Shown piece by piece: positions 1 to 64,000 of a DNA stretch of 64,000 bases. The DNA is from Aquamicrobium lusatiense (GTDB lineage: Bacteria; Pseudomonadota; Alphaproteobacteria; Rhizobiales; Rhizobiaceae), in contig NZ_JACHEU010000001.1 of NCBI RefSeq assembly GCF_014201615.1, forward strand, positions 1,135,631 through 1,199,630. The letters run 5' to 3'. Under the pieces are notes generated by a model. It was not told where the DNA came from. It searched no databases and worked only from the letters and a program-made list of their open reading frames with translations. Positions within the stretch are counted from its first letter, which is position 1, and every line of letters begins with the position of its first letter. The position numbers were made by a program, and so were the translations under genes.

Positions 1-389
1 ATGCGGATCCGGACCAGCTTTTCCGCGTGCTGACAAATCTTGTCCGCAACGCGGTTCAGGCCATGATCGCCGAGGCCGAACGCATCAATGTGCAGCGGCT
101 GACTGTGTCGGCCGAACGGCAGGGCGGCGTCTGCCGTATCATGGTGAGTGACACCGGTCCCGGCCTGCCGCCCAGGGCGCGGGAAAATCTGTTCTCTGCT
201 TTCCGGGGCGGCGCACGGCAGGGCGGCACCGGTCTCGGTCTTGCCATCGCGCACGAGCTGGTGCGTGCCCATGGCGGTGTTCTGGAACTGGTCGCCAGCG
301 AAAGCGGCCACACCACCTTTGCCATAACCATCACCGATCGCCCGCTGCCCTTCAGTCGTACAGCCGAAGGGGCACGCAAGCGCGGCTGA
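1..389 (+). CDS. Sensor histidine kinase, C-terminal ATPase domain (5' truncated by window edge)
   Basis: The reading frame is open from base 3 and runs off the left edge, so only the last ~128 residues are present. They form a GHKL/HATPase_c catalytic domain. The N box reads QLFRVLTNLVRNAVQAM, the G1 box DTGPGLP, and the G2 box GGTGLGLAIAHELV. Such domains bind ATP and phosphorylate the conserved His of a dimerisation domain, which lies outside the window. The chain ends about 20 residues after the last conserved strand, so no receiver domain follows. The partner response regulator is not visible and the signal cannot be guessed. Confidence 0.9.
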   Translation, partial: ADPDQLFRVLTNLVRNAVQAMIAEAERINVQRLTVSAERQGGVCRIMVSDTGPGLPPRARENLFSAFRGGARQGGTGLGLAIAHELVRAHGGVLELVASESGHTTFAITITDRPLPFSRTAEGARKRG

Positions 390-444
390 AACGCGGTGAA
401 CTTCCGGTCTTGTGGGCGATGTGAAGAAACTTTGAAATGCCGGC

Positions 445-473
445 TTGCAATTCCCGGAATCAGCCGCTAGTGA
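445..473 (+). promoter_or_regulatory. Possible sigma-70-type promoter for the tRNA gene
   Basis: TTGCAA (445-450) is followed after 17 bases by TAGTGA (468-473), a plausible -35/-10 pair about 60 bases upstream of the tRNA. A 6-bp inverted repeat (GTCGCC at 506-511, GGCGAC at 522-527) lies in the leader. This rests on pattern only. Confidence 0.3.
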
Positions 474-534
474 AGCGGCACGTTCGCGGCCGGTTCTTAA
501 AGCCAGTCGCCAGGTTGCCCAGGCGACCTGATGC

Positions 535-611
535 GCGCCCGTAGCTCAGCTGGATAGAGCACCAGACTACGAATCTGGGGGTCAGAGGTTCGAATCCTTT
601 CGGGCGCGCCA
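535..611 (+). tRNA. tRNA-Arg (anticodon ACG)
   Basis: A full cloverleaf can be drawn. The acceptor stem is GCGCCCG (535-541) pairing with CGGGCGC (601-607), with discriminator G and an encoded CCA end (609-611). The anticodon stem is CCAGA/TCTGG around the loop CTACGAA, giving anticodon ACG at 569-571, read as inosine-CG for CGU/CGC/CGA arginine codons. The T arm contains the canonical GGTTCGAATCC. Length is 77 nt with no intron. Confidence 0.97.
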
Positions 612-753
612 TACCGGGTGATGATGAGAACTATATCTACTCTATTCCCCTCCATAGCCCTCCTTAAGGCTGTTGCCGCCGCCAACGCGGCCTCACTCGG
701 TTAGGCCATCGCGAATTTCCGCTAGCACTCAGCGGCATTCTGCCATATGAGTT

Positions 754-781
754 ATCTCAATGATTCTTGAGTTATTGAGAT
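754..781 (+). promoter_or_regulatory. ArsR-type operator overlapping the arsR start region
   Basis: A perfect 8-bp inverted repeat, ATCTCAAT (754-761) and ATTGAGAT (774-781), is separated by 12 bases. A second nested repeat, CTCAA/TTGAG (756-760 and 767-771), lies inside it. The element ends one base before the arsR ATG at 783, where a bound repressor would block transcription of the whole ars operon. Assignment to ArsR is inferred from position and symmetry. Confidence 0.6.
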
Positions 782-782
782 T

Positions 783-1148
783 ATGATGCACGAGAAGCAA
801 GCCCTCAATGCCTTCGCCGCGCTGTCGCAGGAAACGAGATTGCGCATCGTCCGGCTGCTGGTGACTGCCGGCCCGGAAGGCATGTCGGCCGGAGCAATCG
901 GCGAAGCGATGGATGGCGCATCTTCGTCCCGTATGTCGTTCCATCTGAGCCATCTCGAACAGGCCGGGCTTGTCGAGTCCCGCCGTGACGGGCGGTCGAT
1001 CATCTACAGCGCCGCGCTGACCACGCTGGCCGGTCTCGTCGAATTCCTCATGCGCGATTGCTGTCAGGGCCACCCGGAGGTCTGCAATCCGGCAATGGCC
1101 GCGCTGTCTTCCTGTTGCGAACCCACGAAAGGAACCTCCCATGTCTGA
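783..1148 (+). CDS. arsR: ArsR-family metalloregulatory repressor
   Basis: A 121-residue winged-helix protein heading the arsenic operon. The helix-turn-helix covers roughly residues 10-80 (LSQETRLRIVRLL; SSRMSFHLSHLEQAGLVESR), followed by the wing RDGRSIIYSA. Candidate As(III) ligands are the C-terminal cysteines in DCCQGHPEVC and a later SCC. The classical ELCVCDL metal site on the recognition helix is absent, so this belongs to the type with C-terminal cysteine sites. Two adjacent ATGs (783, 786) could start translation. Its stop overlaps the next gene by 8 bases (ATGTCTGA), so the two are co-translated. Expected role: repression of the operon until arsenite binds. Confidence 0.93.
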   Translation: MMHEKQALNAFAALSQETRLRIVRLLVTAGPEGMSAGAIGEAMDGASSSRMSFHLSHLEQAGLVESRRDGRSIIYSAALTTLAGLVEFLMRDCCQGHPEVCNPAMAALSSCCEPTKGTSHV

Positions 1149-1680
1149 CGGACAAGAGCATCGCGTCTTCAACGTCCTGTTCCTCTGCACCGGCAACTCG
1201 GCACGCTCGATCCTCGCGGAAAGCATCCTGAACAAGGATGGCGAGGGTCGCTTTCGTGCCTTCTCTGCGGGTTCGCAACCGAAGGGGACGGTCAATCCCT
1301 TCGCGCTGAAGGTATTGAAGAGTTTCGACTACCCCTCTGAAGGCTTCCGCTCGAAGGGTTGGGAGGAGTTCGCCGGGCCTGACGCGCCTGTCATGGATTT
1401 CGTGTTCACCGTCTGCGACAACGCTGCCGGCGAAGCCTGCCCGGTCTGGCCCGGCCAGCCCATGACCGCCCATTGGGGTATCGAAGATCCGGCGGCCGTC
1501 GATGGACCGGATATCCAGAAGGAAGCCGCCTTCGTTGCGGCCTTCCGCTACATGAAGAACCGTATCTCGGCTTTCACGTCCCTGCCGGTCGCCAGTCTCG
1601 ACAAGGCGTCGCTGCGCACTAAACTGACCGAGATCGGCCAGTCCGATGGCGCGTCGTCTCCACGCAACAGCGCAGCGTGA
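1141..1680 (+). CDS. arsC: Arsenate reductase, low-molecular-weight phosphatase (thioredoxin) type
   Basis: A 179-residue protein of the LMW protein tyrosine phosphatase fold. The P-loop CTGNSARS gives nucleophile Cys16 and Arg22. A second conserved segment, CDNAAGEACPVWPGQP, holds the cysteine pair that relays the disulfide to thioredoxin in ArsC enzymes. It reduces arsenate to arsenite in the cytoplasm for export by the downstream Acr3. The ATG lies within the end of arsR. The C-terminal ~15 residues (rich in Ser/Asp) are not part of the fold and are probably disordered. Confidence 0.93.
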   Translation: MSDGQEHRVFNVLFLCTGNSARSILAESILNKDGEGRFRAFSAGSQPKGTVNPFALKVLKSFDYPSEGFRSKGWEEFAGPDAPVMDFVFTVCDNAAGEACPVWPGQPMTAHWGIEDPAAVDGPDIQKEAAFVAAFRYMKNRISAFTSLPVASLDKASLRTKLTEIGQSDGASSPRNSAA

Positions 1681-1688
1681 AGCCGGCC

Positions 1689-2114
1689 ATGGACGTCATC
1701 ATCTATCACAATCCCGATTGCGGCACCTCGCGCAACACGCTGGCGATGATCCGCAATGCGGGCGTCGAGCCGCATGTCATCGAATATCTGAAGACACCGC
1801 CGTCGCGCGAGATGCTGACCCGACTTATTGCGCGCATGGGCATATCGGTGCGGGAACTGCTGCGCGAGAAGGGCACGCCATACGCGGAACTGGGCCTTGG
1901 CGACCCGGCTTTGAGTGACGCGCAGTTGCTCGACGCCATGATGGCGCATCCCATCCTGATCAACCGACCCATCGTCGTCAGTCCGAAGGGCGTCAAGCTC
2001 TGCCGGCCGTCCGAGGACGTGCTCGACCTGTTGCCGCCGCAGCGCGGCGCGTTCGTCAAGGAAGATGGCGAGCGGGTGATCGACGAACACGGTCGGCGCG
2101 TGGCCACGACCTGA
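1689..2114 (+). CDS. arsC: Arsenate reductase, glutaredoxin type
   Basis: A 141-residue ArsC of the Spx/ArsC thioredoxin-fold family. The catalytic cysteine is in NPDCGTSRNT near the N terminus, followed by the family motif IEYLKTPPSREML and the region HPILINRPIV. It reduces arsenate with glutathione/glutaredoxin. An in-frame GTG at 1677 overlaps the preceding stop and is an alternative start; I prefer the ATG at 1689 because the fold begins immediately there (MDVIIYHNPDCG). It is unrelated in fold to the arsenate reductase just upstream, so the operon carries two mechanistically different reductases. Confidence 0.92.
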   Translation: MDVIIYHNPDCGTSRNTLAMIRNAGVEPHVIEYLKTPPSREMLTRLIARMGISVRELLREKGTPYAELGLGDPALSDAQLLDAMMAHPILINRPIVVSPKGVKLCRPSEDVLDLLPPQRGAFVKEDGERVIDEHGRRVATT

Positions 2115-2123
2115 GGGAATTGC

Positions 2124-3179
2124 ATGTCTACCTTCGAACGCTATCTCACCCTTTGGGTCGCATTGTGCATCGTCGTTGGCATCGCGCTCGGCCACTTCCT
2201 GCCGGGCGCATTTCAGGCCATCGGCGCGATGGAAATTGCCAGCGTCAACTTGCCCGTCGCCGTGCTGATCTGGCTGATGGTCATCCCCATGCTGCTCAAG
2301 ATCGACTTCGCAGCACTGGGCGAGGTCGGCCGCCACTGGCGCGGCATCGGCGTGACGCTGTTCATCAACTGGGCTGTGAAACCGTTCTCGATGGCGCTGC
2401 TGGGATGGCTGTTCATCGGCTGGCTGTTCCGCCCCTATCTGCCGGCGGACCAGATCGACAGCTACATTGCCGGCCTCATCATCCTTGCCGCCGCACCCTG
2501 CACGGCCATGGTGTTCGTCTGGTCGAACCTGACGAAAGGCGAACCGCATTTCACCTTGAGCCAGGTTGCCCTCAACGACGCCATCATGGTCGTCGCCTTC
2601 GCGCCCATCGTCGGCCTGCTGCTGGGCCTGTCAGCCATCACCGTGCCATGGGGCACACTGGTCCTGTCGGTGGTGCTCTATATCGTCATTCCCGTTATCA
2701 TCGCGCAGATCATCCGTCGCCGGATGCTGGCGAGCGGCGGGCAGGCCGCGCTCGACCACCTGCTTGCAAAGCTCGGCCCGGCCTCCCTCGTTGCGCTGCT
2801 GGCGACGCTGGTTCTGCTCTTCGGGTTTCAGGGCGAGCAGATTATCGCGCAGCCCGCAATCATCGGCCTGCTGGCCGTGCCGATCCTGATTCAGATCTAT
2901 TTCAACTCCGGTCTTGCCTATCTGCTCAACCGGCTGGCCGGCGAGCAGCATTGCGTGGCTGGACCCTCGGCGCTAATCGGCGCCTCGAACTTCTTCGAAC
3001 TGGCGGTTGCCGCCGCCATCAGCCTGTTCGGCTTTCATTCGGGCGCGGCGCTCGCCACCGTGGTCGGCGTGCTGATCGAAGTGCCGGTGATGCTCTCGGT
3101 CGTCTGGATCGTGAACCGCTCCAAAGGCTGGTATGAGCGCGGCGGCAAGGTGTCCGAACTTGCGAAAGAGCAGCGTTGA
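2124..3179 (+). CDS. acr3: Arsenite efflux permease Acr3
   Basis: A 351-residue, ~10-helix membrane protein of the bile/arsenite/riboflavin transporter superfamily. The conserved cysteine essential in Acr3 proteins lies in [13 protein letters not shown]. Other family motifs are [12 protein letters not shown] and LNDAIMV. It extrudes As(III) across the inner membrane, driven by the proton gradient. It starts 9 bases after the second arsC, preceded by GAGGGAATTGC as ribosome binding site, and its TGA stop overlaps the arsH start. It is the export step served by both reductases. Confidence 0.95.
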
Positions 3180-3871
3180 TGCCGGGCGATCTTCCCAATC
3201 TTGCTGCCGGCTGCGTTGCTACTCCCAGCCTTGGTCGGCTGCGCGTAACCGAACCCTCTACCCATCCGCCGCGTATCCTGCTGCTATATGGCTCGCTCCG
3301 CGCGCGATCCTACAGCCGTTTCCTGACATACGAGGCCGAGCGCCTGCTGAAACATTTCGGGGCGGAAACACGCATCTTCAATCCGTCCGGCCTGCCGCTG
3401 CCGGACGGCGCTCCCGTCGATCATCCCAAGGTGCAGGAGCTTCGCGAGCTCTCGCTCTGGTCGGAAGGTCAAGTCTGGACCAGCCCGGAGCGTCACGGTG
3501 CGATGAGCGCGGTGATGAAGGCACAGATCGACTGGATTCCCCTTTCGGTCGGCGCGGTAAGGCCGACGCAGGGCCGGACACTCGCCGTCATGCAAGTCTC
3601 CGGCGGCTCGCAGAGCTTCAACGCCGTCAACCAGATGCGGGTGCTCGGCCGCTGGATGCGGATGGTGACGATCCCCAACCAGTCGTCCGTCGCCAAAGCA
3701 TATCAGGAGTTCGATGAAGCCGGCCGGATGATACCATCGTCATATTATGATCGAGTGGTCGACGTGATGGAGGAGTTGGTGAAGTTCACGCTGCTAACGC
3801 GCGATGTATCATCCTACCTGACCGACCGCTATTCCGAGCGAAAGGAAAGTAGCGACGTTCACCTCCGATGA
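3179..3871 (+). CDS. arsH: ArsH NADPH-dependent FMN reductase / organoarsenical oxidase
   Basis: A 230-residue flavodoxin-like protein. The FMN phosphate loop is [11 protein letters not shown], followed by the ArsH-specific stretches [20 protein letters not shown] and [20 protein letters not shown]. ArsH proteins oxidise trivalent methylated or aromatic arsenicals to less toxic pentavalent forms and show quinone/FMN reductase activity. The ATG at 3179 shares its A with the acr3 stop (TGATG); a TTG one codon earlier (3176) is less likely. It is the last gene of the ars operon. Confidence 0.93.
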
Positions 3872-4020
3872 CGAACGGCACTGTCGGATACCTGCTTTAA
3901 GGTGCATGGAGCGATTCTCTGCCGCGCCGAACTCACCGGAAGTATTCTGTCTATCGGGAGCTGTGCGAGTGAAGTTGAAGGTTATGCCACTGGGGAGCTC
4001 AGCCCGAAAATTCCGACAAC

Positions 4021-4188
4021 TCAAATGAGCCGGTTGTCCTCGGCCTTCTGGCGGGCGCGGCGACGTGTGCCGTCGGTGTCCGCCTTCCGGTGACGTTCGG
4101 CAGCCGCCTTGCGGATCTGCTCGAAACGATTGTCTTCGACCTGCGGGGCTATCGGCTGCATATCTGTCTTCTTGACAAACGAAATCAT
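4021..4188 (-). CDS. Small basic hypothetical protein downstream of groEL
   Basis: A 55-residue, highly charged protein (Arg/Lys-rich C-terminal half containing RKAAAERHRKADTDGTRRRA) with no membrane segment. The start at 4188 is supported by a strong AGGAAGG ribosome binding site about 10 bases upstream on the minus strand. An in-frame extension further upstream would run through the neighbouring gene and has no coding character. It is the fourth gene of the minus-strand series groES-groEL-membrane protein-this gene, so heat-shock co-expression is possible. I do not recognise a family. Confidence 0.6.
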   Translation of the reverse strand: MISFVKKTDMQPIAPQVEDNRFEQIRKAAAERHRKADTDGTRRRARQKAEDNRLI

Positions 4189-4255
4189 TGCTGACGTTCC
4201 TTCCTGGGGCGGGTGGAAACGCCCTGGCGCCTGCCTGAGCGCTTTAAGCGGGGTA

Positions 4256-4648
4256 TTATGCGCCAAGTCCGGTGACACAGCCCTGGACTCCAAGCCGGTC
4301 GGCAGTCGTCTGGCCCGGCATCGTTGCCCAGCCACCGGCTTCGACGAACTGCCGTTTCTTGTAGCTGTCGGATATAGCCTTGAACTCAGCAAGTTTCGCG
4401 GCCGCATCCGGCGCTGCGTTGAACCGTTCAACGCATATGGCGGACGCCAGTTCGCCACGCGCCGTGTCGCCAGCGGTCACGGCCATCTTCTGTGATGTGC
4501 CGCCGGTGACCCAGCCGCCCCAGGCGAATCCGACGACGATCGTTGCGATGATCGCGGCGATGCATGCCCAGACCAGCATGGTCTTTGAAGGTTGGTAGTT
4601 CTCCCAACGGCGGGAGAGAGACGGGTTCGTTGTGCTCTGCGTAGCCAT
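4256..4648 (-). CDS. Conserved single-pass membrane protein downstream of groEL
   Basis: A 130-residue protein with a cytoplasmic N terminus (residues 1-25), one hydrophobic helix (about 27-46, VWACIAAIIATIVVGFAWGG) and a ~80-residue periplasmic domain containing two cysteines (AICVERF and QGCVTGL) that could form a disulfide. The start at 4648 follows a GGAAGGAAG ribosome binding site; upstream in-frame ATGs lack one. It lies 74 bases after the groEL stop on the same strand. Function unknown; a link to heat shock is contextual only. Confidence 0.7.
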   Translation of the reverse strand: MATQSTTNPSLSRRWENYQPSKTMLVWACIAAIIATIVVGFAWGGWVTGGTSQKMAVTAGDTARGELASAICVERFNAAPDAAAKLAEFKAISDSYKKRQFVEAGGWATMPGQTTADRLGVQGCVTGLGA

Positions 4649-4722
4649 GGTGGTCTTCCTTCCAGATTGTGGTGAGGATTGCTTCATCCGACCGTGCCGG
4701 CCGAACGGTTCAGGCACTGCTC

Positions 4723-6408
<1,686 letters not shown>

Positions 6409-6726
6409 TCAGGCACTTTTCCTGCTCGCAGCTTCGGTCTTCTCAACGATTCCCATGATGTCACTCTCCTTCATGATCAGAAGGTCTTCGTGATCGATCT
6501 TGACCTCGGTCCCGGACCATTTGCTGAACAGGATGAGATCGCCCGGCTTGACGTCGAGCGGGATCAGCTTGCCGCTTTCGTCGCGGGAACCTGGGCCGAC
6601 GGCGATGACCTCGCCTTCCTGAGGTTTTTCTTTCGCGGTGTCGGGAATGATGATCCCGCCTTTGGATTTGCGATCGCCTTCCGCACGTCGAATGACGACG
6701 CGGTCATGGAGAGGCCGGAATTTCAT
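6409..6726 (-). CDS. groES: Co-chaperonin GroES (Hsp10)
   Basis: A 105-residue protein starting [14 protein letters not shown], with the mobile-loop region [17 protein letters not shown] (about residues 20-36) that contacts GroEL, then [10 protein letters not shown] and [18 protein letters not shown]. Earlier in-frame ATGs exist (to 6903) but run through the CIRCE region, so the start is set at 6726, where homology begins. The last ~10 residues ([11 protein letters not shown]) extend slightly beyond the usual end. Confidence 0.97.
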
Positions 6727-6780
6727 GTGGTTCTTTCTGAGGCCGGCGCATAGGGCGGCCACCTCAGATACATAACCTCG

Positions 6781-6807
6781 TTGGCACTCGAATGATAGGA
6801 GTGCCAA
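6781..6807 (-). promoter_or_regulatory. CIRCE element (HrcA operator) of groESL
   Basis: TTGGCACTC (6781-6789), nine bases, then GAGTGCCAA (6799-6807): a perfect 9-bp inverted repeat with the canonical 9-base spacer, differing from the consensus TTAGCACTC-N9-GAGTGCTAA by one symmetric base. It lies 54 bases upstream of the groES start. HrcA binding here represses groESL at normal temperature; hrcA itself is not in the window. Confidence 0.95.
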
Positions 6808-7231
6808 ATGTATTTCTTTGAAAAGGCGCAACTGGGGAAAATTTATGTCGTTTCTATCGATGCAGCATTTGTTGTTTTCAATACGTATTTTCTGATTTTT
6901 CAATGCGATTTATTTTTATGGAAGAGCCATTATTCAATTCCAGATAAAATAATATCGACCCGCTCCTTGCTTACCGGGTAGGGACATCCCATATATAAAA
7001 CTCGTTGATTTGGCCGACTTGGCTTTTTGCGGTGTCAGAGACCCGCCATTCACCACCGAATTCTCGATAGCGAATGCATCAAGCGCCGACCCGGCGCGCA
7101 TATCGCTCTGTTCGAACCTTGGAATGAACGCGCGGCTGACCACGGATGTACTGGCAGCACGGAAGTTCGTTCCGGTTCGAACGGGAATGATGCAGGAGGC
7201 GCGTTTGCGTGCTCCTGCGGAGGTATCGACC
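6808..7231. other. Intergenic region between groESL and the small-gene block
   Basis: A 424-base gap with divergent genes on each side. The groES-proximal part (6808-6960) is strikingly AT-rich for this genome and probably contains the groESL promoter upstream of CIRCE, but I could not choose a clear -35/-10 pair. The part from 6960 to 7231 shows only shadow frames; the leader of the next operon should lie here. No RNA gene was recognised. Confidence 0.5.
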
Positions 7232-7495
7232 ATGACAACGCGCACCACACAAACCATCGTCCGGTTCTCCGCACCCTTCATGCTGCCCGGCTTCGACGCC
7301 GCACAGCCCGCCGGCGAATATCGCGTGGACCAGGATGAGGAACTTCTGGAGGTATCCTCCCGCCTCGCCTGGAGACGTGTCGGCGCCTTTGTTCACCTGC
7401 CCGCCATCGGCATTGATGGCCAGACACATCAGATGGCGCCGATCGATCCCGCCGATCTCGACGCCGCTCTCGAAAAGGATCACCAACAATCATGA
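7232..7495 (+). CDS. Small conserved hypothetical protein
   Basis: An 87-residue soluble protein starting MTTRTTQTIVRFSAPFMLPG and ending in a run of acidic and amide residues. The start is decided by a GGAGG ribosome binding site 7 bases upstream of the ATG at 7232; a much longer in-frame extension from 7010 has no such site. The pattern PGFDAAQPAGEYRVDQDEE followed by RRVGAFVHLPAI matches small proteins I recall from many rhizobia, function unknown. It overlaps the next gene by 4 bases (ATGA). Confidence 0.75.
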   Translation: MTTRTTQTIVRFSAPFMLPGFDAAQPAGEYRVDQDEELLEVSSRLAWRRVGAFVHLPAIGIDGQTHQMAPIDPADLDAALEKDHQQS

Positions 7496-7794
7496 TATCG
7501 ACCAACCCAATCCGACGCACAATCCGTCCCGCCCGCCACGAGGCTCCTGCTCATCTCTTCGCGATCGGACAGGCTGTCCGGCTCAAGGGCGGTTTCATGA
7601 GACCAGCTTTGCCCGTCGATATCTACCGCATAACCGGCAGACTGCCGGCACGGGGAGATTCACTGCAATATCGCATCCGCAACGACGACGAACGCCATGA
7701 GCGAGTGACGACGCAGGACAGCCTGGAGCCGGTCGACATGTCGCAATCCGGTAATGGCGCAACCCTCATCGAAAGGACGTTCGGACATGGCTAA
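7492..7794 (+). CDS. Small conserved hypothetical protein
   Basis: A 100-residue basic, soluble protein with the core AHLFAIGQAVRLKGGF followed by DIYRITGRLPARGDSLQYRI, resembling a small SH3-like beta-barrel in strand spacing (inference). Its ATG overlaps the previous stop (ATGA), and its own end overlaps the next gene (7787), so it sits inside a translationally coupled operon. No catalytic motif is visible. Confidence 0.75.
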   Translation: MISTNPIRRTIRPARHEAPAHLFAIGQAVRLKGGFMRPALPVDIYRITGRLPARGDSLQYRIRNDDERHERVTTQDSLEPVDMSQSGNGATLIERTFGHG

Positions 7795-7930
7795 AGGCCA
7801 GAAACGAAGCAATCGCGAGATCAGAAAGCCGAAGCAGGAGAAGGCTCCGCCAAAGCCTGAAAGCACCTTCGGCAACCAGATCAAGGTCGCTGCAAATGCC
7901 AACGCGTCACAAGGTAAAGGCAAGCGCTGA
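7787..7930 (+). CDS. Very small Lys-rich conserved protein
   Basis: A 47-residue protein beginning MAKGQKRSNREIRKPKQEK, rich in Lys, Arg, Pro, Asn and Ala, probably disordered and possibly nucleic-acid binding. It overlaps the preceding gene by 8 bases. Proteins with this N-terminal pattern are common in rhizobia as unnamed small ORFs (recalled, not checked). Short enough to be missed by routine gene calling. Confidence 0.7.
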   Translation: MAKGQKRSNREIRKPKQEKAPPKPESTFGNQIKVAANANASQGKGKR

Positions 7931-7966
7931 GGCAGTGCTGCTCCGGCTGAAAGAGCAATGGGCGCC

Positions 7967-8209
7967 ATGAAAGTTGTCATCGAGTTTTACCGCACGCGGG
8001 AGACAGATGACGCTCATGCCGTCGTGGGCCGAGAGGCGGTAGAAGCCGTCGATCTCGCTAACGCCATTGAGATTGCGCAACTGCTTTCGCAGACGCTCGA
8101 TATGCCTCAACGGCCCGACGCCATCGCGATCACCGACTTATCCGGTAACGCGCTATTTTCCGGCATCATTGATGCCGACGTGACCACTAGAGAAAGGCCA
8201 CGATCATGA
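7967..8209 (+). CDS. Small conserved hypothetical protein
   Basis: An 80-residue soluble acidic protein (MKVVIEFYRTRETDDAHAVV; later DMPQRPDAIAITDLSGNALF) with alternating strand/helix character and no cysteines. ATGs at 7958 and 7967 are both possible; I prefer 7967 because the conserved beta-strand begins there. Its stop overlaps the next ATG (8206). No known domain recognised. Confidence 0.65.
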   Translation: MKVVIEFYRTRETDDAHAVVGREAVEAVDLANAIEIAQLLSQTLDMPQRPDAIAITDLSGNALFSGIIDADVTTRERPRS

Positions 8210-8478
8210 CCCGATACATAGATGAAACCGAACGGGAGCGGCACGACCGCGCGATCGGCGTTTGGGACAATGAAGGTGGCGCATCTGTCCGGACACCAGG
8301 CGACGAACAATATGGCCGCCGTATCGAAGCCGACCGGTCCTGGACCATCTACCATGTCTTCACCGGCATTCCAGCCAGCCGGGAAGGGCTGGAGATGATC
8401 GGCCTTAGCCACTCGGTCGCAACCGACGGCATGCTTTCCCTGAATCGTCGGAATGAGGGGGACGCAAAGAGCAAATGA
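8206..8478 (+). CDS. Small conserved hypothetical protein
   Basis: A 90-residue charged, soluble protein (TRYIDETERERHDRAIGVWD; WTIYHVFTGIPASREGLEMI). It overlaps the previous gene by 4 bases and therefore belongs to the same transcript. The C-terminal half looks like an alpha/beta fragment; no motif assigns a function. Confidence 0.65.
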   Translation: MTRYIDETERERHDRAIGVWDNEGGASVRTPGDEQYGRRIEADRSWTIYHVFTGIPASREGLEMIGLSHSVATDGMLSLNRRNEGDAKSK

Positions 8479-8530
8479 ACGGTCTTTTGCGTGTGCCGCC
8501 GCTATTGCAAACAGCCAGAGCAGATTGACG

Positions 8531-8806
8531 ATGACCCTTGAATTTCCGAACCCCAGCCGGAGCTTCGACGAAGTGCGTAACGCCATTCGTTTTATCGGAC
8601 ACGACGGCATGTTCGAAGTGCCGTTCTTTGTCGAAGTGGAGGCGCTCGCCAAGTCCTCAGCAGGATTGCGCAACATGGAGCTATCGGAGGAGATGTATCT
8701 TTCGACTTTCGATTCGGCGCGCAGGTCGATCGAAGATGTCGCACGCGAGGCCTACTCCCATCGTCGCCAAACCTCCTATACGCTTACTGCCGCTGATTTC
8801 CGGTAA
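8531..8806 (+). CDS. DUF1488-family protein
   Basis: A 91-residue protein whose start MTLEFPNPSRSFDEVRNAIR and centre FIGHDGMFEVPFFVEVEAL fit the DUF1488 family of small proteobacterial proteins of unknown function. The start at 8531 follows the previous gene by 52 bases. It is soluble, with an alpha/beta pattern. Family assignment is from memory of the motif. Confidence 0.75.
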   Translation: MTLEFPNPSRSFDEVRNAIRFIGHDGMFEVPFFVEVEALAKSSAGLRNMELSEEMYLSTFDSARRSIEDVAREAYSHRRQTSYTLTAADFR

Positions 8807-8818
8807 AGTCATCACTCG

Positions 8819-9631
8819 ATGCTGATCCGCTACGGGTATGAGATCACACTGACCTGTCAGCAGCCGACCGCCCTGGTTTGCCTGCTATCGGTCCATGAGG
8901 ACCGCGCGGCCGACATCACGGTGCCGGAAACGACGTTTACCAACCCCGACGTACCGGTCTCGACCTACCGCGATCTCTTCGGCAACCGCTGCCGCCGTCT
9001 TGTCGCGCCGGCTGGCGACATGACCATGTGGGGCGACGCAACAATCCGGGACAGCGGACAACTGGACAGGGTGCTGCTTAGCGCGCGCGAACTCGCGGTG
9101 TGGGACCTGCCGGACGATTGCCTCGTTTACCTCATGGGCAGCCGCTATTGCGAAACCGATCGGCTCAGCCAGATCGCATGGGACCTATTTGGTGCGATCC
9201 CTCCGGGTTGGGGTCGCGTGCAAGCGATCTGCGACTTCGTGCACAACCACATCCGCTTCGACTACATGCAGGCTCGATCTACGCGGACGGCTTTCGAGAC
9301 ATTCAGTGAGCGGGTTGGCGTCTGTCGCGATTTTGCGCATCTGGCAGTAACCTTCTGCCGATGCCTCAACATCCCCGCTCGCTATATCAACGGCCATCTC
9401 GGCGACATCGGCGTGCCGGTCGTCGATCCGATGGATTTCAGCGCCTGGATGGAAGTGTTCCTCGATGGCGAATGGCACACCTTCGATCCGCGCAACAACG
9501 TCCCTCGGATCGGCAGGATCGTGGTGGCGCGCGGCCGTGACGCAGCCGACATACCGCTCGTCAATTCCTTCGGACCACACGTCCTGAAGGGGTTTAGGGT
9601 ATGGACCTACGAGATCGCAGGAACAAGCTGA
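8819..9631 (+). CDS. Transglutaminase-like superfamily protein with an altered catalytic triad
   Basis: A 270-residue protein: an N-terminal beta-rich region (about 1-100) typical of bacterial transglutaminase-like N domains, then a papain-fold core. The nucleophile is Cys169 in ERVGVCRDFAH. The third triad segment FSAWMEVFLDGEW-TFDPRN supplies Asp223, but the position normally occupied by the catalytic His (HAW) is Ser208 (SAW). It starts 12 bases after the DUF1488 gene. No signal peptide, so cytoplasmic. It may be a peptidase or deamidase, or have lost activity. It closes the seven-gene block from 7232. Confidence 0.85.
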   Translation: MLIRYGYEITLTCQQPTALVCLLSVHEDRAADITVPETTFTNPDVPVSTYRDLFGNRCRRLVAPAGDMTMWGDATIRDSGQLDRVLLSARELAVWDLPDDCLVYLMGSRYCETDRLSQIAWDLFGAIPPGWGRVQAICDFVHNHIRFDYMQARSTRTAFETFSERVGVCRDFAHLAVTFCRCLNIPARYINGHLGDIGVPVVDPMDFSAWMEVFLDGEWHTFDPRNNVPRIGRIVVARGRDAADIPLVNSFGPHVLKGFRVWTYEIAGTS

Positions 9632-10313
9632 TGCTGTCGATGTGCATGTTCCCAAACTCGGTAAGATCCCGACCGAGTCCAGGCTATCTATGCGCGCTTT
9701 AGCGCTCCCCTATTGAATTTTCGTTAGGGCGCTGACATCAGGGGCACAGCTGCCATTCACAGCCGCACAAGTGGCTACTGCGAAGGATCAAGGCGACTAA
9801 TCGACGGTAAGCGATTCGAACTTTTTTACCGCCAAACGCCGCCTTTTCTACGCATTCCGATATACAGGCTATCCTCTCTCCCTTTTACAGGCGTAGTTTC
9901 GGCGGCTGGAGCGTATTGTGGAGGGTAATCGGCGGTATTTGGCGCGCCAATTTTTTCAAAGAATTAGCCGAACTGCGCCGTTCAAAACGACAATCTGAAA
10001 CGGTTTTCGACCAGCGGATGGTTTTGCGTGGTGAGGAGAACTGTAGCGCGAGGTCCATCGGTGCGTCGGTTGCGCAATCTCGGCCGTTTACGAACCAAAA
10101 GGGGCTTCTCGCCCGGAAGGATGGTTGATCGTTTTGCGCCGTAAGTTCAGCCATCCGGACAAATCATATCGACTGCCAATAGCAGACCTGATGTAGCTGT
10201 TTCGTCTGGCTGGCGCAGCATCTTCAGATGCGGTATCTTTCTGCCGATCAGACGTTCTGATTTTTCCCGCATACCCGTCGGCATTGCGCGTTGTGATCCG
10301 GAGGGTTTTCAGT
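9632..10313. other. Long intergenic region before siderophore locus 1
   Basis: About 680 bases with no convincing gene. A 7-bp hairpin (ACTCGGT at 9656-9662, ACCGAGT at 9672-9678) just after the transglutaminase-like gene may act as a transcript end but has no T-run. Open frames at 9885-10154 (minus) and 9916-10128 (plus) lack ribosome binding sites and recognisable folds. The part around 9800-9900 is AT-richer and may hold the promoter of the AraC gene. Confidence 0.5.
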
Positions 10314-11279
10314 TTGGCAACTGCGCTGCGCCAGTTCTCCTTTGAAGAGCTTACGAGAAGCGCCTTGCGCTTCTCGACGAGTATTCGCCCGTCCAATCAC
10401 ACTCCAGGAGCTGAAGACGACGATCTCGTCTTCGAGGGACGTATGCTGGACATCGAGGTCTGTACGGGCCTCTACGCGACCGGCTATGACCTGACTTACC
10501 TTCAGGACCGGAGGGTGGATTTCGATATCGGCGCGTCGCTGACATGCGGTGTGCTGCTCGCGGGCACCTCTTTGCCAATGGAGGTCCCCGGACATGAGGC
10601 GGTCGCACAGGTGCTGCATGCGCCGGTTCTGATCGGGTTCGGGTCTCTGGGGGAATGCTCGACAAACTGGCGGTCCGGCCAGCGCTGCACGATGGGCGGG
10701 TTCTCCCTGCGCCCAAATTTCTTTGAAAGATTTGGCGAGTCTGTTTCCGATGACGGTCTGGTGGCCCTTCAGGGTTTCTTCCGTTCGGATTTCAATGCGA
10801 TCCGGCTACCGACGGCGCCGGGCATGAGCCGCATCGCCATGGCATGCATCAACAATCCCTATGCCGGCGATATGGAGGCGCTGTTTCTGGAAAGCAGTAC
10901 ACTGGCCATGGTGATCGAGATCGCCGGTATGGCAGCGCAGGTGCGGAGGCAGGGGCGTATACCATATCATCATCGCCGACTGCTGGAGATTGCCTGTGAA
11001 CGGATCGACGCGGATTTGACATCACCACCAACCACCATGGAACTGGTGCGCGAAGTGGGAACCAATGTGACCACACTCCAGCGTATTTTCAGACAGGCGC
11101 TCGGAACGACAATCCTTGGTTATGTGCAGAAGCGCCGGCTCGAAATTGCCCGCATCCTGTTGCAGGAGAGAGCTGGCTCGATAAGCGACGTAGGCTATCG
11201 GGTGGGTTATGCCAGTCCTTCGGCCTTTTCCGCTGCATATCGGAAGCACTTCGGCCATTCGCCTTCTGCCGAGCAGTAG
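10314..11279 (+). CDS. AraC-family regulator of siderophore uptake (PchR/YbtA-like)
   Basis: About 321 residues. The C-terminal ~100 residues carry the two helix-turn-helix motifs of AraC regulators (SPPTTMELVREVGTNVTTLQ; GSISDVGYRVGYASPSAFSA) ending FRKHFGHSP-like (YRKHFGHSPSAEQ). The N-terminal region (YDLTYLQDRRVDFDIGASLT) resembles the ligand domain of PchR-type regulators that sense ferric siderophores. A GGAGG site 8 bases upstream supports the TTG at 10314; a TTG at 10284 is possible. It is transcribed toward the receptor gene it probably activates. Confidence 0.85.
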   Translation: MATALRQFSFEELTRSALRFSTSIRPSNHTPGAEDDDLVFEGRMLDIEVCTGLYATGYDLTYLQDRRVDFDIGASLTCGVLLAGTSLPMEVPGHEAVAQVLHAPVLIGFGSLGECSTNWRSGQRCTMGGFSLRPNFFERFGESVSDDGLVALQGFFRSDFNAIRLPTAPGMSRIAMACINNPYAGDMEALFLESSTLAMVIEIAGMAAQVRRQGRIPYHHRRLLEIACERIDADLTSPPTTMELVREVGTNVTTLQRIFRQALGTTILGYVQKRRLEIARILLQERAGSISDVGYRVGYASPSAFSAAYRKHFGHSPSAEQ

Positions 11280-11312
11280 ATTTTGCTCATGATCCTGCTG
11301 ATGTTGCGTTTC

Positions 11313-11342
11313 GCGACAGCCTGATTTCGTTGAGCGACAGCC
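11313..11342 (+). promoter_or_regulatory. Direct repeats, candidate AraC-regulator binding site
   Basis: GCGACAGCC occurs at 11313-11321 and again at 11334-11342, exactly 21 bases (two helical turns) apart, each preceded by a T-rich base pair. A third partial copy (GCGACACC) starts at 11349. Two-turn direct repeats are typical of AraC-family activator sites. The element lies about 80-105 bases upstream of the receptor start. Confidence 0.45.
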
Positions 11343-11382
11343 AGTCACGCGACACCGGGCCAATGCCTCAATAAGTAAAAGC

Positions 11383-11397
11383 TGACGGTTAAATTCA
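11383..11397 (+). promoter_or_regulatory. Possible iron-responsive operator (TGA-N9-TCA)
   Basis: TGA at 11383 and TCA at 11395 enclose nine AT-rich bases, matching the rhizobial RirA 'IRO' pattern TGA-N9-TCA. It lies 22 bases upstream of the receptor start codon. The pattern is short and could occur by chance. Confidence 0.3.
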
Positions 11398-11419
11398 GCA
11401 ATAGTTGGCGGGGACGGCA

Positions 11420-13612
11420 GTGACGAGAACGCTTTATCTACATCTCCTGCACGGTGCATCGCTCTGCGCCCTGACCCTGATCCTGCCTGTGTCAGCAGGT
11501 TTCGCTCAGGATAGGCAGATTGATGATACGAATGAAGCTCAGGTGGACGCTTCCGGGGCCATTCTTCTCGACCAGATTACGATAACCGCGCGCAGAAGGC
11601 CGGAAACCGACGTAGACGTGCCGATCAGCACGACCGTCCTGCGGGGCGACAGCCTTCCGGCCACGACCCTGGATGCCGGCGGGGATATATCGCGCCAATC
11701 GCCAAATCTGAACTTTGTCGATCTGGCACGACCAACCGACCGCTATGGCACAATGCGTGGGGTGGGCCCGCTCGGAACGCCGCTGAACTCGCTGGACAGC
11801 ACGGTCGGCTTTGCCATTAACGGAGTGCCGACCAGCGCCTTCGGATACAGTCAGCCGCTGTTTGATATCGATCACGTCGAAGTTCTGCGCGGACCGCAGG
11901 GCACCTTGTTCGGCCGCAATGCACTCGGTGGGCTGATCAATGTCGTCCCGCATGCAGCCGACGGCGAGCGCGAGTTCCGGATCGACACACAGATCGGTTC
12001 CGATGGCTACAGGCAGGCAGAGGCTATTGCCGGTGGCTGGATCGTTCCTGAAATGCTCGCCGGTCGAGGTGCATTTCTCTACCAGAATTTTGACGGCGAC
12101 GTGCCGAACGGCATCATCGGCGGCAAGGAAGGCGGCATCGACCTGAAGGCGGGCCGCGGCTCTCTGCGTTATACGCCGGACGCAACGCTCACCATCGACA
12201 TCACGGGCAGCTATTCCAGCGATGACCGCAACAATGTTGTCTGGCTGCTGAAGGAAACCCCTCACTTTCCGCTCAGCGGCAGCGATGTCCGCCCGGTCAA
12301 CAACCGGGATATCGGTCAGGGCACGCTGGAAATCAAAAAAGACTTTGAAGCTTTTTCTCTGACCTCGATTACGTCCTATCAGGATATCCGCGTCCACTCC
12401 TTTGACGAATTTACCGACAGCTATGTCTTCGGCAAATATCTGGGCATGGACCCAATCCTGCTCGTCGATCCGGATGATGACGCCGGAACCGTTGACGAGA
12501 AGGAGGGGGTATTCAGCCAGGAGTTCAGGCTGAACTCACCACAGGACAGCAGCTGGGACTGGGTTGCAGGCCTGAGCTATTTCCGTTCGGACTTCGACAC
12601 CTACCGGGTGATGAGCAGCAGCATGTGGCCGACCAGCAATGGAACGACCGACAATGATATTGTCAGCCAGACCTATGCGATCTTTGGAGATGCGACCGTG
12701 CCGCTCGGAGACAGGCTCGAGGTTTCAGGCGGTCTGCGACTGGCGCATGACGAGCAGAAGCTGACGGGACGCTTCGTTTCGAACGGCGCGCCCGGGCTTG
12801 TGCCATCCTTCTATCAGGAGAACAGCTTCTCGGACACCTATCTCACCGGCCGCGCTGCCCTTTCCTATGCCTGGACGGAGGGGATCAAATCCTATGTCTC
12901 GATTGCCAGAGGATATTCTTCAGGCGGCTTTGAGCGCACATTGCAGAACGCCGCCAACGGCGTCGCCGCCCAGCCTTTCCGTCCCACAACAGGCTGGACC
13001 TATGAGGTTGGTACGAAGGCGCAGCTCTCCCATCGTTTTAGCGTAAGCGGCTCGGTTTTTTACAATGACGTCACTGATGGCCAGTTGACCGGCTTCGATG
13101 CGGCGACATCCCGGGTGTTCTTCGCCAACCAGGACTATGGCAGCTATGGATTCGAGCTTCAGGCGAATGCCGAGATCGGTTACGGCTTCGAAGTGAATGC
13201 CGGCATTGGGTATACGCATAGCCGCCTGACCGGACAACCAACGCCTGTCCTGCCGCTTCCGATCGAAGGCAATCAGGTTCCCCATACGCCAGAATGGACG
13301 GCAAATCTCGGTCTGTCCTACCGGATGTCGGGAGAAGGCATCGGCGTCAGCGGTGATTTCTATGCCAACGCAACATATCAGTTCGTTGGAGCGCGCTATC
13401 CCGACGTCCAGAACTCGGTGAAGATGGACGCATACCACATGATCAACGCGAAGATCGGCTGGGAGAATGAGCGCTTCGGCGTGAATGCGTTCGTCAACAA
13501 TCTTCTTGACGAGCGCCCCATCTATTACGCCGCATCCTATTCACCGGAGGTTACTGCGGTGATTGCCGGTCGTGGGCGGGTGTTCGGCGTCGGCGGGAGC
13601 GTAAAATGGTAG
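11420..13612 (+). CDS. TonB-dependent siderophore receptor (locus 1)
   Basis: About 730 residues: signal peptide (1-30, cleaved near AGFAQ), a TonB-box-like DQITITARR at about 51-59, a plug domain containing RGPQGTLFGRNALGG, and a 22-strand barrel ending in an aromatic residue (GGSVKW). It imports a ferric chelate across the outer membrane. The GTG at 11420 has a GGGGA site just upstream; a TTG at 11405 is the alternative. It overlaps the MFS gene by 7 bases. It is clearly paralogous to the receptor at 35952-38087: both share MRG(V/I)GPLG-P-NSLD--VGF and TSAFG near the plug. Confidence 0.93.
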   Translation: MTRTLYLHLLHGASLCALTLILPVSAGFAQDRQIDDTNEAQVDASGAILLDQITITARRRPETDVDVPISTTVLRGDSLPATTLDAGGDISRQSPNLNFVDLARPTDRYGTMRGVGPLGTPLNSLDSTVGFAINGVPTSAFGYSQPLFDIDHVEVLRGPQGTLFGRNALGGLINVVPHAADGEREFRIDTQIGSDGYRQAEAIAGGWIVPEMLAGRGAFLYQNFDGDVPNGIIGGKEGGIDLKAGRGSLRYTPDATLTIDITGSYSSDDRNNVVWLLKETPHFPLSGSDVRPVNNRDIGQGTLEIKKDFEAFSLTSITSYQDIRVHSFDEFTDSYVFGKYLGMDPILLVDPDDDAGTVDEKEGVFSQEFRLNSPQDSSWDWVAGLSYFRSDFDTYRVMSSSMWPTSNGTTDNDIVSQTYAIFGDATVPLGDRLEVSGGLRLAHDEQKLTGRFVSNGAPGLVPSFYQENSFSDTYLTGRAALSYAWTEGIKSYVSIARGYSSGGFERTLQNAANGVAAQPFRPTTGWTYEVGTKAQLSHRFSVSGSVFYNDVTDGQLTGFDAATSRVFFANQDYGSYGFELQANAEIGYGFEVNAGIGYTHSRLTGQPTPVLPLPIEGNQVPHTPEWTANLGLSYRMSGEGIGVSGDFYANATYQFVGARYPDVQNSVKMDAYHMINAKIGWENERFGVNAFVNNLLDERPIYYAASYSPEVTAVIAGRGRVFGVGGSVKW

Positions 13613-14823
13613 CGGGCCTGCGCCAGCTTTCCATCTTCTGCCTTAATATGGTGCAGGGCTTGCCTGCGAGCTTCTTTGCGATCGGCCTGCCTGCTCTGCT
13701 GCGGGAGGCAGGTGCCGGACTGGACCTTGTCTCGCTGGCCTATCTTATGTGGGCACCCTGGGCGCTTAAATGGCTGTGGGGCCCGTTGCTGGACCAGGAC
13801 GCAACGCTGTTCAGCGCCCTGTTCGGACGGATCGCATATCTGCCGGCTATAATGGCGGGTTCATTCCTGCTGCTCATTGCCTTTCCGCCGTCAAGCTTTG
13901 CCTGGCCCATCTTTGTCATTGGAATCGCCTGCTCATTTGTCGGAGCGACCCTGCAAATGGTGCTCGGCCGGTGGATCGTGGCGATTGAGCCTGATGAACG
14001 AGGCCGCGCAAGGCTTAACGCCATGCAGGTCGCCGGCATGATCACGGGGGCCATGATCGGCGGTACTCTGGTCGTGCTGTTATCTGATCTGCTGTCATGG
14101 GCATGGGCGGTCGTTTCCATCGTCGTGTTGATTCTTCTGTCAGGCCTGCCATTCCTGCTGACCCAGCAGGAGCGGATTGGCGTTCCGGGGCAGGCAGGCA
14201 TCGATGGCAGAAAGGAGGCCTCCTCTCCTCCGGGAGCGGCACGTTCCTTCTTCCTTCGCTCAGGTGTTACGCTTCTCATGGCGCTGATGTTCATGTCGGA
14301 TATTGCGACAGGCGTTGACGTGTTGCTGACCGCATTTCTGGTCGATACCGGCTACAGCGCGGTTCGGGCGACATTCCTTCTCAACACGCTGGCACTGGCA
14401 ATTACTGTTCCCGTCACCTTCCTGACCGGGCAGGTTCTGCAATATGTATCAACGGAAAAGGTTCTGGGCGCGCTGCTGATCGTCAAGGCAGCGATATTCG
14501 TGACGCTCGGTATTGGAGGTTTTTCCGGTCCTGCGCTGTCAGCTGGACTGGCTGTTGCCGCTGTGGTCGCGGCCTCGGCTGTCGCGATTGCCTACTGGCA
14601 GATCTACATGCGGTTTTCATCGCCCGATCATGCCGCGACCGACATCGGGTTCATGACCTCCATCCGGGTCGTGTTCCTGATGATCGGAGGAATTGGAGCG
14701 GGACAGGTATCAGGGGCTCTGGGCTACGCAGGAATTTTCACGATAGCCGCTGCGTTGGCGACGATGGCAGCCGCGTTCGCTTTCCTGCAACTGCGCGACA
14801 AAGGGCTTGTTGCCGTCCCATGA
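13606..14823 (+). CDS. MFS transporter of the RhtX/FptX siderophore permease type
   Basis: A 405-residue inner-membrane protein with 12 predicted helices. The N-terminal pattern GLPASFFAIGLPALLREAG followed by MWAPWALKWLWGPLLD matches RhtX/FptX-type permeases that carry ferric siderophores across the inner membrane as single proteins. It overlaps the receptor stop (ATGGTAG) and the esterase start (ATGA), so the three genes form one coupled operon. It is paralogous to the MFS gene at 33511-34692, which shares VVWAPSALKWLWAPWFD. Confidence 0.88.
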   Translation: MVAGLRQLSIFCLNMVQGLPASFFAIGLPALLREAGAGLDLVSLAYLMWAPWALKWLWGPLLDQDATLFSALFGRIAYLPAIMAGSFLLLIAFPPSSFAWPIFVIGIACSFVGATLQMVLGRWIVAIEPDERGRARLNAMQVAGMITGAMIGGTLVVLLSDLLSWAWAVVSIVVLILLSGLPFLLTQQERIGVPGQAGIDGRKEASSPPGAARSFFLRSGVTLLMALMFMSDIATGVDVLLTAFLVDTGYSAVRATFLLNTLALAITVPVTFLTGQVLQYVSTEKVLGALLIVKAAIFVTLGIGGFSGPALSAGLAVAAVVAASAVAIAYWQIYMRFSSPDHAATDIGFMTSIRVVFLMIGGIGAGQVSGALGYAGIFTIAAALATMAAAFAFLQLRDKGLVAVP

Positions 14824-15728
14824 TTTTGCACATGTTCAAGATCATGGCACATTATCGCGCGCAGGCTTTCGGCCAGTGGCGGGTTGTCCGCCGGTCGGAA
14901 AAGGTAAGCGAGCCTTTGCTGCATAGTGTATCGCGAGGCTACGCACTGCCCGACACGCATGAGTTTTCAGCGACGGGCCCCAGCGGCGAGCATCGGATTT
15001 TCGTTTTTGTGCCGCCCGGCTCGCCGCCGCCGTCCGGGTATCCGTTGCTGTTTGTCGTCGACGCCAACGCGATATTTGGCGCCGCAGTCGATGCCGCCCG
15101 CCTGCAGATGCCATGGCCGGATGTCAGTGGGGTTACCCCCTTCATGATCGTGGGTGTGGGGTATCCCGGCTCCACTCCCTTCGATCATCGCAGGCGCTCC
15201 TGGGATCTGGCTCCCTCTCTGAGAAATCCCACCTGGAAATCTCCGCTTGGCCTCCCCTGGCATCAGCCCGGCGGTGCAGATGACTTCATCGATTTCCTGA
15301 CCGGCCCGCTGCTCAACGCCCTGTGCGCACGCTATCCGGTTGCAAGAGCGCGTCGGGGGATATGCGGCCTCTCTCTTGGCGGCACATTCGCGCTCTATGC
15401 ATTTGCTATCCGCCATGACGCATTTTCGTTTCACGCAGCTGTCAGCTCCGCTCTTTGGTTCGACGGCGGACGGATTGTGGAAGAACTGAAAGCTTTGTCG
15501 CCGGGCTCGAGATTGACTGCAAGCGCATTCATCTGCGTTGGGAAAGAGGAGATACCAGACAATTCTGAGATCTGCGACATGATGCTTGCAGGGTCACGGG
15601 ATGCGGCGAAAGAGATCGAAAGAACAGGGTCGCCCGTCACCTATCGCGAATGCGAAGGTGAGAACCATCAGTCGACGATTATCGCGATGATGCCGCAGTT
15701 AATGAAGCATGCATCCCGGCACCTGTAA
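14820..15728 (+). CDS. Alpha/beta-hydrolase esterase, probable siderophore hydrolase
   Basis: A 302-residue esterase of the Fes/IroE (esterase D-like) type. The nucleophile elbow is GLSLGG, with an early strand PLLFVVDANAIFG and a C-terminal His in GENHQSTI as the likely triad base. No signal peptide, so cytoplasmic. Coupled to the MFS permease by an ATGA overlap, it probably cleaves an imported siderophore to release iron. Ester siderophores (enterobactin-like) would be the natural substrate, but nothing here fixes the ligand. Confidence 0.82.
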   Translation: MILHMFKIMAHYRAQAFGQWRVVRRSEKVSEPLLHSVSRGYALPDTHEFSATGPSGEHRIFVFVPPGSPPPSGYPLLFVVDANAIFGAAVDAARLQMPWPDVSGVTPFMIVGVGYPGSTPFDHRRRSWDLAPSLRNPTWKSPLGLPWHQPGGADDFIDFLTGPLLNALCARYPVARARRGICGLSLGGTFALYAFAIRHDAFSFHAAVSSALWFDGGRIVEELKALSPGSRLTASAFICVGKEEIPDNSEICDMMLAGSRDAAKEIERTGSPVTYRECEGENHQSTIIAMMPQLMKHASRHL

Positions 15729-15756
15729 AAAGGGGCGCGCTCAATCACGCAGGCTC

Positions 15757-15842
15757 ATGGTTCTTCGTGCGCCTGCCCTGACACTTGACCTGATGCCGTC
15801 ACCCGGACGCATCTTCGGGCGAACATCACTGCGACATTCTGA
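15757..15842 (+). pseudogene. Relic of the C-terminal end of a TonB-dependent receptor
   Basis: From 15775 the frame reads ALTLDLMPSPGRIF, 11 of 14 residues identical to ALTLGMMPSPGRTF at the C terminus of the receptor ending at 43144. After that Phe the frame is lost. Restoring a single C before GGGCG gives RANITATF-stop, against RLNMTAKF-stop in the live gene, with the stop at 15840-15842. The relic is 68 bases where the live gene has 69. The upstream ~18 bases also align loosely. The remainder of the receptor is absent. Confidence 0.75.
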
Positions 15843-15921
15843 GATCCGGACACAGAATCTGCGGGACCGCGGCGCCTTCAGCAATGTGCCGTTGCCTGAT
15901 GCATCGCGGACGTACGCCGGA

Positions 15922-16989
15922 TTATGAAAGCAGGCGTTCTCCGGAGTGCGGGTCGAAGAGATGCAGGGCATCGGTGTTCGCATTGAGATGGATCGTGTCC
16001 CCCGGCTTCACCGGCAGCCGCTCCCGCACCACGCATGTGACATTCTGTATGCCGCATTGCGCCATCACGAGCGTTTCCGAGCCGGTAGGCTCCACCACCG
16101 CGACTTCCGCCGGTATCCCCTCGGAAGCGATCGTCAGATGTTCGGGGCGGATGCCGAGCACGACGTGCTGCCTATCTTCGAGGCCATGCGCTTCGCCAAG
16201 ATCCATAGCGAAGCCTTCCGGCCCCGAGAATGTCGCTCGCTGCCCGAGGCGAACAGTACCTTCGATGAAATTCATGGATGGCGAACCGATGAAACCGGCA
16301 ACGAAGAGGTTACCGGGCCTGTCGTACAGGTCGAGCGGAGTGCCGATCTGTTCCACGACGCCATTGTGCATGACCACGATGCGGTCGGCCATGGTCATGG
16401 CCTCGACCTGATCGTGGGTGACATAGACGGTCGTGGTGCGCAGCCGCTGGTGGAGGGACTTGATCTCGCTGCGCATGGTGACCCGCAGCTTGGCGTCGAG
16501 ATTGGACAGGGGCTCGTCGAACAGGAAGACCTGAGGATCGCGCACCGTGGCGCGGCCCATGGCGACGCGCTGGCGCTGGCCGCCCGACAACTGGCGCGGA
16601 TACCGGTCGAGCAGGGCTGACAGGCCGAGGATCCCGGCAGCCTGTTCGATGCGCTTGTCGATCTCCTGCGCCGCCATCTTCCGCAGCCTCAGGGCGAAGG
16701 CCATGTTCTCGCGAACGGTCATGTGCGGATAGAGCGCGTAGTTCTGGAATACCATGGCGATGTCGCGATCCTTCGGGGCGACATCGTTGATGATGCGGCT
16801 GCCGATGCGGATGGAACCATCGGTGATGCTTTCCAGCCCCGCGATCATCCGCAGCAGGGTGGACTTGCCGCAGCCCGAAGGCCCGACCAGCACCATGAAT
16901 TCTCCATCCTCGATGTCCACGGAAACACCGTGCATCACATCCAGATTGCCGTAGGACTTGCGAATGTTGTCGATGGTGACGGGCGCCAT
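15922..16989 (-). CDS. ABC transporter ATP-binding protein, sugar importer (UgpC/MsmK type)
   Basis: A 355-residue ATPase: Walker [10 protein letters not shown] at residues 36-44, Q-loop [12 protein letters not shown], signature [14 protein letters not shown], Walker [18 protein letters not shown]-loop VTHDQVEAM, then a C-terminal TOBE/MalK-type domain ([10 protein letters not shown]). It energises the sugar importer formed with the products of 22718, 25106 and 26089. The start at 16989 follows a GGGAG site; the in-frame extension to 17463 is a shadow of the nagA-like gene. Last gene of the minus-strand operon starting at 22443. Confidence 0.95.
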
Positions 16990-17042
16990 GATGTTCTCCC
17001 TCGTTATGTTTTTCTCGTTCGTCTGTCCGGGCCCTGCATCCG

Positions 17043-18218
17043 TCAGAGCGCCTGCCCGTCGCCGAACACGCGGGCGACCGAAAGGTCGTGCTCCAGAAGC
17101 AGGAGATCGGCCTTGCCGCCGACCTCCAGCCGTCCGATTCCATGGCCAAGGCCCATTGCGTCGGCGGGAATGGAGGTCGCCATGGCCAGCGCCCGCTCCA
17201 GCGGCAAGCCAATTGCCCGCACCAGCCGGGCGACCGAACGAGCCATGTCCACATGTGCGCCGGCCAGCGATCCGCTGCGGTTGACGAGGCGGCCGCCTTC
17301 GACGCGTATCGTCTCGCGGTAGAGGACGAACGAGTCGGGCCCGCCGACCGTTGCCATCGCGTCGGAAACGATGAAGGTGCGGTCCGGGCGCTTCCTTGCA
17401 CGCAGGGAAATCCGCGCCGTCGCATCGCTCACATGGAAACCATCCACGATCATGCCGCACCATGCAGCGCTGTCGAGCGCGCTGCCGACCACGCCGGGAT
17501 CGCGCGAGGTCATCGGCGTCATGGCATTGTGAAGATGGGTGAAGCAGTTGACGCCAGCTTCGAGTGCGGCTTCTGTCTCACAGCCCGTTGCGGCGGTGTG
17601 GCCCGCAGAGACGACGACGCCCATGGACCTAAGCTCTGTGATGACACCATCGGGCACACATTCCGGCGCCAGCGTCAGCATGGTGGGCACGCCGGCCTCA
17701 CGCAGCCTGCGGGCGCTCGCCATGGTGCGGGCGTCGAACGGGCGGATCAGCTCTGCCGAGTGTGTTCCCTTGCGGGCCACGTTGATGTGGGGCCCCTCTA
17801 TATGCATGCCCGCCACGCCATGCCTGCCCATCGTGGCTATCACGGCATCGACCGCCATGTCGAGCCTGTCGGCCGTGTCGGTGATGAAGGTCGGCAGCCA
17901 GGCCGTCGTTCCAAGACGGCGATGCGCCTCGCCGATGATGGCGAGCGCCTCAGGCGACGGATCGTTGTTGAACATCACGCCGCCACCGCCATTGACCTGC
18001 AGATCGACGAAACCGGGGCAGGCGAGAAGCGCGGTGCGAACCACCGTTTGCGTGGACGGTATGGCGCCCTGAGGGATGATCGCCGTGATGCGGCCGGCTT
18101 CGATATGCAGCGCGCATCCATTGCGCCACCTTGTGCCGTCGAAGAGCCGGTCGGGCAGCAGCCACCACCCGCCTTCATCTCCGGCTCCGCCGGTGATCTG
18201 TCTTCCGGGTTCGCTCAT
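17043..18218 (-). CDS. N-acetylhexosamine-6-phosphate deacetylase (NagA/AgaA family)
   Basis: A 391-residue amidohydrolase-fold enzyme. The metal/catalytic residues are seen in HIEGPHIN (Glu), VSAGHTAA (His), CFTHLHNAM (His) and the catalytic Asp in VSDAMATVG. It removes acetate from GlcNAc-6-P or GalNAc-6-P in the cytoplasm. The family alone does not separate the two substrates; the neighbouring AgaS-type and GatZ-type genes favour GalNAc-6-P (AgaA role). The ATG at 18218 overlaps the stop of the upstream gene (ATGA). Confidence 0.92.
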
Positions 18219-19537
18219 GCGCGCAGCTTCTGTTCCGGTTCGGGTTGTCCCGCTTGCGGCGCAACCGAGAGATAGGGAGCCAGTGCGGACTGGATCTCCG
18301 CGAGGATCAGGGACTTGCCGAGCGGATAGCCCGATGCGCGAAGTGTTTCCGCGCGGTCCACGACGGCGTGCGGGAAATACTGGAGAAGGGCGGGTTCGGC
18401 CGGTGACAGCCCGGCGAAGGACCGTTCCAGCGCGGCCACGGCCGCCACCGCCTCGGGCAGGTTCCAGTAGTAGCGGATGCGGTCCGCATAGGCGTAGTGA
18501 CGCAGGATCCTGATGGTCGTGTCGTCGGCGCCAGCATAATGCGTTTTCCAGTGGTCTGGACGGGCGAGCATCAGGTTTTCCATCACGGCCGGCAGGGGCG
18601 TGGAGGAAGCGTCGCTGCGATAGAGGCGCACCAGCTCGTCGAGGGCGTAGAGCGCGCGGCGGTAGGCGAAGGTGAGGGCGGGGCCGACCTTCAGAATGGC
18701 GAAGTGGCGCCGCGCCAGAGCATGGAACACGGCGTCCGGCTGGTAATCGGTCGAATGTGCCTCGAATGCCATTTCCGGGTGAGCGTCGAGCGCACGCGAC
18801 AGATCGTCGGGAGCGGCCGGATCCAGAACGTCTATATGGTCGGGGCCGAATTCGACGCCCGGCTGGACCACCAGCCCCGCCACACGCGCAAACGCCTGAT
18901 CAAGCCGGCGCTTGCGGAAAGCGGCAGCATGGCAGGCGATGGTGGCCGAAGCCCGCTCCGGCGTCGTCACCACCAGCGACTGGTGATCGTCTTCGCCCCG
19001 CGCCCCGCCGGGCGGCGGCACCTCTGTTCCGATGATGTAGCTGATGTCGGAAGGGTTGGCGGCGCTGCGTTCGCATATCTCGGCAAGTTCCGCCGCACGT
19101 TCTGCAGCAAGCAGGTCGCCGACCTGCGCGGGCTCGCCGCGGCAGCCTTCGGAGCAGTCGAGATGGATCTTGGTGAAGCCGGCCCGCACATAGGCGGCCA
19201 TCATGTCGCGGGCTTTGGCCATGGCCGTGGCGGAGTCCTCGCGCCGCCATGCCTGCGGTCCAAGGTGATCGCCGCCGAAATGAATCTGTCCGCGATCGAC
19301 GCCGAGCCGGTCGCAGAAGCCGTGAACGAAGGCGATGAAGTCGGCGGGCTGCATGCCGGTGTAGCCGCCGAACTGGTTCACCTGATTGCTGGTGGCCTCG
19401 ACCAGCAGCGTTTTGCCTTCGTCGCGCGCCAGCAGCAGCGAAGCGGTGAGGACGTCAGGATGAGCTGAGCAGACCGCGGTAAGCGCGACGGCCTCCCCGG
19501 CCCGGTTGCGGCGGATCACATCTTGCAGGGCTTTCAT
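18215..19537 (-). CDS. GatZ/KbaZ-family protein, probable D-tagatose-6-phosphate 4-epimerase
   Basis: A 440-residue protein of the family once called the non-catalytic subunit of tagatose-bisphosphate aldolase (PF08013): LLVEATSNQVNQFGGYTGM, IHFGGDHLGPQAW, HLDCSEGC and VGPALTFAYRRALYAL. The aldolase partner (GatY/KbaY) is missing from the locus. A family member in Agrobacterium tumefaciens was shown to epimerise tagatose-6-P to fructose-6-P; the stand-alone context here supports that role rather than aldolase assistance. Both ends overlap neighbours by 4 bases, so it is fully coupled in the operon. The start at 19537 is preferred over an upstream extension through the kinase gene. Confidence 0.87.
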   Translation of the reverse strand: MKALQDVIRRNRAGEAVALTAVCSAHPDVLTASLLLARDEGKTLLVEATSNQVNQFGGYTGMQPADFIAFVHGFCDRLGVDRGQIHFGGDHLGPQAWRREDSATAMAKARDMMAAYVRAGFTKIHLDCSEGCRGEPAQVGDLLAAERAAELAEICERSAANPSDISYIIGTEVPPPGGARGEDDHQSLVVTTPERASATIACHAAAFRKRRLDQAFARVAGLVVQPGVEFGPDHIDVLDPAAPDDLSRALDAHPEMAFEAHSTDYQPDAVFHALARRHFAILKVGPALTFAYRRALYALDELVRLYRSDASSTPLPAVMENLMLARPDHWKTHYAGADDTTIRILRHYAYADRIRYYWNLPEAVAAVAALERSFAGLSPAEPALLQYFPHAVVDRAETLRASGYPLGKSLILAEIQSALAPYLSVAPQAGQPEPEQKLRA

Positions 19538-20475
19538 GAACTTGCTCGTGAAGGTTGGTGGTCCGGGCGCGCCAGCATGGCCGCACCACGCACGCCGCTG
19601 CTGTCGCCGAAACGGGCGAGGGCTATCGAGGGGGTGCGGGTCGGCGCGAGCTTCGCGCTTGCGAAGGCTTGGAGGATGCGATCGGCAATGCCGGGAATCA
19701 GCGTGACGCCGCCGCCCAGAACGACGCGTTCCGGGTCCAGTGTGAGCTGAAGGGTGTGGATGAGTTCGCCAGCCAGGCGCGACCAAGCGGCGATCGTGCG
19801 TTCGGCACCTGCATCGCCGGCCGCCAGCCCGGCCGCCACCGTCTCGCCCGTTGCGGGCGCGGCGTTGAAGGCGGCGGAGATGCGGGCGATGCCGGGGCCG
19901 GACAGATAGGTTTCATAGCACCCTTTCCGGCCGCAGCCGCAGGCAAGCTGTTCAAGCTTCAGATCGTCGAGCAGCCATGCCGGTATGCCGATATGCCCGA
20001 CCTCGCCGGGAAGGCCGGTCCAGCCGCGCGACAGGCGGCCATCGACGCATATGCCACCTCCAACGCCGGTGCCGATGATCAGGCCGAATACGGTCGCCGC
20101 ACCTTCGCCCGCGCCGCCATTGGCTTCCGACAGGGCAAAGCACTTGCAATCGTTCTCGACGGGCAGAAGGGTTCCGACGCGCCGGAAGAGATCCTGTGCC
20201 AGCGGCCTGTTCATCGCGGCGAGGTTGGCCGTATAGGCAAGGCCGCTGGTGTGGTCGACCAGTCCGGGAATGCCGACGCCGATGCGCAGGCCGCTATCGC
20301 CGGCTGCATTGCGCAGCCATTCGACCTGATCACCCAGTGCGTCGATCAGGGCGCCGTAGCCTGATGGCGTCGGTATGCGGCGTCGTTCGAGCGCGTTGAA
20401 GCCACCGTCGTGCAGGCAGGCTTCGATCTTTGTGCCGCCGAGATCAATGCCGCCGTACATCGTCGTCGCCGTCAT
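19534..20475 (-). CDS. ROK-family N-acetylhexosamine kinase (AgaK/NagK-like)
   Basis: A 313-residue ROK sugar kinase: ATP phosphate motif GIDLGGTKIEA, the ROK glycine-rich motif GTGVGGGI, EVGHIGI, and the zinc-binding CGCGRKGCYETYLSG. It phosphorylates the 6-OH of an imported N-acetylhexosamine. ROK kinases for GalNAc (AgaK) are known in proteobacterial Aga pathways. ATGs at 20475 and 20460 are both possible; the former overlaps the upstream gene by 32 bases. Substrate is inferred from the operon. Confidence 0.9.
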   Translation of the reverse strand: MTATTMYGGIDLGGTKIEACLHDGGFNALERRRIPTPSGYGALIDALGDQVEWLRNAAGDSGLRIGVGIPGLVDHTSGLAYTANLAAMNRPLAQDLFRRVGTLLPVENDCKCFALSEANGGAGEGAATVFGLIIGTGVGGGICVDGRLSRGWTGLPGEVGHIGIPAWLLDDLKLEQLACGCGRKGCYETYLSGPGIARISAAFNAAPATGETVAAGLAAGDAGAERTIAAWSRLAGELIHTLQLTLDPERVVLGGGVTLIPGIADRILQAFASAKLAPTRTPSIALARFGDSSGVRGAAMLARPDHQPSRASS

Positions 20476-21592
20476 AGGGGTAGAGGGTGACGCCGGAGAC
20501 GACGCGGTTCAGCTCGCCACCCTCGAACGGATTGTCGACGGTGATGCCGAGCGCCTCGCTCCAGCGCACCGCAAGCAGTTGCGGCAGCAGCACGTAGAGC
20601 ACCGCGCTCCACGCGTCGTTGCCCACGGGCTCCAGCTCGATGTCCGCACCGATGCCGGCGGGCCCGACGACCACCAGTTGGGAGCTTCCGAACTGGCGGC
20701 GGATTTCCCCGATCAGGTCGAGATCGTAACGGCGCGTATGGGGATGGATGGAGACGTTGGCGACGACCAGCGTTCTGTCGTTGAGGATGGCCTTGGGTCC
20801 GTGGCGGAAGCCCAGAGCCGACTCCCATGCCGTGGCGACGCGGCCCCGGGTGAGTTCGAGCACCTTCAGTCCGGATTCCCTCGCTATGCCGGTAAGCGCG
20901 CCGGAGCCGAGGAACACTGCCCGCTCCGGAGGCGAGGAAAGCCGTCTGGCCACGAAAGCTTCCACTGCCCCCAGCGTCTCCGCGGCCTTCTGCGCCAGTG
21001 CCCGCACCGAGGCGCGGATCAGGGCAGGCGAGGCCTTGTCGAGGCAGGCAAGGACGGTCAGCAGCATCGTGGTAAAGCTCGCCGTCATGGCAAAGCCCTG
21101 ATCGTGCGCACCGGCGGGCAGCACAACGGTCTTTTGCCCGCCTTCGCCCGGCCCCTTGCGGCGGGCCAGCTCGCTGTCACCGTTGCAGGTGATGTTGAGC
21201 CTGTCCGCCGCCGGCATGTGCCGGTCGAGAATGTCCAGAACGCCGGTCGTTTCCGAACTGTTGCCGCTGCGTCCGAAGGAGACGACGAGGACGCGTCGGT
21301 CGGTGACGATGAAGTCCTGCGGGGAGGAAACGAGATTGGTCGTGGCGATGGCACGGTGGCGGATGCCGGTGCGCGCTTCGAGATAGGCGCACACGGTTTC
21401 GCCGATGTAGGCGGACGTGCCGGCCCCGCACAGCCAGATCTCCTGTGGCGCGCGCTGGCGGATCCATTCGTGGATGTCCGCAGAATGCCGTGCCAGCTCC
21501 GCCGCGTACTCGCCCCATACGGCCGGCTGCGACTTGATCTCTTCCTCGGTCGTGCTGGCGCTGGAGGGCAGGTCGAGCTTGTGAACGTTCAT
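20444..21592 (-). CDS. AgaS-type SIS-domain aminosugar-6-phosphate deaminase/isomerase
   Basis: A 382-residue protein with two SIS domains. The first begins WLCGAGTSAYIGE and continues VSFGRSGNSSET; the second holds FLGSGALTGIARESGLKVLE. Length and arrangement match AgaS, the main galactosamine-6-P deaminase in E. coli and Shewanella, which yields tagatose-6-P and ammonia. A glutaminase domain is absent, so it is not GlmS. The start at 21592 shares one base with the regulator stop. The pairing with a GatZ-type protein downstream argues for the galacto series. Confidence 0.88.
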   Translation of the reverse strand: MNVHKLDLPSSASTTEEEIKSQPAVWGEYAAELARHSADIHEWIRQRAPQEIWLCGAGTSAYIGETVCAYLEARTGIRHRAIATTNLVSSPQDFIVTDRRVLVVSFGRSGNSSETTGVLDILDRHMPAADRLNITCNGDSELARRKGPGEGGQKTVVLPAGAHDQGFAMTASFTTMLLTVLACLDKASPALIRASVRALAQKAAETLGAVEAFVARRLSSPPERAVFLGSGALTGIARESGLKVLELTRGRVATAWESALGFRHGPKAILNDRTLVVANVSIHPHTRRYDLDLIGEIRRQFGSSQLVVVGPAGIGADIELEPVGNDAWSAVLYVLLPQLLAVRWSEALGITVDNPFEGGELNRVVSGVTLYPYDGDDDVRRH

Positions 21593-22443
21593 CAGCCATT
21601 TCCTTCCGGCGAGGGGTCGGCGCAAATGAGTTCCAGACCCATGTCCTGAATGAGATCGCGTGTCTGCCGGGGCAGGCGGGTGTCGGTGACGATGGTGTGC
21701 ACCTTGTCCAGCCCGCAGATGCGGTGCAGGGCCGGCGAACTGAACTTGCTGGCGTCGGCCAGCACCACGACGCGCTCGCTGGCCGCGATCATGGCGAGGT
21801 TCTGGTGCGCCTCGTCCTCATTGAAGGTGCTGAGGCCGATGACCGGATCGATGCTGTCGCTGCCGATATAGGCTGTGTCGAAATGCATCGTGCTCAGCGA
21901 CGTTTCGACCATGCGGCCGACCAGCGACATGGATTCGGAGCGGAACGTGCCGCCGGGCAGGATGATGGTGTGCTGGCGTGCCGTGCGCAGCGTCTGGACG
22001 ATGTTGAGGCCGGTCGTCAGGATGGTGAGGGGGCTGCCCTCGCGAAGCTCCTCGGCCATCATCTGCATGGTGGAGCCGGAATCGAGGATGATGCGCTGGT
22101 CGCTGCCCGCCAGGCCAGCCGCGCACCGGGCGATCGCGCGCTTGGCTGCGCGGTTGACGACATTCTTGTCCTCGATCAGCGGCTCGAAGATCTGCGCGCG
22201 GTCGGCAGCATTGCGCTCCGCCAGCGACATGGCGAGCGCGATGCGGAATTCAGGCACGCCGCTGCATCCATAGTGGCGGCAAAATCGGATGAGCGTCGGC
22301 TCGCTCACCCCGGTGGCGAGCGCCAGCTCGCGCACGGTCCTGTTCATGAAGCCTTCGCGCTCCTGCTCGATATAGGCCGCGATCCGGCGAAACGATTTGC
22401 TCAGTCGCGGCGCGTCGGCGGCGATGTTCTCAAAAAGCGACAT
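21592..22443 (-). CDS. Chimeric repressor: RpiR-type HTH with DeoR-type sugar-phosphate domain
   Basis: A 283-residue regulator. The N-terminal ~75 residues have the RpiR/MurR helix-turn-helix pattern (LSKSFRRIAAYIEQE; LALATGVSEPTLIRFCRHYG). RpiR proteins normally continue into an SIS domain, but here residues ~95-275 are a DeoR C-terminal sensor domain: DSGSTMQMMAEEL, ILTTGLNIVQTLR, ILPGGTFR, and VVLADASKF. It presumably senses a pathway phosphate intermediate and controls both divergent operons from the 22.44-22.72 kb gap. The start at 22443 follows a TGGAG site. Confidence 0.85.
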   Translation of the reverse strand: MSLFENIAADAPRLSKSFRRIAAYIEQEREGFMNRTVRELALATGVSEPTLIRFCRHYGCSGVPEFRIALAMSLAERNAADRAQIFEPLIEDKNVVNRAAKRAIARCAAGLAGSDQRIILDSGSTMQMMAEELREGSPLTILTTGLNIVQTLRTARQHTIILPGGTFRSESMSLVGRMVETSLSTMHFDTAYIGSDSIDPVIGLSTFNEDEAHQNLAMIAASERVVVLADASKFSSPALHRICGLDKVHTIVTDTRLPRQTRDLIQDMGLELICADPSPEGNG

Positions 22444-22544
22444 GGTCTCCACTTCATCTGCTCCGCCTGCGCGGAATGACATCATTGCCGGAACGCATTC
22501 CGGCAGCATGATATTTGCGCCCGATCAGCCTGACGCAGAATATA

Positions 22545-22570
22545 GTTTTGTTAAAAATTTTTGTCAAAAC
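22545..22570. promoter_or_regulatory. AT-rich palindrome between the divergent aminosugar operons
   Basis: GTTTTG (22545-22550) and CAAAAC (22565-22570) flank a central AAAAATTTTT, giving a 26-bp palindrome with only two mismatched pairs. Additional half-site copies follow (CAAAACCTAG, and GCAAAACTA about 30 bases on). It lies ~100 bases from the regulator start and ~150 bases from the binding-protein start, the natural place for the operator of the chimeric regulator. Confidence 0.55.
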
Positions 22571-22717
22571 CTAGTTGCGCACAAATTAAAATTACGCAAA
22601 ACTACATATCATAAAGCCGGGCAGACAACAAAGGCGCCATGGGGAGAACCGCTGCTGTCCGGGATGGAAGGCGCATCCAAAGGCATCCGGTTACGGACCA
22701 AACAAGGGAACGGCACG

Positions 22718-24016
22718 ATGACGATCAGGATCAACATGACCCGACGGACCGCGCTGGCGGTCATCGCAGCAACGGCAGCCGCCGGCATCGCAGGTTCTGC
22801 GCAGGCGCAGGAAAGCATCACCTACTGGTCGATGTGGAATTCGGGTGAACCCCAGCAAAAGGTCATCCAGAAGGCGATCGACTCCTTCACCAGGGACACG
22901 GGCATCGACGTCAAGGTGCAGTGGATCGGCCGTGACAATCTCAAAAAACTCGCACCCACGCTCAACTCGCCCGTGACGCCGGCCGATCTCGTGGACGGGG
23001 CACAGCGCAATGTCCGGGCGATCCTCGTGTCGACCGGCAGCCAGAGCGATCTCTCCCCGGTCTTCGAGTCCGAGATTCCGGGTGAGGCCGGCACGACCGT
23101 TGCCAGCGTGTTCCCGGATAAATATCTCGATTTCATCACCGCGGAGGGGGCGAAGTGGCTGGTGCCCTATGAGGTGATCACCTCGCAATGGTGGTATGAT
23201 GCCGCCTTCCTGCCGGAGGTTGAGAAGGCGCCGCCGAAGAACTGGGCGGATTTCGTGGCCTTCCTCGACAAGGCCAAGGAGAAAGGCGTTGCGCCGCTAG
23301 CCCTTGATGGCGACATTTCCAACTTCAACCTGTACTATTTCGCGGAAATCGCGGTGCGCCATCTGGGGCCGGGCAAGCTGCGCGAGGCAGTCGCTGATCC
23401 GACCGGCGAGGCCCTGAAGGATCCGCGCATCCTCGAGACCGCGAAGCAGATCGAGGCGCTGGTGAAGGGCGGCTATTTCGCGCCGGGATACAATGCCAGC
23501 AAGTGGCCGGCCATGCAGCAGCTCTGGGCCACCAACAAGGCGGCTGTCATCTTCAACGGTCCATGGATCGTCAGCGAGACGACCACCTATGCCGTGCCCG
23601 GGTTCAAGCCGCGCTCCTTCCCGATGCCGGACGTAGGCGAAGGCGCGCACCAGACGCAGGAAGTGTCCTTCATCGGCTTCGCCATCCCGAAGAAGGCCGC
23701 GAACCAGGAGGCGGCGCAAAAGTTCATCAGCTACTTCCTCGCCAAGGACAGGCTGGCAGGGATCGCCACGGACGCCAAGAACCTCACGCCTCGCGCCGAC
23801 ATTGCCGTTCCCGACGAACTGGCCCCCGCCAAGCAGGCGATCGAGACTTCGCCCGAGGTTCACAGCCAGTTCGACGGGCTGATCGATCTGGATGCAGACT
23901 ATACCGGCAAGGTGCTGATCCCGCTCGTCAACGAGCTTATCTTCGGCGTGAAGAGCGCGCAGGAGTTTCAGGATGCGCTGGTTGAGAATACGGTCACCTA
24001 CCGGCGTCTCAACTGA
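22718..24016 (+). CDS. ABC transporter solute-binding protein (sugar family 1)
   Basis: A 432-residue periplasmic protein. The signal peptide (1-30) contains MTRRTALAV, a twin-arginine-like pair, and ends AGSAQAQ. The mature part has the extracellular sugar-binding family-1 pattern (YWSMWNSGEPQQKVI; NKAAVIFNGPWIVSE). It captures the sugar for the importer. The ATG at 22718 has AGGGA upstream; a long in-frame extension to 22397 runs back through the regulator gene and is rejected. First gene of the plus-strand operon. Confidence 0.93.
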   Translation: MTIRINMTRRTALAVIAATAAAGIAGSAQAQESITYWSMWNSGEPQQKVIQKAIDSFTRDTGIDVKVQWIGRDNLKKLAPTLNSPVTPADLVDGAQRNVRAILVSTGSQSDLSPVFESEIPGEAGTTVASVFPDKYLDFITAEGAKWLVPYEVITSQWWYDAAFLPEVEKAPPKNWADFVAFLDKAKEKGVAPLALDGDISNFNLYYFAEIAVRHLGPGKLREAVADPTGEALKDPRILETAKQIEALVKGGYFAPGYNASKWPAMQQLWATNKAAVIFNGPWIVSETTTYAVPGFKPRSFPMPDVGEGAHQTQEVSFIGFAIPKKAANQEAAQKFISYFLAKDRLAGIATDAKNLTPRADIAVPDELAPAKQAIETSPEVHSQFDGLIDLDADYTGKVLIPLVNELIFGVKSAQEFQDALVENTVTYRRLN

Positions 24017-24080
24017 TCACGCACCATCCGCGGGCAGGCGCGGTGCCTGCCCGTCTCCATCGCATGATGAAGGCGAAGAC

Positions 24081-25109
24081 ATGAAGGACAATCTCAGGAC
24101 CCTGCGCTTCGGCATTGTCGGATGCGGCCTGCGCGGGGCGCTTTACGGGCGTATCCTCCAGCGCCTGCACGGCGTGGAAGTGGCCGCGCTGTTCGATGTC
24201 AGCCAGCCCACAGCGCGCCGGCTTGCCGAAGAGCTGGATGTGCCACTGGCTTCAAGCCTCGACGATCTGACGGGCCGCGATCTCGACGCGGTCGTGATCG
24301 CCACGCCCGACTTCGCGCATGTCGAGCCGGTGCTTGCCGCCACGGCGCGAAAGCTGCACATTTTCCTGGAAAAACCGGTTTCGACCTCGTCTGCGGATGC
24401 CCGCATCATTCGCGATTCCGTGGTCGGTTCCGGAGTGCTGTGCACCGTTGCCTGCATGAACCGATGGCACCCGGTTTTCGGCTCCCTGCTCGGCAGGGTC
24501 CGGGCCGGGGAGTTCGGTGCGGTCATCGCGCAGAACGTGCGGCTCAGCAACAGCCTTGCCGTTCCGTTGGGAATGCTGAAATGGGCAGCGGATTCTTCCC
24601 CCGGCTGGTTCCTCATGCCGCACTCGCTCGATATAGTGGGTGCTGCCGTCGGAGCCCAGCCGGCGCAGGTCTATGCGGCCGGCCGGCGCGGCCTTCTTGC
24701 TGCATCCGGCGTCGATACCTGGGACTCGCTGCAGGCAACCATCAGGTTCGCCGATGGCTCGACGGCCAATGCCGAATCCGTGTGGGTGCTGCCCGAGAAC
24801 TCGCCTTCCCTTGTCGACTTCCGATATGAGCTGATCGGCGAAAAAGCCGTGGCGCGGGTCGACGACCGGGACCAGGGGCTCGAAATCGTTTCCGACAAGC
24901 TCGCCCTGCCGCGGGTGCAGGTCCAGGAAATCGACGGCAGGATCGCGGGTCCCAACCTGCTCATGATCGAAACATTCGTGCAGTCGGTGCGCGAGGGCGT
25001 TCAGAAGGGGCCTGACGTCGTCCACTCGGCGTGGATCACCGAACTTATCGAGGCGATCCACATCAGTGCCGCCGAGGACCGGCCGGTGGATATCGGAGGT
25101 CCCGAATGA
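24081..25109 (+). CDS. Gfo/Idh/MocA-family NAD(P)-dependent oxidoreductase
   Basis: A 342-residue protein: Rossmann motif GIVGCGLRGALYG at about residue 11, DAVVIATPDFAHVEPV, then the family signature EKPVST, and an alpha/beta C-terminal substrate domain. Such enzymes oxidise, reduce or epimerise sugars, and some cleave glycosides by an NAD-dependent oxidation/elimination route. In this operon it may process the imported sugar or a linkage attached to it; its step in the pathway is not defined. The start at 24081 has GAAGG upstream, and the stop overlaps the next ATG. Confidence 0.88.
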   Translation: MKDNLRTLRFGIVGCGLRGALYGRILQRLHGVEVAALFDVSQPTARRLAEELDVPLASSLDDLTGRDLDAVVIATPDFAHVEPVLAATARKLHIFLEKPVSTSSADARIIRDSVVGSGVLCTVACMNRWHPVFGSLLGRVRAGEFGAVIAQNVRLSNSLAVPLGMLKWAADSSPGWFLMPHSLDIVGAAVGAQPAQVYAAGRRGLLAASGVDTWDSLQATIRFADGSTANAESVWVLPENSPSLVDFRYELIGEKAVARVDDRDQGLEIVSDKLALPRVQVQEIDGRIAGPNLLMIETFVQSVREGVQKGPDVVHSAWITELIEAIHISAAEDRPVDIGGPE

Positions 25110-26077
25110 CATCGGATGCCGGGATCACAGCGCAGGGACGCGCCGCCATGACGAGAGGTTCCTCCATTCGCACGACCGCGGCAGCCGTGGACCCGATGCA
25201 CGCTCCCCGCCGCAGGCTGTTCCTGTGGTTCGTGCTGCCGGCGCTGCTTCTCTATGTGGTCTTCTTCATACTGCCCACCATCGCCACGATCTGGATCAGC
25301 TTCCACAAATGGCCGGGCGCCGGCCCCATGGAATATGTCGGGCTGCGCAACTATGAGATCCTCTACTACGATCCGGTTTTCATCAGTTCCTTCATGAACA
25401 CGCTGAAGATCATCTTCATCGTCGGGGGCGCAACCTTCCTGATCAGCTTCGCCCTGACCATGGCCCTGCGCGAAATGGCGGGCCGCAAGGTGGTCAGGTC
25501 GGTCATCTTCTTCCCCAACATCCTGTCTGCGGTGGTGATCTCGATCCTGTGGGGGTTCCTGTTCCAGGCAAACGGCCTCGTCAACAGCATGCTGGCCGGC
25601 ATCGGCATCACCAGCCCGCCGGCATGGCTCAACGAGTCCAACCTCTTCAACGTGATCATGATCGGGCTGGTCTGGGTCTCGACCGGGTTCTACACCACCA
25701 TCCTGATGGCCGGCATCGACCGTATTCCCGCCGACCTCTACGAGGAGGCGGAGCTTGCGGGCGCCAACCCGCTTCAGCGCTTCTGGTATGTGACGCTGCC
25801 GCTCATGTGGGAGATCGTCGCCATGGCCGCGGTGCTGTGGACGATCAGCTCGATCAAGATATTCGAGTTCATCTATGCCTTTGCCGGCGGGGCAGGATAC
25901 CTGCCGTCCACCAAGGTCTGGAACACGGCGCTCTATTCCTACGCGGAAGCCTTCGCATCGCCGGGCACGCCGCGCTATGGCCCCGCCGCCGCCAGCGCCT
26001 TCGTCATGCTCGTTCTCGTCGCCGTTCTGGTCTGGCTCATACGCCGGGCGACGCGCCGCGAAGCTCTGCAGTTCTGA
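25106..26077 (+). CDS. ABC sugar transporter permease 1 (MalF-like)
   Basis: A 323-residue inner-membrane permease with six helices. The EAA loop that docks the ATPase is EEAELAGANPLQRF. A ~40-residue cytoplasmic N tail precedes the first helix. It overlaps the oxidoreductase stop by 4 bases (ATGA) and has GGAGG upstream. An internal ATG (25151) is a possible alternative start. It forms a heterodimer with the next gene's product. Confidence 0.94.
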   Translation: MTSDAGITAQGRAAMTRGSSIRTTAAAVDPMHAPRRRLFLWFVLPALLLYVVFFILPTIATIWISFHKWPGAGPMEYVGLRNYEILYYDPVFISSFMNTLKIIFIVGGATFLISFALTMALREMAGRKVVRSVIFFPNILSAVVISILWGFLFQANGLVNSMLAGIGITSPPAWLNESNLFNVIMIGLVWVSTGFYTTILMAGIDRIPADLYEEAELAGANPLQRFWYVTLPLMWEIVAMAAVLWTISSIKIFEFIYAFAGGAGYLPSTKVWNTALYSYAEAFASPGTPRYGPAAASAFVMLVLVAVLVWLIRRATRREALQF

Positions 26078-26088
26078 GGAGGCCGGCA

Positions 26089-26988
26089 ATGAGTTCCATC
26101 TCCACCCATACCCCACGCGGCCAGTCTTCCCTGCCGGGGACCCTGCGTGCCGGGCTTGAGCGCATTTCGCTGTCCCGGCTCGTGCCGGTCGTGCTCGTGT
26201 GGGCATTCGTTGCCTTCGACATCTTCGTGCTGGGCTGGCTCGTGCTGTCGTCGTTCAAGACGACGCGCGAGATCCTGGAGTTCCCTTGGTCGCTGCCGGC
26301 GGCCCTGCAATGGCAGAACTTCGAGGAGGCCTGGGTGGCCGGCAATTTCGGGGTGGCCGCCATGAACACCCTGATCCTGTCGGTGGCGACGGCCGGCGCC
26401 ACCATTATCATCGCGGCGCCCGCGGCCTATGCGCTGAGCAGGTTCAGGGTTCTGGGCGCCGAGCCGATCACCATGTTCTTCGCGCTCGGCATCGGCATTC
26501 CCGCACAGGTGATCGTGTTGCCGCTCTATGCGCTGATGAGCGCATTCGGCCTGGTCGACAGCCTGAGCGGCCTGTGGGTGCTCTACGTTGCCACGTCGCT
26601 TCCTTTCGCCGTGTTCTTCCTGACGGGCTTCTTCGCCACCATGCCGGCGGAGCTGGAGGAAGCGGCGGCGCTCGACGGTGCATCCCCGTTCCGGACCTTC
26701 TGGTCCATCATGCTGCCGATGGCGCGCTCGGGTATCATCACCCTGTTCATCCTCAACCTGATCGCGCACTGGAACGAGACGATCTTCGCGCTCGTTCTCC
26801 TCCAGTCGCAGGAAAAGGAAACGCTTCCGCTGGCACTGCTGAAGTTCCTGCAGCAGATGCAATACAACGCCGCCAACTGGGGCGGGCTGTTCGCCGGCAT
26901 GTGCATCGTCATCTTGCCCATACTCGCCATCTATTTCTGGCTGGGCAGCAGGATCATCGAGGGCTTCACCCTCGGCGGCAGCAAGTAG
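26089..26988 (+). CDS. ABC sugar transporter permease 2 (MalG-like)
   Basis: A 299-residue permease with six helices and the EAA loop LEEAAALDGASPFRTF. The first helix is WAFVAFDIFVLGWLVLSSF and the protein ends IIEGFTLGGSK, the usual tail of this family. The ATG follows GAGGAGGCC. It lies 11 bases after permease 1 and 14 bases before the sulfatase, in one operon. Confidence 0.94.
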   Translation: MSSISTHTPRGQSSLPGTLRAGLERISLSRLVPVVLVWAFVAFDIFVLGWLVLSSFKTTREILEFPWSLPAALQWQNFEEAWVAGNFGVAAMNTLILSVATAGATIIIAAPAAYALSRFRVLGAEPITMFFALGIGIPAQVIVLPLYALMSAFGLVDSLSGLWVLYVATSLPFAVFFLTGFFATMPAELEEAAALDGASPFRTFWSIMLPMARSGIITLFILNLIAHWNETIFALVLLQSQEKETLPLALLKFLQQMQYNAANWGGLFAGMCIVILPILAIYFWLGSRIIEGFTLGGSK

Positions 26989-27002
26989 GCGGAGGCACTG
27001 TC

Positions 27003-28436
27003 ATGGCGCGACCACGGCCCAACATTCTCATGATCGTTTCGGACGATCAGGGCCACTGGGCCATGAAGAATGCCGGAACGCCCGAGATCCATACCCCGAA
27101 CCTCGACGAACTGGCCCGCAACGGCAAGCGTCTGGACGCGCTCTACTGCGTATCGCCCGTATGCTCTCCGGCGCGCGCCTCGCTGCTGACGGGGCGCATT
27201 CCCTCCACCCATGGGGTGCATGACTGGATAAGGGCCGGCAACGCCGCAATCGAGACGGAGTTCCACAACCGCCTGATCCGCTATCTCGACAGGCATCGCA
27301 CCTTCGTCGAGATACTCGCTGCGAACGGCTATGTCTGCGGGCTGAGCGGCAAATGGCATCTGGGCAATACGCACGAGCCGCACAGGGGCTTTTCCTACTG
27401 GCAGGCCTATGCCACCGGTGGCGGCTCCTACCAGTCGGCGGCAATGATCCGCAACGGAGAGGTCCATCTGGAGCACGGCTATCTCACGGACATCATCACG
27501 GCCAATGCCCTGACCTTCATCGACCGGCAGCAGGGCAGCGATCCATGGTATCTGAGCGTACACTACACCGCGCCCCACGCCCCGTGGGAGGAAGCGGAGC
27601 ACAAGCCCGAGGACTACCGGCGCTATTATCCCGGCTGCGCCTTCGCGAGCCTGCCCGCTCCGCCCATGCATCCGGGCTTCTACGATCCGGCAAAGTTTCC
27701 CGAGGACGAGGATGCGCGTCGCCGTATTCTCGCCGGCTACTTCGCCGCCGTCACGGCCATGGACAGGGGCATCGGCATACTGCTCGAAGCGCTGGAGCGC
27801 AGCGGCCAGCTTGAGGACACGCTCGTCATATTCACGTCCGACAACGGCATGAACATGGGCCATCACGGCATATACGGAAAGGGCAACGGCACCTTCCCGC
27901 AGAACCTGCTCGAGACCTCGGTCAAAGTGCCGGGCATCTTCATGCAGCGCTCGCGCATCGCTCCGGGAACGCTGGACGGGCTTTACTCGCACTATGATTT
28001 CCTGCCGACAATCCTGTCATGGGCCGGACTGGGCGACCAGATACCGGCAGGCCTGCCCGGACGCGACATCGGTGCCGTGCTCGCATCCGACGCACCGGAA
28101 GAGGATGCCTATGTCGTGGTCTTCGATGAGTACGGTCCGAACCGGATGATCCGGGAGGGGCGCTGGAAATACATTCATCGCTATGCGGGCGGTTCGTGCG
28201 AGCTTTACGATCTGGCGGCCGATCCGGGGGAAGAGCGCAATCTCGCCGCAGATCCGGACAGGACAGCCGTCGTCGCGGGCCTGCTCGCGCGCATGAGCGA
28301 GTGGTTCGCCCGCTACGGAACCAGCCAGATGGATGGCTCACGCCTGCCGGTCATGGGCGGCGGGCAGATCGACAGGGTCGGTGGCCAAGGTGTCGACGGC
28401 GCCATTTTCGTCGACCATCAGGACCGCCTGCACTGA
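27003..28436 (+). CDS. Type I sulfatase, cytoplasmic (formylglycine-dependent)
   Basis: A 477-residue sulfatase. Metal ligands Asp14-Asp15 are in ILMIVSDDQG. The formylglycine motif Cys54-Ser-Pro-Ala-Arg58 lies in VCSPARASLLTGR. Further metal residues are in TSDNGMNMGHHG (around 278-289). It hydrolyses a sulfate ester after Cys54 is converted to formylglycine by a maturase not seen in the window. The protein begins directly with the catalytic strand and has no signal peptide, so desulfation should follow import. It is the last gene of the importer operon, which suggests the transported sugar is sulfated. Confidence 0.93.
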   Translation: MARPRPNILMIVSDDQGHWAMKNAGTPEIHTPNLDELARNGKRLDALYCVSPVCSPARASLLTGRIPSTHGVHDWIRAGNAAIETEFHNRLIRYLDRHRTFVEILAANGYVCGLSGKWHLGNTHEPHRGFSYWQAYATGGGSYQSAAMIRNGEVHLEHGYLTDIITANALTFIDRQQGSDPWYLSVHYTAPHAPWEEAEHKPEDYRRYYPGCAFASLPAPPMHPGFYDPAKFPEDEDARRRILAGYFAAVTAMDRGIGILLEALERSGQLEDTLVIFTSDNGMNMGHHGIYGKGNGTFPQNLLETSVKVPGIFMQRSRIAPGTLDGLYSHYDFLPTILSWAGLGDQIPAGLPGRDIGAVLASDAPEEDAYVVVFDEYGPNRMIREGRWKYIHRYAGGSCELYDLAADPGEERNLAADPDRTAVVAGLLARMSEWFARYGTSQMDGSRLPVMGGGQIDRVGGQGVDGAIFVDHQDRLH

Positions 28437-28614
28437 GGCAATGCCAGCGAGAGTGCGCCGCACTTTTGCGCTCGCAATTGTGTCAGGACCCCGGGCTGGA
28501 GCATTTCTGCGGTTCGCGGAAAGGAGCCCACGGCCGGAGCCCCATGTAGGGGGGCTGCCCGCTGAAAAGTGGTCCTCCGTGAAGTAGGCTATTGAGCCTT
28601 GGAGAGGACGTTGC

Positions 28615-28893
28615 ATGCCCCAGAAGAAGCACAAGCCCGAAGAGATCGTCGCGAAGCTGCGCCAGGTCGATGTTTTGTTGTCACAAGGCCGCTCGGTCGG
28701 CGAAGCGGTTCGTACTATCGGCTTGACTCGGTTTACGTATTACGGCTAGCGCAAGGAGTTCGGCGGCCTGAAAGGCGACCAGATGAAGCGGCTGAAGGAA
28801 TTAGAGAAAGAGAATGACCTGCTGCGCAAGGCGGTGTCGGATATCACGCTCGAGAAGCTGATCCTGAAAGAGGCTGCATCGGAAAACTTCTGA
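28615..28893 (+). pseudogene. IS3-family transposase orfA with a nonsense codon
   Basis: From the ATG at 28615 the frame reads MPQKKHKPEEIVAKLRQVDV and later KRLKELEKENDLLRKAVSD, a typical IS3 orfA with helix-turn-helix and leucine zipper. Codon 45 is TAG (28747-28749) where related proteins have Trp (YYxWRKE), splitting the frame. Beyond it the reading frame continues intact to the TGA at 28891. Confidence 0.85.
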
Positions 28894-29627
28894 GCCCCGC
28901 CCGTCGTCGGCGCTGCGTCGATCATGTGATCATGTCATGGCGAAGTTCTCCGTCTGGGAATGCTTTGCTTGCAAGGTTTCTGGCCAGCACCGTTCGACCC
29001 GGCGTAAGAAACCGCAAGGCCGGCCCGATGAAGAGGCGTTGACCGCTGGCATCATCCGCCTCGCCTCCCGATATGGCCGCGATGGCTATCGTCGGATCAC
29101 CGCGATGCTGCGGTCCGAGGGCTGGGCGGTGAACGCCAGACGCATCGAGCCCATCTGGCGGCGGGAGGGGATGAAGGTTCCCCAGAAACAACCGAAGAGA
29201 GGCAGGCTCTGGCTGAATGACGGATCGTGCATCCGACTTCGGCCCAAACACCCCAACCATGTCTGGCCCTATGACTTTGTCGAGGGCCAGACCCACAATG
29301 GCAGGAAGTTCCGCATGCTCAACATTATCGATGAGTTCACCCGGGAGTGCCTGGCTATCCGGATCGATCGCAAGCTCAACTCGACCAATGTCATCGGCGT
29401 CCCGTCGGACTTGTTCATCTTGCGCGGTGTGCCCGGCCATGTTCATTCCGACAACGGCGGAGTTCATTGCCGAGGCGGTGCGCGAGTGGATCGTGGCCGT
29501 CGGCGCAAAGACCGCCTTGCTTGGCTACAAGCCGCCGGCACCGGAGGCCATTGTCTGGCCCGCGCCACCACGCGGATCAGCGCCACCATCTGCCCAGCCG
29601 ATGGCACACAAGCCAATCATGCATTAA
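28890..29627 (+). pseudogene. IS3-family transposase orfB, multiply broken
   Basis: The frame starts at -1 relative to orfA, as usual in IS3 elements. Lesions: an 8-bp tandem duplication (GATCATGT twice, 28920-28935) shifts the frame near the start. A second shift occurs at the conserved HSDNG motif (~29455), after which the plus frame reads EFIAEAVREWIVAVGAKTA. An internal deletion then joins KTA directly to LGYKPPAPEAIVWP, removing the segment with the catalytic Glu of the DDE triad. The first two DDE regions (around VWPYDFVEGQT and SDNG) are still recognisable. Confidence 0.85.
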
Positions 29628-29864
29628 GATTGAAACCGACCACCCTATGGGGACAGGTCAATTGCCGCCCCTTCTGGCCCAAATGCTTCCAAACTCTTTG
29701 GCAACTCTTTCGACCGTAGCCGGTGATGCTGCTGGGCGCGGGGCCGGCAGCCTGTAATTTGAATCTGAGTAATTTGTAACAGATGATAGCTGAAGTGCAT
29801 GCGAATTTCCTGACGTTTCTGCATTTGCCAGAAGGCTCCGCTTTGTAAAACGGAATATCCTTGG

Positions 29865-30086
29865 CTATTCGGCGTGAGCGCTTGTCCAAAGCCGGTGTGC
29901 CGCCACCAGCCCGGTGCGGCCCAATGTCAGCTCCTGAAGAGCCTGCTGACTCAGCCATTCATTGTCGGGGTCGATGTGCGATGAAGCCTCATCGAGGATG
30001 AGGATTGGCTCATTTTTCACAAGCACGCGGGCAATGGCAATCCGCTGATGCTCGGGGTCGCGGCAGAAGGCTCCTGCTTCGGTGCC
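29865..30086 (-). pseudogene. Relic of an ABC-transporter ATPase domain, in frame after the ABC gene stop
   Basis: Directly after the stop of the large ABC gene, in the same frame, the minus strand encodes 74 codons containing EHQRIAIARVLVKNEPILIL then DEASSHIDPDNEW, QALQELTLGRTGLVAAHRL, and a stop at 29865-29867. This is a Walker B to H-loop segment of an ATPase. The preceding signature is corrupted (AFCRDPEHQ where LSGGE is expected). Its sequence differs from both ATPase domains of the adjacent gene, so it derives from another transporter. Confidence 0.8.
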
Positions 30087-33000
30087 TCACAACCGGATGA
30101 CCTGATCGACGTTGCGGATGGTTTCGGGGCGATGGGCGACCAGAATGACCGTCCTGCCCCTGCACAGCCGGGCTATTGCACGCCGCACCTGAGCTTCGCT
30201 TTCCGGATCGACCGAGGCTGTCGCCTCGTCCAGCAAAACGATGGGCGCATCCTTCAGCAAGGCGCGGGCAATGGCGATCCTCTGTCTTTCGCCACCGGAA
30301 AGCATCCCACCCTGTTCGCCGACAAGGGTATCGTAACCGTTCTCCATGCGGCTGATGAAATCATGGCACAGCGCGCTGCGCGCCGCGTTCTCCACCTCTT
30401 CGCGGCTGGCGTCGGGACGGCCGATGGCGATGTTCGCATGCACCGTGCCGCTGAAAAGGAAGGTTTCCTGAAAGACCATCGAAAAAAGCTGGGAGCGCAG
30501 CACCTGGTCCACATCGCGCAGGTCAACGCCCCCGATGGTTATCCTTCCCCCGTCGGGATCCCAGAACCGCGCGATCATGTTGAGCATCGTAGTCTTGCCC
30601 GAGCCGGAAGGGCCGAAGATGGCATGGATCTTCCCCGGACCGAAGCAGGCGCTGACGCCGCGCAGCGCCGGCAGGCCGCCATAGGAAAAGCTGACCTCCT
30701 CGAAACGCACCGTTGCGCTCGCCGGAACCGCCGGGCTCCGTGGCTCGGGCAGGACCGGCATGTCGAGAACGGTGCGCAATCTCCCGATGACGCCCTGCTG
30801 CTGGCGCCAGATGCCGCTGAGCTCGAATGCGTCTGCGACGGGACCGTAGAATGCCAGCCCCGCCATCAGAAACAGGATCCATGTCGCGGCGTTTGCCGTG
30901 CCGGCAACGAACATCAGGCCGCCGCTGACGATCAGCAGCACCGGGCCCGTTTCCAGAACCAGCCAGCCGACGGCGAGCATGCGGGTGAGGCTGCGGGTGG
31001 CGTCGCAACTGATTTGCCGATGATGTTCGATGGTCTGCGCAAGCGCGTCGAAGCCGCGCGACGGCAATCCGTATGCGCGCAGAACCGGCATTCCTGCTAC
31101 GAAATCGAGGATGCGGCTTGAGAGGTTTTCGCGGGCGATGAGCAGCGCTGTCATCGTCCGGCGGTAGACACCGTCACTAACGAGAACGACGGCAATGAAC
31201 GGCGGCAGGATTGCCAGGGAGACCAGCGCCAGCCGCCAGTCCACCCAGAACATCAGCACCGCGATTGCGGCCGGCACGACGAGGACGCGTGCCGCCTGAG
31301 CGCTGGTCGTCAGAAAATTCAGCTCGGTCGCCGTTCTCGTCAGGGTGGTCTCCAGCGCACCGGTCTCCCTTGCGAAGATTACGCCAAGCGGTGCGGCCAG
31401 CAATCTGCGCCCGAGGCGGCGCTGAAGCGAGGCCACGGAACCGAGCTGCACGCGCCACAGAAGCCGGTGCGAGGCAACGTTCACGACGACCTGAACCAGC
31501 AGCGACACCGCAATTGCAAGGGTTGCGGCTGTAGCCGAGGTTGCGGTCAGGCTGTTTCGCAAAACCGCGTCCAGCACGTACCAGACGGCGAAGATCGGGA
31601 CGGCCATCATCAGGCTTTCGATAACCAGCAGTGGGAACGCTCTGCCCAGAAGCAGTCCGCGCATCGGCCCCGCAAGGCGAAGAAGGACCGCCAGCGTGCT
31701 TCCTTCGAGCCGCGCTTCCCGCGGTACTGCCTCTTCGGGTGTCGCCTGCGCCTGTGCCGGCAGGCACAACGGCGCAGGCTCATCGCCCGACTTTTCGAGC
31801 GACCAGCCTTCCGCGGCCTCGTAGTTCTCGACGGCCTTGCGGTAGCCGGCGCATGTCGCCATCACCTCCTCATGCGTTCCCTGGGCCCGGATCGATCCTT
31901 CCTCGAGATAGATGATCCTGCCTGCATTGCGGATCGTATGCAGCCGATGGGCGACGACGATGACCGTGCGGCCTTTCGACAGCTCGCGCAGCGCCTCCAG
32001 CACATGCGCTTCGTTGTCAGGATCGAGCGAGGCCGTTGCCTCGTCGAGCAGCAGGATCGGCCTGTCGGCAAGCAAAGCCCGCGCGATCATCACGCGCTGG
32101 CGCTGGCCGCCTGAAAGAAACCGCCCCGCCTCGCCCGCCGGCATGTCGAGATCGGCAGCGAACTCGCTGACACGGGCGGCATGCGCCACCCGGCGCACAT
32201 CCGCCTCGCCAGCATCCGGCCGTCCCATCAGGATGTTGGCGCGGATGGTGTCGTTCATCAGCCAGGCGTCCTGAAACACGACGCTCATGGTTTCCAGCAA
32301 CGCCGTCTGCCCGAAATCGCGTATGTCGGCGCCTCCGATGAGGATGCGTCCGTTTTTGGGATCGAGAAAACGCGCCATGAGCCGTAGGATCGTCGACTTG
32401 CCGGCGCCGGAGGGGCCGACGAGCGCGGTCGTCTCGCCCGGCGCGGCGACGAAGGAAATGTCGTCGAGAATGGTCTTGTCCGCCTGCCGGAAAGTAACGC
32501 CTTCAAACCGGACCTGCGCATCGGCGGGACGCGCCGGCTGCATCGGTTCCGTGAATTCGGGGGTGTCGAGAAGCGAGGCGATGCGCTTTCCCGACGATTG
32601 CATCTTCCAGAAGAAGGAACCGGCGGTGAAGATGATCTTCAGTGCCGAGGCGTTCATGCCCATGCCGACCAGAAGGGCCAGCACGAAATCCGGCGCCGTC
32701 ACATCGCCGTGCAGCAGAAGCAGGCTGCCGACGGGCACGATGACCAGAAGGTTCGCGCGCATGCCCGCATAAAACAATGCCATCCATCTCAGCGATGCGG
32801 TGGCATAGGCTTCGCCCGAACCGGCGAGGTCGCGCACGGCGCCGTCGAAGCGGTCGAGCATGGTCTCCGCGCGCAGGAAGGCGCGGATGACCTTCATGCC
32901 CTGCACCAGCTCGCCTGCGCTGGCCTTCATGCCGGCGAGCGCCGCCAGATAGCCGGCGCTGCTGTCCTTCGAGGAGCGCACGGCGGCGCGGTAGAACAGG

Positions 33001-33497
33001 AACAGCAGGGGAAACATCACGATCGATGCGATGCCGAGCCGCCAGTCCACCGCTCCAAGCATTAGCGCCGACAACAGCGGCACGGACAGCCCGGCGGCGA
33101 TGTCGGGAACGGCATGGGCGATGGCATCTTCCATCTGGTCGACATCGTCGGCCATCACGCGCTTCAACTCGGTGGCGCTGCGCGCCTGAAAAACCCCCAG
33201 CGGGATGACGGTGAGCTTGCGGGCAAGCGCCAGGCGCAGCTCCGCCAGCGTCGCGTAGGCGGCGAGATGGGATATGCGTGTCGATATGGCCGCGGCAATC
33301 GCCTTGAGCACGATGGCCCCGAACGCCAGGGCGCCGATCGACAGCACGGATTGCTGCCCGATCGGTTCACCCTGCCAGATCAGCGTGGCGATGTACCAGA
33401 CCGCCACATAGGGAACGAGCCCCAGTGCGGCGGCTGCAACCGAGAGAAGCGCCGAGCATGACAGAGCCCAGCGCCGGGACAACAGGATTCGTCTCAT
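30087..33497 (-). CDS. Fused double ABC transporter (YbtP-YbtQ-like) for siderophore uptake
   Basis: A 1136-residue single chain with two complete exporter-fold half-transporters: membrane domain 1 (about 10-300), ATPase 1 (Walker A GPSGAGKST ~360, LSGGQRQR ~460, Walker B ILLLDEATAS ~480), membrane domain 2 (~580-860), ATPase 2 (Walker A GPSGSGKTT ~962, LSGGERQR ~1065, DEATASVDPE ~1087). YbtP/YbtQ and IrtA/IrtB are separate type-IV half-transporters that import ferric siderophores; here two halves are one gene beside a receptor, MFS permease and AraC regulator. The chain ends only ~17 residues after the second H-loop (VAHRPETIRNVDQVIRL), shorter than usual. Start at 33497. Confidence 0.9.
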   Translation of the reverse strand: MRRILLSRRWALSCSALLSVAAAALGLVPYVAVWYIATLIWQGEPIGQQSVLSIGALAFGAIVLKAIAAAISTRISHLAAYATLAELRLALARKLTVIPLGVFQARSATELKRVMADDVDQMEDAIAHAVPDIAAGLSVPLLSALMLGAVDWRLGIASIVMFPLLFLFYRAAVRSSKDSSAGYLAALAGMKASAGELVQGMKVIRAFLRAETMLDRFDGAVRDLAGSGEAYATASLRWMALFYAGMRANLLVIVPVGSLLLLHGDVTAPDFVLALLVGMGMNASALKIIFTAGSFFWKMQSSGKRIASLLDTPEFTEPMQPARPADAQVRFEGVTFRQADKTILDDISFVAAPGETTALVGPSGAGKSTILRLMARFLDPKNGRILIGGADIRDFGQTALLETMSVVFQDAWLMNDTIRANILMGRPDAGEADVRRVAHAARVSEFAADLDMPAGEAGRFLSGGQRQRVMIARALLADRPILLLDEATASLDPDNEAHVLEALRELSKGRTVIVVAHRLHTIRNAGRIIYLEEGSIRAQGTHEEVMATCAGYRKAVENYEAAEGWSLEKSGDEPAPLCLPAQAQATPEEAVPREARLEGSTLAVLLRLAGPMRGLLLGRAFPLLVIESLMMAVPIFAVWYVLDAVLRNSLTATSATAATLAIAVSLLVQVVVNVASHRLLWRVQLGSVASLQRRLGRRLLAAPLGVIFARETGALETTLTRTATELNFLTTSAQAARVLVVPAAIAVLMFWVDWRLALVSLAILPPFIAVVLVSDGVYRRTMTALLIARENLSSRILDFVAGMPVLRAYGLPSRGFDALAQTIEHHRQISCDATRSLTRMLAVGWLVLETGPVLLIVSGGLMFVAGTANAATWILFLMAGLAFYGPVADAFELSGIWRQQQGVIGRLRTVLDMPVLPEPRSPAVPASATVRFEEVSFSYGGLPALRGVSACFGPGKIHAIFGPSGSGKTTMLNMIARFWDPDGGRITIGGVDLRDVDQVLRSQLFSMVFQETFLFSGTVHANIAIGRPDASREEVENAARSALCHDFISRMENGYDTLVGEQGGMLSGGERQRIAIARALLKDAPIVLLDEATASVDPESEAQVRRAIARLCRGRTVILVAHRPETIRNVDQVIRL

Positions 33498-33510
33498 GAG
33501 CGTGGCTCCG

Positions 33511-34692
33511 TTATCGGGAATTGGGCAGGCGCAGCGCAACGAGGCAGGCGGCAAAGGCCAGCGCCGCCGCGACGCTGAACGTGCCGGAGTAGCCGAGCGC
33601 CATGGCGAGGGCGCCCGCGCCGATACCGGCAAAAAGCCGGACAGCCGCATCCCCTGCCGTCAGCGCGCTGTAGCCGAGGATCGGGCTGCGTGCGTGGGCG
33701 GCATGGCTCATGAACACCTGCCAGAGCGCAACCGTCATCGCCCCGGCGAGCACGAAGTCCAGCACCGAAAGCAGCGCAATCGTCTCTGGCCCGCCTGCGG
33801 CTGACCAGGCCAGCAGGCCCAGCACGACACCCTTCGCCCCGGCGATGCCGGACAGGACGACGGCCTTGCCGTAGCGGCGGATGAGCAATCCCGTCAGGCC
33901 GGACACCGGAATGATGGCAAGGGTCGCGACCATCCCCAGCAGTACGCCTGTCCTGACCGGATCGTAGCCCGCATCGACGAGCCGCGCGGGAATGGTCGCG
34001 TCCGCGCCGGACGAAAGAGACAGCAATGCAAGCGCGGCGATGACGGGCCCGCTGCTCGGAAGAACGACAAGCAGGCGCAGCGTCTCCACAAACTGACGCG
34101 CGGAGGTGACGGGCGGGCGCGGCTTTGTGGAAAGTCGCCTCAGGCCGATCGTGCCAAGGCTGGTCAGAGCGACGAACGCCGACGCGCCGGCGATGGCCGT
34201 TGTCCATCCGACCTTGCCGGCAAGGAGCGGCAGCAGTCCGCCGCCGATAACGCCGCCCGCGACCATGCCCGCGACCCCGACGCCATTGGCCAGCGCGCGT
34301 GCGCGCTCGTCGAAATCGTCCATCAGCCAGCCGGCGAACAGCATCTGCAAGGTCACTGAAAACGCCGCCGACAACACAGCAAGTCCCACCAGCGGCCAGA
34401 CGGTCAGGCGCTCTACCAGCGGCAGCGTCGCGAGGAAACTCAACGCGATTGCCAGAATGAGCGCGCGAATCCAGCCGAAGGTCGACCCGAAGGGGCGGCG
34501 CGGCAGAGGGTCGAACCATGGAGCCCAGAGCCATTTCAGCGCGGAGGGCGCCCAGACCACATAGATGAGGCCTATCTGGAAGAGCGATGCGCCCCCGTCG
34601 CGCATCATGGCTGGCAGCACGATCGTGAAGAAAGCGCCGGGAATGCCGATCGACGCCGTAATCAGAGCGATCGCGATGAGATTTCGAACCAA
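33511..34692 (-). CDS. MFS transporter of the RhtX/FptX (YbtX-like) type (locus 2)
   Basis: A 393-residue, 12-helix membrane protein paralogous to the MFS permease of locus 1: GIPGAFFTIVLPAMMRDGG and VVWAPSALKWLWAPWFD. The best start is TTG at 34692, with a GAGGT site 6 bases upstream, because no ATG lies at the conserved N terminus. It is 13 bases upstream of the ABC gene in one operon. Either it or the ABC protein could be the inner-membrane importer; in Yersinia the YbtX homologue is accessory. Confidence 0.85.
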   Translation of the reverse strand: MVRNLIAIALITASIGIPGAFFTIVLPAMMRDGGASLFQIGLIYVVWAPSALKWLWAPWFDPLPRRPFGSTFGWIRALILAIALSFLATLPLVERLTVWPLVGLAVLSAAFSVTLQMLFAGWLMDDFDERARALANGVGVAGMVAGGVIGGGLLPLLAGKVGWTTAIAGASAFVALTSLGTIGLRRLSTKPRPPVTSARQFVETLRLLVVLPSSGPVIAALALLSLSSGADATIPARLVDAGYDPVRTGVLLGMVATLAIIPVSGLTGLLIRRYGKAVVLSGIAGAKGVVLGLLAWSAAGGPETIALLSVLDFVLAGAMTVALWQVFMSHAAHARSPILGYSALTAGDAAVRLFAGIGAGALAMALGYSGTFSVAAALAFAACLVALRLPNSR

Positions 34693-34826
34693 GGCAGACC
34701 TCAGGCATTCAAAGGAGATACCGATGCCTCAGGCAGGCATCGTCGCATGTGCCTTCATAACGCCGTCAGGATGCCGCGGCTTTGTCGCGGCGGAACTTTG
34801 CTTGCGCGCGCGCAAATTCCTGGTCT

Positions 34827-35879
34827 TCAGGAAGACAGCACTTCGCGGCTCGGAGGGTGGCCGAACTTTCGCCGGTAGGCGGTGGCGAAGGCGGCCGCAC
34901 TGGTGAAGCCGACGCTGTAGCCGACCTGCGACACCGGCATTTCGCCGTTTCTCAACAGGGAACGCGCCCGCTCAAGACGTCTCGCGCGCACATAGTTGAA
35001 TATGGTCTCGCCATGGATGGTCTGGAACTGGCGGCCCAGGGTCGTCGCATTGACGCCGGCAAGGCGGGAGAGCGACGCGAGGCTGATCGATCGTTCGAGA
35101 TTTGCATCCAGGAAATCGGCGACACGGCGAACGCGGCGATATTCGTGCGGCTTCAGTTCCGTGGAGGCGGCTTGCGTCTCCGCCGCCTCAAGACGTGAAA
35201 GTTCCGCCAGAAATGCAAACGCCAGGCCTTCCAGATAGAGCGCCTGCAAGGTCTGCTCACAGGGTCCGCTCAGCGTCTGGTCGGCAATGGCGTTGAGACG
35301 GGTCGAGCCGCCGATCATGCGCACCGCCGTTCCGCCTTCCATGAAGGAGCGCAACGATCGCAAGGCCGTCGCGGCGGTGGGCGAGAACTCGCTGTCGAAG
35401 AAATCGCGTGTCAGCCTTATTCCTATGCCGCAGCAATGCGTTCCCGCCTTGCAAAATCCCTCGCAGACGGCATCTTCCGCGAAGTTGATGATCAGCGGTG
35501 TGCCGGGCCTTACCTCGACAGATCCGTGACCTGAAATGTCAAGCCGGGATGGCGCGCCCGAGAGCATCAGCCCGCAGAACAGAGATGGGGTCTCTTTGAC
35601 CGAAAGCCGGTTGTCCTGCAGATATTCCAGATCATAGGCGCCGAAGTAGAAGCCCGGCCGAGGGGTATGGACGAGGATACGTCCCTGCGACAGCTCCGTC
35701 TCAGTGTGGATATGACGGGGCAGGCCGACCTGCACCGACTGGCCGGCACCCCCGGCCAGCGCCTCGATGTGCCGCTGACGGAACCTCAGAGGAGCGGCAA
35801 CGTGATCTGATGGTTCGACAACCCGATGCAACTGATGACCGGAATAATGAATGGGTGGCGCCCCGGAAGGCTTCTGCAT
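34827..35879 (-). CDS. AraC-family siderophore regulator (YbtA/PchR-like, locus 2)
   Basis: A 350-residue regulator. The C-terminal two HTH motifs are seen in SISLASLSRLAGVNATTLGR and MPVSQVGYSVGFTSAAAFAT, ending YRRKFGHPPS. The N-terminal domain has FYFGAYDLEYLQDNRLSVKE, aligning with YDLTYLQDRRVDF of the locus 1 regulator, and three cysteines (VCEGFCKAGTHCC). It lies between the receptor gene upstream and the MFS gene downstream, all on the minus strand. It probably activates the locus in response to the ferric siderophore. Confidence 0.88.
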   Translation of the reverse strand: MQKPSGAPPIHYSGHQLHRVVEPSDHVAAPLRFRQRHIEALAGGAGQSVQVGLPRHIHTETELSQGRILVHTPRPGFYFGAYDLEYLQDNRLSVKETPSLFCGLMLSGAPSRLDISGHGSVEVRPGTPLIINFAEDAVCEGFCKAGTHCCGIGIRLTRDFFDSEFSPTAATALRSLRSFMEGGTAVRMIGGSTRLNAIADQTLSGPCEQTLQALYLEGLAFAFLAELSRLEAAETQAASTELKPHEYRRVRRVADFLDANLERSISLASLSRLAGVNATTLGRQFQTIHGETIFNYVRARRLERARSLLRNGEMPVSQVGYSVGFTSAAAFATAYRRKFGHPPSREVLSS

Positions 35880-35951
35880 CCATCATCGTTATCAAATCCG
35901 GAGTTTAAAAGTCAACTTAAACCGCTTCCGGGGCAGTGCAGGCCAGCGCCT

Positions 35952-38087
35952 TCAGAAGCTGCGGGACATGCCGAGCCCGAAAGTGCGGCCGGGGCCCACG
36001 GCAACCGAGTGAGCGGTCGGGCTGTAGGTCGCGCCGAAATTGAGCGGGCGCTCGTCCAGCAGGTTGTTGACGAAGCCATAGACCTCCCAGTCGGCATTGT
36101 TCCAGCCGACCTTGGCATTCACCATGTGATAGGCAGGGAGCGTGCCGGTATTGGCGATCTCCATCGCGCGCGTTCCGACATACTGATATTGCGCGGTCGC
36201 GTAGAAATTCTCCAGGAAGCGGTAGCTTACGTCGAGGTTCGCGGTGAAATCGGGGCTGTTGGGCACGCGGTTGCCGGTCTGAGCGCCAAAGGCGGCGGTG
36301 TCGGTCACATCGCCCAGACGCGAGCGCGTCAGGCCGATGCCGGCCCCGACATGCAGATCCGGCAAGATCTCGGCGCGCGCCTCGATCTCGAAGCCATAGG
36401 TCTGGTAGTCCTGATTGACAAACTGGAAGGTCACCGGAAAGCTTGCAATGTCGTAGCCGACGAGCTGGCCATCGCGGATGTCGTTGAAAAAGACGCTGCC
36501 GCTGACGGAAAGCCGGTTGTCGAGCAGATCCGCCTTTGCACCGGCCTCGTAGGTCCAGCCCGTCGACGGGCGGAACGGCAGCGAATCGCGCCCGACCGCA
36601 TTGTTGAGTGTGTACCGCTCGAAGCCGGCCGAGGCGTAGCCGCGCGACACCGATGCATATGTCATCACATCCGGCGTCCAGTCGTAGCTCACCGCAACAC
36701 GTCCGGTGAGATATGTATCGGATATGTCGGATTTCTGAGCGTAACCACCCACCGTGCCCGGGAACCCGATGCCGGTATAGTCGCTGTCGAGGGATTGCCT
36801 GTCGTGAGCCGCGCGCAGGCCGCCGCTGACGTTGAACGCCTCCGTCAGCGGAACCGTGACATCGCCGAACGCAGCCAGCGTATGCGACCGGATGCGGGTG
36901 TCGAAAAGACCTGCGGAATAAGGGCTGTAGGACGAGACCTGATCGCGGTCCGAGCTGTAGGACGAATGGAAATAGTTGACACCGGCGACCCATTTCGTCG
37001 GCTCGCCCTCGAGGGAGGAAAGGCGGAACTCCTGGCTGAATATGGTATCGGTGTCGCGCGACAGGGAGATGTCCGCCCCGTGTGGCGGCGTGAAGCCATA
37101 CACGGCCTGGAATACGAGATCGTCGGCGGTGTCGACCTTGCCATCGAGCTGGATACGCTGGAAATTGGTCAGCGACGTCAGCCTGATGGCCTCCAGATCG
37201 CGCTGGATCTCCAGCGTGGCTTCGCCGCGCTTGCGGCGATTGTCGGGAATGATGTCGGCGCCGCTTGCGGGGAAATTCGGTGTCTCCAGCAACATGTTGT
37301 AGTTGCTGTGACGCTGTTCTGTATCGAAGCCGAGGATCAGATTTACCCGCAGGTCGTCGGTTGGCGTGTAGCTCAGCGTGCCGCGCGCGGCCGCCAGCCG
37401 CGTGTCACCTTCCTCGCCGCCAACGACGACATTGGGAATGGTGCCCGAAACACCGTTCAGCCGCGCAACGAAACGACCGGCGAGAACGTTTTCCTGAAGC
37501 CAGCCGCCGGCGGTGAACTCGGCAAGGTGGTGTCCGTCATTGCCCACCTCGCCCCTGATCTTCAGTTCCCGCTCCCCGTCTGCCGGGCGGGTTACGACAT
37601 TGACGACGCCGCCCAGCGCATTGCGGCCGAACAGCGTGCCCTGCGGTCCGCGGATCACCTCGATGCGCTCGATGTCGAGCAGCGAAGGCGGAAAGCCGAA
37701 CGCGCTCGTCGCCGCACCGTTTGTGGAAAAGCCCACGCTGTTGTCGAGCGAGTTTGAGGGCTGCCCGAGCGGGCCGATGCCGCGCATGCTCACGAAGTCG
37801 ACACCCGGCTGCGCGAAGCCGCCGAAATAGACGTTGGGCGTGGCACGCGTGATCGCTGCGCCGGGATCGATGGCATCGGAAACCTGCCCGTTTCCGAGAA
37901 TGACCGAAACGCTGACAGGCAGCTCCTTCGCCGCGTCCGTACCCTTGAGGCCGGTGATCACGATCGTGTCGAGCACCGTCACCTCGTCGCTCTTCCCGGC
38001 ATCCTCCTGCGAGGCGGCAGGGCCGGACATGCCGGCGAAGGTAACGGATAGCGCCAGCGACGCTGCAAGTGCCTGCGAGGTCTTCAT
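35952..38087 (-). CDS. TonB-dependent siderophore receptor (locus 2)
   Basis: A 711-residue outer-membrane receptor: signal peptide (about 1-26, ending GPAASQ), TonB-box-like TIVITG at ~41-46, plug with MRGIGPLGQPSNSLDNSVGF and RGPQGTLFGRNALGGVVNVV, then the barrel ending in Phe (GLGMSRSF). It is the closest relative in the window of the receptor at 11420. It lacks the N-terminal signalling (STN) domain, so regulation should run through the AraC protein rather than a FecI-type sigma factor. Confidence 0.94.
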   Translation of the reverse strand: MKTSQALAASLALSVTFAGMSGPAASQEDAGKSDEVTVLDTIVITGLKGTDAAKELPVSVSVILGNGQVSDAIDPGAAITRATPNVYFGGFAQPGVDFVSMRGIGPLGQPSNSLDNSVGFSTNGAATSAFGFPPSLLDIERIEVIRGPQGTLFGRNALGGVVNVVTRPADGERELKIRGEVGNDGHHLAEFTAGGWLQENVLAGRFVARLNGVSGTIPNVVVGGEEGDTRLAAARGTLSYTPTDDLRVNLILGFDTEQRHSNYNMLLETPNFPASGADIIPDNRRKRGEATLEIQRDLEAIRLTSLTNFQRIQLDGKVDTADDLVFQAVYGFTPPHGADISLSRDTDTIFSQEFRLSSLEGEPTKWVAGVNYFHSSYSSDRDQVSSYSPYSAGLFDTRIRSHTLAAFGDVTVPLTEAFNVSGGLRAAHDRQSLDSDYTGIGFPGTVGGYAQKSDISDTYLTGRVAVSYDWTPDVMTYASVSRGYASAGFERYTLNNAVGRDSLPFRPSTGWTYEAGAKADLLDNRLSVSGSVFFNDIRDGQLVGYDIASFPVTFQFVNQDYQTYGFEIEARAEILPDLHVGAGIGLTRSRLGDVTDTAAFGAQTGNRVPNSPDFTANLDVSYRFLENFYATAQYQYVGTRAMEIANTGTLPAYHMVNAKVGWNNADWEVYGFVNNLLDERPLNFGATYSPTAHSVAVGPGRTFGLGMSRSF

Positions 38088-38635
38088 GAAATGCTCCAGC
38101 CAACACGATACGGAGCCGGATCAGAACGCTTCTTACCAGCCGCCTTACCAGCGTCTAGCGGCAGACGGAGCACGGTTCCATCCTGCGACTTTGGTGCGGT
38201 CAAATATCGCTTTCGCGACGTCAAACTGTGACCCGGTATGGAATGAAGGCCATGCAGATGGGATGCCCGGTGCCCAAACGGACTCTGTTTGCAACCGGAG
38301 CTGCCACCTCTGTTCTCCGGCGATATGCTTCTTTGATCCAGCGCTACCAATGTGTGGCATCGATGCCACATTGGCATGAATTCTCTACAGCGGCCCCGAC
38401 AGTTCGCCCGCCTCGTTCTCAGGGAGATGTGGCGAGTCAGCGAATGAAATCAAAGACAAAACATGCATCATGTGCTCATGTTTTTCTCCGACGCACCTTA
38501 CGGCATTTTGATGTATTCTGATCCGCTGTAGTTGCCTGCTTTTTGCGGTCGTATATTCACCGGCGAGACCTTCTGCCCAGCCCTTCTCAGCCACGGCAAG
38601 CCGAGTCGAACATAACGCTGTGCGGAAATGGTGCC
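38088..38635. other. Divergent intergenic region, receptor 2 / ECF sigma factor
   Basis: 548 bases upstream of both the minus-strand receptor and the plus-strand sigma gene. Two 9-bp direct repeats CTTACCAGC (38132-38140 and 38144-38152) lie 45-65 bases from the receptor start and could be protein binding sites. The segment 38440-38530 is AT-rich and probably carries the sigma-gene promoter. Overlapping open frames on both strands lack coding character. Confidence 0.45.
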
Positions 38636-39151
38636 ATGGTCCGTTCATTCCAGAGTTTTCTGAACGATATCTTCCGGAGCTACCACGCCGAAGCCGTACG
38701 CTTTGCTGCTCGATTGGTCGGTGGCCGTGACAATGGCGAGGAGGTCGTACAGGACGCATGGGTCAGCCTCGCCGTTCGCGGTGGCGCAACCCCGATCGAG
38801 CACCCGAAGACTTACTTCTTCACGGCCACCCGCAATGCGGCAATCGCATTCACGGCACGCGAACAGCGTGAATGGTCTCGTCGCGTTGATTTCGACGCAT
38901 TGACTGAGTCCGAGTTGGCAGATGAGACTCTGGCGCGCTACGAACAGACCCGGCAATTGGCCAAGCTGGCTGTCTTTCTCAACGAACTGCCGCCCGCCTG
39001 CCGCAAGGCGTTCATCATGAACAAGTTCGAAGGCTATTCTCACCCGGAGATCGCCTCAAGGCTTGGCATCTCCGTCAGCATGGTCGAGAAACATGTGGTC
39101 CGTGCGCTTCTCCACTGCCGTGCCCTCATGAGGGTGCATGCCGGCGATTGA
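38636..39151 (+). CDS. ECF sigma factor, FecI type
   Basis: A 171-residue sigma factor: region 2 (FRSYHAEAVRFAARLVGGRDNGEEVVQDAWV) and region 4 (LPPACRKAFIMNKFEGYSHPEIASRLGISVSMVEKHVVRAL; quoted in part: EGYSHPEIASRLGISVSMV). The pattern matches FecI-like factors that are released by a surface-signalling receptor. It heads the series sigma - FecR-like - receptor. The ATG at 38636 is where homology starts; an upstream in-frame extension (38543) is unsupported. Confidence 0.92.
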   Translation: MVRSFQSFLNDIFRSYHAEAVRFAARLVGGRDNGEEVVQDAWVSLAVRGGATPIEHPKTYFFTATRNAAIAFTAREQREWSRRVDFDALTESELADETLARYEQTRQLAKLAVFLNELPPACRKAFIMNKFEGYSHPEIASRLGISVSMVEKHVVRALLHCRALMRVHAGD

Positions 39152-39172
39152 GGAAATTTCGTCTGGCGTTGC

Positions 39173-39197
39173 GGATTTTGTGTCAGCTACGGCTCTA
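39173..39197 (+). promoter_or_regulatory. Candidate FecI-type promoter, copy 1 (before fecR-like gene)
   Basis: GGATTT (39173-39178), 14 bases, CTCTA (39193-39197), followed by a further similar stretch up to GGGTAT. The same arrangement with identical spacing precedes the receptor gene at 40245-40269. The -10 part resembles the (C/G)TCTA core of FecI-type promoters. Confidence 0.5.
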
Positions 39198-39242
39198 TAC
39201 CAATAAGAGGGTATTGATGCCTGTGAGCCGGTGCTTGTGACG

Positions 39243-40211
39243 ATGGCAGAATCCGATTCCGAGATAGAGGAACTGGCCGAAACCGCCATGCGGTGGATCG
39301 CGCGGCTGAATTCTGGCACAGCCACTAAAGCAGACCGGCAGCAGTGGGATGCATGGCGTGCGGCTAGCATCCTCCACGAACAGGCGGCCGTCGAAGCCGA
39401 GAGCCTGTGGGCAGATATCTCCCAACTGCATGTCGATTCCGCAACCGGCCTCATCAGGCCGGGCAGCAAGCCGCGTACTCTGTCCCGAAGAGCCATGATG
39501 ACAGGTGGCGTCGTCGCGGCGGCTGGTATAGCCGGTGGAGGTATGTGGCGCGCCGGCACCTTTACGCGCCTGTTTGCCGACCATGTCACTTCCGTCGCAG
39601 CGACTGAAATGATCGAACTTCCGGATGGTTCGAAAGTTACGCTCGGCGCCCGCTCGGCGCTCGACACTTTCTTTAGCCCGCGTTCCCGTGGCATCTCGCT
39701 TCTTCAGGGGCAGGCATTTCTGGAGGTCGCCCAGGCGCCGTCTCTTCCTTTCGAGGTCAAGGTAGGAGATGTATCCATCCGGGCGCATGGTGCTGTGTTC
39801 GACGTCGCTCGCGATATTCCCAACGGCGTGACGGAAGTTGCCGTCGCAGCCGACACAGTAAAAGTGCTCGCGCCTTCTGCCGCCTCGATCAATCTGCATG
39901 AGGGCGAGATTGTTGCCGTGGATGGGGCAGGTCACATCGGCCCCGTTCGCCACCAGAATGTAGCCGACACCGGCGCTTGGCGGCAGGGCATTTACCGCGC
40001 CAACGCGCGGACGCTGGCCGAGGTCGTTGCGGCCCTGTCGCCATGGTATGGCGGCAGCATCGTCATTGCCGGTGGTGACCTGCGGGCACTGCGCGTCGAT
40101 GCGGTGCTCGACCTGCGCGATCCGCGTAGCTCCCTGGATGCCTTGCAAGGCGGCTTGCCAATCCGCGTTCGCCATCTCGCAAATTTTCTTACCGTGATTT
40201 CAAGCGTTTGA
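39243..40211 (+). CDS. FecR-family anti-sigma factor / signal transducer
   Basis: About 322 residues: a cytoplasmic N-terminal DUF4880-like part (EELAETAMRWIARLNSGTAT; QQWDAWRA) that holds the sigma factor, a membrane segment with a twin-arginine-like LSRRAMMTGGVVAAAGIAGG (about 82-101), and the periplasmic FecR domain (EMIELPDGSKVTLGARSALD) that contacts the receptor's N-terminal domain. The C-terminal STN-like part follows (ANARTLAEVVAALSPWYGG). ATG 39243 or GTG 39231 may start it. It relays ligand binding from the downstream receptor to the sigma factor. Confidence 0.9.
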   Translation: MAESDSEIEELAETAMRWIARLNSGTATKADRQQWDAWRAASILHEQAAVEAESLWADISQLHVDSATGLIRPGSKPRTLSRRAMMTGGVVAAAGIAGGGMWRAGTFTRLFADHVTSVAATEMIELPDGSKVTLGARSALDTFFSPRSRGISLLQGQAFLEVAQAPSLPFEVKVGDVSIRAHGAVFDVARDIPNGVTEVAVAADTVKVLAPSAASINLHEGEIVAVDGAGHIGPVRHQNVADTGAWRQGIYRANARTLAEVVAALSPWYGGSIVIAGGDLRALRVDAVLDLRDPRSSLDALQGGLPIRVRHLANFLTVISSV

Positions 40212-40244
40212 TAAATTCCTGAATTATTTTGTCCTGTTTATTGA

Positions 40245-40269
40245 GGATTTTTTCCGCTCCGGACCTCTA
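40245..40269 (+). promoter_or_regulatory. Candidate FecI-type promoter, copy 2 (before receptor gene)
   Basis: GGATTT (40245-40250), 14 bases, CTCTA (40265-40269), with flanking similarity to copy 1 before and after (TTG-GGATTTT upstream, ACC-AAT-AG-GGGTAT downstream). It lies 68 bases upstream of the receptor ATG. Confidence 0.5.
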
Positions 40270-40336
40270 ACCTAATGAGGGGTATGGAAAGCGCTGGCGA
40301 GCCTCCCCTCACACTGAGAACCGAGGACAGGGGCTT

Positions 40337-43144
40337 ATGGTGAGAAATACCACGCGTGTACATTTGTTGAAGGCGCTGCTGATCGCATCGACTGCGATCA
40401 TTCCGGTAGCATCCGTGTCCGTCGCTCAGGCGCAGACGGCGGCAAGACTGCAACCCGCCTCGTTCGATATCCCCGCCCAATCGCTTTCAGATTCACTTGC
40501 TGCTTTCGCGCGCGCCACGGGGCTGCGCATCGTCTATCCCGCGGAACTGGCACAGGGTAAATCTGCCCCGGCAGTGCAGGGGGCTCTCACGCAGAGCCAG
40601 GCGCTGGAACGGCTCCTTTCGGGCAGCGGCCTCGCGTGGCGCTTGACGGGCGGCAATGCCGTTACGATCTACTACAAATCCTCAAGCGCTGCCGGTGCGG
40701 CTCCGGTGGATGCTGACGGTTCGCTGGTGCTCGATACGATCACTGTTGCGGGTGGAAGCAGAGGTTTCTCGTCCGATACGCCTTATGAGACGGCAGGTTC
40801 AAGCGCGTACATTTCGGGAGAGCAGATGGAGCAGCGCCGGGGCACCTCTACCGGCGATTTCCTTCAGGGAATCCCCGGCGTGATGACAGGCGAAAACCGC
40901 AACAGCGGCGCTATAGACGTCAATATTCGCGGCATGCAGGGCATGAACCGTGTGCCGGTGGTCGTCGACGGCGCATCCAACGAGGTGGTGCTGTACAAGG
41001 GCTATGCCGGGGTGGCGAGCGCCAGCTACGTCGATCCCGACATGATCTCGAGCGTCGCCATCGAGAAAGGCCCGAGTTCGTCGGCCGATGCGAATGGCGC
41101 CATCGGCGGCGTCGTGCGCATGAGCACGATCGGCGTCGACGACGTGGTGCTGCCTAGCAAGAGTTTCGGTATCCGCCTCAAAGGCGGCTTCAATTCCAAC
41201 AGTTCGAGCGCTCCGGCGGTGGGCACGTTCGGCGGCTTGCGGCTTCCGGGCGCCGGTTTCAGCACGGTCGGCGTCTATGCCAACGACCAGCTGCCGTCCT
41301 CGTTCGGTGGGCCAGAGGGCATGGATCGCCCCGGCTTCCTGAAGCCGACGAGCGGCAGTGGCAGCATCGCGGCCGGCTTCCGCTCGGACCATGTCGATGT
41401 GGTCGCCGCCTATTCCAGGCGCCGGAACGGCAATTACCATGCGGGCACCCATGGCGACGGCCAGCCAGAGCCGTGGTTCATAGCCGACTGCGCCGGCGCG
41501 TTGGCCTCCGGCAGTTGCTACAATCCCCGCGCGGGATGGACTGCGGTGGGGATCGACGGCCTCAACCGCTACCGGGCCGGCGAGGAAGTGCTGAATACCT
41601 CTTTCGACAACACGTCCTACCTGCTTAAAGGGACGTTCAGGGCGGATGGCGGCCACAGACTCGATCTCGGCTTCACGCGGTTTGAGTCCGATTTCGGCCA
41701 GATGATGCCGTCGCAGATCACACGTGGCGAAGGCTCATACCAGAACTACCTCTCCACGGCTGAACTGGACACTTACACCGCCAAATACGCCTTCAACCCG
41801 GATGATGACGATCTTGTTGACCTGAAGATCTCTGTCGGCTTGACGAACCTTGCAAGCGTTGATCGAACCTCCAGCAGCGTTGGCTACTACATTGCGAACA
41901 ATCAACGGGATTCGCATCGCTGGACGGCGAGCGTCGACAACACCTCCCGTTTCGATACGCTGTTCGGCCCTGTCTCCATGAATTACGGAGTGTCGTATGC
42001 TCATGAGAAGCTTTCGGAGCTGACGAGCTATGACGGCGTGAGCTATGCCGACAGGCTAGGCCGGAGCGGGACGCGTCAGGAGATCAACGGCTTCGGGAGC
42101 GCCGAATGGAAGCCCTATGACTGGCTCACCCTGAACGGAAGCCTGCGCTACTCCAACTTCAAGACGCGCGATAACAACCGGCGTTATCTAGAAACGCAGA
42201 TCATCAGCTATTTCGACGAGAATGGCACGACCGTCACGTTCTACGGTTCGAGAAGACAATATGAGCGCGCCGGTGGAACGGGCACGTTCATCCGCACAGA
42301 CAATATCCTGATCTATGAAGACCCGTTCGCCCAGAACGGGTCCGGCTTCGCTCCCATCCTCAGCGCGACCGTTGAGCCATGGAAGGGCGTTCAGTTCTAT
42401 GCCAAATATGCCGAGGCGCTACGTGGGCCGAGCTTGTGGGAGGCGACGACCGGGGACTCGTCCACCGGGCTGCGTTCGTTCGATGTCATCGACCCGGAGC
42501 ACGCCAGGAATTGGGAATTCGGACTGAATGTCCTTCGTGACGATCTCTTCCTCGCCGGTGATGCGTTCCGGTTCAAAGCCGCCTATTTCAACAACAATAT
42601 CGAGAATTATATTACCCGCTTCGACGATGCGGCGCGCCTTTACCGGCTTGGCAATCTCGACAATGCCAGAATGCGCGGGATCGAAATCAGCGGCGAATAC
42701 GATACCGGAAAATACTTCGTCAGTGCTGCCTGGAACCACTATCTGGAAACGGAATTCTGCCACAGGGAGGATACCGCTCTCACCGCCAGCCAGCCGCGCT
42801 GCACCTCCGGTGGAATGGATGAAAGCTATGCCGGCGCGCACATTCCGCCGAAGGATACGGTTTCGCTGACGGCCGGTGTCCGTCTTCTCGATCGACGGCT
42901 TACCCTTGGCGGCCGCCTGACGCATGTCGGCGAGCGGGCTTCGACCCAGGTGACGGGAATGACCGTCGAATGGACCCCCTATACGCTGGCCGACCTGTTC
43001 GCGAGCTACAAGATCAACGAGAATTTCCAGATCGACGCGGCGATCGATAACCTTACCGACGTCTATTACATGGATGCACTCACACTTGGCATGATGCCAT
43101 CACCTGGTCGCACCTTCCGACTGAACATGACGGCGAAATTCTGA
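40337..43144 (+). CDS. TonB-dependent transducer receptor with STN signalling domain
   Basis: A 935-residue receptor. Signal peptide 1-33 (ends SVAQAQ), STN signalling domain about 40-115 (FDIPAQSLSDSLAAFARATG; QALERLLSGSGLAWRL), TonB box near VLDTITVAGG, plug (FLQGIPGVMTGENRNSGAID; IRGMQGMNRVPVVVDG), and barrel ending LNMTAKF. The C-terminal region NLTDVYYMDALTLGMMPSPG is typical of heme or hemophore receptors of the HasR branch, which fits the FecI/FecR-type genes upstream. A ferric chelate ligand remains possible. It belongs to a different receptor branch from the two siderophore receptors in the window. Confidence 0.93.
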   Translation: MVRNTTRVHLLKALLIASTAIIPVASVSVAQAQTAARLQPASFDIPAQSLSDSLAAFARATGLRIVYPAELAQGKSAPAVQGALTQSQALERLLSGSGLAWRLTGGNAVTIYYKSSSAAGAAPVDADGSLVLDTITVAGGSRGFSSDTPYETAGSSAYISGEQMEQRRGTSTGDFLQGIPGVMTGENRNSGAIDVNIRGMQGMNRVPVVVDGASNEVVLYKGYAGVASASYVDPDMISSVAIEKGPSSSADANGAIGGVVRMSTIGVDDVVLPSKSFGIRLKGGFNSNSSSAPAVGTFGGLRLPGAGFSTVGVYANDQLPSSFGGPEGMDRPGFLKPTSGSGSIAAGFRSDHVDVVAAYSRRRNGNYHAGTHGDGQPEPWFIADCAGALASGSCYNPRAGWTAVGIDGLNRYRAGEEVLNTSFDNTSYLLKGTFRADGGHRLDLGFTRFESDFGQMMPSQITRGEGSYQNYLSTAELDTYTAKYAFNPDDDDLVDLKISVGLTNLASVDRTSSSVGYYIANNQRDSHRWTASVDNTSRFDTLFGPVSMNYGVSYAHEKLSELTSYDGVSYADRLGRSGTRQEINGFGSAEWKPYDWLTLNGSLRYSNFKTRDNNRRYLETQIISYFDENGTTVTFYGSRRQYERAGGTGTFIRTDNILIYEDPFAQNGSGFAPILSATVEPWKGVQFYAKYAEALRGPSLWEATTGDSSTGLRSFDVIDPEHARNWEFGLNVLRDDLFLAGDAFRFKAAYFNNNIENYITRFDDAARLYRLGNLDNARMRGIEISGEYDTGKYFVSAAWNHYLETEFCHREDTALTASQPRCTSGGMDESYAGAHIPPKDTVSLTAGVRLLDRRLTLGGRLTHVGERASTQVTGMTVEWTPYTLADLFASYKINENFQIDAAIDNLTDVYYMDALTLGMMPSPGRTFRLNMTAKF

Positions 43145-43156
43145 CGCTGCGTGTCG

Positions 43157-43190
43157 CAGGGCGGGCTTTGGCTCGCCCTGATCCGTTTTC
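43157..43190 (+). terminator. Probable terminator after the transducer receptor
   Basis: CAGGGCG-GGC (43157-43166) pairs with the complementary arm ending CGCCCTG at 43180 around a short TTT loop, followed by ATCCGTTTTCC. The T-run is imperfect, so termination may be partial. Confidence 0.55.
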
Positions 43191-43481
43191 CATTTTCTTC
43201 CCCACGAGGCTGTGTCCACGATTGAAGCTTTCATTCTCGAAAATCCTCTCTCCCGCCGGACGCGGCTGAAGCCCGCAATTGCCCTGTCCCTGAAGATTGG
43301 TCCGTCTTGAGAGTTGCCTCAGCTAACCGTGAGGTGCTCCCTTGGCGGAGCAGGCTGCCGGAGCCGTCTCATTTTTGTCTGAAGCACTTTGCGTTTATTC
43401 AGAAACAGGCGACGCGCTTTAAGGTCTTATTCTTATGTATGTCGCCTTCCCAAAGTCGGCTCTCCCTTGGGGAGGCAGGCT
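43191..43481. other. Gap between convergent receptor and acetyltransferase-like genes
   Basis: About 290 bases without a gene. Around 43395-43445 the sequence GACGCGCTTTAAGGTCTTAT and what follows looks like an intergenic element that I recall as common in Rhizobiales genomes, here degenerate. This is a memory-based resemblance only. Nothing else was recognised. Confidence 0.35.
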
Positions 43482-44597
43482 TCAGGTGAAGCGGCCGCCG
43501 ATCAGGCGGCTCCATTCTTCGCCGGCCAGTCCGTTCAGAAACGCCTCGCCATGTGCCATGGCGTTCAGCAGGGCCGGGTCGCGCGAATGGGCAATGGTGG
43601 CGGTAGCTGGCAGAAAGGCCGTGCGCCGGGTCTGCATTGCGGCCAGCAGTTCCGGTTGGGTGCGACCGCGTAACGCCGCGACGCCACGATTTCCTGCATG
43701 TTCAACCAGACAGTCGATCACCGCGCCGGCCTGCCCGGGGCGGGACATGATCTGCAGAACACGCCCGATGCCGCCTTTCAGGGCATGATATGCGAAGGCG
43801 CCGACGCTTGTGCCGCTCGCGGTGGTCACGCTGGCCATGACGAACTGGCCCCAGTCCGGCTTATCGGCGGCATCCGAAAGAATCCTGTCAAGAGCGACGG
43901 CCGGCCAGTGCGGTTTCAGTGCAAAGTGGGCTGTTAGAGGCTCCGCCAGCTCCGCAAATTCGGCCCGGTTGATTTCCCGGGTGCGCAGCGCGACCGGAGC
44001 CATGCCGGTAGGGGCGGTGGCCGTCCAGCGTGCCTCTCCCGGCTTGAGCCTTTTGCGCCAGACTTTGTCTGTTGCGAATGCCAGCGGATTGAAAAGCCGG
44101 GCGGGAGAGAAGCGCTGGCCGATCATGCTCATCGCAAACGAGCAGGGGCGGATGATGCGTATCCAGTCAAGGCTGTACTGGGGCAGGGTTATGCCGCGCA
44201 ACCTTGTCCACATCTGGGTGGATATGTGATTGGCCGTTTCGCTGAACGAGAGATCCTGCGGCCCGTCCATGAATGCTTTCATCAGGCGGGCGCCTGCCAT
44301 GGGATCGCGGTTTCCTTCCGCGACCATGAATGAGCTGCATATGGCGGCGCGCAGTTTCCGGTCGTTCCATGCCATCGGCAACACATGCACGCCGATGAAC
44401 CCCGAAACTTCACCCGCATCCGTGACGTGGACGAGCGAGGTGATGTCGTCACCACATCCGGGCGCGCTGAGGTAGAAACTGCGCATGTAGTCGACGAGCG
44501 AGGCGGGCGCGGGGCTGTTCTTGTGGCGCAGAACCTGCTGCAGCATGTTTGCCACGACGGGAAGATCCTGCTCAGTCAATGCACGGATAGTGCTCAA
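43482..44597 (-). CDS. GNAT-like acetyltransferase of the polysaccharide region
   Basis: A 371-residue protein with an N-terminal GNAT-like fold (STIRALTEQDLPVVANMLQQV; GEVSGFIGVHVLPMAW) and a second, more divergent half (AFAYHALKGGIGRVLQI) that may be a duplicated GNAT domain. The start is TTG at 44597, supported by a GGGAG site 8 bases upstream; no ATG lies near. It could acylate a sugar nucleotide or lipid-linked precursor. Its place at the left end of the exopolysaccharide region is the only functional hint. Confidence 0.65.
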   Translation of the reverse strand: MSTIRALTEQDLPVVANMLQQVLRHKNSPAPASLVDYMRSFYLSAPGCGDDITSLVHVTDAGEVSGFIGVHVLPMAWNDRKLRAAICSSFMVAEGNRDPMAGARLMKAFMDGPQDLSFSETANHISTQMWTRLRGITLPQYSLDWIRIIRPCSFAMSMIGQRFSPARLFNPLAFATDKVWRKRLKPGEARWTATAPTGMAPVALRTREINRAEFAELAEPLTAHFALKPHWPAVALDRILSDAADKPDWGQFVMASVTTASGTSVGAFAYHALKGGIGRVLQIMSRPGQAGAVIDCLVEHAGNRGVAALRGRTQPELLAAMQTRRTAFLPATATIAHSRDPALLNAMAHGEAFLNGLAGEEWSRLIGGRFT

Positions 44598-44918
44598 TGC
44601 CGATCTCCCAAAGCGCCGAGCAACGCAAATTTTCGTTGCGCACGCACCTGTTCATGCGAGTTCACCCACGTTCTGCGGGGGCCGGAAACCGGCCGGTGTC
44701 CTGACATTGATCCCCCAGTCCGCTTTTTCCCGTACTGCCGGCAGCAGGGCTACCAGCAACGGGTAAATGCCTTGTAGCATCTATCGTTAAACAGAGGCTT
44801 ATCGCTGTTTCCGTCTGTCCGCGGTAAGCACGATTGCAAGGTTTGGGACCACGGCCTTTCCAGCACCCGCCGGAACCGATAGAGATGCCACTACAGGCAA
44901 GAGGATGAGAGCGCTCGC
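44598..44918. other. Divergent intergenic region with hairpin, upstream of galE
   Basis: 321 bases between divergent genes. It contains a 6-bp inverted repeat GCAACG/CGTTGC (44620-44625, 44634-44639) with an AT-rich loop just upstream of the acetyltransferase-like start, and a second small hairpin GGCCGG-AAA-CCGGCC near 44690. Promoters for both genes should lie here but were not resolved. Confidence 0.45.
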
Positions 44919-45914
44919 ATGACGGTTTTGGTGACGGGTGGTGCTGGCTACATCGGCAGCCATATGGTGTGGGAACTGCTGGATTCCGGCGAAAAGGTCG
45001 TCGTCGTCGACAATCTGTCGAAGGGTTTCGACTGGGCAGTGGCGCCCGAGGCTCTGCTGGTACAGGGCGACGTCGCCGATTCCGCGCTGGTTGGCGGCCT
45101 CATTCGCGAGCACGCCGTGGATTCCATCATTCACTTCGCCGGATCGATCGTGGTTCCGGAATCCGTGGCGGATCCGCTTGCTTATTACCAGAACAACACC
45201 TGCAAGACGCGCACCCTCATCGAAACCGCTGTGCAGGCGGGCGTCGGCAATTTCATCTTTTCCTCGACCGCTGCCGTCTATGGCGATGCTGGCATCGAGC
45301 CGGTCAGAGAAGAGGCGCGTCTCAACCCTGAATCGCCTTATGGCCGCTCCAAGCTGATGAGCGAATGGATGTTGCGTGACGCGGCTGCCGCGCATGATCT
45401 GCGGTTCACGGCACTGCGCTATTTCAACGTTGCCGGTGCCGACCCGCAGGGGCGCACGGGCCAGTCCACGCCGGGCGCCACGCATCTGATCAAGATTGCC
45501 TGCGAGACGGCGCTTGGCAAACGCCCCTTCATGCAGGTTTACGGTACGGATTACCCGACAGCCGACGGAACCTGCGTGCGGGACTATATTCATGTCAGCG
45601 ATCTGGCGCGGGCGCACCGGCTTGCCCTGCAACGGCTGCGGGCGGGCGGAGACAGCATCATCGCCAATTGCGGCTATGGTCACGGCTACTCGGTTCTGGA
45701 AGTCATCCAGGCGGTCAGGCGCGCTTTTGGAGGCGATTTCGAAGTGCGCAATGGCGATCGCCGTCCCGGCGACGCGGCCTCGGTTGTCGCCAACGCGGAT
45801 CTGGCGCGCAGCGAGCTTGGCTGGGCGCCGCAACATGACGACCTCGGGCAGATCGTTTCCGATGCGCTCTCCTGGGAACGCCGGCTTCAGACCATGAATT
45901 CGGTGCGCGGCTGA
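44919..45914 (+). CDS. galE: UDP-glucose 4-epimerase
   Basis: A 331-residue extended short-chain dehydrogenase: NAD motif VTGGAGYIGSHM at the N terminus, STAAVYGD, and the catalytic Tyr-x3-Lys in SPYGRSKLMSEW, then RYFNVAGADP and RDYIHVSDLARAH. It interconverts UDP-Glc and UDP-Gal, supplying galactose for the polysaccharide built by the neighbouring genes (exoB role in rhizobia). Cytoplasmic. Confidence 0.95.
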   Translation: MTVLVTGGAGYIGSHMVWELLDSGEKVVVVDNLSKGFDWAVAPEALLVQGDVADSALVGGLIREHAVDSIIHFAGSIVVPESVADPLAYYQNNTCKTRTLIETAVQAGVGNFIFSSTAAVYGDAGIEPVREEARLNPESPYGRSKLMSEWMLRDAAAAHDLRFTALRYFNVAGADPQGRTGQSTPGATHLIKIACETALGKRPFMQVYGTDYPTADGTCVRDYIHVSDLARAHRLALQRLRAGGDSIIANCGYGHGYSVLEVIQAVRRAFGGDFEVRNGDRRPGDAASVVANADLARSELGWAPQHDDLGQIVSDALSWERRLQTMNSVRG

Positions 45915-45963
45915 CGATATCGTTCCTGAAAAGGATGACGGGGCATCCGGTGCCTGAAACGCT

Positions 45964-45984
45964 GACTTAACGTGATTTTAAGTC
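45964..45984. promoter_or_regulatory. Perfect inverted repeat upstream of the Wzz-like gene
   Basis: GACTTAA (45964-45970), seven bases, TTAAGTC (45978-45984): a perfect 7-bp AT-rich inverted repeat 65 bases upstream of the Wzz-like start and 50 bases after galE. An AT-rich stem is a poor terminator, so a regulator site is more likely. Confidence 0.4.
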
Positions 45985-46048
45985 TGTTTGCGCATAGGTT
46001 GTTTACCATCCGGCAAATTGCCGTCATCGCTTTTCGGGGCTCGTGCGC

Positions 46049-47956
46049 ATGGCATCTCTTTCGGGCAACAGACCCGGCAGACAGATCGATTCCACCGTCG
46101 ATCTCTACGATCTGGGCCGGACGCTCCTGCGCAGGCGCTGGACGATACTCTTTTGCGTGGTGGCTGTTACCGGTCTGGCCTTTGCTGCGCTGAGCACGAT
46201 AGCGCCCCGCTACTCTGCCACGGCGCGCATTCTCATCGATCCGCGCGAGCAGCGCGTGGTGCAGAACGAAATCGTCCAGCAGGGGCTGGGCGGCGACATG
46301 GCGCTCGTTGACAGCCAGATCGAGGTGATCACTTCCGAGACCGTGCTTGGCCGCGTCGTGGAAAGCATGAATCTCGCTGACGATCCCCAGTTCGGCGGAC
46401 AGCCCGGTGGAGGGCGCACAGCTGCCGACATCGCGATGGAAGGGCTCGCCCGGGCAACCGAGGTGACGCGCCGCGACAACACCTATGTGATCGAGATCAG
46501 TGTCACCACCCGGGAGGCGGCCAAGTCCGCGCGCCTTGCCAATGCGATTGCGGCCGCCTATGTCGCCGACCAGATTTCGTCGGCCGCCAATTCCGCACGC
46601 GATATCAGCGCTGCCATCCGCAGCCGGCTTGCCGAGCTGCAGAAGCAGCTGAACGATGCCGAGGAAGGGATCGAAACCTTCAAGCGCGAGCACAACATCT
46701 CGCTTACCGAAGGCCAGACCCTCGGCGATCGCCGGCTGACCGATCTTTCCGCCCGGCAGTCGGAAGCGCTGTCACGCGTCAATGAAGCCAATTCCCGCCT
46801 TCAGGTGCTTGAAGAGAGCCTGCGCACCCGTGGGTATGTGGGCGCGACGGTTTCAGATGCCGGCAGTGCCATGGGGGCGCTGCGCACCCGTCTGGCGGAT
46901 GCAAGGCAGCGGCTGGCCGACCTTCAGAATGTTCTGGGCCCCCGTCATCCGCGCGTGACCGCCGCCATCCAGGAAGTGACGCAAGCCGAAACCGCCATTC
47001 GCGAAGAAAGCGGCAGGCTGGTGGCAAGCGCACGTGACGATCAGCGGATTGCAGTCGATGCGCTGAACAAGATCAACGCAGAACTTCAGAGCGCCACCAC
47101 TGCATCGTTCTCGACCAATCAGGATCTGATCAGGCTGCGCGAGCTTGAACGCGAGGCGCAGTCGATCAGGCTCGTCTATGAATCCTTCCTCGTACGCGCG
47201 CAGGAAACAGCGCAGCAGGAAGGCATTGCCGCGCGCACCGCCCGCGTGATCGCGGAAGCGGCAGTGCCCGCCGCTCCCTCCTTCCCGCCCCGCATGCCGC
47301 TTCTGATCGCCGCCGTGTTGATGGGGCTGTTCGCCGGCATACTGATGGCGATCCTGCTCGACTTCTTCGCGGGTCTTCTGGGCCGGCGCCCGAATAGCTC
47401 CTCACTGATGCCGAAACCCGGCGCGGAGGTGGAGCTCAACGGCCTCGTTCTGGTGACGACGCTGCATGATCCGGTCACGGCCCGTCAGGGTGCGCTGGAC
47501 CTTGCGCAGGGAGCCGCATCGCGTGGCCGGCGCACGATCTTCATCGATCTGGCGGAAGACGCCCCCAGAACGGTTCCCGGGCTGGCCGACATCGCACTCG
47601 GAGAAATTTCCGCTTTCGGTGCAGTGAAAGCCGATCAGGACAGTGGGCTCCATGTCCTCAACATCGGGCGTTCGCGCGCCGTCGAACGTCTTTCCCGTCG
47701 TGAGGTTTCCAACGTCATCGAAGCCGTCACAGCCGAGTATGACGACGTCGTGGTCAATATCGGTGAGCTCGAAACCGAGCATGGCCTGCCTGCCCGAACC
47801 GTTGCCGAACTGACCCGCAATGCGGCTCTTGTGGTCAATCCCGGACGCGTCGATGCACGCGAACAGCGCATGGTCGAGGCATTGTCAAATGATGGTGCAG
47901 TGACTGTCTCGCTGGTGGCGCGCGGTGAAGCCACCCGTCTCGACAAGGTGGCCTGA
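46049..47956 (+). CDS. Wzz/GumC-like polysaccharide chain-length protein with degenerate kinase domain
   Basis: About 635 residues: Wzz domain with first membrane helix (WTILFCVVAVTGLAFAAL, about 33-50), a long periplasmic coiled-coil part (LAELQKQLNDAEEGIETFKR) with the GNVR-type RLRELEREAQSIRLVYESFL, and a second helix (~415-440, LLIAAVLMGLFAGILMAIL). The cytoplasmic C-terminal ~180 residues follow the BY-kinase fold (RRTIFIDLAED; YDDVVVNIGELE) but have no Walker A: the P-loop position reads TTLHDPVTARQGALDLAQ. It probably controls polymer length and export without kinase activity. GTG 46043 is an alternative start. Confidence 0.88.
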   Translation: MASLSGNRPGRQIDSTVDLYDLGRTLLRRRWTILFCVVAVTGLAFAALSTIAPRYSATARILIDPREQRVVQNEIVQQGLGGDMALVDSQIEVITSETVLGRVVESMNLADDPQFGGQPGGGRTAADIAMEGLARATEVTRRDNTYVIEISVTTREAAKSARLANAIAAAYVADQISSAANSARDISAAIRSRLAELQKQLNDAEEGIETFKREHNISLTEGQTLGDRRLTDLSARQSEALSRVNEANSRLQVLEESLRTRGYVGATVSDAGSAMGALRTRLADARQRLADLQNVLGPRHPRVTAAIQEVTQAETAIREESGRLVASARDDQRIAVDALNKINAELQSATTASFSTNQDLIRLRELEREAQSIRLVYESFLVRAQETAQQEGIAARTARVIAEAAVPAAPSFPPRMPLLIAAVLMGLFAGILMAILLDFFAGLLGRRPNSSSLMPKPGAEVELNGLVLVTTLHDPVTARQGALDLAQGAASRGRRTIFIDLAEDAPRTVPGLADIALGEISAFGAVKADQDSGLHVLNIGRSRAVERLSRREVSNVIEAVTAEYDDVVVNIGELETEHGLPARTVAELTRNAALVVNPGRVDAREQRMVEALSNDGAVTVSLVARGEATRLDKVA

Positions 47957-48353
47957 GCCGGCCTCCCGGCTGATGCCGTTTGTGCCGTGAGATGGCGCGG
48001 CTGAAAAAGGCTTCAGCCAGAGTGCAGGGAAACCGGCTTCTCACCAGAAGTGTTTGCTGAGCCTTTCGATGTTCTCTTTGCTCCCAACGTCTCGTCCATG
48101 CGCTGATATTTCCGGCGTGCCTAACACTGAGATAAAACCGGCTTAATTCAGAAGGGGGAGGAATCCCGGTCCTTCATCGCCAATCACGGAGCGGATATGA
48201 GACAGAACTCCGGGACAGAGAAGCACCCTGTTTAAGCGGTGATCAAGGACATCCGACGGTTCAGCCGCAAGCAGTATTGAGCGGAGGAGAATATCCGCAT
48301 CAGGGGTGTCGCTGAAATTGCGCTCCGCGAAAGATGCGCGGGGAAATCGGGGA
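47957..48353. other. Gap between convergent Wzz-like and flippase genes
   Basis: About 400 bases. A minus-strand frame at 48143-48400 (85 codons) overlaps the flippase end and lacks a ribosome binding site, so it is not called. No clear hairpin with T-run was found on either strand. Confidence 0.45.
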
Positions 48354-49679
48354 TCAGGCTTTTTCCTGCGAATTGCTGCATCCGGTGCGTAAGATGGCAA
48401 AGCGTGTGAAGCCGGTATAGACCAGTGTTTGCAGGCCCCACGCTATAACGCGGGCGATGACGATGCCTTTTGCGCCCTGATCCTGCAAAAGCCACGTGCC
48501 GATGATGAAGGTCGCCGCCCAGCCGGCGGTGATGGTCAGGCCCGTCCACATATGGCCGGATGAGACGGGAACCTGTCCCAGCGGCAGGGCGCAGGCGATC
48601 ATTGCCGAGGCGAAGACCACGATCACGAAAACGGGCCAGTCGCGCGCGGGATCGAGCTTGAACACCAGCAGGAACCAGTCGCCGAACAGCATCATCACCG
48701 ACACGAAGCCGATGGCGATGACAAGGTTGGTGCCGATGCTCATCGCCAGTATGTTGAGGACGCGCCTACGGTTGCCCTCGCCGAAGCCGGTGGACAGCAT
48801 CGGGATCAGAACCTGCACCACGATCTGCGGGGCAAACAGCAGCAGCGTCTCGAGTTGCATGGCGATGAAATAGAGGCCGACCTGCTCCAGCCCGTCGGGC
48901 TTGTTGACCACGATGGTGGTGCAGATCCAGTTCACCGGCTCATACAGGATGCTCGCCAGCAAGGCCGGTATGGCGTAGCGCGTGATCATCCGCCATTGCG
49001 ACAGCGCCCCCCGGAAGGCGAGCGGGACGCCATGGGCTTTCAGCGCCCGCATCATCGTCGGCATGGTGATGAAGCAGCCGGCGAGATAGGCGCAGCCAAG
49101 CGCGATGAATGCGCCGGTCAGGCCATGCAGATAGAGGCCGGCCGGCACCGCCGCTATCATAAGCGCGCCCATGATGATGTTGAGGCGGGCGATCGCCCGG
49201 AATTCCTGAAGACCGCTCAGTATGGCTGTCTGGACGCTGTTCAGCGCGCTGACCACGATGATGGGAGCGATGACCCCCAGGTAGAAGCCGAGCTGCGGCT
49301 GCCTGAGCAGGCGGTTGGCGATATCGTCTGCGAGGCAGAAGATGACGAGTCCCAGAAGCGCGCTGGTCGCGGCGACCAGAATGAGGGCCATGCCGGCCAG
49401 CCGCCCGGCCGTTTCCGGATCGGTCGTGGCATAGGCGGCGACATTGCGGGTCGCCATCAGGCTGACGCCGGTGGCTGCCAGCATGCTTGCCGAAACCAGC
49501 GTACCGTAGGTGACGCCGAATTTGCCGACCGCTTCGATGCCGAACCAGTGCGAGATCAGAATGGTCGTGATCATCGGGGTCAGCCGCACGGCCACCGTGC
49601 CGAGTACGGACCAGACAAAGCCGAAGCTGAATCTGCGCAGATCGGCCGACTGGCTGATCAGTGTCCGTATTGGGCGCAT
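48354..49679 (-). CDS. Polysaccharide flippase of the Wzx/MATE-like type
   Basis: A 441-residue membrane protein with about 12-14 hydrophobic helices and the Polysacc_synt pattern (FGVTYGTLVSASMLAATGVS; SALNSVQTAILSGLQEFRAI). It would flip undecaprenyl-linked repeat units across the inner membrane. The ATG at 49679 is preferred to the TTG just before it; GGGGAAG lies 8 bases upstream. It is transcribed alone on the minus strand within the polysaccharide region. Confidence 0.88.
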   Translation of the reverse strand: MRPIRTLISQSADLRRFSFGFVWSVLGTVAVRLTPMITTILISHWFGIEAVGKFGVTYGTLVSASMLAATGVSLMATRNVAAYATTDPETAGRLAGMALILVAATSALLGLVIFCLADDIANRLLRQPQLGFYLGVIAPIIVVSALNSVQTAILSGLQEFRAIARLNIIMGALMIAAVPAGLYLHGLTGAFIALGCAYLAGCFITMPTMMRALKAHGVPLAFRGALSQWRMITRYAIPALLASILYEPVNWICTTIVVNKPDGLEQVGLYFIAMQLETLLLFAPQIVVQVLIPMLSTGFGEGNRRRVLNILAMSIGTNLVIAIGFVSVMMLFGDWFLLVFKLDPARDWPVFVIVVFASAMIACALPLGQVPVSSGHMWTGLTITAGWAATFIIGTWLLQDQGAKGIVIARVIAWGLQTLVYTGFTRFAILRTGCSNSQEKA

Positions 49680-49682
49680 CAA

Positions 49683-50035
49683 GATATCTTCCCCGTTTCA
49701 GGTCCCCGTGCCAGCTTTCTATCAGCAATTTATGAGGCAGCCGTTATCGGCTGCCTTATTGTCGGCAAAGACGGGTCGGGCCAGAGCGGGCTCATATCTG
49801 CCGCAGGCTCGCTACATGCGGGCAGCTTGCCCGTTCTGAGCAGATAAAGGTGGGTTGCGCCGCTCCTGAGCATTAAGCCGGCCTTAGCATTTGAAGCCCA
49901 TTACTATCGACCGGGGTCGGGAGCATTGGAACAGTCCGTTCATGGGCCGGTTCGATGCTTAAAAAAGGTATTGGAGCATGTTTTTGCGTGTCCAGGAGGG
50001 CGTGCGGGGCTCTGAGGGGCGGTGATAGTCTTGCT
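49683..50035. other. Divergent intergenic region, flippase / GINT1-like gene
   Basis: About 350 bases between two divergent genes. In-frame upstream extensions of the GINT1-like gene (from 49955) have no ribosome binding site. No conserved motif could be assigned; promoters for both genes are expected here. Confidence 0.4.
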
Positions 50036-51523
50036 ATGAGCACGATTGATGTCTTGGTGCCCGCACAGGCGGTATGTCGTATACATCTGGTGATCGCAGA
50101 ACGGCTTCGCGAGAAGGGTCACGATGTGGCGCTTGTCGGCGTGGACGCGCCGGGTGTGCCGGGCGTACTCGAGAACATATTGTTTCTGGAGCGCAGGATG
50201 CTTTGCATCCGCTCGCACAAGCTCATGGAGCGCATCCGCGATGTGCAGTTTCATCCGGCGCGACCCGAAGCAGCCCTGCGCGTCAACCTTTCGGGAAGCG
50301 GCGAACAATTCACATCCCCGGTGCTCACGCCTAAATTTGCCGGCTGCAATTCGATCGCCCAGGCGGCCAGGCTCCTGATGATGGGGCGCCTGCCGGACGT
50401 GGACATCGTGCTCGACGAGGGCCGGTCTGTCGCCCACGCCGCCCCGATGGTCGATAGCCGCCTTTCTGTCTTCCGCGGAATCAACGACGTGCTGGCGCGG
50501 GTGGCAACGCTGATGGTCGATACAGCGCATCGCTATGTTTCCGGCGAACGGCTGGGCTTCGTGCCGGCGGGCGCTCAGGCTGAACCATCTCCGACGAGTG
50601 CCGATATTGTCGGCTCCTACATCCTGTCGATGATGCCGAGGCAGGCGCGGGGCGCGTTCATGCGGCTCGGTTTCCACCTGCACCGCTGGAACGTCAGCTA
50701 CAGGTTCCACAAGGGCAGGCGTGTCGCCGACACCGGTCTTCTGGCCGGAGAGCCGTGGATAACCCTGCCCGACGATGGCAAGCGCTTCTATGCCGACCCG
50801 TTCCTCTTCGAATGGCAGGGGCGCTACTTCATCTTCGTGGAAGACTGCCCCCATGGCAGCGACAAGGCAGTGTTGTCGGTAGCCGAGATATTCGAGGATG
50901 GCACGGCGACCGTTCCCAGATGCGTCATCGACGAGCCCTATCACCTTTCCTATCCACAGGTGTTCGCCCATGACGGCGAGATCTGGATGCTGCCGGAGAG
51001 CGGATCCGGAAACAATCTGGTTCTCTATCGGGCCGAGCATTTTCCGAACCGGTGGGTGCGGCACTCCGTGTTGCTGCCCGACTGCGAGATTTTCGACGCC
51101 ACCTTGCTGAAGCACAGCGGGCGGCTGTGGCTCTTCGCAAGCCAGCGCGACGGCTATGGCAGCGCCTCGGATACGATGGCGGTGTTCCATTCCATCTCCC
51201 TGCATGGACCCTGGATCCCCCATGTCGCAAATCCGGTCAGGATAGATCGCGCCGCGGCCCGGCCCGGAGGGCATTTCGTTCAGGTGGACGACCGGATCGT
51301 TCTGCCGCTGCAGGACGGAACGCATGATTACGGCGGGGCGCTTGGTCTGGCCGATCTCGTGGAACTCGACGAAAGCAAGGTGCGCCTGACGCCGCCGGTG
51401 CCGGTTCTGTCTTCTGGCAAAAACCCCTATCCGCGGGTTCATACCCTCAACAGCACCGCTCATCTTGAGGCCATCGACTGCATTTCGCCGATGATGCGCA
51501 ACAGGCTGCGCAGGGCAGGGTGA
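50036..51523 (+). CDS. GINT1-like glycosyltransferase with N-terminal formyltransferase-like domain
   Basis: A 495-residue protein of two parts. The N-terminal ~190 residues (VLVPAQAVCRIHLVIAERLR) resemble the formyl-transferase-like region seen in bacterial relatives. From ~225 a five-bladed propeller region follows (KRFYADPFLFEWQGRYFIFV; PRCVIDEPYHLSYPQVF; GRLWLFASQRDGYG), matching the glucosamine inositolphosphorylceramide transferase 1 family. In bacteria its role is unproven, but it lies next to glycosyltransferases and may add or trim a sugar. The ATG at 50036 is the first in-frame start beside the fold. Its end overlaps the next gene. Confidence 0.78.
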   Translation: MSTIDVLVPAQAVCRIHLVIAERLREKGHDVALVGVDAPGVPGVLENILFLERRMLCIRSHKLMERIRDVQFHPARPEAALRVNLSGSGEQFTSPVLTPKFAGCNSIAQAARLLMMGRLPDVDIVLDEGRSVAHAAPMVDSRLSVFRGINDVLARVATLMVDTAHRYVSGERLGFVPAGAQAEPSPTSADIVGSYILSMMPRQARGAFMRLGFHLHRWNVSYRFHKGRRVADTGLLAGEPWITLPDDGKRFYADPFLFEWQGRYFIFVEDCPHGSDKAVLSVAEIFEDGTATVPRCVIDEPYHLSYPQVFAHDGEIWMLPESGSGNNLVLYRAEHFPNRWVRHSVLLPDCEIFDATLLKHSGRLWLFASQRDGYGSASDTMAVFHSISLHGPWIPHVANPVRIDRAAARPGGHFVQVDDRIVLPLQDGTHDYGGALGLADLVELDESKVRLTPPVPVLSSGKNPYPRVHTLNSTAHLEAIDCISPMMRNRLRRAG

Positions 51524-51525
51524 GC

Positions 51526-52641
51526 ATGCCCGCTGCGATCCGCGTCCTGTGCATCGTGCCGCGCGGCCTGAAAGGGCGCGGCGGCATCGAAACGCTGTTC
51601 TCGCATGTCGACGAGGAACTGCGGGCGCATCCTGAGCTGGGCCTCGAAATGGACTTTCTGGCATCACGCGGCGATGCGTCCGGCGCGGGCTGGGTGCTGC
51701 ACTTTCCTTTCGCCTTCCTGCGCTATGTGTGGATGGTGGCGACACGGCGCTACGACATCGTCCACCTCAATGCCGCGACCAATGCTTCGGCGTGGCGCAA
51801 ATGGATGATGCAGGGCGTGGCACGCCTGCTCGGTGTGGCGACTGTGGTGCATTTCCATGGTTCGGCCTTTCCGAAGCCGGGTGAAAAGCAGCCGGGGTGG
51901 GTGCCGGTTCTGAGGCAGGTTTTCGAGCGTGCGTCGGCCATCATCGTGCTCGGAAACTACTGGCGCGAATTCGTCGCCCGCTTCTATGGCATGCCCGTCG
52001 AACACTTTGATGTGGTCGCCAACGGCGTCGCCGATTTCGCCCCGGATGCGCCGCTGCCGCGCGAGGCGGGCACGCCCGTGCGGCTGCTGTTCGCCGGCAA
52101 TCTGACCGATGCGAAGGGGGCCGGCGCACTGCTGCAGGCGCTGTCGCTTTTGCCGGCCGACCTGCCCGGCTGGCATATGACCTTTGCAGGCACCGGCGAT
52201 GTGCAGGGCTTTCGTGATGAAGCCGCAAGGCTTGGTCTTTCGCAGCAGGCGGAATTCACCGGCTGGGTTGCGCGCGATGCGATCCTGCCGCTTTACCGGC
52301 AGGCTGACATCGTGGTTCTGCCCTCCCGCAACGAGGTGCTGCCCGTCTGCCTCCTGGAAGGCGCATGCGCGGGCGCAGCACTCGTTGCGACACCGGTGGG
52401 CTCCGTGCCGGACGTGCTGCATGAAGGCGAAAACGGCCTGCTGATCCGACCGGACGATCCGGGAAACATCGCCGAAGCGCTGGGGCTGCTGATTGCCGAT
52501 ACCGGGCGCAGGGAAGCGTTTCGCAATACATCGCGCGCGATCTACAAGGATCGTTTCGGGCTCGAATCGATGGTTGCCGCGCTGAAGAGCGTCTATTCCA
52601 AAGCTCTTGAAGGTCGCAAACAGCGATTTTCGGGTGTTTAA
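51526..52641 (+). CDS. Glycosyltransferase family 4
   Basis: A 371-residue GT-B enzyme: N-terminal Rossmann domain starting RVLCIVPRGLKGRGGIETLF, VVHFHGSAFPK, and the nucleotide-sugar domain with LLFAGNLTDAKGAGALLQAL, TFAGTGD and EVLPVCLLEGACAGAALVAT (the E-x7-E region). It transfers a sugar to a lipid-linked acceptor on the cytoplasmic face. A GTG at 51520 overlaps the previous stop (GTGA) and is the alternative start; both imply coupling with the GINT1-like gene. Confidence 0.92.
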   Translation: MPAAIRVLCIVPRGLKGRGGIETLFSHVDEELRAHPELGLEMDFLASRGDASGAGWVLHFPFAFLRYVWMVATRRYDIVHLNAATNASAWRKWMMQGVARLLGVATVVHFHGSAFPKPGEKQPGWVPVLRQVFERASAIIVLGNYWREFVARFYGMPVEHFDVVANGVADFAPDAPLPREAGTPVRLLFAGNLTDAKGAGALLQALSLLPADLPGWHMTFAGTGDVQGFRDEAARLGLSQQAEFTGWVARDAILPLYRQADIVVLPSRNEVLPVCLLEGACAGAALVATPVGSVPDVLHEGENGLLIRPDDPGNIAEALGLLIADTGRREAFRNTSRAIYKDRFGLESMVAALKSVYSKALEGRKQRFSGV

Positions 52642-52670
52642 CCCGGTTGTTCCGGTTCCGAATCGATCTC

Positions 52671-54551
52671 TCAGGCGAGCGTCGGGCGGAAGATGCGGAA
52701 GAACTGTTCGAGATTGGCGAGCGCCCACAGAACCTTTTCATGGTTCTGCACGCCGCCAATGTGCTCGGCCATCAGCCGGTCGATTTCGCGCGGTTCGCAG
52801 ACCTGCCGCACGGTTGAATCGCCGGACTGCAGAAGGTCGCGCATCTGGTCTGCCATGCCGGTGCGGAACCATTGTTCCACCGGCACGCGGAAGCCGACCT
52901 TCTTGCGGGTGACGATGGCCTCGGGCAGCATTCGCGCTGCCAGCACGCGCAGCACGCGCTTGCCCTTCGGAGCGCCGGTCAGGAACGCATCGGGGAAACG
53001 CGCGACGAGTTCTGCCAGCTTCACATCCATGAACGGCATGCGACCTTCTATGGAGCCGGCCATCATCATGCGGTCGCCGCGTTCCAGCAGATTGTCGGGC
53101 AGCCATGAGGTCTGGTCGAAATGCAGCATCCTCTTCAGGGGGCTGGCGGCGCCGGCAGCATCGAAGGGCAGGGGATCTGGCAGGCGCGAGGCAGGTGATC
53201 CGCGGTAGAGCGCTTCCGCCAGATCGGCATCGCCGCCGCCGAACCATGCCACCATGCGCGCCTGATAGTCGCGAATGCCGGCGACGCCCGCCACGGTCTT
53301 CACGCGCCTGAGCGAATAGGGCAGGGCGCGTGCGCCGGGGGCGATAATGGCATCATGCAGGAAGCCCGGCATCAGCCGCTGGTACATGGCAACCCATGGC
53401 TCGGCGCGATGCTTTGGGTATCCGCCCAAAAGCTCGTCGGCGCCCTCGCCGGTCAGCACCATCTTGACGCTGCGGCTGGCCATTCTGGACAAAAGCAGCA
53501 CCGGCAGGTCGGAAGGCTCGGCGACGGGCGCACCGCGCCGCAGCACCGCTTCCTCCCACACGGAGGTGAAGTCGTTCAGGCCGACGGAAAGTTCGTGATG
53601 ATCGGTGCCGAAGGCTTTGGCAACCTGCGCGGCATAGGGCAGTTCGGAAGAGCCCGGCACATCGAAGCCAACCGAGAAGGTGGAGACCGGCTTGCTCACA
53701 TGGCGGCTCATCAGCGCCACGATCATCGAGGAATCGAGCCCGCCCGACAGATAGGCGCCGAACGGCGCATCCGAACGCAGCCGCAGTTGCACCGCCTCGT
53801 CGAGCTGTGCGGAGAACAGGCGCAGCGCCTCGTCGAAGTCGGTGACGTCGGGCGTGCTTCGCGAAAACGGCGTGGTGAAATAGCGCGTGGTGGAAACCTT
53901 GTCGCCATCCAGCACCATGAAGGTGCCGGGCGGCACCTTGGCGATGCCCCTGAAAAAGGTGGCCGGCCCCGGCACATAGCGGTAGCTCAGATATTCGCGC
54001 AGCGAATCCCGGTCGAGCCGGTCATTGATGCCCGGAAACCTGCGCAGCGGCTCGATTTCCGAGGCGAAGGCATGCACGCCTTCGGCCCGGGCGACGAACA
54101 GCGGCTTCTTGCCGAACGGGTCGCGGGCCGCGATCAGGCGGCCGGTGTGGCTGTCCCAGAGCAGGAAGGCGAACATGCCGTTGAAGCGGGAAAAGCATTC
54201 CTCGCCCCACGCGCGCCACGCCTCGATCAGGACTTCCGTGTCGCCCTGCGTGGCGAAGCGATGGCCGCGCTCCATGAGTTCCGCGCGCAGCTCGATATAG
54301 TTGTAGATCTCGCCATTGTAGACGATCGTGTAGCGGCCATCATGCGAGTGCATCGGCTGCGGGCTGCCTTCGATGTCGACGATCGACAGGCGGCGGTGGC
54401 CGAGCCCGACCTGCCAGTCGCCATCGGGACTGCGGGCGGTAAACGTGCCGCGCCCGTCAGGTCCCCGGTGGGCCAGAAGGTCGGTGGCCGTGTTCAGTTC
54501 GGCATCGAGCGACAGGCGCGATCTGGCATGAAATCCGAAGATGCCACACAT
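52671..54551 (-). CDS. asnB: Asparagine synthetase B-like amidotransferase
   Basis: A 626-residue enzyme: N-terminal class-II glutaminase (MCGIFGF, nucleophile Cys2; LAHRGPDGRGTF) and C-terminal ATP-pyrophosphatase domain with YLSGGLDSSMI. It transfers glutamine ammonia to an acyl-adenylate. Copies inside polysaccharide clusters often amidate uronic acid residues instead of making free asparagine; the adjacent AlgD-like dehydrogenase would supply such a uronic acid (inference). Last gene of the minus-strand operon from 61760; converges with the GT4 gene 30 bases away. Confidence 0.92.
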   Translation of the reverse strand: MCGIFGFHARSRLSLDAELNTATDLLAHRGPDGRGTFTARSPDGDWQVGLGHRRLSIVDIEGSPQPMHSHDGRYTIVYNGEIYNYIELRAELMERGHRFATQGDTEVLIEAWRAWGEECFSRFNGMFAFLLWDSHTGRLIAARDPFGKKPLFVARAEGVHAFASEIEPLRRFPGINDRLDRDSLREYLSYRYVPGPATFFRGIAKVPPGTFMVLDGDKVSTTRYFTTPFSRSTPDVTDFDEALRLFSAQLDEAVQLRLRSDAPFGAYLSGGLDSSMIVALMSRHVSKPVSTFSVGFDVPGSSELPYAAQVAKAFGTDHHELSVGLNDFTSVWEEAVLRRGAPVAEPSDLPVLLLSRMASRSVKMVLTGEGADELLGGYPKHRAEPWVAMYQRLMPGFLHDAIIAPGARALPYSLRRVKTVAGVAGIRDYQARMVAWFGGGDADLAEALYRGSPASRLPDPLPFDAAGAASPLKRMLHFDQTSWLPDNLLERGDRMMMAGSIEGRMPFMDVKLAELVARFPDAFLTGAPKGKRVLRVLAARMLPEAIVTRKKVGFRVPVEQWFRTGMADQMRDLLQSGDSTVRQVCEPREIDRLMAEHIGGVQNHEKVLWALANLEQFFRIFRPTLA

Positions 54552-54562
54552 GGCGCGAGCCT

Positions 54563-55819
54563 CTACTGTTTGCCGTGGGTCGCCGCGGAGCCGTTCACGG
54601 CATCCCCGGCGGCAACAGTCTTCCTGCCCGTGAACAAGGCCTCATAGGCCGCCAGCAGCTTCGGAGCTTCATAGTTCCAGGCGAGCTCCTTGCGGACCCG
54701 TTCGCGTCCGAACGCGCCCATGGCAGCGCGGCGTTCAGGATCGTCGAGAAGGTCGGCGATCTTGTCGCCGAAGTCTGCCGGATCGGTGCAGGTGGCGTAG
54801 AGCGAGGCTTCCTGTGCCGAGAACCGCCCCTCGCGCAGATCGTACTGCACGATCGGCTTTCCGAGCGCCATGTACTCCATGATCTTGTTCATGGTCGACT
54901 TGTCGTTCATCGCCGTCGGCCGGTCCGGGTTGACGCAGACATCGGAGGTCGAGAGCGCGGAGAACAGTGTCTCGTCCGGGCAGCGTCCGGTGAAGGTGAC
55001 GTAGTCGCCCAGCCCCATCGCCACGCTTTCGGCCCTGATCGTTTCCAGCTCCGGGCCGCCGCCGCAGATGACGAACTGGATGTCGTCGCGCTTGCGCACA
55101 TTGACCAGATGGCTGACCGATTCCAGCAGGAGGTCGAGCCCTTCCTGCTTGCCGATGACGCCGACATAGCCGACGACGAAGCGGCGGCCGTTGCGCCATT
55201 TCGCATCCGGCTCCACCTCGCGCACGCGGTCGAGATTGGGACCGGAGCGCACGATATGCACCTTGTCCGGATCCATGCCGCCCCGGGTGATGGCGATCTC
55301 GCGATAGCTCTCATTGGTGGCAAGCGAGCGGTTGGCGGTGCGGAACGACAGCTTCTCCAGCCACACCATCAGCTTCCAGCCGAAATCGCGGCGGCCGAAC
55401 TTGGCCTCGTAGAGTTCGGGATTGATATCGTGGTGATCGAACAGGAATTTCTTGCCGAACAGCCGGTAGAAGCCGCCGATCAGGAAGATGGTGTCGGGCG
55501 GATTGCAGGCGTGTATGACATCGAAGCCGCGCTGCCACAGCACCTTGAGCGACAGCAGGAATTCCCAGAACAGGGCAGCGCTGTATTCCACCGCATAGCC
55601 CAGCACGCCCTCGGCATCGAGCGGCAGGGAATGGCGGTAGATGTGGACGCCGTCGATCACCTCGTGGGAGGCGGTCGAGCCCTTGCCTTTCGGGCAGATG
55701 ACCGAGACCTGATAGCCGGCTTTGACAAGCGTGGTGGCCTCCGACCAGACCCGCCGGTCGAAGGGAACAGGCAGGTTCTCGACGATGATGAGGACGCGCC
55801 TACCAGTTGATGCCGTCAT
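54563..55819 (-). CDS. Glycosyltransferase family 4
   Basis: A 418-residue GT-B enzyme starting RRVLIIVENLPVPFDRRVWS, a pattern frequent in GT4 enzymes of exopolysaccharide clusters. Further motifs: FDVIHACNPPDTIFLIGGF, VVGYVGVIGKQEGLDLLLES, and STMNKIMEYMALGKPIVQYD in the donor site. The ATG at 55819 lies inside the end of the upstream dehydrogenase gene and has a GGGGAC site, so an upstream GTG (55831) is less likely. The 20-base overlap implies coupling. Confidence 0.92.
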   Translation of the reverse strand: MTASTGRRVLIIVENLPVPFDRRVWSEATTLVKAGYQVSVICPKGKGSTASHEVIDGVHIYRHSLPLDAEGVLGYAVEYSAALFWEFLLSLKVLWQRGFDVIHACNPPDTIFLIGGFYRLFGKKFLFDHHDINPELYEAKFGRRDFGWKLMVWLEKLSFRTANRSLATNESYREIAITRGGMDPDKVHIVRSGPNLDRVREVEPDAKWRNGRRFVVGYVGVIGKQEGLDLLLESVSHLVNVRKRDDIQFVICGGGPELETIRAESVAMGLGDYVTFTGRCPDETLFSALSTSDVCVNPDRPTAMNDKSTMNKIMEYMALGKPIVQYDLREGRFSAQEASLYATCTDPADFGDKIADLLDDPERRAAMGAFGRERVRKELAWNYEAPKLLAAYEALFTGRKTVAAGDAVNGSAATHGKQ

Positions 55820-57113
55820 AAGTCCCCGCAATCGCGTCGGTGTTCGGCAGCCGCGCCATGTCGAGCAGCACCTGGCCGGGCCGCATCTTGTTCACCACCG
55901 CCTCATATTCGGGCGAACGGCTGGTGGCGACCAGAATGTCGGCATGCTTCACCACGTCGTCAACCGACGGCACCATGAGCTGGGTGACATGCGGGATGGC
56001 GTTCATCAGATAGGCCTTGTTGGCGCCGACCAGCTTCGCCAGCGAGACGTTCTGGTCGAAGATGCGGATGTCGCAACCCTTGCCGAGCAGGCGCTCGATC
56101 AGCTCCAGATAGGGGCTCTCGCGCAGGTCGTCAGTGCCGGCCTTGAAAGAGAAGCCGAGGAAGCCGATGTTGCGCTTGCCGTGGCCGAGCACCCATTGCA
56201 GCGCGCGTTCGATCTGCTGCTTGTTGGACGGCATCAGCGATTTCAGCAGCGGCGCCTCCACGTCATGCTGAACGGCATAGGCGTTGATGGCACGCACGTC
56301 CTTGGGCAGGCAGGAGCCGCCGAAGGCGAAGCCGGGCAGCAGATAGGCATTGGAGATGTTGAGCTTGGTGTCGGCGAAGAACACCTTCATCAGCTCGTGG
56401 CTGTCGACGCCGGCCGCCTTGCAGATATTGCCGATCTCATTGCCGAAGGCGACCTTCAGCGCATGCCATGTGTTGTCGGTGTATTTCACCAGTTCCGCCA
56501 GCCGTGGCTCGGTGAGGATCGTCTGTCCGGGCAGGCCGGCATAAAGGTCGAGCAGGCGCTGGCGGGTCTGCTCGTCGTCGGTGCCGATCACGGTCTTGGC
56601 GGGGGTGTTGAAGTCGGCGACCGCCGACCCCTCGCGCATGAACTCGGGATTGGAGGCAACGCCGAAACCGACGCCCAGCTTCTTGCCGGAAGCTTCTTCA
56701 AGTGCCGGCACGACGATGTCGGCCAGCGTGCCCGGCAGCACGGTCGAGCGGATCACCACCGAATGGTAGCTGTCCTTTGTGGCAAGCACGGCCCCGATCT
56801 GGCGGGCCACCGCTTCAACTGCGGAAAGATCGAGCGAGCCGTTTGGCCGCGAAGGCGTGCCGACGCACAAAAGCGACAGGTCACTGCCCATGACCGCTTC
56901 TTCCGTCGAGGTGGTGGCCTTCAGGCTGCCTGCGGCGACCTTTGCCGCGACCAGTTCGCCGATGTCCTTCTCGATGATCGGGCTCTGGCCCGCATTGACG
57001 AGGGCGACCTTGGACTCGCTGACGTCGCAGCCGATGACCTCATGGCCGCGTTCGGCCAGGCAGGCAGCGCAGACTGTTCCGACATATCCCAGTCCGAAAA
57101 TAGAAACTTTCAT
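55800..57113 (-). CDS. Nucleotide-sugar 6-dehydrogenase (AlgD/GDP-mannose dehydrogenase-like)
   Basis: A 437-residue enzyme: NAD motif SIFGLGYVGTVCAACLAERG at the N terminus, then LCVGTPSRPNGSLDLSAVE, NPEFMREGSAVADFNTPAKT, and the catalytic Cys in FAFGGSCLPKDVRA. It oxidises a nucleotide hexose twice to the uronic acid. The residue pattern is closer to GDP-mannose dehydrogenase (AlgD) than to typical UDP-glucose dehydrogenases, but the substrate is not certain. It provides the acidic sugar for the polymer. Confidence 0.9.
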   Translation of the reverse strand: MKVSIFGLGYVGTVCAACLAERGHEVIGCDVSESKVALVNAGQSPIIEKDIGELVAAKVAAGSLKATTSTEEAVMGSDLSLLCVGTPSRPNGSLDLSAVEAVARQIGAVLATKDSYHSVVIRSTVLPGTLADIVVPALEEASGKKLGVGFGVASNPEFMREGSAVADFNTPAKTVIGTDDEQTRQRLLDLYAGLPGQTILTEPRLAELVKYTDNTWHALKVAFGNEIGNICKAAGVDSHELMKVFFADTKLNISNAYLLPGFAFGGSCLPKDVRAINAYAVQHDVEAPLLKSLMPSNKQQIERALQWVLGHGKRNIGFLGFSFKAGTDDLRESPYLELIERLLGKGCDIRIFDQNVSLAKLVGANKAYLMNAIPHVTQLMVPSVDDVVKHADILVATSRSPEYEAVVNKMRPGQVLLDMARLPNTDAIAGTYDGINW

Positions 57114-57183
57114 TGATGCTCGACCATTTGCCCTGTTTCCGCAAACGTAGCGGAATTACCTGTCCTGCCCATTGGCACCCATG

Positions 57184-57198
57184 TACCTGTCACAGGTA
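57184..57198. promoter_or_regulatory. 15-bp perfect palindrome upstream of the dehydrogenase gene
   Basis: TACCTGT (57184-57190), one base, ACAGGTA (57192-57198). It lies in the 89-base gap between the heparinase-like gene and the dehydrogenase gene, 71 bases upstream of the latter's start. A regulator binding site inside the operon is possible; there is no T-run for termination. Confidence 0.4.
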
Positions 57199-57202
57199 AA
57201 GG

Positions 57203-59167
57203 TCACGTTACGGGTGACAGGATTATCGAACAGCGCCACCGCCGCGCCGACGCCGGCGCGCGTAAAACAACGGTTGCAGCCTCCTGCAGGATGCCGAAGC
57301 CGGGAGAATGAAAACCGCGCCCCGAGACCGCGTCGGCGCGGATAATTTCGATGGTCGCACCTTCGGGCGCGGCGAGCGTGAGTTCATGCCGGCCATTGCG
57401 GCTTACCTGCACCTCACCCTGCACGGCAAACACGTCGAGGTCCGGTGCGAGCAGGAACGCAATCTCAACCTCTCCGGCAGGTTCGGTTCCGCTCAGGCTG
57501 TCGGTGATGTCGAAGCCGTTGGCGGTCTCCGTGATCTCGCGGCGGTGGATGACCCCGAAGCGCTTTTCATACCCGTCATGGGAGGCCGAGACCGCAAGCG
57601 GCAAACTGTCCGCCCCCTTGTCGAGCGTGGCCCGCGCCCGGCGCGGCATCCAGTTGAAGGGGCCGGATGGCTCGCTCTGGCTGACCCCGCTCAGAGTGAG
57701 GGTGTTGTGCACCGGCGTCACGCGAAAGCGGCGGCGGTTCTCGCCTTCCGAATGGTAGAGGTAGGTTCCCGCATCAACCAGCACCGGCCGGCCGTCGAGC
57801 GACAGCCAGACCGAAAGCGCATCGGCATGGCCATGCGCGGCAAGCGCGCCGAAACCCAGCGGGCCATGATCGAAGGTGAAATGCACGCGCCGGCCGGCGA
57901 TCTCACCGCGCCGGATGGTGTAGCCGCCGTCTCTGAAGGTCGTCGTGACGTCCGCGGGGACGGGGCCGGGTGGCGGCGCTGCGAAGACGATGTCGCGCCA
58001 GTGCGGATCGCTGATATGCGGCGCAACATCGGGACGTTCGAGGAAGCCGGCGATGGCACCGGCGATGGAGGCGGCATAGCGAGGTTCGTCGCTGCCATGG
58101 GCCATAAGTACGCGGCTCTGGTCGTCGTCGCCGATCAGCGGCACGATGCCATTATCGTCGAGGAAGGCGCAGAGCGCCTGCGCGGCTATCGCCAGTCGCT
58201 CGCGCACGGCAGGCAGGGGGGCGTCCGCGCCGATGGCCGCGAAGCCGACCAGCAGCATCTCCAGCGTGAAGGCCGAATAGGCGGGCGACTGTTCCTGCCC
58301 GACGCCATCCTCATGAAAAAGTGCGAGCGCCCTGTCTTCGAGACGCGACCGGCCCTGCGCCAGCCACTCCGGCGCCTTCGCATGACCGGGCAGCAGGCGC
58401 GCGGCCAGAGCAAGCCCCATCGCCTCGGCCACGAGATGGTTGTTGGCAGAGGAAAACAGCGAGGGAAAACGCGCCAGCCATGTGCCATGGGCGGCCACGA
58501 AAGCGGCGAGCTTCTCGCCTGTCGCGCTGTCGATCCACGGATCGAGGGCGGCGACGATCACGCTCAATGAAACAAGTCTGTAGCCGGCTTCTATTCCCGA
58601 ATACCAGTTTACGCCCCGGCCGGGCGGGTTGGCCTCCATCCATGAAAGCACAGACCGCAGGATGGCCCCGGCAAGAGCGGCGTCCTGCGTGCGGTGGGCA
58701 TGGATGGCGGGTGCCGCCAGAAAATGCAGACGGTTTGCCTCGGCGACATATTTGACGTCGCGTTTGTCCCCCTCGAAGCGGAAATCGATGTCGAAGGCCG
58801 ACACTTCCGCGCCCGGCCAGTCCGTGCTGCTGACCGGATCCAGCGTCCATATGGAAGGGGCGATGCCGCCGCCGGCGTCGAGAACCGCTCCCGGCCAGTC
58901 GCGGTTCAGCAGCCTCAGCTTGCCGGAGCGGAACGTGTCGGCGGCATGCGCCAGCTGCGCCGAAATCATTGCCGGCAGATCGTTTTCGAACAGCGGTGCG
59001 AACATCGGCAGCACCTGCGGCCGTGCGCCTGGCTTGGCGAACTGCGCCCAGCCGCCATTCTCGCGCCGGGCGGCACGCCGTGCAATCTGCTCGCGAATCC
59101 GATGGCCGATCTCGCCGCGTTCCATGACGGCGAGGCGACGCGCATACCAGCTTAGCCGTCCCAACAT
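57203..59167 (-). CDS. Heparinase II/III-like polysaccharide lyase family protein
   Basis: A 654-residue protein: an alpha-helical toroid N-terminal domain (GRGVNWYSGIEAGYRLVSLS; SSANNHLVAEAMGLALAARL; QEQSPAYSAFTLEMLLVGF) and a C-terminal beta-sandwich with the family signature HGHADALSVWLSLDGRPVLV then DAGTYLYHSE. Conserved Tyr/His residues of these lyases (QSPAYSAF, HGHAD) are present. No signal peptide is visible. In exopolysaccharide operons such proteins may trim the polymer or act during biosynthesis. The substrate is presumably the uronate-containing product of this cluster. Confidence 0.9.
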   Translation of the reverse strand: MLGRLSWYARRLAVMERGEIGHRIREQIARRAARRENGGWAQFAKPGARPQVLPMFAPLFENDLPAMISAQLAHAADTFRSGKLRLLNRDWPGAVLDAGGGIAPSIWTLDPVSSTDWPGAEVSAFDIDFRFEGDKRDVKYVAEANRLHFLAAPAIHAHRTQDAALAGAILRSVLSWMEANPPGRGVNWYSGIEAGYRLVSLSVIVAALDPWIDSATGEKLAAFVAAHGTWLARFPSLFSSANNHLVAEAMGLALAARLLPGHAKAPEWLAQGRSRLEDRALALFHEDGVGQEQSPAYSAFTLEMLLVGFAAIGADAPLPAVRERLAIAAQALCAFLDDNGIVPLIGDDDQSRVLMAHGSDEPRYAASIAGAIAGFLERPDVAPHISDPHWRDIVFAAPPPGPVPADVTTTFRDGGYTIRRGEIAGRRVHFTFDHGPLGFGALAAHGHADALSVWLSLDGRPVLVDAGTYLYHSEGENRRRFRVTPVHNTLTLSGVSQSEPSGPFNWMPRRARATLDKGADSLPLAVSASHDGYEKRFGVIHRREITETANGFDITDSLSGTEPAGEVEIAFLLAPDLDVFAVQGEVQVSRNGRHELTLAAPEGATIEIIRADAVSGRGFHSPGFGILQEAATVVLRAPASARRWRCSIILSPVT

Positions 59168-59233
59168 GAAAGTGCCTTAGCAGGGTGCGGTTGCGTTAGA
59201 GTTAATGTGCCACGGCCCCGCTGGGCAGGTGGG

Positions 59234-60541
59234 TCAGTTGCGGATCTTCTTCCGTCTCGCCAGCAACCCGGCGTAGATCTCTTCCACGGTATCTGCCAGA
59301 TGCGCGTATTCGCGGTTGGCCTTGATCCATGGGGGGCCCTTTGCCCCCATTGCCTCGGCCTTTTGCGGGTCGTCGAAAAGCCGCGCCACGGCCTGTGCCA
59401 TCGCTTCGCCTGAAAAGGCGGTGATGTATCCGGCGCCGCTGCAGTTGATGACCTCGCTCTGGTCATAGTGAACCGTCGCCACCACCGGCCTGCCCATGGC
59501 CAGATACTCAACCAGCTTGGTCGGGGTCGCGACCTGCTGGGCGGAGTCCATCTCGAAAGGCGACAGGCACACATCCACCCGCTTGACCCAGCCGAGCGCT
59601 TCGGCAAGCGGCAGGCGTCCGGTGAAGATCACCCGTTCGGATATGCCAAGCTTTTCCAGCTGTTCCATGAAATTGTCGCGCTCGAAATCAGGCACTGCGC
59701 CGATGATGACCAGCACTGCGTCGTAGCCTTCGGCCACAAGTGCAGCCAGCGCCTGAAAGGTCAGATCGGTGGTGATGCTGAAAACATCCGCGCACATATA
59801 GGCCATGCTTTTCCTGCCCGTCAGGCGCGGATCGTCTGTCGGGACAATGGATTGCGCATTGTAGCGCCCGGTGGAGACGCCCATCGGGATCGGCGTCATC
59901 TTCTGCATGGGTATGCCGCGAAAGCCGACGCGCTCGCGCATGCGTTTCGACTGCACGATGACATGGTCGGTGAGGGGCAGCCCCACATGGTAGAACAGAA
60001 CGCTGCCCAGGGTGGCGTAGAGCATCCGCAGCAGCCGTGATGGCCAGCTCATCGGAACGAGATTTTCCACGGCGATGCGCAGGCGCGCTTCCAGCACCGG
60101 ATAGCTCATCCAGAACAGGCAGGGCGTGCCTGAGATTTTCGCGGCGAGAGCGTAGGTGATCACCCACAGCGGCTGGTCGCGGACCTGCACGAGGTCATAG
60201 CGGCCGCGCGCGACCTCCCACGCCAGTTTCAGCCGCAGCCAGTTCTCAGCCAGCATGTACCGCACGGAGCCGAAGCGCTTCGCCTTGGCGCGGTGAGCCA
60301 GATAGAAGCGCTCGCTTCCACGCTCTTCCACGCGGGCCGGGCCGTCCTGATAGGGGCGCAGGCTCCAGTCTATCTCAAGCCCGCGACCGACCAGATGGTT
60401 GGAAAACAGCTCCACCAGATCGACACGGAAGGGCGGATAGTCGTCCGGGGCGACGAACAGCATGCGCACTCCGGCCAGAGGGGCGTCGGAGGCAGGGGAT
60501 GGTTCAGGGACAGTCGCGGAAGATGGGGACCGGCTCGTCAT
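59234..60541 (-). CDS. Glycosyltransferase family 4
   Basis: A 435-residue GT-B protein: GVRMLFVAPDDYPPFRVDLV near the N terminus (after a ~25-residue Ser/Pro-rich tail), ARGRYDLVQVRDQPLWVITY, SMAYMCADVFSITTDLTFQA, VIFTGRLPLAEALGWVKRVD and TPTKLVEYLAMGRPVVATVH in the donor site. It lies 7 bases downstream of the acetyltransferase-like gene, in one operon. Donor and acceptor unknown. Confidence 0.9.
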   Translation of the reverse strand: MTSRSPSSATVPEPSPASDAPLAGVRMLFVAPDDYPPFRVDLVELFSNHLVGRGLEIDWSLRPYQDGPARVEERGSERFYLAHRAKAKRFGSVRYMLAENWLRLKLAWEVARGRYDLVQVRDQPLWVITYALAAKISGTPCLFWMSYPVLEARLRIAVENLVPMSWPSRLLRMLYATLGSVLFYHVGLPLTDHVIVQSKRMRERVGFRGIPMQKMTPIPMGVSTGRYNAQSIVPTDDPRLTGRKSMAYMCADVFSITTDLTFQALAALVAEGYDAVLVIIGAVPDFERDNFMEQLEKLGISERVIFTGRLPLAEALGWVKRVDVCLSPFEMDSAQQVATPTKLVEYLAMGRPVVATVHYDQSEVINCSGAGYITAFSGEAMAQAVARLFDDPQKAEAMGAKGPPWIKANREYAHLADTVEEIYAGLLARRKKIRN

Positions 60542-60548
60542 TGCTTGC

Positions 60549-61760
60549 TCATCTGGACAGGCGGCGAGAAACGTAGTCCTTCACGGTTTTCAGGCTCTGC
60601 CATAATTGTCTGTTGCGCCGGATGCGGTCTTTGACGGCCTCGCCGAGGCGCATCGTTGAAACCGCTACTGATCCAAGGGGAGTGAAAACAGCATAGGCAT
60701 CGTCGAGTTCGTGAATGATATCGCACCAGTGTGTCTTGTAGTCTTCATAGCCGATGCCGAGATCGTAGACGGTCATGCCACGTTCGCAACTGTGCTCGAT
60801 ATGACGGAAGGTGAGTACGTTGCCGGGGCTGTGTTGTGCAAGCTCGTCGAGCGCGAATGCCGTAAAATAGCTGTTCATATGGCCGCGATAGATGCCCGAT
60901 CCGGTAACGGCCCGCGTTTTCCCGTCGACTGAAAGCGAGGCTATCTCCAGGAGAGGCTCATCCGTTCCGATGGAGCGATCTATCAGATCGTGAAAGAAGG
61001 CGGTAACGCCCGGTTCTGCGAAGCTGTTGGGTTTGCCCTGCTCGGCAAGACGGAGCGCTTTTTGCTCGAAGAAGAAGTCGAGAGCTGCATGTTCCTCTGC
61101 GGGATCCAGCAGCATCTGATAGCGGACCTCGCCGGCCGCGCCCATCTTGCGCTCCTTGGCCTTCACTCTTTTCCGGCGATTGCGCCCGTCACGGTCTTGA
61201 AGAAGGGCGTCGAAGTCGCGGGACAGCGCGAACGCATAGCCTTCGGTCGCGCATGGGATTGAGGACAGTGCGCCGAGAGGCTGGGCGATATCATCGAAGC
61301 AACGCGGCATCTGCCCAAGCAGCGCACAGTCGGCGTTGCCGAGCGCCTTACCAAGTATCCGCTCGATGACGGAACGGGAAAGGGTGCGCATTCTCGCTGC
61401 GCCTTCCCGGCTCCACAGTCCGAAATTGTAGCTCGTATGCTTGCCACCAATCCATCTCGCGATGCGCACAGGTCCGGTCTTCGATATGGCGAGCGGCAGA
61501 ATGAAGGCCGGTTCTCCATCGAGCCGTCCAAGCAGGATGGACGCCCGGGCATTTTCATGCGGCAGGACATGGCGCACATAGGCATCGACCCAGTCGTAGC
61601 GCTGAAAGACCGTGCCGCAACCGGTTGCCTCCAGCTGCCTCCATTCCGGCTCGATCAGCGAAGGCCTGTCAAAGGCCCGCACCTCAAAATGGGACGACCC
61701 GGAACTCTGCCAGCTCGTTTTCACCGGTGCGGACGCCCGCATTTCCTGCGGTGGTGTCAT
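60549..61760 (-). CDS. FemAB/CelD-like acetyltransferase (Acetyltransf_6 type)
   Basis: A 403-residue protein with the double-GNAT pattern of CelD/BcsL and FemAB relatives: EWRQLEATGCGTVFQRYDWV, FILPLAISKTGPVRIARWIG, HSPGNVLTFRHIEHSCERGM and YDLGIGYEDYKTHW. Proteins of this type add acyl or aminoacyl groups during polysaccharide synthesis. The ATG at 61760 follows GGAGCACAGGAG; upstream in-frame ATGs (61805, 61940) lack a site. It is the first gene of the six-gene minus-strand operon ending at 52671. Confidence 0.82.
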   Translation of the reverse strand: MTPPQEMRASAPVKTSWQSSGSSHFEVRAFDRPSLIEPEWRQLEATGCGTVFQRYDWVDAYVRHVLPHENARASILLGRLDGEPAFILPLAISKTGPVRIARWIGGKHTSYNFGLWSREGAARMRTLSRSVIERILGKALGNADCALLGQMPRCFDDIAQPLGALSSIPCATEGYAFALSRDFDALLQDRDGRNRRKRVKAKERKMGAAGEVRYQMLLDPAEEHAALDFFFEQKALRLAEQGKPNSFAEPGVTAFFHDLIDRSIGTDEPLLEIASLSVDGKTRAVTGSGIYRGHMNSYFTAFALDELAQHSPGNVLTFRHIEHSCERGMTVYDLGIGYEDYKTHWCDIIHELDDAYAVFTPLGSVAVSTMRLGEAVKDRIRRNRQLWQSLKTVKDYVSRRLSR

Positions 61761-62049
61761 CTCCTGTGCTCCGTAAGTGCGCTTCACGGCCGAGATACGA
61801 TGCATCCTGAGATTTCCGCCCCGGCCATGCTGCTCCCTCCCCAGCCTTAACCTATACGTTTTAAGGAATGGTCTAGGAATACGAGGATCAGCGTTTCTCA
61901 ACTCTGACTTGTCCTGCCTACGGCTGCATTTGTGATGCATCGTGGTTAACCGACAGGGTTAAGTTCGTTTTAACATTTTTAAATCATTATCCATGTCGCG
62001 ATCAGATGGCAGCCGTTGCGCCGTCATTCTGGTGATCTAGGGGTGATGT

Positions 62050-62913
62050 ATGTCTGATCTTTCCATAAAAGCGGCGCTCGCCGTGATTGCAACTTTCGCC
62101 GTCGCGCCGGTCCTTGCCGCCGATTATGTTCAGCCGCCGGTTGTCATCGAAGAGCCCGTGGTCGTGGAACAGCCGGTGGAGTTCGGCGGCTGGTACATTC
62201 GCGGTGATGTGGATTATCACAAGTCGAAAATGCGCGGCTCGGAGTACATCACCTATGGTGCGCCGTGCGGTCCCGGTTGTGGCGGGGCGGGCGGCACCAA
62301 GAGCTTCGACAAAACGGAACTCAAGAGCACATTCTCGATCGGCGCCGGTGTCGGCTATCAGCTCAACCGGTATTTCCGCACGGATCTTACGCTCGATTAC
62401 TGGTCGAAGTCCAAGTTCAAGGGCAGCACGTCCGATGATGGCAACTATGGTTGCGGCAGCCCCACCATTCCCTGCCAGTCCGTCGACCGCGCAAAAATGT
62501 CCGCGCTCGTGCTGCTTGCCAATGCCTATGTCGATCTGGGCACCTGGAACGGGCTGACGCCTTATGTCGGCGCAGGTATCGGCGGCGCCCACATCAAGTG
62601 GGGCGATCTGGAGAATGACGCCAATGTCGGCTACGCCGTTCACAAGGGCAGCAAGAACTGGCGCTTTGCTTATGCGCTGATGGCCGGTGCATCCTACTGC
62701 CTGACCGAAAACACCATGATCGATGCCGGCTATCGCTTCAGCCGCATCAATGGCGGGCGCATGTTCGAGTATAATGGCGCCGGTCCGGGCTTCGACAAGG
62801 GCTTCAACACCCATGAGGTGCGCGCCGGCCTGCGCTACAATTTCGGCGGCGCCAGCCAGTGTGCCCAGCCCGAAACCGCAGTCTATGTGCCGGAGCCGAT
62901 CTACACCAAGTAG
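62050..62913 (+). CDS. Outer-membrane beta-barrel protein (rhizobial Omp25/31-like)
   Basis: A 287-residue protein: signal peptide 1-23 (ends APVLAAD), a Val/Glu/Pro-rich linker (PPVVIEEPVVVEQPVEFGG), then an eight-stranded barrel-like pattern (WYIRGDVDYHKSKMRGSEY; IGAGVGYQLNRYFRTDLTLD; MIDAGYRFSRINGG; HEVRAGLRYNFGG). Two cysteine pairs are in external loops (CGPGCGG; CGSPTIPC). Start ATG with AGGGG upstream. Structural role or adhesion likely; regulation not evident. Confidence 0.88.
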   Translation: MSDLSIKAALAVIATFAVAPVLAADYVQPPVVIEEPVVVEQPVEFGGWYIRGDVDYHKSKMRGSEYITYGAPCGPGCGGAGGTKSFDKTELKSTFSIGAGVGYQLNRYFRTDLTLDYWSKSKFKGSTSDDGNYGCGSPTIPCQSVDRAKMSALVLLANAYVDLGTWNGLTPYVGAGIGGAHIKWGDLENDANVGYAVHKGSKNWRFAYALMAGASYCLTENTMIDAGYRFSRINGGRMFEYNGAGPGFDKGFNTHEVRAGLRYNFGGASQCAQPETAVYVPEPIYTK

Positions 62914-62938
62914 GCTGGCCAAAGCTTTTCAGACCAGG

Positions 62939-62969
62939 AGGCCGGGCGGCATTGCCGTCCGGCCTTTTT
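62939..62969 (+). terminator. Rho-independent terminator of the outer-membrane protein gene
   Basis: A 12-bp GC-rich stem AGGCCGGGCGGC / GCCGTCCGGCCT (one G-T pair) with an ATT loop, followed by TTTTT (62965-62969). It begins 26 bases after the stop at 62913. Confidence 0.92.
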
Positions 62970-63010
62970 CAATTCGGTGTCGGGTGTTGCCGGCCCCGGG
63001 GCGGCCGATC

Positions 63011-63715
63011 TCAGATCACCACCGTGACCCATGCAAACGTCTGTTCCGCATGTTCGGCCATGGCGTCGCGCGCGGCCGCCGGCTGACGATTGCGGATCGC
63101 TTTGACGATCCTGTCATGATTGTAGGGAGTGAGGTTCTTGGCGGCTGCCGGCTTGGCCGCCGACAGGATGAAATTCGTCACCTCGACCTGAATTTCCGTT
63201 TCCTGCTTGAGAAGCCGCGACGATCCCGACACTTCGGCGATGACCATGTGAAAGCGGGCATCGGCGAAACGCATGTCCGGAAATTTGGGCAGCAGATCGT
63301 CGTATTCCCGTGCCGCCTGCTCGATGCGGACGAAATCGTCCTCCGTACCGCGCTCGGCGGCCAGATAGCAGGCCTCGCCGGAGATGGCGCGTCGCCAGTC
63401 GGTCAGATCACGCAATTCCTCGCGCGTCAGCCGCAGGCGGCGCGCGGCATCGGCCAGACGCTCGCCCACATCCTCAGCGATGAAATTGCCGCCATTGCGG
63501 CCGCGTACCGTGGTGAGCAATCCCATGTCGCGCATGGCGCCCAGCGCGATCCGGGCCGTCATCGGGGCGACGCCCAGCATTCTGGCCAGCTCGTTTTCAG
63601 GCGGAAGCTGCTCGCCGGGGCTGAGCTCGCCCATGGTGATGGCTTCGCGCAGGCGGCGGAACACCATGTCCGGCGCGCTGTTTCCTTCAGCGGAGAGAGG
63701 CTTCAGAAATTTCAT
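63011..63715 (-). CDS. GntR-family regulator, FadR/FCD subgroup
   Basis: A 234-residue repressor: winged-helix HTH (VFRRLREAITMGELSPGEQL; ELARMLGVAPMTARIALGAM; NGGNFIAE) and an all-helical FCD ligand domain with likely metal ligands in FADARFHMVIAEVS and YNHDRIVKAI plus a C-terminal DAMAEHAEQT His. It is divergent from the gene at 63769, which it probably controls; FCD regulators usually bind small organic acids. Start at 63715. Confidence 0.92.
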   Translation of the reverse strand: MKFLKPLSAEGNSAPDMVFRRLREAITMGELSPGEQLPPENELARMLGVAPMTARIALGAMRDMGLLTTVRGRNGGNFIAEDVGERLADAARRLRLTREELRDLTDWRRAISGEACYLAAERGTEDDFVRIEQAAREYDDLLPKFPDMRFADARFHMVIAEVSGSSRLLKQETEIQVEVTNFILSAAKPAAAKNLTPYNHDRIVKAIRNRQPAAARDAMAEHAEQTFAWVTVVI

Positions 63716-63734
63716 TTGACCATTAAACTATAGA

Positions 63735-63757
63735 TGTTAAAGGTTATGTGATTAACA
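63735..63757. promoter_or_regulatory. Candidate operator between the GntR regulator and its divergent neighbour
   Basis: TGTTAA (63735-63740), eleven bases, TTAACA (63752-63757), in the 53-base AT-rich gap between the two divergent starts. An overlapping ATTAA/TTAA pair precedes it. Position and symmetry suit autoregulation by the FCD regulator. Confidence 0.4.
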
Positions 63758-63768
63758 GTTGGAATGCA

Positions 63769-64000
63769 ATGCCCCAAACCACCTCTGAACACAAGCCGGC
63801 CGGTCCCCGCATTCTCGTCTCCGGCTCTCTCTCTTCGCCTTATGCGAGCGATTATCTGGCCTGCACCCTGCGGGAGTTTTCGGATTCCGCCTTTGCCGGG
63901 CTGAAGGCCGGCGGCGCCTCGGTTTCCTTCGTAGAGGCGTCCGCGCCGCAGCTTACCCAGCGCGAGGCGCTCGAAGACGTCGACGGAGTGCTGATGCTTG
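63769..64000 (+). CDS. Class-I glutamine amidotransferase-like protein, gamma-glutamyl-GABA hydrolase type (3' truncated by window edge)
   Basis: 77 codons are visible and open to the right edge. After ~15 polar residues the chain reads RILVSGSLSSPYASDYL, later SFVEASAP, and ends EDVDGVLML, the segment that in peptidase C26 proteins precedes the GGxDVxP loop. The catalytic Cys lies outside the window. These enzymes hydrolyse gamma-glutamyl-GABA in putrescine degradation. Assignment rests on a short stretch. It is divergent from the GntR gene. Confidence 0.55.
   Translation, partial: MPQTTSEHKPAGPRILVSGSLSSPYASDYLACTLREFSDSAFAGLKAGGASVSFVEASAPQLTQREALEDVDGVLML

Follow-up and report, generated by a model that had tools for sequence, protein, structure and literature searches.

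A divergent ABC-importer gene cluster of Aquamicrobium lusatiense as a candidate route for sulfated N-acetylgalactosamine with a GatZ-epimerase exit to fructose-6-P

The Aga pathway for N-acetylgalactosamine (GalNAc) has been described for the aga/gam genes of Escherichia coli and for Shewanella, and a 2012 paper by Leyn reportedly deals with this pathway in Proteobacteria. The Shewanella version, as far as the excerpted source goes, contains AgaK, AgaA-II and AgaS. The cluster of Aquamicrobium lusatiense analyzed here has in common with these systems a kinase or PTS, a deacetylase and AgaS, and with E. coli also an AgaR-type regulator. It differs from them in that an ABC importer replaces the PTS or permease, a sulfatase is added, KbaY/GatY is absent, the GatZ protein is read as an epimerase, and the HTH of the regulator is of the RpiR type.

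Two other systems resemble parts of the cluster. A galactitol/tagatose-6-P 4-epimerase route of Agrobacterium involving the GatZ family is cited in the available portion of PMC11907403. As proposed here, a GatZ-type protein in that route converts tagatose-6-P to fructose-6-P and an aldolase is unnecessary, whereas the tagatose-6-P comes from galactitol oxidation in Agrobacterium and would come from galactosamine-6-P (GalN-6-P) through AgaS in our cluster. The GAG cluster of Streptobacillus moniliformis, which serves chondroitin sulfate, likewise has an ABC importer for a sulfated GalNAc-containing sugar and a predicted cytosolic sulfatase; unlike the cluster described here it imports unsaturated disaccharides and has lyases and GH88, and the accessible sections of the report do not mention Aga genes (PMC5430744). 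A literature search that covered few subscription papers returned no paper in which a GatZ epimerase completes a GalNAc pathway, and none on a sulfatase of this kind together with AgaS.

The window, that is, the whole stretch of 64 kb that was analyzed, contains two divergent operons, at 15922-22443 on the minus strand and 22718-28436 on the plus strand (Table 1). The genes named in the preliminary description, and their arrangement around a single gap, were all found in place. The regulator and the Gfo/Idh/MocA dehydrogenase are two further genes that its list did not contain. Judging from the family scores (490 bits for GatZ_KbaZ, 170 for Sulfatase and 212 for ROK) and the conservation in Limimaricola litoreus, the gene set is not due to chance.

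Table 1 Features of the divergent cluster, with positions in the window and the matches on which each reading is based
Feature	Position	Strand	Basis
ABC importer ATPase, MalK/UgpC type	15922..16989	-	NF008653 516.6 bits (cut-off 432)
NagA/AgaA-type N-acetylhexosamine-6-P deacetylase	17043..18218	-	TIGR00221 240.3 bits (cut-off 225.65)
GatZ/KbaZ-family protein, read as D-tagatose-6-P 4-epimerase	18215..19537	-	PF08013 (GatZ_KbaZ) 490 bits
ROK sugar kinase, closest to GlcNAc kinases	19534..20475	-	PF00480 212 bits; GlcNAc kinases 7p7i/4db3 168-170 bits
AgaS-type galactosamine-6-P deaminase/isomerase (SIS)	20444..21592	-	TIGR02815 327 bits (curated cut-off 529.2); PDB 3c3j 233 bits
AgaR-like repressor, fusion of an RpiR-type HTH (PF01418) with a DeoR sensor domain (PF00455)	21592..22443	-	domain matches
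Divergent regulatory gap	22444..22717		inverted CAAAACTA pair at 22543 (minus) and 22597 (plus); near-palindrome GTTTTGTTAAAAATTTTTGTCAAAAC at 22545
Sugar-binding protein, ABC importer	22718..24016	+	PF01547 79 bits; N-terminal signal peptide, by eye
Gfo/Idh/MocA dehydrogenase, accessory	24081..25109	+	PF01408 78 bits; nearest solved structure 6z3c, 72 bits
ABC permease 1	25106..26077	+	67% to the Limimaricola litoreus locus (L002)
ABC permease 2	26089..26988	+	PF00528 68 bits; 67% to the Limimaricola litoreus locus (L002)
Type I sulfatase, cytosolic; formylglycine motif CSPAR (C54)	27003..28436	+	PF00884 (Sulfatase) 170 bits

The cluster is probably best read as a GalNAc (Aga) pathway that relies on an ABC importer and also includes a cytosolic sulfatase and a GatZ-epimerase exit to fructose-6-P. 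In the order of steps that we infer, sulfated GalNAc (4- or 6-sulfate, probably as the monosaccharide) would enter unmodified through the ABC importer, an O6 sulfate making PTS import unsuitable, and the formylglycine sulfatase would strip the sulfate in the cytosol. The ROK kinase would give GalNAc-6-P, the NagA-like enzyme would convert it to GalN-6-P, and AgaS would release ammonia and tagatose-6-P, which GatZ would epimerise at C4 to fructose-6-P; central metabolism would thus be reached without a tagatose-6-P kinase or a bisphosphate aldolase. Such a shortcut is not part of the GalNAc pathway as usually drawn. We are evenly divided on a wider proposal, namely that uptake of intact sulfated GalNAc, cytosolic desulfation and the AgaS plus GatZ 4-epimerase passage to fructose-6-P in place of kinase and bisphosphate aldolase form a general ABC-type GalNAc branch in bacteria lacking KbaY, a branch that would have a hybrid regulator and an operator of its own and would be spreading between classes. 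The locus would offer a direct test case for the role of GatZ/KbaZ proteins, long labelled "aldolase subunit" or "tagatose-6-P kinase", where the aldolase partner is absent; a plausible substrate would be at hand for a sulfatase subfamily that has had none; and the reading bears on how non-gut bacteria may use chondroitin-type sugars.

The C-x-P/A-x-R motif and the Ca site of the sulfatase (C54, R58, D14, D15, D280 and N281) are invariant in all 52 aligned sequences. In the structure model (pLDDT 89.4) the fold starts at residue 7 and so leaves no room for a signal peptide, and the protein is read as a cytosolic, formylglycine type I sulfatase. A gene with an FGE domain is present in the genome, its NCBIfam matches being other SUMF1-like proteins, all below cut-off. 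The S1 fold, FGly and the Ca site are common to this sulfatase, to S1_16 (4S-Gal/GalNAc) and to S1_11 (6S-GlcNAc). The 0-subsite Trp of S1_16 (W79 of AMOR_S1_16A) corresponds to W75, kept in 48 of the 52 sequences and Phe in 4, and, of the two His characteristic of S1_16, H125 corresponds to H119 in all 52, whereas the position of H149 falls in an alignment gap; the sulfatase is not filed as S1_16. The C-terminal Asp/Arg/His triad of S1_11, associated with GlcNAc-6S, is found in none of the 52, all of which have G292/G294/R381 instead. Reading the substrate from the fold (Foldseek, VIA-align) was also tried; many S1 subfamilies scored within a narrow range and therefore no subfamily was assigned in this way. 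Identity to solved S1 members is only 20-32%.

Neighbours of the sulfatase relatives point in more than one direction. In two Paenibacillus loci (L070 and L073) a PL8-type lyase occurs in the same locus as the relative, and the lyase of L070 is closest to solved chondroitinases (762 bits); such chondroitinase-type lyases were present in just 2 of 80 relatives' loci. The inspected loci also contain genes for alpha-fucosidase, LacZ-type GH2 or rhamnosidase, and the subfamily may therefore act on other sulfated sugars. Sulfated GalNAc is a plausible, indirectly supported substrate: the GalNAc part of this earlier proposal is supported by AgaS plus GatZ and the lack of NagB-I, while the sulfate part is weaker.

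The same neighbours lend some weight to a somewhat unlikely alternative, in which the core serves plain GalNAc or galactosamine and the sulfatase was added horizontally to act on some other sulfated sugar, such as galactose or fucose, which would share with the core its importer or no more than its promoter. Few genomes of the host's family carry the sulfatase (at E<=1e-90, 2 of 394 with the host counted), and in the second of them (G131, 47%) it is not surrounded by Aga genes. In the neighbourhood check proposed earlier for a sulfatase-AgaS-GatZ set, the set was found in L. litoreus; the nine other AgaS loci of the host's family had no sulfatase match, and both permeases were present in seven of them. 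Against the alternative, the sulfatase and the Aga genes have remained together in Limimaricola, where the cluster has nearly the same make-up (sulfatase 62%), and the regulator and the sulfatase appear, from matching lengths of the longest contig, to be linked in Brenneria and in two further pairs of entries. Among 295 genomes of Limimaricola's family, the starting genome was the only one found at E<=1e-120. Plasmid-borne relatives of the sulfatase were found in four records (43-49%); the one in Cetobacterium (H13) has genes for a ROK regulator and for a sodium symporter as neighbours, with no Aga genes annotated. At the DNA level 578 plasmid records showed similarity and none covered 80% of the query; the ten listed all match in the UgpC gene, over 6% of the query, and four further records matched at 95-99% identity.

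The desulfated sugar would leave the proposed route through GatZ. Its C23, E47, H91, E172, H261 and K283 agree at 6 of 6 positions with the set put forward for E. coli GatZ and cover the active-site Cys, a Glu, the His/Glu/His metal ligands and a Lys; being family-wide in GatZ/KbaZ and proposed from models, they alone cannot separate an epimerase from an aldolase subunit. For E. coli GatZ and KbaZ, a C4-epimerase activity interconverting fructose-6-P and tagatose-6-P is given in the excerpted text of PMC11907403. The tagatose-bisphosphate aldolase families searched were PF01116 and PF01791 (KbaY/GatY or LacD type). Neither was found in the host genome by searches that were positive in 11 and 13 of 14 controls, respectively. 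No tagatose-6-P kinase gene lies in the cluster, and none of the seven PfkB-family proteins of the genome matched an NCBIfam model named for this kinase; the general 1-PFK/hexose kinase and tagatose kinase models scored well below cut-off. The classical kinase/bisphosphate-aldolase exit thus looks unavailable, and the earlier statement that every expected step is encoded is wrong for the classical route. To be complete, the route needs GatZ to act as an epimerase yielding fructose-6-P, a point absent from that description, and from these genome searches and the six active-site residues the protein is best read as such.

It is quite improbable that GatZ is instead a non-catalytic tagatose-bisphosphate aldolase subunit (or a tagatose-6-P kinase), as annotated, with a distant unlinked aldolase or kinase completing the classical route. 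Such a role would agree with the name of TIGR02810 and with a 2025 review which, in its available part, gives only the kinase and aldolase steps (PMC12118421). Among eight genomes with GatZ beside AgaS, PF01116 is present in four, outside the AgaS stretch examined, and absent from the other four. The lack of the two aldolase families searched, PF01116 and PF01791, in the host and of any tagatose-6-P kinase-named model among its PfkB matches argues against it.

GalNAc as the sugar is supported by AgaS, the absence of NagB-I and the presence of a GlcNAc-type cluster elsewhere in the genome. In the PDB, the three closest relatives of AgaS are AgaS-type (tagatose-6-P ketose/aldose isomerase), although AgaS and GatZ both score under the NCBIfam cut-offs, and AgaS is taken as a signature of the GalNAc route in the consulted parts of two papers (PMC5583593; PMC3668189). 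The deacetylase gene, whose TIGR00221 score is above cut-off, is clustered with agaS. The only PF01182 match in the genome is directly behind a zwf-like gene (gene names by eye) and is therefore read as pgl, so that NagB-I was not found genome-wide. The earlier remark that NagB is missing thus holds for NagB-I, but a NagB-II-like SIS protein, below the cut-off of that model, occurs in another cluster, where the GlcNAc-type genes (NagA, NagB-II-like, NagK-like and ABC) stand on their own. The direction toward GalN-6-P and tagatose-6-P that had been drawn from AgaS and GatZ without NagB is strengthened. A sulfated GlcNAc route is very improbable: the kinase and the binding protein resemble GlcNAc/chito-type more than galacto-type proteins, the deacetylase fits the NagA model and the top match of the sulfatase, by Foldseek and by sequence search, is the GlcNAc-6-sulfatase 5g2v, but AgaS and GatZ would have no use for GlcNAc, which has the separate cluster, and the S1_11 triad is G/G/R throughout.

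The AgaR-like repressor would act on both operons from their common gap. Its sensor is of the DeoR type (AgaR model 164 bits, cut-off 260) and its HTH is of the rpiR type (HTH_6), not a DeoR HTH. A search for this hybrid gave 297 proteins at E<=1e-20, with both domains in all of the 120 listed; in a sample of the class, only the host genome had it (1 of 385 at E<=1e-40), and it is present at three AgaS loci of the host's family. The 8-mer CAAAACTA has two copies in the window, both in the divergent gap, and two in the 19.7 kb Limimaricola locus, both in the equivalent gap and inverted likewise; this rarity is not a probability, because the element was picked after both gaps had been viewed. 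No exact match was found in the gap stretches from four other loci (L095, L097, L098 and L100). The gap may contain the operator of the AgaR-like regulator.

In the plus-strand operon, the accessory dehydrogenase has no match in the Limimaricola locus. A GH109-type glycosidase role was considered for it and dropped, a known GH109 structure not being among 51 sequence matches. Of its 141 homologues, the 120 listed include no entry whose longest contig measures 380005, 12822 or 9280. The nearest solved relative of the binding protein is the chitin-oligosaccharide-binding NagB2, at just 45 bits. The placement of a sulfatase inside an ABC-importer operon, previously singled out as unusual, is less exceptional than that and has several parallels: the published Streptobacillus system, 9 of the 80 loci of sulfatase relatives, and a second cluster in the host genome in which a sulfatase lies near ABC genes.

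The two divergent operons (table) lie in a genome of 4.39 Mb in 13 contigs. The cluster is real and sensible, and reading it as an ABC-type GalNAc pathway, likely with an epimerase exit and a sulfatase for GalNAc sulfate, improves on the annotation.

Features of the cluster, its surroundings and related regions of the A. lusatiense genome
Feature	Location	Strand	Content or remark
First operon	15922-22443	minus	regulator, AgaS, ROK kinase, GatZ-like, NagA-like, ATPase
GatZ-like protein	18215-19537	minus	
Hybrid regulator	21592-22443	minus	
Gap	22444-22717		274 bases between the divergent operons
Second operon	22718-28436	plus	binding protein, dehydrogenase, two permeases, sulfatase
Gfo/Idh/MocA dehydrogenase	24081-25109	plus	between binding protein and permeases
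Sulfatase	27003-28436	plus	
Transposase-like ORF (IS3/rve-type)	28937-29719		follows the sulfatase; scores below the NCBIfam cut-off
Left flank	11405-15728		TonB receptor, MFS protein, esterase
Right flank	30087-38087		1187-aa ORF with two ABC exporter units, MFS, AraC-like regulator, TonB receptor
GlcNAc-type cluster	L120 2332-7823 (C1:1073000-1088000)		ABC genes, BadF/NagK-like kinase, GntR regulator, NagB-II-like SIS protein, NagA
Second ABC importer cluster	L121 2663-12381 (C3:308000-324000)		two sulfatases, DUF4432 protein, gene with FGE domain
PfkB gene with neighbour	L110 1381-3276		fructoselysine-6-kinase-like protein, SIS-like ORF

AgaS has been treated as the signature gene for the use of GalNAc or galactosamine (PMC5583593), and E. 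coli genetics assigned the galactosamine-6-P deaminase/isomerase to agaS, not agaI (PMC3668189). The preliminary description took AgaS and GatZ without NagB as pointing towards galactosamine, and this was borne out: the single NagB-I family match in the genome lies directly behind a zwf-like gene and was therefore read as pgl, and a separate GlcNAc-type cluster was found. That cluster also has a binding-protein gene, with adjoining permeases seen by eye, and its NagB-II-like and NagK-like proteins each scored below the cut-off of their own model. With these two proteins and a second NagA (42% identical to the NagA-like protein studied here) encoded elsewhere, GlcNAc seems to be handled by a locus of its own, which would leave the 15922-28436 cluster to a galacto sugar.

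The usual fate of tagatose-6-P is a kinase step followed by tagatose-bisphosphate aldolase. Searches for this aldolase gave zero matches in the genome, both with PF01116 (positive in 11 of 14 control genomes) and with PF01791 (positive in 13 of 14). The PfkB family gave eight matches in seven proteins (two within one gene), whose best NCBIfam matches were ribokinase, IolC-like (weak), fructokinase, IolC, fructoselysine-6-kinase, ThiD and PdxY; IolC, ThiD and PdxY reached the cut-off, the remaining four fell below it, and no model named for tagatose-6-P kinase was among the matches of these seven proteins (E<=1e-10). The fructoselysine-6-kinase-like protein lies beside an SIS-like ORF seen by eye, perhaps an Amadori-sugar cluster. 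The preliminary claim that every expected step is encoded did not hold for the classical kinase/aldolase exit. C4-epimerase activity between fructose-6-P and tagatose-6-P was reported in 2025 for E. coli GatZ and KbaZ, with active-site residues proposed from models (PMC11907403); the excerpted text of a 2025 review gives only the kinase and aldolase steps (PMC12118421). All six proposed residues are present in the window GatZ (C23, E47, H91, E172, H261 and K283, corresponding to C20, E44, H88, E171, H257 and K279 in E. coli). We read this protein as a putative tagatose-6-P 4-epimerase because both aldolase families searched are absent, the E. coli proteins have the activity and the residues are retained; the absent aldolase is the stronger argument, since the residues are conserved family-wide in GatZ/KbaZ. 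Among eight genomes with GatZ beside AgaS (six of the family, A. lusatiense and Limimaricola), PF01116 was absent in four, and the other four had one or two matches elsewhere.

The sulfatase carries a CSPAR motif, and in its structure model the first strand starts at residue 7, which would leave no room for a signal peptide. Among the best 80 of 304 relatives found, 76 have the CSPAR motif and 54 have the closest ATG no more than 12 residues from the N-terminal PN motif; for the remaining relatives the script scan picked up a different start codon, an incorrect motif or none at all. The script dropped 10 of the 80 loci, and 51 sequences chosen from the 70 usable rows were aligned with the window protein (n=52). 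Calcium and formylglycine residues are invariant in all 52. Where S1_16 enzymes have a Trp stacking against galacto sugars (PMC10154612, PMC11760155), 48 sequences carry Trp and four carry Phe, and the GlcNAc-6S triad of S1_11, with residues taken from PMC6994673, was found in none of the 52. Solved sulfatase structures share 20-32% identity with the window protein.

At 2 of the 80 loci, those of Paenibacillus plantarum (L070) and P. whitsoniae (L073), a PL8-type lyase was found about 6 kb away from the sulfatase, with ABC genes in the interval. Among solved proteins, the L070 lyase is closest to chondroitinases, and the L073 lyase is 63% identical to that of L070. Fucosidase, GH2, enolase-family or rhamnosidase genes at some of the four neighbour-scanned loci (L023, L056, L059, L070) weigh against the GalNAc-sulfate reading drawn from this chondroitinase-type lyase. 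Sulfated GalNAc is a likely substrate. An O6 sulfate, if present, would have to be removed before the kinase step, and PTS import would not suit a sugar sulfated there, as has been argued for disaccharides in Streptobacillus (PMC5430744). A sulfatase inside an ABC-importer operon had been considered unusual but proved less so than claimed: both permease matches lie near the sulfatase in 9 of the 80 loci, Limimaricola included, and the genome has a second, distinct cluster of this kind. The FGE-domain gene of the latter, whose NCBIfam matches are other SUMF1-like proteins below the cut-off, could mature the window sulfatase in trans.

Of 394 genomes sampled from the family, 10 gave an AgaS match, A. 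lusatiense among them, and 2 a sulfatase match; neither protein was found in the seven other same-genus genomes listed. At the nine other AgaS loci of the family, GatZ is present in six, both permeases in seven, a full-length hybrid regulator in three and the sulfatase in none, so an ABC-type Aga module can lack the sulfatase, and the form that includes it is the rarer one. Regulator and sulfatase relatives were also sought among 5.8 billion proteins. Brenneria gave both among the best matches, both 77% identical and both with a longest contig of 380005, and two further regulator/sulfatase pairs from this search have equal longest contigs (12822; 9280); we infer that the members of each pair share a contig.

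In Limimaricola litoreus the order is GatZ, ROK, AgaS, regulator, then binding protein, permeases, ATPase, sulfatase (62% identical to the window's) and a second sulfatase. GatZ is interrupted there by the contig end, and its remainder (window residues 199-423), followed by NagA (53%), lies at the end of another contig. The window dehydrogenase, which had no match at this locus, has a Gfo/Idh/MocA oxidoreductase as closest solved relative (72 bits) and may act as a redox glycosidase or an epimerase.

In the regulator, an RpiR-type HTH is fused to a DeoR sensor, and both domains occur in all 120 listed of 297 relatives, some of which are called aga operon or galactitol operon repressors by some sources. 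The 64 kb window holds two copies of the sequence CAAAACTA, inverted relative to each other and both inside the gap; the Limimaricola locus has two as well, both inside its gap. The gaps of four other loci gave no copy. The inverted pair, picked post hoc, is a candidate operator.

The ORF behind the sulfatase is possibly a transposase fragment. The two flanking sets, with genes called by eye except for two Pfam scans, are similar to each other and look like siderophore uptake. The A. lusatiense genome measures 4.4 Mb at 100% completeness, against 6.1-6.5 Mb in the seven same-genus genomes listed (G073, G155, G217, G271, G314, G351, G380).
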